DNA of 33,747 nucleotides from Alphaproteobacteria bacterium (GCA_030831315.1 JAURLI010000066.1:1-33747); one strand, 5' to 3'. Shown: positions 1-33,747, counted from the stretch's first letter. Notes: a model not told the origin generated them from the sequence alone. Numbers and translations are program-made.

Positions 1-51
1 CAGAAGACCATCCAAAACCGCCGCTTGAACCACAAGCGTCAAGCAGCATAA
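1..51 (+). CDS. C-terminal end of an IS3-type transposase (cut by window edge)
   Basis: Frame 1 from the first base is open and ends with TAA at 49-51. The last residues read KTIQNRRLNHKRQAA, a basic C-terminus of the kind found on the integrase-type (OrfB) transposases of IS3-family elements. Only 16 codons are visible, so the family call rests on this tail alone. The rest of the element lies to the left of the window. It marks the left border of the catabolic island. Confidence 0.5.
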   Translation, partial: QKTIQNRRLNHKRQAA

Positions 52-213
52 CCTGAAACAGATGAGCCCGAGCTCTCCGCTCCAAAATCAGACCGCCTGT
101 TCCAAATCATTCGACGACGGACAATCTTCAACTCCAAGTGGGGTTAAGATGAGCCGAAAACCCTCCGCTAAGCAAACATGCCAAACTGTCCCATGGGCGC
201 TGATGGCGGACAG
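1..213 (+). mobile_element. Probable right end of an IS3-family insertion sequence
   Basis: Downstream of the transposase stop the DNA is non-coding in style and shows small symmetries: TGTCC (187-191) facing GGACA (208-212), and the 11-base direct repeat ACTCCAAGTGG at 131-141 and 218-228. The second copy is part of the small palindrome CCACT-CCA-AGTGG at 216-228. The true terminal inverted repeat cannot be set because the left end of the element is outside the window, so the right boundary given here is a guess. Between this and the next gene (214-350) I see nothing else. Confidence 0.3.
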
Positions 214-350
214 AGCCACTCCAAGTGGTGCGATTTGCCTTCCCGAGTATGGACGATGATGCCCCGGAGAGCTACGCCAATCAGAGAAGGAGCGGGCGGT
301 CATCGCCATTCGGGTATCGGCGGCCGACGCACCCAAACGGGGGGATGAAC

Positions 351-1217
351 ATGCAGGTCGGATTTGTGGGCGTTGGGGCAATGGGCGCGGCGATGGCTGG
401 GCATGTCACGAAAGCCGGACATGACGTAATCGCCTGGGATCTGGACGCGGCCGCCCTGGCCGCGGCCACCGACGGCGCCGTATCGGCCGCCCGCGGGCTG
501 GCGGATCTTGCCAACCGGGTTGAGGTGGCTGTGATTATGGCTGCACGCGACGAACAGACCCGCAGCATCGTCGCCGGGCTGCTGGATGGCGGCCTCGCCG
601 TCGGCGCGACCATCGTGGTGGCGGCGACCAATGACCCGCGCACGATGATTGACCTCGGGGCGCGCTGCGCCAAACAGGGGATCGGATTTGTGGATGCGCC
701 GGTCGTTTACGGCCTGCGCGGCGCGCAGGAAGGGGATCTTGTGTCGCTTTGCGGCGGCACAGCCGAAGATATCGCGCGCGTCCTGCCCGTGCTGTCGTGC
801 TACAGCCGGTCGGTCGAACATCTTGGGCCATGCGGGGCCGGACAGATCGGCAAGACCTGCAACAACATGATGCACTGGGCCTTGTGTGTCGCCAACTACG
901 AGACGCTTGCCCTGGCACGGGCTTGCGGGCTTGACGCGGGGGAAATGCGCCAGACCTTGCTGAAGTGTCCCGCGCGGAACGGCACGCTTGAACGCTGGGA
1001 CACGACTCGACTGACATGGCATGAAAAGGACATGGACGTGGTCCTGACCCTCGCGCAAGACGCGGGCCTGCCATTGCCGCTGTTCGGCCTTGTCGACCAA
1101 TTGGTCAAGCGTCTTGGCCCGGCGGATATCCGTGCGCTTCTTGATGGCCAGCCGGCGCGCTATCTTGGCCTCGACATTCCCGAAGGCCCCTTCCCGGTCG
1201 TCAGCGCAAAGGCCTAA
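351..1217 (+). CDS. NAD(P)-dependent oxidoreductase, beta-hydroxyacid dehydrogenase (3-hydroxyisobutyrate dehydrogenase) family
   Basis: The 288-residue product opens with a Rossmann motif (GFVGVGAMG, residues 4-12) and carries the substrate-loop signature DAPVVYGLRGAQEG, a variant of the family's DAPVSGG motif. The catalytic lysine is K168 in GQIGKTCNN. Length and layout fit 3-hydroxyisobutyrate or tartronate-semialdehyde-type dehydrogenases; the substrate cannot be told. I chose ATG 351 because GGGGG at 340-344 sits six bases upstream. ATG 345 is in frame but has no spacer from that purine tract. The gene lies between the IS remnant and the cupin operon and has no copy of the island's three-box operator upstream, so its promoter is unclear and may have been altered by the insertion. 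Confidence 0.85.
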   Translation: MQVGFVGVGAMGAAMAGHVTKAGHDVIAWDLDAAALAAATDGAVSAARGLADLANRVEVAVIMAARDEQTRSIVAGLLDGGLAVGATIVVAATNDPRTMIDLGARCAKQGIGFVDAPVVYGLRGAQEGDLVSLCGGTAEDIARVLPVLSCYSRSVEHLGPCGAGQIGKTCNNMMHWALCVANYETLALARACGLDAGEMRQTLLKCPARNGTLERWDTTRLTWHEKDMDVVLTLAQDAGLPLPLFGLVDQLVKRLGPADIRALLDGQPARYLGLDIPEGPFPVVSAKA

Positions 1218-1218
1218 C

Positions 1219-1274
1219 GTTCCTTTATGCAGAACGACGTCCCATTGACGGTGGGGGCGTTAAACTCGTAGCAT
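1219..1274 (+). promoter_or_regulatory. Three-box operator (site 1) and promoter of the cupin A1-B1 operon
   Basis: Box 1 GTTCC 1219-1223, seven bases, box 2 AGAAC 1231-1235, three bases, box 3 GTCCC 1239-1243, one A, then TTGACG (-35) 1245-1250. An 18-base spacer leads to TAGCAT (-10) 1269-1274. Transcription would start near 1281, about 40 bases before cupin A1. The box order and spacing match five other sites in the window. The operator directly abuts the stop codon of the preceding gene (1215-1217). Its position just upstream of the -35 box suggests activation, presumably by the IclR protein at 9834. Confidence 0.7.
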
Positions 1275-1321
1275 TCCGGCGCAGCGGCCAGTTGCGGCCC
1301 ATCGAGACCGGAGAAGGCAGC

Positions 1322-1897
1322 ATGTCCGACGAAACAGCCCCGGGCGTTGGCCACAACAGCGAGGAGGGCCGCGAACCGGTGGTCTGGGAACGCTGGAGCA
1401 AGAAGCGTACCTTCGTGCGTGCGCTGGAAGGCACCTACGGCGAACTGAAGGAAGAACTGTATCGCCAGCCGCGGATCTACCGAACCAGCGAGATGAAATG
1501 GAAGGGCGGGCCGCAGAGTTTCGGCAAGAAGGTCATAAACCCGCAAGCCAATCGGATCGCCCAGTCGATCGAGGCGCATGTCGATGTCTACGCGCCACAC
1601 GGCTATGGCCAGACCCACGGACACATGAATTCGGCCGTGTTCTTCGTACTGAAGGGCAAGGGCCACGACATCCATGACGGCCGGCGGCTCGATTGGGAAG
1701 CAGGCGACGCGCTGATCGTGGAAAACGCCTGTGTGCACCAGCACCTGAGCGACAGCGACGATGAAACCGTCGTGCTCGTCCTGAAGGCCAAGCCGCTGTT
1801 CCTGTTCATGCACATGATCTTTCAGAAGATGGTTCACTACCCGCCGAAAGACCCGGTTCCGGGGCACGAAGACTACGCGCCGCCGGCCAGCCTGTAA
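1322..1897 (+). CDS. Cupin A1, single-domain cupin protein
   Basis: A 191-residue single cupin. Motif 1 is HGHMNSA (H99, H101) and lacks the glutamate usually found four residues after the second His. Motif 2 contributes H139 in VHQHLSD. A three-His metal site is therefore possible, as in gentisate- and salicylate-type cupin dioxygenases. It is a clear paralogue of cupin A2 (22687-23271): both share a KSKKR/KKDRIFVR-like N-terminus, a DWxAGD turn and the C-terminal KPLFLFM/KPMFVFM stretch. It resembles the second domain of the two bicupins in having HxH but no Glu. It is followed after 11 bases by cupin B1. ATG 1322 is preceded by GAGAAGG. It could be an oxygenase subunit or a non-catalytic partner. 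Confidence 0.8.
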   Translation: MSDETAPGVGHNSEEGREPVVWERWSKKRTFVRALEGTYGELKEELYRQPRIYRTSEMKWKGGPQSFGKKVINPQANRIAQSIEAHVDVYAPHGYGQTHGHMNSAVFFVLKGKGHDIHDGRRLDWEAGDALIVENACVHQHLSDSDDETVVLVLKAKPLFLFMHMIFQKMVHYPPKDPVPGHEDYAPPASL

Positions 1898-1908
1898 GGA
1901 GCGACACC

Positions 1909-2499
1909 ATGGATCCGCAAACCTTCGTCGATGCGATCGAACGCCAGCGTGCACGCTCCGCCGGGCCGGTAGTTTCATTCTACAACGACGCGCTGAAAGC
2001 CTCGCGGGAGTTCCGAAAGGAATATCAGGACCGGATGAATGTGGTGAAATGGGACCAGATGCCCATGGAACGGTCGGCCGACGGGCTGATCAAGCACATC
2101 ATCAACGAGCGGATGGACACCAAGGAATGCTGCATCGACATCTACATGCAATTCATTGCCGCGGGAAAGGCCACGGGCACCAGCCGGCACCTGACGGAGG
2201 AAATCGCCTTCGTGATCGAGGGGTCCGGTCACGACCTGCATTACGACGTGCATTTCGAATGTGATGTCGCTTTCCAATGGAACTGGGACACGACGCCAAA
2301 GCGTTATGACTGGGGTCCGGGGGATTTCATCTATGTGCCGCCGTACGTTGCCCACAAGCGGGTCAACGATTCCGCGGTAGAGGCCCGCGTTATCGTGTGC
2401 AACAGCCGGGTGATGAAGGCCATTGGCCTTGACTGGTTCGACCAGCTCGAACCAGCCGAAGGGTTCGAGGATGTCTGGGTGCCGCCCGCCGACGAATAG
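1909..2499 (+). CDS. Cupin B1, single-domain cupin protein with degenerate metal motif
   Basis: A 196-residue cupin paralogous to cupin B2 (22082-22684); both have the motif GLIKHIINE or GLLKHLINE and a GDFIYVPP or GDVIYVPP turn. In motif 1 the first His is replaced by Ser (S92-R-H94-LTE-E98), so two of the usual ligands (H94, E98) remain. Motif 2 gives H149 in AHKRVN. B2 keeps all ligands, so B1 may bind metal weakly or be structural. Ribosome site AAGGAG lies upstream of ATG 1909, and the gene is the last of the operon begun at site 1. I infer that it pairs with A1, as the two domains of the bicupins pair. Confidence 0.8.
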   Translation: MDPQTFVDAIERQRARSAGPVVSFYNDALKASREFRKEYQDRMNVVKWDQMPMERSADGLIKHIINERMDTKECCIDIYMQFIAAGKATGTSRHLTEEIAFVIEGSGHDLHYDVHFECDVAFQWNWDTTPKRYDWGPGDFIYVPPYVAHKRVNDSAVEARVIVCNSRVMKAIGLDWFDQLEPAEGFEDVWVPPADE

Positions 2500-2523
2500 G
2501 GCGCGGCGTCGGATGCGGCCTGT

Positions 2524-2547
2524 CGGCACGGGTCGCGGCCCGTGCCG
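2524..2547. terminator. Hairpin between convergent genes
   Basis: CGGCACGGG and CCCGTGCCG form a perfect 9-base-pair stem with a six-base loop between the stops of cupin B1 (+) and the permease gene (-). No long T-run follows on either strand. It can serve both directions. Confidence 0.55.
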
Positions 2548-2554
2548 TTCGCTT

Positions 2555-3073
2555 TCACAGGGTGGTCAACTGCGGCGCGACCGACACGGCCAACCCGACC
2601 AGGTAGGCCAGGAGGCCCGCCAGGAAGGGCACCACCCCTGCCGACAGCAGCCGCAGGCGAAGGAACGACAGGCCAAGCAGGGGCAGTTCGTAGATCAGCA
2701 TCCTGTGTGCCGCAAAGATCGACCAAGCACTGATGAAGGTGATCAGCGCTGGGGTCGAGGCGCCCGCACGGGCAAAGACGGCGGCGATGGCGAAGGCGAT
2801 GACCGGCCCCGCGGGAACGATCAGGCCGGCCGCCGCCGCGATGGGCAGCGCCGCCAGTCCCGCATCCTCGCCCAGAAATCCGGCAATCGTTTCCTTCGGG
2901 ATGAGTTGCGCGATGAAACCGGCGGCGATGAGCGCGCAGACCATGCGCGGCACGAGAACCGCGAACTGTTCGATCGCGCGCTGGATGATCGGCCCCGGAT
3001 CCTCGCTGCGGCGGATCGCGACGAGAACAAGCCCGAACAGCAGGGCCGTCAGGATCACGAGGCCGACGTTCAC
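2555..3073 (-). CDS. Half-size YraQ/ArsP-type permease, second half
   Basis: A 172-residue membrane protein with about four or five hydrophobic helices. It contains GPVIAFAIAAVFARAGAS and an ITFISAWS-IFAAHRM segment, which parallel the permease signature of the YraQ (UPF0718/DUF318) family. GTG 3073 is chosen as start because AGGAGG precedes it by five bases; it overlaps the stop of the upstream gene as GTGA, so the two are translationally coupled. Most YraQ proteins carry two such halves in one chain of about 300 residues. Here they are separate proteins. Last gene of the operon from bicupin 1. The substrate is unknown; metal-related genes upstream suggest a metal or metalloid species. Confidence 0.65.
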   Translation of the reverse strand: MNVGLVILTALLFGLVLVAIRRSEDPGPIIQRAIEQFAVLVPRMVCALIAAGFIAQLIPKETIAGFLGEDAGLAALPIAAAAGLIVPAGPVIAFAIAAVFARAGASTPALITFISAWSIFAAHRMLIYELPLLGLSFLRLRLLSAGVVPFLAGLLAYLVGLAVSVAPQLTTL

Positions 3074-3672
3074 GGCCGCCTCCTGCCCGCCGCCGGGGCC
3101 GCGGCCAGAACAAGATCCAGTGACAGCGGCAAGCGCCTTGCGATCAGTCCGGCAATGACGGGCAAGGGAAGGCACAGGGCAAAGCGGAGTGCCGCGAATT
3201 CCAGCCCGAGGAAGGGCACGTCCCACAACAGGATGCGTTGCAGCCCCAGCAGCGCCCATGAGGTGATATAGGCCACCAGCGCCCCACGCTCGGCTCCTGC
3301 GGCGCCCAGCATCGCAAGCAACGCATAGGCCGACGACGGACCGCCCGGCGTTACAGCACCGGCGGCCGTGGCGACGACAAGACCAAGAATGCCTGTGTCG
3401 CGCCCAACCAAGGCGGAAACCTCGTCGCGCGGCAGCATCACCCAGATGAGGGCCGCAACCGACAGGGCAACCATCACGCGCGGCAGCGTCGAAAGGATCA
3501 ACTCAAGATCATGTTCAAGCGTCGCAAGGAAGTCATCCGTGCCGCGCAGGGCAAGGCAAACCAGCCCGATCCCGATCATCGCGGCGAAAAAGCCCCAAAA
3601 GCCCTTCCCGAACGCAGCCCCAATTACCTTGCGCCACCAGAACGCGCTAGCGAGGAAACCGAAGCCGGCCAT
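3070..3672 (-). CDS. Half-size YraQ/ArsP-type permease, first half
   Basis: A 200-residue polytopic membrane protein. After two N-terminal helices it shows VGRDTGILG, then TPGGPSSAYALLAMLGAAG and ITSWALLGLQRILLWDVPFLG. These match the pattern of the YraQ/DUF318 permease core (G-rich loop, PGGP, then a helix with an aromatic-rich end). It overlaps the following half-permease by four bases and follows the His-tailed protein by 11 bases. I infer that the two halves form a heterodimeric transporter. The family call comes from motif resemblance and needs a profile search. Confidence 0.65.
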   Translation of the reverse strand: MAGFGFLASAFWWRKVIGAAFGKGFWGFFAAMIGIGLVCLALRGTDDFLATLEHDLELILSTLPRVMVALSVAALIWVMLPRDEVSALVGRDTGILGLVVATAAGAVTPGGPSSAYALLAMLGAAGAERGALVAYITSWALLGLQRILLWDVPFLGLEFAALRFALCLPLPVIAGLIARRLPLSLDLVLAAAPAAGRRRP

Positions 3673-3683
3673 GCGCCTGGGTC

Positions 3684-4154
3684 CTAGCCATGCAGGTGGC
3701 CGTGCGGGCCGTGGTGATGATGGTGGTGGTGGTTGCCGTCGTCGTCATGGGAATGACCATGCAATTCATCCTGACGGAGGCGGTAATCCTGTGTCAGGCG
3801 CGCGGTTTCGGCATGGCCCGACAGCACCGCCTCCATCACGGGACGGAAAAGATCGGCTTCGGGCGGCAACTGCCCGGCCAGGAACCCCGCAAGCCTGGCA
3901 AATGCGATGGCTTGGCAGGCGATGGCGTCGACGGCCTCCGCCGGGTCTGCCGCCGCGGTATCCCCCAAGGCGCGCCGCAGACCGGCGGCAAAAAGCGCCT
4001 CCATGTAGGCCGCGCGCCCTGCCGAGGCGTCAAGACCAGCGGGCGCCCCCTCCGTTTCGCCGCCCGGTTCTACCTTGAGCATCCGGGCCAGGACCATAAG
4101 TCGCTCCGCCACATCCAAACCGACCTGCTCGGCGTCGTCTATTTCACCGCACAT
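3684..4154 (-). CDS. Unknown protein with histidine-rich C-terminal tail
   Basis: A 156-residue soluble, mainly alpha-helical protein that I do not recognise. Its last 25 residues contain 13 His plus Asp, including a run of seven His and the end GPHGHLHG; such tails bind Ni, Co, Zn or Cu in storage proteins and metallochaperones. The body is Ala- and Leu-rich with no signal peptide and no membrane helix. Neighbours are a Ni/Co-type transporter upstream (10 bases away) and the permease pair downstream, so cytoplasmic metal buffering or delivery to the transporter is a reasonable inference. Confidence 0.7.
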   Translation of the reverse strand: MCGEIDDAEQVGLDVAERLMVLARMLKVEPGGETEGAPAGLDASAGRAAYMEALFAAGLRRALGDTAAADPAEAVDAIACQAIAFARLAGFLAGQLPPEADLFRPVMEAVLSGHAETARLTQDYRLRQDELHGHSHDDDGNHHHHHHHGPHGHLHG

Positions 4155-4164
4155 GCGCCTGCCC

Positions 4165-4878
4165 CTAGAACAAATTCAGCGCAGCTGCGCTTTCGATGGA
4201 AAGGCTGCCGCCAATCCAAACCCCCGTGGCACCGATCGCACCGATGACACCATTGCGCAGCCAGGTTGCACACTGCTGTGCCCAGCTCAGCGCAACGCTC
4301 GCCACGGCGGATACGGCGGCCATCCCCAGCATCGACCCGACGCCGAAGACCGCGAAGTAGGCCATTGCTTGCCACAGGCTTTGCGTTGCCGAAACGGCCA
4401 GCACGAGCAGCGCACCGGACCCGGCAGTCCCATGCACAACCCCGACCGCGAGCGTCTTCAGGTCGGTCGCACTATGTTCGTGCCGATGCGGTGACGCGGC
4501 ATGAACCATCGCCTCCCCGCTATGGGAATGAAGGTGCAGGTGCCGCGTGCCGTCGTGATCGTGCACATGCGCATGCACCCGGTCCCGATACAGGCGCCAC
4601 AAGGTCTGGCTGGCCAGCAGAACGATCATGAGGCCGACGACCAGTTCGAAACTGGCCTGAAGTCCCTCGGAAATCGCCAGCCCGAGAATCATGACAACGC
4701 TGCACGCCGCGAACAGCGCGATGGTGTGGCCGATGCCCCAGAACATGCCGCGCCGCGCGAGGGCCGCCCGGCTGCCGTTGAGCGTGAGCATGTTGGAAAC
4801 GGCGGCAAGATGATCGGCCTCCAGCGCATGCGCCATCCCCACCAGAAGGCTGAGTGGCAGAACAGAGAGAAGGGTCAT
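4165..4878 (-). CDS. NicO/UreH-type nickel-cobalt transporter family membrane protein
   Basis: A 237-residue membrane protein with about six helices. The first helix carries HALEADH (residues 17-23), the HX4DH signature of Ni/Co transporter families. A second motif, GMFWGIGHT, follows in the next helix. A central cytoplasmic loop of about 40 residues is rich in His (HAHVHDHD, HLHLHSHS, HRHEH), as in RcnA- and UreH-like members. ATG 4878 is preferred over TTG 4881 because AAGGAG precedes it by six bases. Whether it imports or exports cannot be told from sequence. Sitting in an aromatic-oxygenase operon is unusual for this family and implies a special metal need in this pathway. Confidence 0.8.
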   Translation of the reverse strand: MTLLSVLPLSLLVGMAHALEADHLAAVSNMLTLNGSRAALARRGMFWGIGHTIALFAACSVVMILGLAISEGLQASFELVVGLMIVLLASQTLWRLYRDRVHAHVHDHDGTRHLHLHSHSGEAMVHAASPHRHEHSATDLKTLAVGVVHGTAGSGALLVLAVSATQSLWQAMAYFAVFGVGSMLGMAAVSAVASVALSWAQQCATWLRNGVIGAIGATGVWIGGSLSIESAAALNLF

Positions 4879-4889
4879 CAATGTCTCCT

Positions 4890-5438
4890 TCAGGCCCGAA
4901 GCGCCGAGAGCATCGCCGGAATGTAATCGTTGTCACGCGCCACGACGAGCACACGGGCGAAACGGCGCATGGAGTTCACGACGCGATCGACCTGCGTATC
5001 CTGCTGGCCGGAGGCCAGCGCGAACCCCGCGCACATGATGTTGCGCCCGAAGGCCTCGCGAGCGATGACCTCTGCCGCGCCTTCATTGTCACCCCGCGTC
5101 GCCAACAGAACGACCACGTCGGCGCCCTCCAGTTCAGCCAGAAGATCGGCCGTACTGCCGTCGGGATGCGCGATCGGAAGCCCGCTTGCCGCGGTCACGG
5201 CGGGATCGACGGGCCGGGCGTTCGACACGGTTAGGAAATGCGCCCCATTCCAGGGATCTTCCGTAATGGCATACATCGCCTCGGCCGCGCCCGGGTCCAG
5301 CGCGAAGATGCGCGACGACCGGGTGCGGGAATTCGGATACTGCACCCGATATTTCGCCTCCGCCGCTGTGGCGGCCCGCGCGCAGCCGTGCAGAAGCGTC
5401 GGGTGGTTGACGTCGATGAAAGGGCCGACCGACGCCAT
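4890..5438 (-). CDS. Unknown 182-residue protein of the Rieske-oxygenase operon
   Basis: I do not recognise this family. The protein looks globular and cytoplasmic. A central alpha/beta part has a strand-loop ADVVVLLATRGDNEG followed by a helix and then NIMCAGFALASG; near the end is ARVLVVARDNDYIPAML. This alternation suggests a Rossmann-like or nucleotide-type fold without a clear P-loop. The start ATG lies one base after the stop of the oxygenase gene (TAA-G-ATG), so translation is probably coupled and the amounts of both proteins linked. The NicO transporter starts 11 bases after its stop. A maturation or substrate-handling role for the oxygenase or for metal is possible, but is inference only. 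Confidence 0.75.
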   Translation of the reverse strand: MASVGPFIDVNHPTLLHGCARAATAAEAKYRVQYPNSRTRSSRIFALDPGAAEAMYAITEDPWNGAHFLTVSNARPVDPAVTAASGLPIAHPDGSTADLLAELEGADVVVLLATRGDNEGAAEVIAREAFGRNIMCAGFALASGQQDTQVDRVVNSMRRFARVLVVARDNDYIPAMLSALRA

Positions 5439-5439
5439 C

Positions 5440-6726
5440 TTACACCGATGTCTGCTTGACGCCGGGACGAACGCGCAGATCGTCCTTCATCGCATCCTTG
5501 AAGGGCTGATCCGGCGGCAGGACCCGTGCCGCCGACCGCACCATCTGGTGTTCGGGCGTGCGGCCCGGCGGTTCGACACCCTTGTTGCGCAGGGCTTCCG
5601 CCGCCTTGCGCAGACGATGCCGCGCCATGATGATCCCGTTGTCGGTAGACACGAGGTTTTCCTTCGTCCGGTCCACGATCGGCCCCATCGATTCCTGCAA
5701 GGACGCGTCCTGCATGGCGATGCCCCAGATGCCCGAATAGCTTTCACCGCGCTTCTGCGCCTCGCGGTCCATCAGGTAATCGTTGTCCTTGTTCTGGCGC
5801 GGGCGGAAGGTGCCGGGCACATATTGGTTGTGCACGCCGTAGCCGTCGATCATCGCCTGCCGTTCCTCTGCGGTCAGGGCGCGGGTCGGATGATAATCGA
5901 AGGACCAGGCCCAGCAGTTTTCACCGTCGATCGGGATCCAGAAATGCCCGTGAACCGGATGGTCGCCGCGCGGTGGGACCATCGTGAAGGAAGGCATGAC
6001 CCAAGGTGTGATGCGCCAGTAGTAATGCCCTTCTTCCGCCATGCGGCGGGCGCCGATGAACAGGCCGCCGTCGGATTCCACGACTTCGAAGACAGGCTTC
6101 TTGTCATTCTGGTTGTACTGGTTGCCACGCGCGCCCTTGAACAGCGGGTCCGTTTTCAGACTTCCGGAATGCAGGAACGAGACATGGCTTGAATCGATGC
6201 CACCCTCCATCGCTTGAAGCCAGTTGCATTCCTGCCAGCGCTTCGAGGTGTAGGTCTGTTCCGCCGGGACGGTCGCAAATTCCCAGGTCGGCAAAGGCGG
6301 GCGATTATCCTTGTCGCCCATATGGGTCCAAAGGACATCGCCGATCTTGACCAGCGGATAGGCCCGAAGCTTGATTTTTTCGCGAAAGCCCGACTCGTCA
6401 GGCTCCGACGGCACGTCGACGCATTGGCCCGTGTAGTCGTATTTCCAACCGTGATACGGGCACCGCAGCCCGCCGTCCTCGTTCCGCGCGAACCAGAGCG
6501 ACACGCCCCGGTGCGCGCAGAATTCATCCATCAGGCCATAGCGGCCCTTGCTGTCGCGAAACGCGATCATCCGTTCGCCCAGCAACTTCACACGCACGGG
6601 CGGACAATCGTCTTTGGGCAGTTCCGAAGCCAGCAGCGCCGGAATCCAGTATTGCCGGAACATGTCCCCCATTGGCGTGCCCGCGTCGGTCTGGGTGAGC
6701 AGATCGTTCACTTCCTTGCGCAGCAT
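5440..6726 (-). CDS. Rieske non-haem iron oxygenase, phthalate 4,5-dioxygenase type (large subunit)
   Basis: A 428-residue oxygenase. The Rieske [2Fe-2S] ligands are C70, H72, C89 and H92 (CAHRG, then CPYHGW). The mononuclear iron site is in GGIDSSHVSFLHSG, with H181 and H186 as ligands and D178 as the bridging Asp. Length and order match the phthalate 4,5-dioxygenase class, which lacks a small subunit. It would add two hydroxyls to an aromatic carboxylate, receiving electrons from a reductase such as that at 10692. It lies 75 bases after bicupin 1 in the same operon; the gap holds the symmetrical sequence GGCGCC-GTC-GGCGCC (6746-6760). GGAGG-type ribosome sites precede ATG 6726. Other aromatic acids, including heterocyclic ones, could be the substrate. 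Confidence 0.9.
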   Translation of the reverse strand: MLRKEVNDLLTQTDAGTPMGDMFRQYWIPALLASELPKDDCPPVRVKLLGERMIAFRDSKGRYGLMDEFCAHRGVSLWFARNEDGGLRCPYHGWKYDYTGQCVDVPSEPDESGFREKIKLRAYPLVKIGDVLWTHMGDKDNRPPLPTWEFATVPAEQTYTSKRWQECNWLQAMEGGIDSSHVSFLHSGSLKTDPLFKGARGNQYNQNDKKPVFEVVESDGGLFIGARRMAEEGHYYWRITPWVMPSFTMVPPRGDHPVHGHFWIPIDGENCWAWSFDYHPTRALTAEERQAMIDGYGVHNQYVPGTFRPRQNKDNDYLMDREAQKRGESYSGIWGIAMQDASLQESMGPIVDRTKENLVSTDNGIIMARHRLRKAAEALRNKGVEPPGRTPEHQMVRSAARVLPPDQPFKDAMKDDLRVRPGVKQTSV

Positions 6727-6801
6727 CTCCGTCCTCCATCAGATCGGCGCCGTCGGCGCCCTGGCAAGCAATTCGATCGGGCGACCCCGTCGCCCGCCCC
6801 G

Positions 6802-7917
6802 TCAACCCTTGGGCGGCAAGTCGGCCAGCTCTGCCTCATAGGCCGGATCCATCGCCGAACTCAGGCCGTGGCGCGCCAGCGCATCCGCAAACATGCGGCG
6901 CACCTCTGGCGATTCATCGGCGTAATCGATCTGGTCACCGCCGATCCGCTGGCTGATCCACGCCTTCGGGACGCCCTGCGCGTTGCGGATTGCCACCCCT
7001 TCATACTTGAAGGCCAGATACCGCGCCGGCGTCGTGCCGGTGTTGAAGTGCTGATGATACCACATGTTCGGCGGCACGATCATGGAACCGACCTTCCATT
7101 CGTAGCGCGTCGGCTCCTCACCCTCGGGATACATCAGGCTGTAGCCTTCGCCCGACAGGATGATCACATGCGCGCCCGGACCGTGGCGATGGCATTTCTT
7201 GTAGGTGCCGACCGGGAACTGACTGATGTGGCTGTTCATCGAACATTTCGCGAGCTGGAAGCGGATGTGGCCGCCGCCTGCGCCACGCTCCTTCGCCTCG
7301 ATCAGCGGCAGGTTGACCGCGTCCGCGACGAAGTTGGTTTCCATCAGAAGTCCCTTCTGTTCGCCCTTTTCGGCGAAGTAGTCGGGTTCGCCGGAAAACC
7401 GCCCCTTGAAATCATGCGCAGTTCCGAAAATGAACTCCGGCTCCTCGAAAACGTTCATCAGCGGCGGCAGGTTCGTCACCGAGACGAAGCGTGCGGGCTG
7501 GCTGCCCGACCCGTTGAAATGCTGGTGATGCGCGTTCAGCGGAATGCCAAAGATCGCCCCCGGCCCCCATTCGAAACTGGCGCGGTCGCCGCTGTCGTTC
7601 CAGACGGTCGTCGACCCCCGGCCGGACAGGATCAGGATCGTTTCCTCGTAAAGCTGGCGCTGCGGGGCCAGTTTGGAGCCGGCGGGGATCTCCATCACGT
7701 AGCAGTCGTTCGACGTGCGCGACGCGTCGTGGTTGATGAATACCGCATTGCCGCCGCGCCGGGCCCATGGCTTCAGCTCGACCTCATGCAGGCTCGGCAC
7801 GTAAAGCCCGTTGATGATGTCCAGCCCTTCGTTCGCGACGAAGCGCGTGTAGGGCGTTTCCTTCTCGGCCTTAAATTTCTCGGCCAGCCCGTCGGAAACG
7901 ATTGCCTGCTTGACCAT
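6802..7917 (-). CDS. Bicupin 1, two-domain cupin protein
   Basis: A 371-residue protein with two cupin domains. Domain 1 (about 70-150) has QRQLYEE (Q86 and Q88 in place of both His, E92 kept) and HHQHFN around 131. Domain 2 (about 225-310) has CHRHGPGAH (H243, H245, no Glu at the usual place) and WYHQHFN (H288), giving a three-His site. Bicupins of this size include gentisate and 1-hydroxy-2-naphthoate dioxygenases, which use a three-His iron site, so domain 2 is the likelier active one. It is first in the operon that continues with the Rieske oxygenase, and is divergent from the EutA homologue at 8041. The ribosome site GGGAGGG precedes ATG 7917. Ring cleavage is inferred, not shown. Confidence 0.85.
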   Translation of the reverse strand: MVKQAIVSDGLAEKFKAEKETPYTRFVANEGLDIINGLYVPSLHEVELKPWARRGGNAVFINHDASRTSNDCYVMEIPAGSKLAPQRQLYEETILILSGRGSTTVWNDSGDRASFEWGPGAIFGIPLNAHHQHFNGSGSQPARFVSVTNLPPLMNVFEEPEFIFGTAHDFKGRFSGEPDYFAEKGEQKGLLMETNFVADAVNLPLIEAKERGAGGGHIRFQLAKCSMNSHISQFPVGTYKKCHRHGPGAHVIILSGEGYSLMYPEGEEPTRYEWKVGSMIVPPNMWYHQHFNTGTTPARYLAFKYEGVAIRNAQGVPKAWISQRIGGDQIDYADESPEVRRMFADALARHGLSSAMDPAYEAELADLPPKG

Positions 7918-7968
7918 CCGCCCCGCCCTCCCTTTCGCAGCGGCGCCATTCCCCGGTGCGATTTCCTG

Positions 7969-7997
7969 TTGCGGGGACGATACGGCACGTCTAATGT
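7969..7997 (+). promoter_or_regulatory. Candidate promoter of the EutA1-IclR operon
   Basis: TTGCGG (7969-7974), a 17-base spacer and TAATGT (7992-7997) form a plausible sigma-70 promoter. Its start point would be near 8004, immediately before the three-box operator at 8007-8031. A regulator bound there would block this promoter while standing in an activating position for the divergent one, the arrangement expected for an autorepressing IclR activator. Confidence 0.5.
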
Positions 7998-8031
7998 AGC
8001 GTCAATGGACCGACGGTCCGCATATAGGAAC
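7977..8031 (-). promoter_or_regulatory. Three-box operator (site 2) and promoter of the bicupin 1 operon
   Basis: Read on the minus strand: box 1 GTTCC (8031-8027), TATATGC, box 2 GGACC (8019-8015), GTC, box 3 GGTCC (8011-8007), one A, TTGACG (8005-8000), a 17-base spacer and TATCGT (7982-7977). The order operator-A-TTGACG is the same as at 1219 and 33151. The leader to bicupin 1 would be about 53 bases. The GGAA of box 1 on the plus strand also lies where the EutA1 ribosome site should be, so binding and translation signals share sequence. Confidence 0.7.
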
Positions 8032-8040
8032 ATTACCAGC

Positions 8041-9837
8041 ATGGTGGACACGGGCGAAGACAAGAAACGCGGTGGCCTGCACACCATCGACGATCACATG
8101 TTCGGCGCCCTTTTCGACCATGAACATGATGGCGACGCGGATCACGACCACGACGACATCGACCCCGGCCCGCTGGAAGAAAACCCGATCTGGCAACGCG
8201 ATAATGTCAGCCTGACATCGGTGGGGATCGATATAGGATCGGCCGGAACGCAGGTGATCTTTTCGCGCATCCACCTGCAACGCGTGGGCACCAGCCTTGC
8301 CAGCCGATATGTGATCGTCGACCGGTACACGGCCCATGAATCGCCCGTGAGCTTCACCCCCTATGCCGACGAGAGCTTGATCGACGGCCCTGCGCTGGGG
8401 AAGATCATCGACGACGCCTATGCCGGCGCCGGCATCCGTTCGTCGGACATCGACACCGGCGTTGTGATCCTGACGGGAGAGGCGCTGCGCCGCGAAAACG
8501 CGCAGGCCATTGCCGGGATCGTGGCGGAAAAGGGCGGCGAATTCGTCACCGCGACCGCCGGCAACCATATGGAGGCGATGCTCGCCGCCTATGGGTCGGG
8601 TGCCGCGAAGGCAAGCCACGACAGGCGCTGCACGATCCTCAACATCGACATCGGCGGGGGGACGACGAAGCTTGCCCTTGTCGAAAACGGCGAAGTTCGC
8701 TGGACCGCGGCGCTGCATGTCGGGGGGCGGCTAATCGCGACGCACAACGGCCGCGTGGACCGGATCGACCCGGCCGGGCGCCACCACGCCAAGGCGGTGG
8801 GCGTGCTGCTGGATATCGGTGCGCCCGCACCGCTGTCCACCATGCAGGCGATTGCCGCGCGGATGGTCGATTGCCTGGAACGAGCCGTCACAGGGCGCAT
8901 CGACGACGACCTTGCAGCCCTGTTCCTGACCGACCTGCCCGAGGTTCCCGCGGGGCTGGGCGGCGTCATGGTGTCTGGCGGCGTAGGTGAATATGTGGCC
9001 GGGCGCGAAACGCGCGATTTCGGGGATCTGGGCTTTCACATCGGCCCGATCCTTGCGGACCGGATCGCGGCCGGTGCGCTTGGGGCCCCGCTGATCCCGG
9101 CCGCAGCCTGCATTCGGGCCACGGCGCTGGGTGCCTCGGAATATTCGGTGCAGCTTTCAGGGCAAACAAGCACGATCACGTCGCCAGGGCGGCTCTTGCC
9201 GCGACGCAGCATGCAAGTTCTCTGGCCTGCCGTCGACCTGCGCCAACGGCCCGGCGCCCCGGCGATTGCCGCAGCAATCCTTCGCCATTACGAGGCCTTC
9301 GATCTCGACGTGACGCGACACGAGGCGGCGCTGATGTTCGAATACACGCTGCCGCCGGATTACAGGGACATCCGCGCGCTGGCCGATGGCGTCGCGGCGG
9401 CGATGGCACCGCGCATCGCGGCTGGCCTGCCGCTTTACATCATGATCGACGGCGATATCGCACAGACGCTTGGGGGCATCCTGCGCGACGAACTTGCCGT
9501 GGGCGTTGACCTGCTAATCCTCGACGGCCTTTCGCTGCGCGACTTCGACTTCATCGACCTTGGCAAGATCCGGCTGCCCTCGCTGACGGTTCCGGTCACG
9601 GTAAAGTCGCTGCTGTTCTCGGACGATCCGCGCGCCCCGTCGCGCGCCGATCGCATCGCTTCGGCAGCTGCGCTGGCGCAGGCGACCCCGGCGCAGCGCC
9701 ACGGCCATCATCACCACGACCACGACCATCACCACGCCCAGGCGCCGAAATCGCCAAGCCCCGCTGTTGACAGCCCGGTGCGCGAACCCGCAAACAAAAC
9801 CCCGTTCCCCATGACAGAACGGGAGGGTCAGGGATGA
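8041..9837 (+). CDS. eutA: EutA-type reactivase ATPase (EutA1) with His-rich N- and C-terminal extensions
   Basis: A 598-residue ASKHA-fold ATPase closely resembling EutA, the factor that reactivates B12-dependent ethanolamine ammonia-lyase. Phosphate-binding motifs are SVGIDIGSAGTQ (about 60-71), NIDIGGGTTK (201-210) and SGGVGEY (312-318); near the C-terminus, DGLSLRDFDFIDLG is also shared with EutA2. Classical EutA is about 470 residues. This one adds an N-terminal Asp/His stretch (about 26-41) and a C-terminal His tail (about 553-567: GHHHHDHDHHH), pointing to metal binding. No eutB or eutC lies in the window. It is divergent from bicupin 1 and overlaps the IclR gene by four bases. ATG 8041 is chosen because the upstream open frame runs antisense to bicupin 1. 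Confidence 0.85.
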   Translation: MVDTGEDKKRGGLHTIDDHMFGALFDHEHDGDADHDHDDIDPGPLEENPIWQRDNVSLTSVGIDIGSAGTQVIFSRIHLQRVGTSLASRYVIVDRYTAHESPVSFTPYADESLIDGPALGKIIDDAYAGAGIRSSDIDTGVVILTGEALRRENAQAIAGIVAEKGGEFVTATAGNHMEAMLAAYGSGAAKASHDRRCTILNIDIGGGTTKLALVENGEVRWTAALHVGGRLIATHNGRVDRIDPAGRHHAKAVGVLLDIGAPAPLSTMQAIAARMVDCLERAVTGRIDDDLAALFLTDLPEVPAGLGGVMVSGGVGEYVAGRETRDFGDLGFHIGPILADRIAAGALGAPLIPAAACIRATALGASEYSVQLSGQTSTITSPGRLLPRRSMQVLWPAVDLRQRPGAPAIAAAILRHYEAFDLDVTRHEAALMFEYTLPPDYRDIRALADGVAAAMAPRIAAGLPLYIMIDGDIAQTLGGILRDELAVGVDLLILDGLSLRDFDFIDLGKIRLPSLTVPVTVKSLLFSDDPRAPSRADRIASAAALAQATPAQRHGHHHHDHDHHHAQAPKSPSPAVDSPVREPANKTPFPMTEREGQG

Positions 9838-10667
9838 CCACGGAACCAGTCCCGACGGACAAGCCGCAACCGAACCGCAACCCGCGGCGCGATAGCACGC
9901 GGCTGTCTTCCGTCACCACGGCAATCCATCTTCTGAAGGCCTTCACGAAAGACGACGAGGATCTTGGTATCAGCGAACTTGCGAAGCGCCTGGGCGTTGC
10001 AAAGAGCACGGTCCACAGGCTTGCCAGCGCGCTTCTGGAAGAGGACCTGCTGCAACAGAACACGGAAACCGGCCGCTACCGCCTTGGGATCGGTCTGTTC
10101 CTGCTTGGCGCGATGGTACGCTCGCGCCTGGACGTGGCGACAGAATCGCGCCCGCTGCTCAACGAGTTGCGCGAAAAGACCGTCGAGAATGTCCGGCTTG
10201 CCGTTCTGGAACGCAATGGCGTGATCCTTCTGCACGACCTTGAAGGGCCGCAAAGCGTGCGCCTTCGGTCTGCCACCGGCCAGACCCGCCCGGCGTGGTG
10301 CACGGCGGAGGGGCTTGTGCTTTTGTCAGGCCTGCGCGAGGCGGATCTGAAACGCATGCTCGATCAGCCGCGGACACAGCGCACCACGCGGACGATCGTC
10401 GACGAAACGGAGCTTCGCAACGAGATCCGGCAGGTAAAGCGCAACGGATACGCGATCGAGGACGAAATCCACGATGTCGGCACCCGCTGCATCGCGGCAC
10501 CGATCTACAACAGCGAAGGTCGCATAATTGCCGCCGTCGGAATGGCCGGGCCGCGCACCCGCGTGAGGCGCAGTCAGTTCGGCAAGCTTGCGCAGGCGGT
10601 CGTTTCGACGGCCGACAAGATTTCGGAACGCCTTGGCGCAGGCAAACGCCAGAAAATCTACGTCTGA
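9834..10667 (+). CDS. IclR-family transcriptional regulator
   Basis: A 277-residue regulator. An N-terminal winged helix (about 25-90) includes ISELAKRLGVAKSTVHRL; the C-terminal effector domain (about 95-265) includes LHDLEGPQSVRLRS and the family segment GYAIEDEIHDVGTRCIAAPI. Family members PcaU, PobR and PcaR control aromatic-acid pathways, often activating catabolic genes and repressing themselves. The start overlaps the EutA1 stop (ATGA). Six three-box operators in this window resemble the three-repeat sites known for PcaU and PobR, and this is the only IclR gene present. I therefore infer that it is the master regulator of the island and is autoregulated through the site at 8007-8031. 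Confidence 0.92.
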   Translation: MTTEPVPTDKPQPNRNPRRDSTRLSSVTTAIHLLKAFTKDDEDLGISELAKRLGVAKSTVHRLASALLEEDLLQQNTETGRYRLGIGLFLLGAMVRSRLDVATESRPLLNELREKTVENVRLAVLERNGVILLHDLEGPQSVRLRSATGQTRPAWCTAEGLVLLSGLREADLKRMLDQPRTQRTTRTIVDETELRNEIRQVKRNGYAIEDEIHDVGTRCIAAPIYNSEGRIIAAVGMAGPRTRVRRSQFGKLAQAVVSTADKISERLGAGKRQKIYV

Positions 10668-10691
10668 CGGGTCACAACAGGAAGGGGCGCC

Positions 10692-11681
10692 ATGCCAAGG
10701 ATCACCGTTGCGGGAAGTGACGCAAGTTTCGAATGCACCGCCGGTGACACGATCCTGCGCGCCGCGTTGCGAGAAGGTATCGGGATGCCCTATTCCTGCA
10801 ACGTCGGGTCTTGCGGGAACTGCCGCTTCGAACTGGTAGAGGGTGCGGTAGATCATGCCCGCGCCGATGCGCCCGCCTGGTCTGAACGCGACCTCAAGCG
10901 CAACCGCTGGCTTGGCTGCCAGGCGATACCGCAGGGCGATTGCACCGTGAAATTCCGCTCCACGCCCGATGCGCTGGCACCGGCGCGCCCAGCCCTGCGT
11001 CAGGCACAGCTTGTGTCGGTTGAGGATGTGACCCGTGACATCCGCGAGTTCCGCTTTGCGGTGGAGGGGCCGGATGCCTTCGAACCCGGCCAATATGCCC
11101 TGATTTCCGCCCCGCAGATCGCGAGCGCGCGGGCCTATTCGATGGCGAACCTGCCCGGCGATGGCCTGTGGCATTTTCAGATCAAGCGGGTGCCGGGTGG
11201 CGCATTGACCGGATACCTTTTCGATACGCTCGCGCCGGGCGGGACCGTCACGCTCGACGGGCCCTACGGAACCGCCTACCTTCGCCCCGACAGCCCGCGC
11301 GACCTGATCCTCATGGCGGGCGGGTCCGGCCTGTCGCCGATGGTGTCCATCGCGCGTGGGGCGGCGGCGACCGGGCTGACCGCACACCGGAAGGTGCATT
11401 TCCTTTATGGCTGCCGAAGCCGGGCAGACCTGTTCGATCCCTCGCTGGTCACTTCGATCGACCCCGCCATCAGCCTTACCGCCGTTCTGTCTGAGCCCGA
11501 TGCGGGCTGGGATGGCGCGACCGGCTTTCTGCATGACCATGCTGACGCGACCTTTGGAGCGGCGCTGGCGGAAGCCGAAATCTATTTCGCCGGACCGGCT
11601 GCCATGTCTGGAGCGATCCAGCGGATGGCGCATGACAGCGGCGTTCCGATGACGCAGCTTCACTTCGACGAATTCTACTGA
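10692..11681 (+). CDS. Ferredoxin-NAD(P) reductase component of a ring oxygenase (plant-type 2Fe-2S, FAD, NAD domains)
   Basis: A 329-residue flavoprotein. The N-terminal plant-type ferredoxin has C36, C41 and C44 in SCNVGSCGNC and a fourth Cys near 76 (RWLGCQA). The FAD domain has RAYSMAN, and the NAD domain starts at GPYGTAYL, with MAGGSGLSPM and YFAGPAAM. This order (ferredoxin-FAD-NAD) is that of BenC/XylZ-type reductases, not the phthalate dioxygenase reductase order, in which the ferredoxin is C-terminal. It should pass electrons from NAD(P)H to the Rieske oxygenase at 5440, directly or through the Rieske ferredoxin at 23526. It follows IclR by 24 bases with AGGAAGGGG as ribosome site. 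Confidence 0.88.
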   Translation: MPRITVAGSDASFECTAGDTILRAALREGIGMPYSCNVGSCGNCRFELVEGAVDHARADAPAWSERDLKRNRWLGCQAIPQGDCTVKFRSTPDALAPARPALRQAQLVSVEDVTRDIREFRFAVEGPDAFEPGQYALISAPQIASARAYSMANLPGDGLWHFQIKRVPGGALTGYLFDTLAPGGTVTLDGPYGTAYLRPDSPRDLILMAGGSGLSPMVSIARGAAATGLTAHRKVHFLYGCRSRADLFDPSLVTSIDPAISLTAVLSEPDAGWDGATGFLHDHADATFGAALAEAEIYFAGPAAMSGAIQRMAHDSGVPMTQLHFDEFY

Positions 11682-11698
11682 CGCGGCAGGAGCGCACG

Positions 11699-12685
11699 AT
11701 GGCAAACCTTAGACTGACGCTGGGCTGCTGGGACTACGACCGCGTCCAGGCCATGATCGACGGGCGCGTGCGCCCGCAAGGCATCAACCTGACCTTCCTC
11801 AACATGATCGTCGAGGAAACCTTCTTCCGCATGCTGCGCAACCACGAGTTCGACGCCGCAGAAATGTCGATGTCTTCCTACGTGGTTTCCCTTTTCAAGC
11901 CGGATCGGCCCTTTGTGGCAATTCCCGTTTTCCCGTCGCGCTTCTTCCGGCATTCGTCGATTTATGTGAATGCGGACGCCGGCATCGAAAAACCCGCGGA
12001 TCTGATCGGCAAGAAGATCGGCACGCCGGAGTACCAGATGACGGCACCGGTCTGGATCCGGGGCCTTTTGCAGGAACATTACGGTGTGCCCATCGACAGC
12101 GTGACTTATGTCACGGGCGGAGAGGAATCGCCCAATCGCGACGAAAAACTCAAGCTTGACCTGCCACCGAACATCCGCGTGGAACGCATCGGCCCCGGCC
12201 AGACGCTGGCCCAGATGCTGGCGACCGGCGAAATCGACGCGCTGCATACGGCACGCAAGCCGTCGACTTACGACGGGGTTCGGGTAAAGCGCCTGTTTCC
12301 CGATTTCGTGCCGGTCGAACGGGCCTATTTCCAGCAGACCGGCATCTTCCCCATCATGCATGTCATCGCCATCCGACGCGAGCTTTACGAAGCGAACCGA
12401 TGGATCGCGATGAACCTGTTCCAGGCGTTCCGGCAGGCGCAGGAGATCTGCTACGCCGGCCTGAGGGAAACGGCGGCCCTGAAGGGTATGCTGCCGTGGT
12501 TCCATGCCCATGTCGAAGACGCGCTTGCGACGATGGGCGAGGATTTCTGGCCCTATGGCGTCGAAAAGAACCGCCGGACGCTCGAAACCTTCCTGCGCTA
12601 CCACCACGCGTCAGGTCTTTCGCCGCGGGTCCTGACGGTAGAGGAAATGTTCGCCCCCGAAACCTTCGAGGAATTCGTGATATGA
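11699..12685 (+). CDS. 4,5-dihydroxyphthalate decarboxylase-like protein (Pht5 family)
   Basis: A 328-residue protein with a periplasmic-binding-protein-like fold but no signal peptide, as in Pht5 of phthalate degraders. It begins LRLTLGCWDYDRVQAMIDG and contains EMSMSSYVVS, IPVFPSRFFRHSSIYVN, KIGTPEYQMTAPVWIRG and LFPDFVPVERAYFQQTGIFP-type segments typical of the family. The known enzyme converts 4,5-dihydroxyphthalate to protocatechuate. Together with the phthalate-dioxygenase-type Rieske protein this supports an ortho-dicarboxylate substrate, though related diacids are possible. It follows the reductase by 17 bases and overlaps the next gene by four bases (ATGA). Confidence 0.8.
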   Translation: MANLRLTLGCWDYDRVQAMIDGRVRPQGINLTFLNMIVEETFFRMLRNHEFDAAEMSMSSYVVSLFKPDRPFVAIPVFPSRFFRHSSIYVNADAGIEKPADLIGKKIGTPEYQMTAPVWIRGLLQEHYGVPIDSVTYVTGGEESPNRDEKLKLDLPPNIRVERIGPGQTLAQMLATGEIDALHTARKPSTYDGVRVKRLFPDFVPVERAYFQQTGIFPIMHVIAIRRELYEANRWIAMNLFQAFRQAQEICYAGLRETAALKGMLPWFHAHVEDALATMGEDFWPYGVEKNRRTLETFLRYHHASGLSPRVLTVEEMFAPETFEEFVI

Positions 12686-13503
12686 CGGCCGTTACCATCC
12701 CCGACCTTCACGAAAAGAAGGCGCGCGGCGAAAAGATCTTTGGTGTCGTCGCCTGGGATACGCCGATGGCCGCCATCGCAGATCGCGTGGGCGTTGAAAT
12801 CGTTTCGGTGGGCGACACGGTGGGCAAGAACCTTTGGGGCCACGACAACCCGCTGGCCGTGACGATGGACGAAATGCTGGTCGTCACCAAGGCGGTTCGC
12901 CGGGGGGTCAAGCGGGCGCTGGTCAGCGCGGATTTTCCCTACGGACCGCTGCAGGAAGGCGTGGACAGCGCCGTTCGCGCCGCCATCCGCTTCGTCAAGG
13001 AAGCCGGGGTGGACATGATCAAGCTTGACGGCGCGGCGGATTATCCCGAGGCGGTGACAGCCCTGACGCGGGCCGGCATCCCGGTCTGGGCACAATTCGG
13101 CCTGACGCCGCAGACGGCCCTTGCCATGGGCCTGCCCTATGAAAACCAGGCGGGCAGTGCGGCCAATCTGCCCGCCACAATGACCGAACGAATGATCGCA
13201 GAGGCCCGGATGCTGGAGCAGGCGGGCGCGGTGCTGCTGGATTTCACCAACTCCGGCCCGATCGTCGGCCCAGAGGTCGTGAAGGCGGTGTCGATCCCGG
13301 TCATCGGCGGGTTCGGCGGCGGGCCCTGGCTGGATGGGCGCATCCGGCTGTCGTCGGCGGCGACCGGCTATTCGGTGGCCGCCCTCGACAAGGAACCCGA
13401 CACCTACGCCAACGTCGCGCGTGTAATCCACGATGCGCTGTCGGAATGCGCGGCCGATGTCCGTGCCGCACGCCAGATCAAGGGCCAACCGGGGAGGACC
13501 TGA
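12682..13503 (+). CDS. PanB-like (ketopantoate hydroxymethyltransferase-like) TIM-barrel protein
   Basis: A 273-residue protein matching the PanB pattern: VSVGDTVG (PanB: VGDSLG), VSADFPYG (ADMPFG), IKLDGA (KLEGG), FGLTPQ (IGLTPQ) and IPVIGGFGGG (IPTIGIGAG). The family's catalytic Glu position (VLE) reads LLD here, and the metal/loop motif WGHDNPLAVTMDEM is kept. PanB makes ketopantoate with methylene-THF; in a catabolic operon a retro-aldol or C-C lyase role on a pathway ketoacid is more plausible, but that is inference. It overlaps the decarboxylase gene by four bases and the hydrolase gene by one (TGATG), so the three are made together. Confidence 0.75.
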   Translation: MTAVTIPDLHEKKARGEKIFGVVAWDTPMAAIADRVGVEIVSVGDTVGKNLWGHDNPLAVTMDEMLVVTKAVRRGVKRALVSADFPYGPLQEGVDSAVRAAIRFVKEAGVDMIKLDGAADYPEAVTALTRAGIPVWAQFGLTPQTALAMGLPYENQAGSAANLPATMTERMIAEARMLEQAGAVLLDFTNSGPIVGPEVVKAVSIPVIGGFGGGPWLDGRIRLSSAATGYSVAALDKEPDTYANVARVIHDALSECAADVRAARQIKGQPGRT

Positions 13504-14354
13504 TGCCGTTCGCAACGATCGACGGGCTCAGCACGCGCTATGAGGTCATGGGCGAAGGGCCGCCGCTGCTGATGTTTTCGCCGGGCGGCTTCGATGCCCG
13601 GATCGAGAAGTGGACGGACCTTGGCGTATATGCGCGGGTCAGGCTGCTGGATCACCTTCCCAAACGCTTCACTTGCATCCTGTTCGATCGCCGCGAAAAC
13701 GGGCAGTCGGACGGGCGCGTGGAACGGATCACCTGGGCTCATTATGTCCGGCAAGCCGCCAGCCTTCTGGATCACCTCGGTATCGGGCGGGCGCATCTCA
13801 TGGGGGGCTGCATGGGCTGTTGCCCGGTGTCGGCCTTTGCCGTCGCGCACCCCGATCGTACCCTGTCCATGGTGCATTTCTGGCCCGTCGGGGGGGCGAA
13901 TTACCGGATCAGCGGGCATCAGCGGTTTGCAAGGCACCTGGCCTTCGTCGAGGAAAACGGGCTTCAGGCCGTGGTCGAGCTTGTCAAAAGCCATGACAAG
14001 AACTTTTCCGCCGATCCGCGCGGCGGCCCCTGGGGCCAGCCGATCCGCAACTCCGGCGCCTTCGCGCAGCAGTATGCGGCGCAGGACAAAGCGCGCTACT
14101 TGCTGACTGTGACGGCGATGTATCGCGGGCTTCTTGACCGCGACACCTCGCCCGGCGCCGAACCGGAAGAATTGATGTGCCTGGATATCCCGTCGCTGAT
14201 CGTTCCCGGATCAGACGGCTTCCACGCAACATCGGCCGCCCGCTACATGCAGGAATGCCTCACCGGATCGGACTACTGGGACATAGTCGCGGCCGACCAG
14301 ACAGAGGCAAACACCCCGGCCCGGGTCATCGACTTCCTCGGGTCCGTCAGCTGA
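13503..14354 (+). CDS. Alpha/beta hydrolase with cysteine at the nucleophile elbow
   Basis: A 283-residue alpha/beta-hydrolase-fold protein: oxyanion segment MFSPGGFDARI, strand-turn ILFDRRENGQSDG, and nucleophile elbow MGGCMGCC where the usual GxSxG has C103. Dienelactone hydrolase is a known family member with Cys as nucleophile. The Asp position may be in VPGSDGFH. The region where the catalytic His normally lies, after the last strand (AADQTEANTPARV), has no His; H in GFHAT is the only nearby candidate. It might open a lactone such as a pyrone or muconolactone formed after ring cleavage. The start is fixed by the TGATG overlap with the PanB-like gene. Its stop is followed by 45 bases with no clear terminator before the convergent gene. 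Confidence 0.78.
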   Translation: MPFATIDGLSTRYEVMGEGPPLLMFSPGGFDARIEKWTDLGVYARVRLLDHLPKRFTCILFDRRENGQSDGRVERITWAHYVRQAASLLDHLGIGRAHLMGGCMGCCPVSAFAVAHPDRTLSMVHFWPVGGANYRISGHQRFARHLAFVEENGLQAVVELVKSHDKNFSADPRGGPWGQPIRNSGAFAQQYAAQDKARYLLTVTAMYRGLLDRDTSPGAEPEELMCLDIPSLIVPGSDGFHATSAARYMQECLTGSDYWDIVAADQTEANTPARVIDFLGSVS

Positions 14355-14399
14355 ACGGACGGGGCCTGTCACACCCCACCGCCGTGCAGTGCCCTGCCA

Positions 14400-15344
14400 T
14401 CACCCCACCAGTTCGCGTGTTTCCGCCGCGAACAGATCTTCGACAGGCACGGGCGCCGGGATGATGCGCTGCGTCACGGCATGCCCCATCAGCGTCTCAA
14501 GCGTCTTGAGGTTCGGCGCGATGCCATAGGGCAGCGGATCGGCCATGATGTCGAGCGCGGCAAGGTGAACGCGGTCGGCGGCGGTCGGCGCGCCGACCCG
14601 ACCCGCCCTGAGGTCATCGACATAAAGCCGCTTCGACGCGGCGAACGCCTCGAACAGCGCTGCGCCAAGGCCGGGGTTGGCGGCCAGAACGTCGTCGCGC
14701 ACCACGACAAGATGGTTGATCGGGTATAGTCCGCGGGTCTTCAGCGCGGCGACCCCGGCCGCGAAGGCATCGGGGATGATCGGCGCGACGCCCGGCGCCT
14801 CGACCGTGGCACCGACGATGCCCGCCAGCCGGCCCGCTGCGATCTCCTCCCCCACCTCCGTTCCCTCGGGGAGGTTCCGGACATTCGGCGGGTTCACGAA
14901 ACTTGCCACATGTTCGTCGCCCGTTGGCGCCCAGGAAACACGCGACAGGTCGACGCCATGTTCGTCCTGCAGGATCGACCGGGCCCAGACGCCGGTCGTG
15001 ACCGTGTAACCGCGGTTCACCGCCACCCGACGCCCTTCCAGATCCTTCGGGCGGGTCAGGCCGAGCCCGGTGTTCCAGGACATTGCGCCATGATGGAAAT
15101 CGCGCACGAGAAAGATCGGCAGCGCGGTGAAGGCAACCCCATGCGCGCGCGCGGTGATATAGGTGGTCAGGGCCATTTCGCAGATGTCATAGGCCAATTC
15201 GCGGACCATTCGGCGAAAGCCCTTCACCAGCACTGGCACCTCCTCGAATTCGAGCGGCGCGCCGGGCACACGGATGGTGCCATCCTTCAGCGCGCGGTTG
15301 TTGCCCTGCGTCCGTGTCACGATGCGGAAGGCGTGGTCTGTCAT
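14400..15344 (-). CDS. Second Pht5-like / binding-protein-fold protein
   Basis: A 314-residue protein of the same fold as the decarboxylase at 11699: opening FRIVTRTQGNNRALKDG, then CEMALTTYITARAHG, ALPIFLVRDFHHGAMSWN, RRVAVNRGYTVTTGVWARS and LYPINHLVVVRDDVL. There is no signal peptide, so it is cytoplasmic and not a transporter receptor. Similarity to the first copy is limited, so it may act on a different acid or be a divergent decarboxylase. I chose ATG 15344 because AAGGAAG precedes it; ATG 15371 lies inside the end of the upstream gene. It is the second gene of a two-gene unit that faces the hydrolase gene. Confidence 0.72.
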   Translation of the reverse strand: MTDHAFRIVTRTQGNNRALKDGTIRVPGAPLEFEEVPVLVKGFRRMVRELAYDICEMALTTYITARAHGVAFTALPIFLVRDFHHGAMSWNTGLGLTRPKDLEGRRVAVNRGYTVTTGVWARSILQDEHGVDLSRVSWAPTGDEHVASFVNPPNVRNLPEGTEVGEEIAAGRLAGIVGATVEAPGVAPIIPDAFAAGVAALKTRGLYPINHLVVVRDDVLAANPGLGAALFEAFAASKRLYVDDLRAGRVGAPTAADRVHLAALDIMADPLPYGIAPNLKTLETLMGHAVTQRIIPAPVPVEDLFAAETRELVG

Positions 15345-15361
15345 GGGGCTTCCTTTCAGGG

Positions 15362-15652
15362 TCAGCAGCAATCGCTGCCATCGTCGATGTAAAGCGAAAG
15401 CAGATAGGCAGGCGGCAGGTCTTCTTTCGCGACCTCGGCGGCCGGCCGGTAGACCGCCCAGCGGATTGCCCGGCCGGCGGCATCGGGGAACCGCGCCACG
15501 GTGACGCGGGGCGGATAACCCGGCAAGCGAACCGCTTCCTCCCGCACCAGAACGACTGTCTCGGGGCCAAGACCATAGGCCCCGCGAACGGCGGATTCGA
15601 TGCGCTCAAGATGCGTCAACGTGGCCTTGTCCGGCCCCGATCGGAGGAACAT
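15362..15652 (-). CDS. Small unknown protein ending in Cys-Cys
   Basis: A 96-residue protein I do not recognise. It has a mixed alpha/beta composition (VVLVREEAVRLPGYPPRVTV, then RAIRWAVYRP) and ends in the acidic tail YIDDGSDCC. The terminal vicinal cysteines next to Asp could bind a soft metal. ATG 15652 is preferred because GAGAAGG precedes it by five bases. An in-frame TTG at 15709 would add 19 residues and lie only 11 bases from the operator at 15721. It is 17 bases upstream of the Pht5-like gene and probably co-transcribed with it. Confidence 0.65.
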   Translation of the reverse strand: MFLRSGPDKATLTHLERIESAVRGAYGLGPETVVLVREEAVRLPGYPPRVTVARFPDAAGRAIRWAVYRPAAEVAKEDLPPAYLLSLYIDDGSDCC

Positions 15653-15720
15653 TGCCGCCTTCTCCGAAAGGAAGATCGGGCATTCGGAACCCCGGCCAAG
15701 CAGGCCCAATTATCCCAATC

Positions 15721-15770
15721 GTTCCTCTATGTGGAACTTTGTTCTTGCTTCGATACTGCCGTTTTACTAA
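15721..15770 (+). promoter_or_regulatory. Three-box operator (site 3) and promoter of the dehydrogenase-CobW-ligK-ligJ operon
   Basis: Box 1 GTTCC 15721-15725, TCTATGT, box 2 GGAAC 15733-15737, TTT, box 3 GTTCT 15741-15745. A -35 TTCTTG (15742-15747) overlaps box 3, and a 17-base spacer leads to TACTAA (15765-15770). Boxes 1 and 2 form a perfect palindrome. The stretch GTTCTTGCTT recurs exactly in site 4. The operator lies between divergent genes, so it could also influence the small gene starting at 15652. The leader to ATG 15803 is about 26 bases. Confidence 0.7.
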
Positions 15771-15802
15771 CCGGTGGTCAATCCGCAAGTGGAGCTTTCA
15801 CG

Positions 15803-16906
15803 ATGCCCGAAACAGTTCTCGCCGCTGTCAGAACCGGCCCGCACCGCACGGAGTTTCGCGAATTTCCGATGCCGGACATCCCCGACGAAGGCGCGCTGCT
15901 GAAAGTGGAAGTGGCCGGCATCTGCGGGACCGACGTCAAGTTCTACGCGAAGCCGCCCTTTGCGGAACCGGTCATCATGGGCCACGAAAACATCGGCGTC
16001 ATCGCCAAGGCCGGGGCCACATTCAAGAAGCGCCGTGGCCTCAAGGAAGGCGACCGGGTCTTTGTTGAGCATTACGTCGGCTGCATGAACTGTGACCACT
16101 GCCATCGCGGCGATTATCGGCTGTGCATGGCGACAGACTGGCGCAAGAACCCGGACGGGCTGCGGTTCGGCTACACGCCGATCACCAAGGCACCCCACCT
16201 GTGGGGCGGCTTCGCGCAATACATGTTCCTGCCCTGGAACTCGATCATCCACCGTGTGCCTGACGGTCTATCCGCCGAACTTGCCGGCGTCGTGACGCCG
16301 ATGGCCAATGGCATTCAATGGGCGTTGTTCGATTGCGGCGTCGGTTACGACAGCCGCGTTCTGGTCCAGGGCCCAGGACAGCAGGGGCTGAGCCAGGTGG
16401 TGGCCTGCAAGCAGGCAGGGGCGTCGCTGATCATCGTCACCGGCACGTCGAAAGACCTCAAGCGGATGGAGGTCGCAAAGGCGCTGGGAGCGGATTACGT
16501 CATCAACGTGGAAACCGACGATCCGGTCGCCCGCATCGCGGAAATCACCGGTGGGGAAGGTGTGGACGTCGCACTGGATTGCACGGCGGGCGCGGGCACG
16601 GCGCCGACGTTGCTGGGGATCGAAGCCCTGAAGCGCAAGGGCGGCACGCTTCTGATCCAGGGCGAGGCTGGCGATTTCCCGAACTTCCCGATGGCGAAGG
16701 TGGCGAACAAGTACATCACCATCAAGGCTGCCCGCGGTCACAATTACCAATCCTGCGAACTGGCGCTGAAGCAGCTCAATTCCACGCGCTTTCCACTCGA
16801 CCTGATCACAACGCACAGGTTTGGGCTGAAGGACACCGACGCGGCGATAAAAGCCGTGGGCGGAAGCGGCGAGGTGATCCACGTATCGCTGATGCCGTGG
16901 GACTGA
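15803..16906 (+). CDS. Zinc-dependent alcohol dehydrogenase (MDR family)
   Basis: A 367-residue medium-chain dehydrogenase. The catalytic zinc site begins at GICGTDVKF with GHEN further on. The structural zinc loop is GCMNCDHCHRGDYRLC. The cofactor motif is GPGQQG. A loop of about 15 residues after the structural zinc site (WRKNPDGLRFGYTP) is typical of several aromatic- and diol-type subfamilies. It would oxidise an alcohol or reduce an aldehyde formed in the pathway, possibly taking the place of a LigC-type semialdehyde dehydrogenase, which is absent here; this is inference. First gene of the operon that includes CobW, LigK and LigJ homologues. Confidence 0.88.
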   Translation: MPETVLAAVRTGPHRTEFREFPMPDIPDEGALLKVEVAGICGTDVKFYAKPPFAEPVIMGHENIGVIAKAGATFKKRRGLKEGDRVFVEHYVGCMNCDHCHRGDYRLCMATDWRKNPDGLRFGYTPITKAPHLWGGFAQYMFLPWNSIIHRVPDGLSAELAGVVTPMANGIQWALFDCGVGYDSRVLVQGPGQQGLSQVVACKQAGASLIIVTGTSKDLKRMEVAKALGADYVINVETDDPVARIAEITGGEGVDVALDCTAGAGTAPTLLGIEALKRKGGTLLIQGEAGDFPNFPMAKVANKYITIKAARGHNYQSCELALKQLNSTRFPLDLITTHRFGLKDTDAAIKAVGGSGEVIHVSLMPWD

Positions 16907-16915
16907 GGCTGTACG

Positions 16916-17938
16916 ATGCCTGACCAGGCTGGACCGGATACGGACGATCGGATCCCGGTCACCGTCCTGACCGGGTGGCTCGGGGCAGGAAAGACGACCG
17001 TTCTGAACCACCTGCTGGCCACGGCCGATGGCCAGCGCCTGGCGGTGATCGTGAACGAATTCGGCGATATAGGCATTGACGGCACGCTGATCGATGCCGG
17101 CCCCTTGGACCTGATCGAGCTCAATTCCGGCTGCCTGTGCTGCGTGGTGCGGGGCGATCTGATCCGCAGCCTCAAGGCGCTTGCGGCCCGCGACGGTTCA
17201 CGTCCGGATGCGGTGGTGATCGAAACGACTGGTGTCGCGCATCCAGCCCCCGTGCTTCAGACATTTCTGGCCGATCAGGTTTTGGCCGGACATTTCCGGC
17301 TCGACGCCGTGGTGACCGTCGCCGATGCGGTGCATTTGCCGGCAACCGTTGCATTGGAACCCGATGCGGCCGACCAGTTGGTCTTGGCAGATGTCGTCGT
17401 GCTGAACAAGCTTGCCGACGCCACCGACGGGGGCACCGCTGCGGAAATCTGCGTGGCAGCGCATGCGCCCTTTGCCACGCTGCTGAAGGTCGATCGCGGT
17501 CGGGTGCCCGCGGCGGCGCTTCTGGGGCGCCATGCCTTCGATGCGGCCACGCTCGCAACGCGACTGGCCGATCTTTCGCCCCGGACGCCCGGCCCCGACG
17601 CAGCTGGCCACCAGCACCACCGCAACGATGGCCCAGCCGCGCACGCGCTGACGGTCGAGGGCCCATTCGATCCCGTTCTTCTGGCCGACTGGCTTGATCA
17701 TCTGCTTGAGGCACAGGGCGACACGATCCTGCGCATCAAGGGCATTCTTCCGGTAGCAGGCGAAGGCATGATCGTCCTGCAGTCCGTCCACCGGATGACG
17801 GAAACCGCCCCCGCCCCGGCGGGCGCCCTGGCCCAAGACGCGCCCGGTCGCATCGTTCTAATCGGCCGCGGGATCGAACCGCTTGCCGTGGCCCGGGATC
17901 TTGCCGCCTGCCGCGGCCCGAAAAACGGAGTAATCTGA
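16916..17938 (+). CDS. CobW/COG0523-type metal-chaperone GTPase
   Basis: A 340-residue G3E GTPase: Walker A GWLGAGKT (20-27), the metal-binding CxCC motif (C73-L-C75-C76), ETTG switch and LNKLAD base-recognition motif around 163. A short His-bearing linker (GHQHH, about 228) precedes the C-terminal CobW domain, which includes ILRIKGIL. Family members deliver Zn, Co, Ni or Fe to specific target proteins. Here it sits between a zinc dehydrogenase and LigK (TGATG overlap) in a catabolic operon, so its client is probably a pathway metalloenzyme, such as the cupins or the LigJ hydratase. No zinc-starvation (Zur) signature is visible upstream. Confidence 0.9.
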   Translation: MPDQAGPDTDDRIPVTVLTGWLGAGKTTVLNHLLATADGQRLAVIVNEFGDIGIDGTLIDAGPLDLIELNSGCLCCVVRGDLIRSLKALAARDGSRPDAVVIETTGVAHPAPVLQTFLADQVLAGHFRLDAVVTVADAVHLPATVALEPDAADQLVLADVVVLNKLADATDGGTAAEICVAAHAPFATLLKVDRGRVPAAALLGRHAFDAATLATRLADLSPRTPGPDAAGHQHHRNDGPAAHALTVEGPFDPVLLADWLDHLLEAQGDTILRIKGILPVAGEGMIVLQSVHRMTETAPAPAGALAQDAPGRIVLIGRGIEPLAVARDLAACRGPKNGVI

Positions 17939-18633
17939 TGCCGACAGTCGTCACCGATATCGCACGTGCCGATCCGACAGCGACCGAGGCCCTTGGCCGG
18001 TTCGGCGTGGCCACCGTCCACGAAGCTATGGGCCGTGTCGGCCTGATGGCGCCAAGGCTGCGCCCGATCTGGCGTGGCGCGCGCGTGTCGGGAACCGCCG
18101 TTACCGCCCTTTGCCCGCCCGGCGACAACTGGATGATCCATGTGGCCGCCGAACAGTGCCAGCCCGGCGACATCCTAGTGGTCGCGCCTGTCTCCGCGTC
18201 AGACTCCGGGTATTTCGGCGACCTGCTGGGCACACTGCTGGCGACGCGGGGTGTTCGCGCGCTGATCATCGACGCAGGTTGCCGCGATGTCGCCGAACTG
18301 GCCGCGCAGGGCTTTCCGGTCTGGTCGAAATGCGTTTCGGCCCACGGAACGGTCAAGGAAACGCTGGGCGATGTGAACCTGCCACTGTCCTGTGGCGATC
18401 AGATCGTGAACCCCGGCGACGTCATCGTGGCCGATGACGACGGCGTCGTCGTGGTGCCACGTGCCAGCGCAGCCCACGTGGCCGAAGCCGCCGCAGCGCG
18501 CGAGGCGCGTGAAGCCATGATCCGCGAACGCTATGGCGCAGGGGAACTTGGGCTCGACATGAACAACATGCGCCCAAAACTGGCCGAGAAGGGTCTGCGC
18601 TACGTGCGTCAGGCCGATCTGCGGCAGGACTGA
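17938..18633 (+). CDS. ligK: 4-carboxy-4-hydroxy-2-oxoadipate aldolase-type protein (RraA/HMG aldolase fold)
   Basis: A 231-residue protein of the RraA-like class II pyruvate aldolase family. Conserved features are ATVHEAMG near residue 25, the GDLLGTLLATRG loop, DAGCRDVAEL with the Arg-Asp pair R116-D117, and the end-barrel segment PGDVIVADDDGVVVVP. In the protocatechuate 4,5-cleavage pathway this enzyme splits 4-carboxy-4-hydroxy-2-oxoadipate to pyruvate and oxaloacetate using a divalent metal. The neighbouring LigJ homologue makes exactly that substrate, which supports the assignment over a plain RraA or HMG aldolase. Its start overlaps the CobW stop. Confidence 0.85.
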   Translation: MPTVVTDIARADPTATEALGRFGVATVHEAMGRVGLMAPRLRPIWRGARVSGTAVTALCPPGDNWMIHVAAEQCQPGDILVVAPVSASDSGYFGDLLGTLLATRGVRALIIDAGCRDVAELAAQGFPVWSKCVSAHGTVKETLGDVNLPLSCGDQIVNPGDVIVADDDGVVVVPRASAAHVAEAAAAREAREAMIRERYGAGELGLDMNNMRPKLAEKGLRYVRQADLRQD

Positions 18634-18651
18634 CCGGGAAGGAAACGGACG

Positions 18652-19674
18652 ATGATCATCGACTGCCACGGCCATTACACGACGGCGCCACAGCAACTTC
18701 AGGATTTTCGCGATGCGCAGATCGCGCATTTCAAGGACCCCTCGGCCCCGCCGCCGAACCTTGCCGCGATTTCGGATGACCAGATCCGGGAATCGATCGA
18801 GCAGAACCAGCTGAAGGCGCTGCGCGATCGCGGCGCAGACATGACGATCTTTTCCCCCAAGGCCTCGGCCATGGCGCATCACATCGGGGACGAGGCTGTT
18901 TCGAAACGCTGGACCCGGATAAATAACGACCTGATCCATCGCGTGACAACGTTGTTTCCCGACCATTTCATCGGCGTCTGTCAGTTGCCGCAGTCGGTGG
19001 GCGTTCCGGTCAGCAACTCGATCGAAGAACTGGAACGCTGCGTTCTCGAACTGGGCTTTGTCGGCTGCAACCTGAACCCCGATCCGTCCGGCGGCATGTG
19101 GACCGGCCGCCCCCTGACAGACCGCAGCTGGTATCCGTTCTTCGAGAAGATGGTGGAACTGGACGTGCCGGCCATGATCCACGTTTCGGGATCGTGCAAC
19201 GACAACTTCCACGCCACGGGTGCGCATTACATCAATGCCGACACGACAGCCTTCATGCAGTTCATCCAGGGTGACCTTTTCCGCGACTTCCCCGATCTGC
19301 GCTTGATCATCCCGCACGGCGGCGGTGCGGTGCCCTATCACTGGGGGCGCTACCGGGGCCTTGCCGACATGCTGTCGAAACCGCCCCTGACCGAGCATGT
19401 CATGCGCAACGTCTATTTCGATACCTGCGTCTACCATCAGGCCGGAATCGACCTTCTGTTCCGAGTGATCGACATCGACAATATCCTGTTCGCATCGGAG
19501 ATGTTCGGCGCGGTCAAAGGCGTAGACCCGGAAACGGGGCATACTTTCGATGACACGAAGCGGTATGTGGACGCACTCGACCTATCGCCGGCCGATCGCT
19601 CCAAGGTGTTCGAAGGCAACGCCCGGCGCGTCTATCCGCGGCTTGATGCGGCCTTGAAGGCACGCGGCCTCTAG
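18652..19674 (+). CDS. ligJ: 4-oxalomesaconate hydratase-type amidohydrolase
   Basis: A 340-residue amidohydrolase-superfamily protein, the usual length of LigJ. It begins MIIDCHGHY (metal ligands H6, H8). It also has IHVSGS (H177), PHGGGAVPY (H222) and LFASEMFGA (E283), which line up with the metal and active-site residues of LigJ hydratases, and the family segment GCNLNPDPSGG. LigJ adds water to 4-oxalomesaconate, giving the LigK substrate. Related ACMSD-type decarboxylases are the main alternative, but the start motif, length and neighbour favour LigJ. It is the last gene of the operon and is followed by a strong hairpin. Confidence 0.85.
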   Translation: MIIDCHGHYTTAPQQLQDFRDAQIAHFKDPSAPPPNLAAISDDQIRESIEQNQLKALRDRGADMTIFSPKASAMAHHIGDEAVSKRWTRINNDLIHRVTTLFPDHFIGVCQLPQSVGVPVSNSIEELERCVLELGFVGCNLNPDPSGGMWTGRPLTDRSWYPFFEKMVELDVPAMIHVSGSCNDNFHATGAHYINADTTAFMQFIQGDLFRDFPDLRLIIPHGGGAVPYHWGRYRGLADMLSKPPLTEHVMRNVYFDTCVYHQAGIDLLFRVIDIDNILFASEMFGAVKGVDPETGHTFDDTKRYVDALDLSPADRSKVFEGNARRVYPRLDAALKARGL

Positions 19675-19696
19675 CCGCAAACGGCATTTCGCAGTT

Positions 19697-19731
19697 GCAG
19701 GAATGCAGCCTTGCACGGGCTGCATTCCTGC
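19697..19731 (+). terminator. Strong hairpin after the ligJ-like gene
   Basis: GCAGGAATGCAGCC (19697-19710) and its exact complement (19718-19731) form a perfect 14-base-pair stem with a seven-base loop, 23 bases after the ligJ stop. No T-run follows, so it may end transcription with help or protect the 3' end of the message. The rest of the gap to 19819 shows nothing further. Confidence 0.65.
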
Positions 19732-19818
19732 TAGTCACACGGGTTGGCGGCAGCGTGTCGCGTTGAAAAGAAGGGAAAAAGCGCTTAGCTGCACTGCAGA
19801 AAGAAAGGTAGGTGCACC

Positions 19819-20043
19819 ATGGCGACCTTCGCCCTCTCTGCTGTCCCGAACTTGTCTGAACTCGTCACACGTGTCGCTCCCCGGAGGTCGCTGGCCGATC
19901 CTTTCGGGATCGTGAGCGGTTATCGTGCCTATGTCGTTTACACCCAGCTTTCGGCGCTTGGCGATGTGGAACTGGCAGAAATGGGTCTGACCCGCGCCGA
20001 TCTGCCCCGCGCCGCGATGGAGGCGATCCGGGCAACGGCCTGA
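19819..20043 (+). CDS. DUF1127-type small protein
   Basis: A 74-residue protein. The C-terminal half, YVVYTQLSALGDVELAEMGL followed by TRADLPRAAME, fits the DUF1127 pattern (short Arg/Leu helix, a loop ending in an I/M-G-L turn, and a final helix) common in alphaproteobacteria, where such peptides take part in RNA turnover and phosphate or central metabolism. AAGGTAGG lies upstream of ATG 19819. It has no three-box operator and stands apart from the catabolic operon behind the hairpin at 19697, so a link to the pathway is not implied. Confidence 0.7.
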   Translation: MATFALSAVPNLSELVTRVAPRRSLADPFGIVSGYRAYVVYTQLSALGDVELAEMGLTRADLPRAAMEAIRATA

Positions 20044-20055
20044 CCGCTCAACGCG

Positions 20056-20988
20056 TCAAAGGCGGCGCACGACCGGGCCGGGCTTGGATGCCAACTGGTC
20101 AGCGATGGCGGAAATGAAGGCGCGAAAATCCGGCGTGTCGAAAAGATTCAAGTGTCCCGAGGGGAAGACGAAGCTGAGCACGCGCGTAACGCTGGGGTTG
20201 GTGATCAGCCGGGCCCGAAGGGTGCCCGACCGCAGTTCCCCTACCGCCGCGCCATAGGGCATGATCGTGGCCGCGATACCCTTCGCGACAAGGTTCTTTA
20301 CGGCCCGGATCGATTGCACCTCGTAGGCGATGGTCAGTTCGTGGCCAAGCTGTCGGGCGATATTTACGACAAGCCGCGAAACCGCATCGTGCCGCCCGGT
20401 CAAGGCCAGATCACCACCAAGAATGTCACGGAAATCAATGGTCGTCGTCGCCGGAGGGGTAAGCGATGGCGCGGATAGGTAGAACAAATCCTCCTGCAGC
20501 AGGGGATAATGTGCGAACTTTGGGTCGATATCGGTCGAGAAGGTCAGGGCGCAGGTCAGTTCGCCCTGTTCGAGCTGGCGGATCAACACGAAGCTGAAAT
20601 CCTCGACCATGCGCAGCGTGATGCCGGGCAGACGGTGCGCCAGATCGACGAGGATATCGTCGCCCACCATGCGCATGAGGCTGGGCGTCAGGCCGAAATC
20701 AACGACCTGGCCGGCGGACGAGCCGCCGAAACGACGCACGGCGCTGTGTGCCTCATCCAGCAAAGACAGGATCTCGTCCGCATAGCGGAGCAGCACTTCC
20801 CCGGCCGGAGTGGGCGTGACCCCCCGCGAATGACGATCGAGCAGCGTAACGCCCAGCTCATCCTCGAGGTTGCGGATCTGCATCCCGAGCGCCGTCTGCG
20901 CGACATTGAGCGCCCGTGCCGCCTGCGTGATATTGCCGACCTCGACAGCCTTGCGAAGGTAGACAAGCTGCTTGATCTTGACGGTCAT
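20056..20988 (-). CDS. LysR-type transcriptional regulator
   Basis: A 310-residue regulator. The N-terminal HTH is IKQLVYLRKAVEVGNITQAA followed by RALNVAQTALGMQIRNLEDELG; the effector domain follows from about residue 90. The segment VGNITQAARALNVAQTALG and the VAKGIAATIMPYGA loop resemble the Nac/CysB-like group that includes regulators of transport and nitrogen genes. ATG 20988 is chosen because GGATGGAAG precedes it. The upstream gene (a DMT permease) ends in its own terminator at 21037-21064, so LysR is transcribed separately from within 20989-21036 or by read-through. Its targets are not apparent; I found no obvious T-N11-A pair repeated at the catabolic promoters. Confidence 0.9.
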   Translation of the reverse strand: MTVKIKQLVYLRKAVEVGNITQAARALNVAQTALGMQIRNLEDELGVTLLDRHSRGVTPTPAGEVLLRYADEILSLLDEAHSAVRRFGGSSAGQVVDFGLTPSLMRMVGDDILVDLAHRLPGITLRMVEDFSFVLIRQLEQGELTCALTFSTDIDPKFAHYPLLQEDLFYLSAPSLTPPATTTIDFRDILGGDLALTGRHDAVSRLVVNIARQLGHELTIAYEVQSIRAVKNLVAKGIAATIMPYGAAVGELRSGTLRARLITNPSVTRVLSFVFPSGHLNLFDTPDFRAFISAIADQLASKPGPVVRRL

Positions 20989-21036
20989 GCTTCCATCCGC
21001 GCGCGGGACGGCAGATCTTGTGGTACCCGCCCAGGT

Positions 21037-21064
21037 AAAAAAAGCTGCTCTGCCACCAGCTTTT
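21037..21064 (-). terminator. Intrinsic terminator of the cupin A2-B2-permease operon
   Basis: On the minus strand AAAAGCTG, a nine-base loop and CAGCTTTT form an 8-base-pair stem that runs into seven T (21043-21037). It lies seven bases after the permease stop. This is the most classical Rho-independent terminator in the window. Confidence 0.85.
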
Positions 21065-21070
21065 CCGCTT

Positions 21071-22066
21071 TCAGAAGATGGGGCCGGCCAGCGATTCGGC
21101 AATCCCCCCGGGCAGCCCCAGCCACAGTAGCATTGCCTCGCCATCGAGTGTCAGGAACAACACACCGATCAGGGAGACAAGGATCGTCAGCAGGATCCAG
21201 CGGTCCATCACCTCGTGGTCGGCGTTGAGCAGGCCGTTGAAAACAATCCGGAAGACCATAGACAGGCGCTGGATTGGCACAACGACCGAAACCGGCGCAA
21301 CCGCAAGCGCGAGGTAGCGGAACAACTGCGACAGGGCCACGAAAAGGGTGGACAGATAGAACCAGACGCCGGCGCCGCGGTCCATTCCGGCCATGTAGCG
21401 CCGCCCCCCGGCCGCTGCGACCAGCCCAGCGACAACGATCGTCGCCGCGACATAGGACACGAGGACACCCGCCACACTGTCGGCAAGACCATGCCCACCA
21501 CCCGACGCACGCGCGGCGTCAAGACCAAGCGCGATCAGAAGCGGGCTGACCCCATAGCCAAGCGCGCAAACCGCCCCCCAGCCGAAACCCGGCAGATATT
21601 CCGGTTCGAACCCCTTGGCGCGCGCCTTGGCGGTCGACGACTTGTGCTGCCGCAGTACGACGACCGGCCCCAGCATGACCAGCCCGATCCCGACGAGGTT
21701 GAGGAGGCTCACGCGTTCGCCAAGGAAGACGACAGCCAGGACCAGCGAAACCAGAATGCTGATCTGCTGCACGGGCGTCGACAGCGTCGCCCCAAGGGCC
21801 TGTGTCGCGCGGTAGTTGCCATAGCGCCCCAACACGAAATGCACGATCCCCGCAAGCGCCATCCAGGCCCAGGTTGCCGCGGGCCAGTCGGCCAAAGCCG
21901 CAAGTCCGCCGAAGGCGATTGCGAAGACCAGGAACAGCGGCACCCCAAGGGGAACCGTGATCGCCATACCCTGAAGCACCGAAGCCTTCAGCACACCGCG
22001 CCGCACTGTCGAGTTGTTCAGGCCGAAAAACCCGGCGGACAGGAACGCCAGCACTGCCCCGAGCAT
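21071..22066 (-). CDS. DMT/EamA-type permease
   Basis: A 331-residue membrane protein with about ten helices and two EamA-type repeats. The first repeat ends LGERVSLLNLVGIGLVMLGPVVVL and the second ends around VMDRWILLTILVSLIGVLFL. An unusual short cytoplasmic linker (HKSSTAKARAKGFEPEYL) joins the halves. Family members export or import metabolites; the substrate is unknown. It follows cupin B2 by 15 bases and shares its operon, so it probably moves a pathway compound. The C-terminus is followed directly by the terminator at 21037-21064. Confidence 0.85.
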   Translation of the reverse strand: MLGAVLAFLSAGFFGLNNSTVRRGVLKASVLQGMAITVPLGVPLFLVFAIAFGGLAALADWPAATWAWMALAGIVHFVLGRYGNYRATQALGATLSTPVQQISILVSLVLAVVFLGERVSLLNLVGIGLVMLGPVVVLRQHKSSTAKARAKGFEPEYLPGFGWGAVCALGYGVSPLLIALGLDAARASGGGHGLADSVAGVLVSYVAATIVVAGLVAAAGGRRYMAGMDRGAGVWFYLSTLFVALSQLFRYLALAVAPVSVVVPIQRLSMVFRIVFNGLLNADHEVMDRWILLTILVSLIGVLFLTLDGEAMLLWLGLPGGIAESLAGPIF

Positions 22067-22081
22067 GGCCGTCCTGCCCCG

Positions 22082-22684
22082 TCAGACGCGGGCGCGCAGG
22101 TAACCGCGCACGAGGTCCGGTGTCAGCATCATCCCCGGCTTGTATTCCGGCGCATCCTCGATCTGTTCAAGATCGTTCAGGCCGCATTGCTTGAAGATGC
22201 GGTTGATGACCGAAATCAGCCGCAGCGGCCGGTCTGGATCCGCGTTGAAATGCTGGTGGATCGTATTCGGCGGCACATAGATCACGTCGCCCGCCTCGTA
22301 GTCGAAGCGCTGCACCTGGTCCTGCGGCTTCCAGAAATAGGTATCAGTGATTTCCACGTCGCAATCCTGGTGCAGATCGTAGCCCCTGCCCTCAAGCACA
22401 TAAAGGCATTCTTCGGCCAGATGCCGGTGCTTGCCCGACCGGGAACCGGGGGGCACGATCTGCATGTAGGCGTCGACCGTTTCCATCCGCGTGTTCATGT
22501 CCTCGTTGATCAGGTGCTTCAGAAGACCCTGACGCGACATATCCCACGGCATCTCTTCGGGCCGCACGATCTTCTTGCGCTGCGCGTTGCGGTCCGGGGC
22601 GGCCTCGGCGTCATCGAGAAGCTTCTGATAAAGGTCGCGGTTTTCGGTCCCGTCGATCCAGACCTTCGTTTCACCCCAGGCCAT
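22082..22684 (-). CDS. Cupin B2, single-domain cupin with complete metal motif
   Basis: A 200-residue cupin, the only one of the six proteins with an intact classical motif 1: H86-R-H88-LAE-E92, plus H143 in IHQHFN. It can therefore hold Fe(II), Mn or another metal in a 3-His/1-Glu site. It is the paralogue of cupin B1 (1909), where the first His is Ser. GLLKHLINED and the GDVIYVPP turn are shared. The start ATG 22684 has AAGGGGG upstream, and the gene follows cupin A2 by two bases, so the A2-B2 pair is coupled, as is A1-B1. Confidence 0.82.
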   Translation of the reverse strand: MAWGETKVWIDGTENRDLYQKLLDDAEAAPDRNAQRKKIVRPEEMPWDMSRQGLLKHLINEDMNTRMETVDAYMQIVPPGSRSGKHRHLAEECLYVLEGRGYDLHQDCDVEITDTYFWKPQDQVQRFDYEAGDVIYVPPNTIHQHFNADPDRPLRLISVINRIFKQCGLNDLEQIEDAPEYKPGMMLTPDLVRGYLRARV

Positions 22685-22686
22685 GA

Positions 22687-23271
22687 TCAGTATCCCCCTT
22701 CGGGATGATTGAAATCTTCCTCTTCTTCACGAACGACATAGCCTTCGCCGCCGGGGGCAGCCGTTGTCTGCCGGGGTTCCACCGTCTTCTGGAAAAGCAT
22801 GTTCATGAAAACGAACATCGGCTTGGTCTTGAGCACGAGCGCCCGCGCCGGCTTCGTATTAGACGCGTTGAAATGCTGGTGCACGCAGTTGTTGTGCACG
22901 ATCGCCACGTCGCCAGCCTTCCAGTCGTAGCGGATGCCGTCGTGGATTTCGTAGCCTTCCCCATCGAGAATGTAGAACGCAGCCTCGTTCACGTGCCCGT
23001 GCTTCTGGCTTTTCCCGCCGGGGCCATATTCCTCCAGATGGATGTGAAAAAGTTGGCTGATGCCGTCTTTCGGCTCAACGTAGTGGCGGCTGTAGGCCTG
23101 CGGCCCATCGACGAACTTGATTTCGCTGGCCTTGCGCACACGCGGCATAGACCGCAGTCGTTCCAGTTCCCAGCCCAGGTTGTATTCGCCCTGGATCGAG
23201 CGGACGAAGATGCGATCCTTCTTGCTATGGTAGTAGCCTGCGGGCTGATCGCTGTCGGCGTTTTCGAACAT
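22687..23271 (-). CDS. Cupin A2, single-domain cupin protein
   Basis: A 194-residue cupin paralogous to cupin A1. Motif 1 is KHGHVNEAAF (H91, H93; E96 one residue earlier than the normal Glu position), motif 2 VHQHFN (H131). Conserved stretches with A1 include DRIFVRSIQGEY, the DWKAGD turn and KPMFVFMNMLFQK. ATG 23271 is selected because AGGAGG stands seven bases upstream. It is first in the A2-B2-permease operon behind operator site 4. I infer an A-B heteromer equivalent to the two domains of the bicupins; which subunit carries the catalytic metal is open. Confidence 0.82.
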   Translation of the reverse strand: MFENADSDQPAGYYHSKKDRIFVRSIQGEYNLGWELERLRSMPRVRKASEIKFVDGPQAYSRHYVEPKDGISQLFHIHLEEYGPGGKSQKHGHVNEAAFYILDGEGYEIHDGIRYDWKAGDVAIVHNNCVHQHFNASNTKPARALVLKTKPMFVFMNMLFQKTVEPRQTTAAPGGEGYVVREEEEDFNHPEGGY

Positions 23272-23318
23272 TTCGCTTCCTCCTGTCGGCTCTGACGGCT
23301 TACCGCAATTTTCAAGCA

Positions 23319-23343
23319 AGAACAATATTCTGCTATACGGAAC
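23319..23343 (-). promoter_or_regulatory. Three-box operator (site 4), cupin A2 operon
   Basis: Read on the minus strand: box 1 GTTCC (23343-23339), GTATAGC, box 2 AGAAT (23331-23327), ATT, box 3 GTTCT (23323-23319), then TGCTT. Box 2 is the weakest match (AGAAT for GGAAC), but GTTCTTGCTT is identical to site 3. I see no convincing -10 at the expected distance. Cupin A2 starts 48 bases downstream. Confidence 0.55.
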
Positions 23344-23464
23344 AGTCTTGAAGATCGGATCAAATTCAAGAGGCCAACCATCTGTTTTTCATAGCTTTTA
23401 CATCAGATTGACCAAAAAGGAAGCCTTGCGAAAAAAGGGGGGCATACAAACTTTCCTCTGGCAT

Positions 23465-23489
23465 TTTCTTGCATGTGGAACAGCGTTCC
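23465..23489 (+). promoter_or_regulatory. Three-box operator (site 5), Rieske ferredoxin gene
   Basis: Box 1 TTTCT 23465-23469 (weak), TGCATGT, box 2 GGAAC 23477-23481, AGC, box 3 GTTCC 23485-23489, one C, TTAGAA 23491-23496. Boxes 2 and 3 form a perfect GGAAC-N3-GTTCC palindrome. TTAGAA is where TTGACG stands in other sites, but a -10 at 17-18 bases would overlap the ribosome site (AAGGGAG 23513-23519), so the real promoter may use a different geometry. Confidence 0.55.
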
Positions 23490-23525
23490 CTTAGAATCTC
23501 AGCAAGCGAAGCAAGGGAGACGACC

Positions 23526-23834
23526 GTGAAACGCATCGAACTGTGCAGCCAATCCGACGTCGCCGAAGGCACCGCCATCATGGTCGAGAGCGACGGGCTG
23601 GAACTGGCCGTCTACCATGTCGAGGGTCAGTTCTACGTCACCGACAATCTCTGCACCCACGGACCGGGCAAATTGTCTGAAGGATACCTCGACGGCCATG
23701 TGATCGAATGCGATTTCCACAATGGCGCGTTCGATATCCGCAACGGCGAGGTCGTCGCCCCGCCCTGCATGGTCAGGCTGAAGACGTACCGCGTCTTGCC
23801 CGACCCTGGAAATGTCATCATCGAAGCCGACTGA
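23526..23834 (+). CDS. Rieske-type [2Fe-2S] ferredoxin
   Basis: A 102-residue ferredoxin with Rieske ligands C43 and H45 (CTHG) and C62 and H65 (CDFH). Length and the DNLCTHGPGKLSEG and ECDFHNGAFD segments match ferredoxins of three-component ring dioxygenases (naphthalene, biphenyl type). It would carry electrons to a Rieske oxygenase, here the one at 5440, or could reduce an oxidised iron centre in a dioxygenase. The start is GTG 23526 with AAGGGAG six bases upstream. It forms its own unit from operator site 5, divergent from the cupin pair and convergent with the TTT operon. Confidence 0.9.
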   Translation: MKRIELCSQSDVAEGTAIMVESDGLELAVYHVEGQFYVTDNLCTHGPGKLSEGYLDGHVIECDFHNGAFDIRNGEVVAPPCMVRLKTYRVLPDPGNVIIEAD

Positions 23835-23843
23835 CGCGGGCGT

Positions 23844-23865
23844 CGACCGGCGTTCAACCCGGTCG
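23844..23865. terminator. Hairpin between convergent ferredoxin and tctA genes
   Basis: CGACCGG (23844-23850) and CCGGTCG (23859-23865) pair over an eight-base loop that contains the tctA stop codon (23854-23856). It is ten bases after the ferredoxin stop. There is no T-run, so support is moderate. Confidence 0.4.
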
Positions 23866-25356
23866 GCGGCCCGCCATGACACGGCGAAGGGTCGGCAGCA
23901 GGAAGGTGATGACGATCGCCGCGATCAGGATCACCGATACCGGCCGATCCAGCATGAAGCCCAGGATATTGCCGTCCGAGATCAGGTTCACCTGATGCAA
24001 CGACCGTTCGGCGATGTCGCCCATGACCAGCGCGATGACAAGCGTCAGGCGCGGGTAGTCGAACCGGATCATCAGATAGCCGATGACACCCATCACGACT
24101 GTCAGGGCCACGTCCGCCATCCGCCCCTCCAATACATAGACGCCGATCAGCGACACCGCGATCACGACGGGGACAACAACGCCGACGTCGATCTTCGTGA
24201 TCAGCACAAGCCAGCGCGCCAGAAGAAGCCCGATGATTGAGGCACCGACAGCCGATGCCGTCAACGCAACGATCAGGCCGTAGACCTCGCGTTCGCGATG
24301 CATCAGGATACCTGGCCCCGGATCCATCCCGTGGAGCACGAGGATCGCCAGGAAAAGGGCCGTTTCCGCGCTGCCGGGAATGCCGAAGGCCACCGTCGGG
24401 ATCAGGGACCCCCCGTCCTTTGCGTTGTTCGCCGACTCCGGGGCGATGACGCCCTTGATGTTTCCCTTGCCGTAGCTGTCGGGGTCGCGGTCGGTCTGCA
24501 CCACCGAGGAATAGGACAAAAAGGCAGCGACCGTTCCGCCCAGACCGGGGATCGCCCCGATGATGGTACCGATCGCGGAGCCACGCAGCAGAACCGGCCA
24601 ATGCCGGAACACCGCCAGCACCCCCTCGCCCACCCCGGTTATCGCAAATTTTTCATCCTTTCCGGATTGGGCCACCGATCCGCCCTTGAGGGCAAGTTCC
24701 ATCATCTGGCTGATCGCGAACATGCCGGTCAGCGTTGGAACCAGCGGGATGCCATCCCAAAGGTAATTTATGCCCCCCGCATACCGGATGTCGCCCGAGA
24801 TGGAATCGAAACCCACGAAGGCAAACATCAACCCGATGCCCCCCGCAATCAGCCCGCGCAACAACTTGCCGCGAACGGAAACGGCGATGGCGGCAAGGCC
24901 AAGCACGGTCAGCAGGAAGAACTCCGCCGGTCCGAAGGAGAGGACCACGTCGCGCGCAATGGGAATGAAAAGCAGAAGGGTAAAAAGCCCGATCAGCCCG
25001 CCCAGCGCCGATGCCGCGGCGGACGCACCGATGGCCAGCCCCGCCTTGCCTTGCCGTGCCAGTGGGTAGCCATCGAATGTGGTCGCGGCATTGGGCGCAG
25101 TGCCCGGCGTATTCAGCAGGATGGCCGTTACCGACCCTCCAAAGGACGTGGCGCCCATCGCCCCGCCGGCAAGATACATCGCCTCGATCGGCTCCATGCT
25201 GTAGGTCGCCGGAATGATGAGGGCCAGCGCGGTGGTCCCGCCAAGGCCGGGTATAACGCCAAAGGACAGGCCCAGCAGGATGCCGGCGGCGAGGTATAGC
25301 AAGTTCCCGCCAAGCGCGAGCTCGACAAAGGCATTTGCCAGCGCATCGAATCCCAT
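23854..25356 (-). CDS. tctA: TTT transporter large membrane subunit TctA (copy 2)
   Basis: A 500-residue polytopic protein with both internal TctA repeats: GVIPGLGGTTALALIIPATYSMEP and LLNTPGTAPN in the first, AIPGLGGTVAAFLSYSSV, YGKGNIKGVIAPESANNAKDGG and AFGIPGSAETALFL in the second. TctA with TctB forms the sodium- or proton-coupled channel for carboxylates captured by TctC. It is the last gene of the long operon; 72 bases with a GC-rich hairpin separate it from tctC. The ribosome site AAGGAG precedes ATG 25356. Confidence 0.95.
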   Translation of the reverse strand: MGFDALANAFVELALGGNLLYLAAGILLGLSFGVIPGLGGTTALALIIPATYSMEPIEAMYLAGGAMGATSFGGSVTAILLNTPGTAPNAATTFDGYPLARQGKAGLAIGASAAASALGGLIGLFTLLLFIPIARDVVLSFGPAEFFLLTVLGLAAIAVSVRGKLLRGLIAGGIGLMFAFVGFDSISGDIRYAGGINYLWDGIPLVPTLTGMFAISQMMELALKGGSVAQSGKDEKFAITGVGEGVLAVFRHWPVLLRGSAIGTIIGAIPGLGGTVAAFLSYSSVVQTDRDPDSYGKGNIKGVIAPESANNAKDGGSLIPTVAFGIPGSAETALFLAILVLHGMDPGPGILMHREREVYGLIVALTASAVGASIIGLLLARWLVLITKIDVGVVVPVVIAVSLIGVYVLEGRMADVALTVVMGVIGYLMIRFDYPRLTLVIALVMGDIAERSLHQVNLISDGNILGFMLDRPVSVILIAAIVITFLLPTLRRVMAGRRPG

Positions 25357-25392
25357 GGCCCTTGCTCCTTGCGCACCCGGAGAGACTGGTGG

Positions 25393-25419
25393 CGCGCGCC
25401 CGCGGCTCGCAGGCGCGCG
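25393..25419 (-). terminator. Hairpin between tctC and tctA (copy 2)
   Basis: CGCGCGCC (25393-25400) and GGCGCGCG (25412-25419) form an 8-base-pair stem just after the tctC stop. There is no T-run. Hairpins at this place often stabilise the message of the abundant binding protein and limit read-through into tctA. The same arrangement occurs at 31836-31862. Confidence 0.5.
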
Positions 25420-25428
25420 TCCCCAGGA

Positions 25429-26379
25429 TCACTGCGACAGCAGGTCCTTGTACTGAAGATAGAAGGTCGACAGGTCGTCCATCATCGCCCTAGTCGCCGC
25501 TGCATCCTTGAAGTTCAGCGTGGTTCCGCTTGTCTGCGCCCAGTCGGTCACGGCAGCTGCCTCGGTCGCGGCACGGAACGCATCCGACAGCTTGGCGACA
25601 ACGGCCGGGTCCATGCCGGGCGGGCCGCCAACAACGCGGTTGATGGTGAACTTCGCCAGTTCCGGATGCCCGATGGCGGCCGCCGTTTCGACGCCCTCCA
25701 GCAGCGTTTCCTCGCTCAGCGTAAATATCATCCGCAAATCGCCGGAGGCGACGTATTTGGCCAGCGATCCGATCGGCTTCAGCGTTGCGTCGACCTCACC
25801 ACGCATAACGGCGATCATCGTGTCGTTCGACCCGCTGTAGCCGGTCACGTTGGTGATCGGACAGTCGAGGATGTCGAAGGAAATCACGGCCGTGATACTG
25901 GACGTTGAATCGCCCCCCGTATCCGAAAGCTTGATCGAGCGGCCCAGCGCACAAAGGTCCGCGACCGAGTTGATCGGGCTGTCGGACTTGACCGCGATCC
26001 CGTATTTCTCCTCTGCAAGGTTCGCGATCCAGGTGATTTCGCCCAGGGAGAAGCCGATGTCCCGGCTGGTCGCTTCGGACACGGTCAGGCCGGGGATATT
26101 GAAGATGCCGATGGTATAGCCATCGGGTTCCGCGCGATGGACGGTTTGCCCGCCCCGTGTCCCAGACGCGCCTGGGATGTTTTCGGGAACCACGGTCGTG
26201 CCGAGGATGGATTCGAGCGTCGGCGCGAAACTGCGCACGATCGTGTCGAAGCCGCCACCCGGGCCGTAGGGGATCACGAAGGTGATCTTGTCATCGGCAG
26301 GGTATTCCGCTGCCGCAATCGTGGCTGAGGCGACGAGCGCGACAAGCGCCGCGGCCCCTTTCTTCAACATGGTTTTCAT
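25429..26379 (-). CDS. tctC: TTT transporter periplasmic binding protein TctC (copy 2)
   Basis: A 316-residue binding protein of the Bug/TctC family. The N-terminus is a Sec signal peptide with probable cleavage after about residue 24 (ATIAAA-E). Family motifs are ITFVIPYGPGGGFD, NIPGASGTRGG near residue 68 and ADGY-like EPDGYTIGIFN. It differs from copy 1 in sequence and in export signal, so the two probably bind different carboxylates. It has AGGGAGGAA upstream of ATG 26379 and follows tctB by 32 bases. Confidence 0.93.
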   Translation of the reverse strand: MKTMLKKGAAALVALVASATIAAAEYPADDKITFVIPYGPGGGFDTIVRSFAPTLESILGTTVVPENIPGASGTRGGQTVHRAEPDGYTIGIFNIPGLTVSEATSRDIGFSLGEITWIANLAEEKYGIAVKSDSPINSVADLCALGRSIKLSDTGGDSTSSITAVISFDILDCPITNVTGYSGSNDTMIAVMRGEVDATLKPIGSLAKYVASGDLRMIFTLSEETLLEGVETAAAIGHPELAKFTINRVVGGPPGMDPAVVAKLSDAFRAATEAAAVTDWAQTSGTTLNFKDAAATRAMMDDLSTFYLQYKDLLSQ

Positions 26380-26411
26380 CGGTCCATTTCCTCCCTTGGA
26401 CTATGTCGCAG

Positions 26412-26939
26412 CTACCACCGGGCGAAGCCGCCTTTCGAAAACAGAAGGCCGCGGTAAAGCTCGTAGTCGAGCAGCCATTCGAACACCGCGATTTCGAAGA
26501 CGAAGAGGCAGGTTGCGATGGCGGCGGCCTCGAACAGGCCGCGTCGCGCCCGGAACCGTATGAAGGCAAGGCAGAAAAGCGGCAGCGTGACAAGGATGCC
26601 GAAGATCGCGACCCCGGCGAAGACACCGAGGAGCCAGAGCAACAGCCCCATCTCCCTGCCGAAGGGCGGCACATCGGGCATTTCCCGCCGGTGGAACGAC
26701 GTGCCCCAGACATCGGCCACCACCCGAAGCCCCGGAAGGTCCAGACGGCTCCAAAGATCGATAACCCCCAGAATAACAAGGCTCGCCGCGACGATGCGGG
26801 GAAATTGCCGCCCCTCGGGCGCATAGGCCCCGGCGAACACCCACCCCAAGACGCCGATCGCAATGACGACAACCGCCGGCCAGACCGATACGACCGAAGG
26901 GGCCGGGTGATCGCGGGTGTCGTCGGTCGGTCCGCTCAT
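26412..26939 (-). CDS. tctB: TTT transporter small membrane subunit TctB (copy 2)
   Basis: A 175-residue membrane protein with about four helices, an N-terminal helix with the EGRQFPRIVA segment (family: A..FP...), and the TctB-like C-terminus LFEAAAIATCLFVFEIAVFEWLL then YELYRGLLFSKGGFARW. It is the partner of TctA copy 2. The start overlaps the EutA2 stop (ATGA), so a catabolic reactivase-type gene and a transporter gene are translationally coupled. Confidence 0.88.
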   Translation of the reverse strand: MSGPTDDTRDHPAPSVVSVWPAVVVIAIGVLGWVFAGAYAPEGRQFPRIVAASLVILGVIDLWSRLDLPGLRVVADVWGTSFHRREMPDVPPFGREMGLLLWLLGVFAGVAIFGILVTLPLFCLAFIRFRARRGLFEAAAIATCLFVFEIAVFEWLLDYELYRGLLFSKGGFARW

Positions 26940-28498
26940 GCCTTGACCCTTCCCGCGCCCAGTCCGGCGCCCTGTCCCGCCACCTGTCCGGCGGCCCGCC
27001 GCGGCGCGGCCTCACCGGGAAACAGAAGCGATTTGACCACCACCGGAACCGCGCCGGTCGCGCGGATGACGGCGCCGATGTCGACGAAGTCGAAGTCCTT
27101 CAGCCGCACGCCGTCTATGGCGACGATCGGCGTATCGACCAGCCCGTTTTCGCGGCAGTGGATGCCCAGCAACCCGCCGATATCGCCGTCACAGACAACG
27201 ACAAACGGATGATCGTTCACAATCAGGTCGGCCAGACCTGCGACCAGACCGCGTGCCAACCCATCAAGCCGCGCATAGGTGGCCGACCCCTGCCAGCCGA
27301 TCGCGACAGCCACGGGCCGGTCTGCCGCAGCCAGGTCGGCGTGCTCCAGCGACCGCTTGATCTGTCTGGCCACATGAACCGGGTCGATCACATCCCCCGA
27401 CAAGCCCAGGGCGGGGCGAATGGCCGCGAGGTTGCGCAGGGGCAACGTGTCCAGCGGATCAAGGAACACGGTCGAACCGCTGACCTGCACGCAGTGTTGC
27501 GACACACCCGTGACCGTTGCGCGAATTCCAGCCCCATGGGGAACGAAGTCGATGTCGGCGGCCATCATCATGTCCCGCAGCGCGGCGGCCAGCGGGCGGC
27601 CCAGATCGCCAAAATCGGGAACATCGGCCCCATAGATGTATTCCGCGACACCGCCGGAAAATACGACACCATCGAACTGCAACCCTTGCGGCAGCCCGGG
27701 CAGGCGCAGCAAGTCCGCCGGTTCGCGCCCTGCCAGCGCGCGACCGATCCGCGCGGCCATCGCCAGGCCCAGCCGCGCCCGATCGCGCCGGGGCAGCACG
27801 TCGCCCAGGATAAGGCGAATGCCGGCATCTTCGGCGGTGCGGGCGCCGAAATCCTCAATCCGCACGATGCGATCCTGCGCATCGGTCACGACAAGCCGCG
27901 CACCGGCCTCAACCGCGGTCAGGGCAATGACGTCGCCACTACGGCAGACTGCGATCTTGGTGGTGCCGCCCCCGACATCGATGTTTACGACGGTGTGCCC
28001 GCGTTCCGACGCGGCAACCGCACCCGAACCGTGCGCGGCCATCAGCGCTTCGAGCCGGTCGCCGGCGCTCAACGATACGAACCGGCCTGCTTCGGCAGCA
28101 AAGATCGTGCCAATCGCGCGCGCATTGCGCCGCCGCACCGCGACGCCTGTCAGGATCAGCGCGCCGGTGTCGATGGCATCGCGGGGGATGCCGGCACGGG
28201 CGAATTCCGCGTCGAAGAATGCACCCAGCGCCACGGCGTCGATATCGCCATCCCTGCGATAGGGCGTCAGCAGGATGTCGGAGGAATGCAGGGAGTCCCG
28301 TGCGGCCACAACATAGCGCGTATCGAGCCGTTCCAGCACAATTTCAGACAGGAGCATGTGCGAAGTGGCCGACCCGATATCGATCCCGACGCTGGTCAGC
28401 CGGATTTCGTCTTCCTCAAGCAGCGAACGATCCGCGCCGGAAAAGAAGACGCCTCCGCCGATCGGCGCCGGATCGACCCTGTCGGGTGCCCCCGGCAT
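26936..28498 (-). CDS. eutA: EutA-type reactivase ATPase (EutA2)
   Basis: A 520-residue EutA-family ASKHA ATPase, paralogous to EutA1 (8041). Motifs: SVGIDIGSATSH (36-47), NIDVGGGTTK (172-181), SGGVAEY (281-287), and the C-terminal DGVRLKDFDFVDIGAVI that parallels EutA1. It lacks the His-rich ends of EutA1; its tail is Gly/Ala-rich instead (GQGAGLGAGR). The gene begins inside the stop of bicupin 2 (TGATG) and ends overlapping tctB. With EutA1 beside bicupin 1, both EutA copies are physically tied to bicupins. No ethanolamine ammonia-lyase is present, so a different client is likely. Confidence 0.85.
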   Translation of the reverse strand: MPGAPDRVDPAPIGGGVFFSGADRSLLEEDEIRLTSVGIDIGSATSHMLLSEIVLERLDTRYVVAARDSLHSSDILLTPYRRDGDIDAVALGAFFDAEFARAGIPRDAIDTGALILTGVAVRRRNARAIGTIFAAEAGRFVSLSAGDRLEALMAAHGSGAVAASERGHTVVNIDVGGGTTKIAVCRSGDVIALTAVEAGARLVVTDAQDRIVRIEDFGARTAEDAGIRLILGDVLPRRDRARLGLAMAARIGRALAGREPADLLRLPGLPQGLQFDGVVFSGGVAEYIYGADVPDFGDLGRPLAAALRDMMMAADIDFVPHGAGIRATVTGVSQHCVQVSGSTVFLDPLDTLPLRNLAAIRPALGLSGDVIDPVHVARQIKRSLEHADLAAADRPVAVAIGWQGSATYARLDGLARGLVAGLADLIVNDHPFVVVCDGDIGGLLGIHCRENGLVDTPIVAIDGVRLKDFDFVDIGAVIRATGAVPVVVKSLLFPGEAAPRRAAGQVAGQGAGLGAGRVKA

Positions 28499-29709
28499 CA
28501 GCCGTCGCTTTCAGGCCGAATGTAGCGCGACGGCTCCATCCGGCTTTTGCCGCCGTTGCGGGCGATCAGATCCTCGAATTCCTCGCGCAGGTGCGGATCC
28601 TCCATCCAGTAGGGGATCGCGGTGCCGCCTTCGGTAACATCCATGGCCGTGTAGTCGGTCTGCTTTTCACCCGGCCGCAACCCGGTCACGAGGCTGGGGT
28701 GGTTCGGCCCGAACCACGCCGACAGTCGGAAGGGTTCTGCCGAAGTATTGAAATGCTGGTGGTACCATCGCGCGCCACCCGGCGCGGCGCTGACCATGCC
28801 GAAGGGGCCGTAGTCGACGCGCTGCACCTTCTCGGTATGCCCATCGCGCCAGGGGTTTACCCCACATTCCTCTGGCCAGGTATAGGTATAGCCCGCGCCC
28901 TTCACGCAGATCAGCACGGCAGCAGACGTGTGGGCATGTGCCTTGGAATAGCGCCCCGTCTCATGCTGGCCGATCCAGAGATAGAACTTGTTGCCGGTCA
29001 TGAACGGCTCGACCCGCCGGTAGCCGGGCGACCGGCGATTGTCGAGCGGCAGATCGCAATTGACGATGTCTGGCACGAGGTTGGTACGCCGCATCGCAAG
29101 GCCGCGGATCGGGTCGGGTTCGATGTCTTCCGATGGCCGGTAGAAATCCTGCGCGCCTGAATAACGTTCGCTGAAAGAATAGGGCGTGTTGAAGATGAAA
29201 TCGGTGCTGCCGACAAGGTTCATCAAGTTCGGCGCGGTGGTTCCGGCGATCAACAGCGCGGGCTTGTTCGTCGCGTTCACGATGCGATGCATCGCGTTCA
29301 CCGGGATCGAGAACAGAGACCCTTGCTGCCATTCGAACACATGGCGCGCCCCGCACTCCTCCAGCCAGACCTCCGTCGTGCCGCGGCCTTCCGCCACAAG
29401 AAAGATTTCTTCGTAAAGGTGTTTCTCGGGGTTGAGCGCGCCACCGGGCGGCACCTCGACGACATAGCAGCCCCATTTGCCTTCGGTCCCGTGCAGCTGG
29501 ATGTATTGGCCGCGCCCGCCCATGCGCGGCCAGTCTTTCAAGTCCAGATCCTTGACGCTGCGCAAGCCGACACCCCGAAACACCGGCACGCCGTCATCTT
29601 CCATGAAGCGGTCATAGTCCGACATGGGCTGGCCGAACTTGCCGTGGCCGGCGCGCTTTTCGGCCGTCGGCTCGTGCCAGTGAACGCGGCCGGACATATC
29701 GTCATGCAT
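28498..29709 (-). CDS. Bicupin 2, two-domain cupin protein
   Basis: A 403-residue two-cupin protein related to bicupin 1. Domain 1 has EKHLYEE (E95 in place of the first His, H97, E101) and MHRIVN. Domain 2 has AHAHTSAAV (H258, H260, no Glu) and WYHQHFN, giving the same three-His plan as bicupin 1. The N-terminal extension of about 40 residues is polar with His and Asp. The start ATG 29709 has AAGGAA six bases upstream. It sits between TTT copy 1 and EutA2 in the long operon. A gentisate-dioxygenase-like ring cleavage is the best-supported guess, with bicupin 1 and 2 acting on different intermediates. Confidence 0.85.
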   Translation of the reverse strand: MHDDMSGRVHWHEPTAEKRAGHGKFGQPMSDYDRFMEDDGVPVFRGVGLRSVKDLDLKDWPRMGGRGQYIQLHGTEGKWGCYVVEVPPGGALNPEKHLYEEIFLVAEGRGTTEVWLEECGARHVFEWQQGSLFSIPVNAMHRIVNATNKPALLIAGTTAPNLMNLVGSTDFIFNTPYSFSERYSGAQDFYRPSEDIEPDPIRGLAMRRTNLVPDIVNCDLPLDNRRSPGYRRVEPFMTGNKFYLWIGQHETGRYSKAHAHTSAAVLICVKGAGYTYTWPEECGVNPWRDGHTEKVQRVDYGPFGMVSAAPGGARWYHQHFNTSAEPFRLSAWFGPNHPSLVTGLRPGEKQTDYTAMDVTEGGTAIPYWMEDPHLREEFEDLIARNGGKSRMEPSRYIRPESDG

Positions 29710-29733
29710 GGCGGTTTCCTTCGGAGGGGCGCG

Positions 29734-30249
29734 TCAGAACACGCGGTAGCCTGCGAGATAGCGGAACAGCAGCCCGCGATAGAGTTCGACGTTGAAGCCC
29801 TGCTCGAACAGCAGGAACAGGGCGGCCACCGTCCCCGCCGTGACGAGCAGTGCCAAAACCCAGCGTTCCCGCGCGAACCAGCGCATCAGGGCCAGCATGA
29901 AGATCGCCACGCCGATGTAATGCCCGAGCGTCCAGATCAGCAGGCCGACCACGACGAAGGTTGCCAAAAGCCAGCCGAGCTTGCCGAACACGGCATTGCG
30001 GCCGCGCATCGCCTCTCCGATATGGTAGCGCACTTCGGCCAGCGCGCCGGCCTTTCGAAGCTGGAACGCCTGCACGCCGATCAGCGCAATCAGGGGCACC
30101 ATGATGACGAAGGGCGTCCGCGACGAGACGAGCTTGTAGCTGAACGCCTCGACAAAAGCGGCGAGGACAAGGGCACCGACGAACGCCAGAAACAGGATTT
30201 CAAGCGCGTGGATGCCGGTTTTCTGGCGGCCATCGTTGTGGTTCGACAC
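29734..30249 (-). CDS. tctB: TTT transporter small membrane subunit TctB (copy 1)
   Basis: A 171-residue membrane protein with about four helices, similar in plan to copy 2, ending FNVELYRGLLFRYLAGYRVF, where copy 2 has YELYRGLLFSKGG. The start is GTG 30249 with GGAGGG upstream, three bases after the tctA stop. Gene order here is tctC-tctA-tctB, while copy 2 is tctB-tctC-tctA, so the two sets did not arise by simple tandem duplication. Confidence 0.88.
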   Translation of the reverse strand: MSNHNDGRQKTGIHALEILFLAFVGALVLAAFVEAFSYKLVSSRTPFVIMVPLIALIGVQAFQLRKAGALAEVRYHIGEAMRGRNAVFGKLGWLLATFVVVGLLIWTLGHYIGVAIFMLALMRWFARERWVLALLVTAGTVAALFLLFEQGFNVELYRGLLFRYLAGYRVF

Positions 30250-30252
30250 GGC

Positions 30253-31752
30253 TCAGGCCCTCCGGCGATCGCGTATGATGGACAGGATGTTGAAAAGAAG
30301 GAAGGCCAGCGTGAACAGGCCCAAGGCCGCGGGGATCGGCTGCGTGAAGAAGAACGGGCCATCCAGAAGCAGCGCGAGGTAGAGGTTCTTTTCCACCGCG
30401 AAACCCAGCACAAACCCGATCAGCAGCGCCGCCCGCGAATAGTTCAGCACCTTCATCAGGTAGCCGACGATCCCAAAGACGATGGCAACGCCGATGTCGA
30501 ACATCGCCCGGTCCGTCGCGTAGGCGCCGGTCAGGATGACGGCCATCAGCACCGGCACGATAACCTCTGCGCGCATCGCGGTGGCCCGCGACATCGGGTT
30601 CACAAGGAACATGCCGACCAGCGTGCCAATCAGGTTGCCGATGATGATCGTGAAGATGATCACGAACACGATGTCGAGATGCTGGTTCAGCATCCGCGGC
30701 CCCGTTTCGAGACCGACGATGAACAACCCGGACAACAGGATCGCCATGGACGAACTGCCTGGAATGCCGAAGGCGATGGTGGAAGCAACAGCCCCACCCT
30801 CCACTGCGTCGTTGGCGGACTCCGGTCCGATCACCCCCTCGACATTGCCCTTTCCGAAGGTTTCCTTGTTCTTCGATGTCTGTTTCGCATGGCCGTAGGC
30901 GATGAAAGAAGCTGCGGCACTGCCCAGGCCCGGCACGATCCCGATCGCGGTGCCGATGGCGCTGCATCGCATGACCAGCCACCAGTTCTTGAAGGCCAGG
31001 CCAACTCCCCGGAAAATCTGTCGTTGGGTTTCCGCCGCCGACAAAGGCTTGGTGACGCCGCGCGCCAGCGATCCGCCGGTGCCCCACAGATCGAACATTT
31101 CTGCCACCGCGAACAGCCCGAGTATGACCGGCACAAGTGAAAGGCCGTCGGACAACGACAGTAGCCCCATGGTGAAGCGGTCTGTATTGGTGACGTTGTC
31201 GAGCCCGATCATCGCCAAAAGCAGGCCGCACAGGGCGGCGATCAAGCTTCGGATCAGATCTTCTTTTCCGAGCACCGCAACGAATGTGAGGGCAAGGAAG
31301 GCCATCATCACCACTTCCGGTGGGCCGAAGAACAGCACGACCTCGCGCAGCACGGGGATCAGCGCCGCAAGCACCAAGGCTCCAAAGGTCGCCCCAAGGA
31401 AGCACGAAGCCATGGCGGCGCCGACCGCCACGCCCGCCTCGCCCCGGTCGCGCATCGGCGGCCCGTCAAGCAAGGTCGCCGCATTCTGCCCGGTGCCGGG
31501 CGTGGAAAACAGGATCGCGGTCAAGCCCCCGCCCTGGGCGACGGTCGCATGCGCGCCCATCAGGAACGCAATGCCAGAGGCGGGTTCCATCGTGTAAAGG
31601 AAGGTGACCGCCATCGCCATCGCGAAGTGTCCGCTCAGCCCCGGAATGATACCGACCACAAGGCCGAAGATGGCGCCGATGCTCAGATAAGGAAGCACCT
31701 CAAGGCTGATCGACTGAAGAAAGCCGCTCGTCAGCCCCTCAAAAATGGTCAT
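30253..31752 (-). CDS. tctA: TTT transporter large membrane subunit TctA (copy 1)
   Basis: A 499-residue protein with the two TctA repeats: GIIPGLSGHFAMAMAV and FSTPGTGQNA in the first, GIVPGLGSAAASFIAYG, FGKGNVEGVIGPESANDAVEGG and AFGIPGSSSMAILL in the second. The first PGL motif reads PGLSGHF in place of PGLGGTT, a difference from copy 2 in the proposed substrate path. It is 123 bases after tctC, with a strong hairpin between them. Confidence 0.95.
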   Translation of the reverse strand: MTIFEGLTSGFLQSISLEVLPYLSIGAIFGLVVGIIPGLSGHFAMAMAVTFLYTMEPASGIAFLMGAHATVAQGGGLTAILFSTPGTGQNAATLLDGPPMRDRGEAGVAVGAAMASCFLGATFGALVLAALIPVLREVVLFFGPPEVVMMAFLALTFVAVLGKEDLIRSLIAALCGLLLAMIGLDNVTNTDRFTMGLLSLSDGLSLVPVILGLFAVAEMFDLWGTGGSLARGVTKPLSAAETQRQIFRGVGLAFKNWWLVMRCSAIGTAIGIVPGLGSAAASFIAYGHAKQTSKNKETFGKGNVEGVIGPESANDAVEGGAVASTIAFGIPGSSSMAILLSGLFIVGLETGPRMLNQHLDIVFVIIFTIIIGNLIGTLVGMFLVNPMSRATAMRAEVIVPVLMAVILTGAYATDRAMFDIGVAIVFGIVGYLMKVLNYSRAALLIGFVLGFAVEKNLYLALLLDGPFFFTQPIPAALGLFTLAFLLFNILSIIRDRRRA

Positions 31753-31835
31753 AGCCGGACCCGCCCCTGCATGTTGGGTTGTTGATGACGTTTGTCATGT
31801 GACGCCGCCGGAACCGTGCCGGGGCGCAGAAGCTC

Positions 31836-31862
31836 CGCGGGCGGCGAAAGATGCCGCCCGCG
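31836..31862 (-). terminator. Hairpin between tctC and tctA (copy 1)
   Basis: CGCGGGCGGC and GCCGCCCGCG form a perfect 10-base-pair stem with a seven-base loop, 14 bases after the tctC stop on the minus strand. No T-run follows, so partial termination or 3'-end protection of tctC message is more likely than full stop. Confidence 0.6.
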
Positions 31863-31875
31863 TCCGGTGCCTCAC

Positions 31876-32913
31876 TCAGATTTCACCGCGGATGGCCGCG
31901 ACCAGCTTGGCCCGCACATCGTCGGTAAGTTCGGTCGATGCCCGCGCGATGTTGCGCATCGTGGGCCCGTCCACATAGGACAGTTCGCGGCCTGCATCCG
32001 TCATCATCTTGACGAAGTCGGGGTCCGCCATCGCCTTTGCGAAGGCGTCTTGCAGGAAGGCCAGCCGGTCTTCCGGCACGCCTGGCGGAACCGCAACCGG
32101 GCGGCCGACGGCATTCAGCGCATCCCAGGCGGCCATGATCGGCGCGATTTCCGCAGCGTTCGGCATCTTTTCGGCGTATTCGAAGATGCTGGGCACATCG
32201 AGTGCAAGCGGCGAACGGACGCGATCGCTTTGCACGACGATCACGTGCTCTCCGTCCTGGACCCCCTGCAGCGCAGAACCAAGCGAGCCCCACATCGCCT
32301 CGACATCGCCACGCAGCATCGCCTGCCTTACGTCGGACGAGTTGTCGAAGCCGTGGACCACCTTTTGCCCGACACCAAGCGCAGGCCCAGTGATCACGGC
32401 ATCCACATAGGTCGAACCGCCCAAGCCCGTCGCGCCGACGATCACATCCCGGTCAGCGGCCATCAGATCCTCGAAGGTCTTGTAGGGCGACTGGCTGCTG
32501 ACGACGAGAACGCGGAGGTCGGCAACCATCCGCCCGAGGTAGCCGTATTCGCCGATCTTGTAGCGCACGCCCTCGATCTCGGACAGCTGGTTAGTCACCA
32601 TCGCCGAACCGTTGATGATCCCAACCGTCAGTCCGTCCGCAGGCGCGTCGAAGATCTCGTTCGCGCCCTTCATGCCGCCGGCGCCGGGCAGGTTCACGAC
32701 GTCGACCCGCGCGCCCGTGTATTTTTCGAGGTAGGGCGCGATGGCGCGGCTGTATTCGTCATAGCCGCCGCCGGGGTTGTAGGGGATGATCCACTTGATC
32801 ACGTTGTCCTTGTAGAACGACGCAGCATCCTGCGCCCGGGCGAGGCCCGCGGCGGTGATCAGGGGGGCGGCAGCAAGCGCGGCGACAACGCCCTTCAGAA
32901 AAGTCCGTCTCAT
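31876..32913 (-). CDS. tctC: TTT transporter periplasmic binding protein TctC (copy 1), probable Tat substrate
   Basis: A 345-residue Bug/TctC-type binding protein. The N-terminus MRRTFLKG fits the twin-arginine motif, followed by a hydrophobic stretch and a likely cleavage site after ARA (about residue 27). Family segments are IKWIIPYNPGGGYDEYSR and NLPGAGGMKGANEI. A Tat signal would mean export in folded form, which differs from the Sec-type copy 2. It is the first gene of the long operon behind operator site 6; ribosome site AGGGAGGAG precedes ATG 32913. Confidence 0.92.
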   Translation of the reverse strand: MRRTFLKGVVAALAAAPLITAAGLARAQDAASFYKDNVIKWIIPYNPGGGYDEYSRAIAPYLEKYTGARVDVVNLPGAGGMKGANEIFDAPADGLTVGIINGSAMVTNQLSEIEGVRYKIGEYGYLGRMVADLRVLVVSSQSPYKTFEDLMAADRDVIVGATGLGGSTYVDAVITGPALGVGQKVVHGFDNSSDVRQAMLRGDVEAMWGSLGSALQGVQDGEHVIVVQSDRVRSPLALDVPSIFEYAEKMPNAAEIAPIMAAWDALNAVGRPVAVPPGVPEDRLAFLQDAFAKAMADPDFVKMMTDAGRELSYVDGPTMRNIARASTELTDDVRAKLVAAIRGEI

Positions 32914-33095
32914 GTCTCTCCTCCCTTGGTGGGCCGGCTTCCCCGGCCATCTGTAACGAACTGGCTACGCTGCGGGCCGGTTTGCCCGTTCCCGTGCCGA
33001 TGGACCGTCTCCTTCCGCTTCCGCGGCCGGCTTGTCGGCACAAACCCCGGATGGTCCGGGTTACACGAGCTGTCGCACCCCGTTCGTCATGTCGA

Positions 33096-33151
33096 AGCGT
33101 AGAAAGGGCAACGTCTTTCCGTCAATGGGACAGCGGTCCATATGGGGGAAC
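33096..33151 (-). promoter_or_regulatory. Three-box operator (site 6) and promoter of the TTT-bicupin 2-EutA2 operon
   Basis: Read on the minus strand: box 1 GTTCC (33151-33147), CCCATAT, box 2 GGACC (33139-33135), GCT, box 3 GTCCC (33131-33127), one A, TTGACG (33125-33120), an 18-base spacer and TACGCT (33101-33096). Start near 33089 would give a leader of about 175 bases; it holds GGCCGG-N5-CCGGCC (near 32933-32949) shortly before the ribosome site. The rest of 32914-33190 holds only the short CAAGCG...CGCTTG symmetry at 33168-33186, which may end the upstream permease gene weakly. Confidence 0.7.
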
Positions 33152-33190
33152 AAATTTCCGTGGCGACCAAGCGTTTTTTCCGCTTGCCTG

Positions 33191-33747
33191 TCAGATCGCC
33201 ACCAACACTACCCCCGCCATCGCCAACCCCGCCGCCAGCAACACCCGCCGTCCCGGCATGGGTTCGGATCTGAAGACGAAGACCGAAAGCCCGATCGAAA
33301 TGAAGATCTCCAGCGACGCGACCATCACGACGCTCGCGACATCGGCATGCGCAAGAGCGGCGAACAGCAAGATCTGCCCCGCCGACACAAGCAGGGCGGC
33401 GAACACGACCCAGCGATCCAGCTGCCGGAACATCCCCAGAAGGTTCGCGCGCCGGTCGGCATTGACGGCGGCAAGCAGGGCGAAGACGGCAAAGCCGGCG
33501 ACCGCGCTGACCAGCGTCCCCAGCGCAGGCGAGGGCAGCGCGTCAAGTCCGAGTTTGCGAAAGACGTAGGAAAAAGCATAGGCCAGCGCGGACCCCACCC
33601 CCAGCATGTAGGCTTGGACCCGCACCTCGCCCGGTGCGCGGCGCAGCGCCCCGCCCACCATCAGCGCGAAAGCCGTGGCGATTGCCACCATCCCCACCGC
33701 ATCGGGCCAACGCAAGGCCTCGCCGAGGATCAGCGCCGCGAGAAGTA
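33191..33747 (-). CDS. DMT/EamA-type permease, partial (5' end outside window)
   Basis: The last 185 codons of a membrane protein whose frame stays open to the window edge (LLAALILGEALRWPDAVG at the visible start). That LGE-x2-RW segment is the end of the first EamA repeat, and a second repeat of five helices follows (YAFSYVFRKLGLDAL to AAGLAMAGVVLVAI). It is distinct from the permease at 21071. It ends 40 bases before operator site 6 and is transcribed towards it, so it is probably a separate unit upstream of the TTT operon. Confidence 0.8.
   Translation of the reverse strand, partial: LLAALILGEALRWPDAVGMVAIATAFALMVGGALRRAPGEVRVQAYMLGVGSALAYAFSYVFRKLGLDALPSPALGTLVSAVAGFAVFALLAAVNADRRANLLGMFRQLDRWVVFAALLVSAGQILLFAALAHADVASVVMVASLEIFISIGLSVFVFRSEPMPGRRVLLAAGLAMAGVVLVAI

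Follow-up and report, generated by a model that had tools for sequence, protein, structure and literature searches.

Within the 33,747-nucleotide stretch of alphaproteobacterial DNA that we analysed (the window), two genes of the EutA family (EutA1 and EutA2) each have a bicupin gene (bic1 and bic2) as partner. We suggest that bic2-EutA2 and bic1-EutA1 are paralogous copies of one module, in which a bicupin metalloenzyme would be served by a dedicated ASKHA ATPase that loads or renews its metal, a reading in which our confidence and our doubt are about equal. The bicupin probably acts as an oxygenase on an organic or aromatic acid that the neighbouring tripartite (TTT) transporters import. We infer that the EutA-family ATPase binds its bicupin and that ATP-driven domain closure would open the bicupin for its metal to be loaded or exchanged, by analogy with the cofactor exchange that EutA performs on its lyase. 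The metal may be nickel (or cobalt), favoured where NicO, NiCoT or NikR genes adjoin, and the His tails of the EutA1 clade would buffer it, whereas EutA2 would do without. It is more tentative to extend this reading to an unrecognised class of systems that use ATP to insert metal or to reactivate an enzyme, in which EutA-family ASKHA ATPases would act on nickel- (or cobalt-) dependent bicupin oxygenases with the metal site in the C-terminal domain, several co-evolving paralogous pairs would occur per genome, and one of the pairs would carry His buffers.

The gene for EutA2 (520 aa, 26936..28498) follows that for bicupin 2 (403 aa, 28498..29709; Cupin_2, 43 bits) on the minus strand. As the first-pass annotation had it, the two overlap as TGATG (28496..28500, minus strand) in a transporter operon; the coordinates are exact, and a single base is common to the bicupin 2 stop TGA (28500-28498) and the EutA2 start ATG (28498-28496), the junction reading ...CGGCTGATGCCG.... 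Taken alone, the overlap is modest evidence for pairing, as 10 of the 63 bicupin-then-EutA neighbours have it; most of the 63 are tens of bases apart at most. The pair sits between two complete TTT transporter sets, all on the minus strand (gene order TctC-TctA-TctB, bic2-EutA2, TctB-TctC-TctA). The first set comprises TctC (31876..32913; PF03401, 61 bits), a TctA-like gene assigned by synteny (30253..31752) and a TctB-like gene (29734..30249) whose sequence coordinates place it 24 bases upstream of bicupin 2. The second comprises a TctB-like small subunit (26412..26939), which is overlapped over 4 bases by the EutA2 stop and is the best match of the gene 3' of EutA in syntenic relatives, a TctC-like solute-binding protein (25429..26379; synteny in L063, L064, L066 and L075) and TctA (23854..25356; PF01970, 419 bits). 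Two monocupin genes on the same strand (22687..23325 and 22082..22684; Cupin_2, 49 and 51 bits) are kept in syntenic operons. The TTT-bic2-EutA2-TTT core is found in five Rhodobacterales-like loci (L063, L064 Brevirhabdus, L065, L066 Labrenzia and L075), and the monocupin and EamA genes are also kept in those of the five that are long enough.

EutA1 (598 aa from 8041, with an alternative ATG at 8005; 8041..9837, plus strand) and bicupin 1 (371 aa, 6802..7917, minus strand; Cupin_2, 46 bits) are divergent genes, as had been annotated, since the EutA1 start at 8041 (or 8005) and the bic1 start at 7917 lie on opposite strands. Both EutA proteins match PF06277 over their full length (351-355 bits for EutA1 and 319 bits for EutA2, against a Pfam cut-off of 27). 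Identity is 38% between EutA1 and EutA2 and 34% between bic1 and bic2, which marks both pairs of proteins as old paralogues. EutA1 carries His/Asp-rich tails at both its N and C termini (HEHDGDADHDHDD; HGHHHHDHDHHH), and such His-rich tails are present in 16/16 members of its clade. They hold 13 to 35 His in 15 of the 16 and 7 in L087, in which the C-tail has only 9 residues because the sequence ends there; every EutA outside the clade has at most 4. The lack of these tails in EutA2, already remarked upon in the first-pass annotation, is thus a true difference between clades that holds across Alpha- and Betaproteobacteria. A second EutA is present at 15 of the 16 EutA1-clade loci, a count biased upward since most of these loci were found through a match to EutA2. 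A division of work between the two, metal handling against chaperoning, had been proposed and would be plausible in view of the tails and the nickel genes nearby.

The pairing of the EutA family with bicupins is well supported far beyond this locus. The four full EutA genes of the source genome (2.70 Mb, 99.2% complete) all adjoin a bicupin; the two sites outside the window are on contig C39, in the same order as bic2-EutA2, and on contig C62, where EutA comes after three tandem bicupins. A scan of genome contigs with the EutA alignment gave 574 relatives, from which the best 80 loci were taken, ranked by likeness to EutA2. Across 101 EutA loci, which span Alpha- and Betaproteobacteria, Chloroflexi and one 'Delta', a bicupin lies within 300 bases of 72 of the 115 EutA genes, and in 63 of those 72 cases the bicupin gene immediately precedes EutA on one and the same strand. 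Among 289 evenly sampled Alphaproteobacteria genomes, the bicupin family occurs in seven and EutA in the same seven, although these belong to three families only and are therefore not independent events. Six of them have a full EutA, and in the seventh a fragment of EutA stands next to the bicupin where the contig ends; partial PF06277 matches of the FtsA and MreB type (about 50 aa, 20-32 bits) were left out as other ASKHA proteins. In a sparse phylum-wide sample of 398 genomes, the bicupin is absent from four genomes with a high-scoring classical EutA.

The first-pass annotation had argued that the pairing is functional and had counted the frequent occurrence of either partner alone against it. 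The association itself is real, but bicupins are commonly alone: they outnumber EutA 21 to 4 in the source genome, most have no adjacent EutA, and a bic2 paralogue at C59:2075 (62% identical) is without one. Dependence, if there is any, would therefore be more of EutA on the bicupin than the reverse.

Separate trees of the EutA proteins and of the bicupins, made by a quick method, are congruent between paralogue clades, as expected of the co-evolving pairs that had been proposed. Support (SH-aLRT) in the EutA tree is 100 for the EutA1 clade of 16 rows, 100 for the EutA2 clade of 88 and 96 for a third clade of 10; in the bicupin tree it is 99 for the bic1 clade (18 rows) and 100 for the bic2 clade (66 rows), beside which there is a third group. 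Genes that lie close together mostly belong to matching clades (EutA1 with bic1, EutA2 with bic2, and the third pair), and at L116 an aberrant EutA adjoins an aberrant bicupin. At L069 and L076, which have both EutA1 and EutA2, the bicupin nearest EutA1 is a divergent bic2, and bic1 lies further along. Pairwise distances in the two families have a rank correlation of 0.85 over 69 pairs (0.84 within EutA2-bic2), a value reached in none of 1000 permutations, whose maximum was 0.33. Because linked genes descend together, a correlation inside a single clade carries little weight. The stronger part of the case is the matching of paralogue clades, together with the persistence of EutA1 with bic1 in both the divergent layout of the window and the tandem layout of L053, L084 and L117.

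The model of EutA2 (AF2, pLDDT 87) has the ASKHA fold. By VIA it is nearest to PPX/GppA (Z 18.9, rmsd 3.7, 256 residues aligned), with FtsA at Z 15.1 and the 2-hydroxyacyl-CoA dehydratase activators at Z 14-15; Foldseek ranks these activators (HgdC type) and benzoyl-CoA reductase subunits first. Both share the fold and use ATP to activate a partner enzyme. Their 4Fe-4S cluster is bound by Cys, whereas no invariant or nearly invariant Cys is found in 53 EutA sequences, and the catabolic context here is probably aerobic. The residues of the phosphate and adenosine motifs (G38, D40, G42, D174, G176-T179, G282 and G283) are invariant and common to E. coli EutA, and as with that protein the profile match is full-length and the gene adjoins that of the proposed client enzyme. 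The proteins described here differ from E. coli EutA in being only about a third identical, in having a bicupin as partner and in belonging to a genome without EutB. EutB (PF06751) is found neither in the source genome nor in 17 of 19 genomes of its type, which makes 'ethanolamine ammonia-lyase reactivase' an inapt label here; the score against the NCBIfam equivalog for that function is 273.5 bits, below the cut-off of 598. An ordinary eut operon is ruled out by the same absence. A sequence search found no solved EutA structure. EutA is known to swap AdoCbl for Co(II)Cbl on ethanolamine ammonia-lyase, exchanging spent for fresh cofactor (PMC9426561). Our literature search, of incomplete coverage, found no published link of EutA to cupins or to NikR.

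The model of bicupin 2 (AF2, pLDDT 89.7) matches salicylate and gentisate dioxygenases equally well at the top of the VIA comparison (Z 20.8, rmsd 3.6-4.7, 266-270 residues), followed by oxalate decarboxylase (Z 19.7) and MncA (Z 19.3). The likeness is one of bicupin fold, since identity to gentisate and salicylate 1,2-dioxygenases is 11-14% and the equivalog for these enzymes is not matched (bic1 scores 18.9 against 442 bits and bic2 gives no match). In gentisate and salicylate dioxygenases, the iron is in the N-terminal domain. The three-His site conserved here is in the C-terminal cupin domain (H258-x-H260 ... H317-x-H319), with H317 and H319 invariant in 68/68 bicupins and H258/H260 in 66/68, and its three ligands would be H258, H260 and H317. 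It thus seems to be the opposite half of the protein that carries the metal; the ligand positions of the N-terminal cupin vary (95 is E, Q or V and 141 is H or Y). Two bic2-type bicupins (L052 and L057) have lost HxH, yet EutA is kept, and this speaks against a simple model. Nickel quercetinase QueD is a cupin dioxygenase for which nickel is likely the native metal (PMC4416304). It differs from the bicupins described here in its 3His/1Glu site. We know of no EutA partner for QueD.

A NicO-family nickel/cobalt transporter with a His-rich loop (4165..4881, minus strand; PF03824, 44 bits) lies in the bicupin 1 operon, closely packed with bic1 and a Rieske oxygenase of the LigXa_C type (5440..6726, minus strand, next after bicupin 1; PF19301, 114 bits, and PF00355, 65 bits), with gaps of 75, 1 and 8 bases. 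It is the sole NicO of the genome, in which we found no urease, no NiFe hydrogenase and no CbiC (cobalamin making). NicO or NiCoT genes also occur near EutA in L054, L098/L102, L127/L134, L129, L133, L138 and L142, and NikR in L127, L134 and L133 (L090 has a NikR-like frame); in L127 and L134, NicO and NikR come directly after bic2-EutA2. The NicO/NiCoT gene is again the only member of its family in each of six genomes that were chosen for having one (G210, G655, G657, G658, G659 and G660). Against an expectation of 0.33, the 80 EutA-seeded loci contain six independent NicO/NiCoT sets (Poisson about 1e-6); the expectation is taken from 20 such genes in 71 Mb of sixteen genomes not chosen for having one. 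Most EutA-bicupin loci have no nickel gene within the 8 kb flank. Judged from gene neighbourhoods, this recurrence supports a metal role for the pair, with nickel favoured where NikR is present; in the case of NicO, the analysis cannot distinguish nickel from cobalt. The His-rich tails of the EutA1 clade and the NicO/NikR neighbours also recall the nickel metallochaperones HypB, UreE and SlyD, although among the EutA proteins studied here the tails are confined to that one clade. The fold of HypB, UreE and SlyD differs from that of EutA.

The conserved neighbourhood can be read in other ways. The EutA-like protein might be a substrate-activating kinase that transfers phosphate to the imported acid or to an intermediate, with the bicupin, UbiD or another enzyme acting on the product, so that the two genes encode two consecutive steps of a pathway rather than an enzyme and its chaperone. 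Sugar and acetate kinases share the ASKHA fold, the genes lie inside catabolic transporter operons, and varied partners (bicupin, UbiD and other catabolic enzymes) are what one would expect of pathway neighbours. We nevertheless consider a kinase unlikely: the family-wide likeness, with the same conserved blocks, is to a known reactivase, the partners match by clade, and the His tails and nickel genes would go unexplained. The variety of partners could also suit a general ATP-dependent maturation factor, the EutA family outside eut operons serving several cofactor or metal enzymes with no specific metal and with the bicupin as its commonest client. Some EutA of the third clade adjoin UbiD instead of a bicupin (those of G210 and G104 come after the UbiD gene, at L054 and L056), UbiD and an amidohydrolase are near EutA in L113, and an aldo-keto reductase is beside EutA in L100 and in SAR202-type loci; thus the client can differ. 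Clade-matched bicupin partners and the identical presence of the two families among the 289 genomes point to a bicupin-specific core, and we hold such a generalist to be no likelier than the kinase.

Least probable, in our judgement, is a true cobalamin role, in which EutA1 and EutA2 would serve a B12-dependent enzyme, NicO would bring cobalt and the bicupin would be merely a pathway neighbour. EutA is known only as a reactivase of an AdoCbl enzyme (PMC9426561), the NicO family moves cobalt or nickel, and the window has a gene for a CobW/COG0523 GTPase of a metallochaperone family (16916..17938, plus strand; PF02492, 163 bits). Such a role is hard to reconcile with the lack of CbiC in the genome and of EutB there and in most genomes like it, and with the window genes scanned by profile, which include no B12-dependent family. 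A control locus (L172 in G455), where EutA is followed by EutB, shows what the true eut context looks like.

A bicupin metalloenzyme with its own ASKHA ATPase remains the reading we prefer. The annotation as ethanolamine ammonia-lyase reactivase has probably been given to hundreds of proteins from Proteobacteria and Chloroflexi whose genomes lack that enzyme. If they serve in metal loading or repair of bicupin oxygenases, they would represent a new client class for ASKHA reactivases, an unrecognised use of nickel (or cobalt) in organic-acid catabolism and the first ATPase known to us that is dedicated to a cupin oxygenase; the matched paralogous pairs offer a ready test of specificity.

Some further candidates were considered and set aside. 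In the ectoine literature, 'EutA' denotes an unrelated protein, and EutQ, the cupin of eut operons, is ruled out as the partner since the bicupins match Cupin_2 in Pfam and not EutQ. At L113 and in other long frames, apparent natural fusions of EutA with a bicupin are explained by GC-rich DNA that stays open over long distances, and they gave no bicupin match. The bicupin 1 region also encodes a 156-aa protein with a His-rich tail (3684..4154, minus strand) that matches no Pfam family; it belongs to an unnamed small family, whose other members occur only in EutA1 loci (L069, L076, L117 and L142).

The bicupin is not the only neighbour of EutA-family genes in the compared loci. At L054 (7576-10658) and L056 (9109-12204), a gene for a UbiD-family decarboxylase directly precedes the EutA-family gene, substituting for the bicupin, and in L054 the nickel/cobalt transporter gene NicO lies 10 bases downstream. 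At L052 (8493-9719) and L057 (10941-12173), the bicupin is of the type paired with EutA2 and has lost the HxH pair of its C-terminal domain, both histidines being substituted; EutA still adjoins it, and the L057 EutA has a long branch. The window's own genome (2.7 Mb) carries about 21 bicupin paralogues at 21 places (two within the window), several in tandem runs of three, which is an unusual expansion.

The window also encodes a 156-aa protein with a His-rich C-terminal tail (3684-4154, minus strand) that begins MCG[E/D] and matched no family in a Pfam search. EutA1, the His-tailed clade, is present in every locus with a relative of this protein (L069:404-859, L076:1170-1580, L117:729-1226, and L142:3889-4296). 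The bicupin-1/NicO run terminates in two overlapping minus-strand ORFs (2555-3672), each matching a separate portion of an ArsP_1-like permease.

The window further carries a catabolic gene run (9834-19674, plus strand), comprising IclR, ferredoxin reductase, NMT1-like, PanB-like, hydrolase, Zn-ADH, CobW GTPase, RraA-like, and amidohydrolase-2 genes; several of these types recur near EutA in other loci. The EutA loci L098 and L102 are almost identical and come from bins assigned to Rhodospirillaceae (RS382) and SAR202; one of these bins is probably contaminated.
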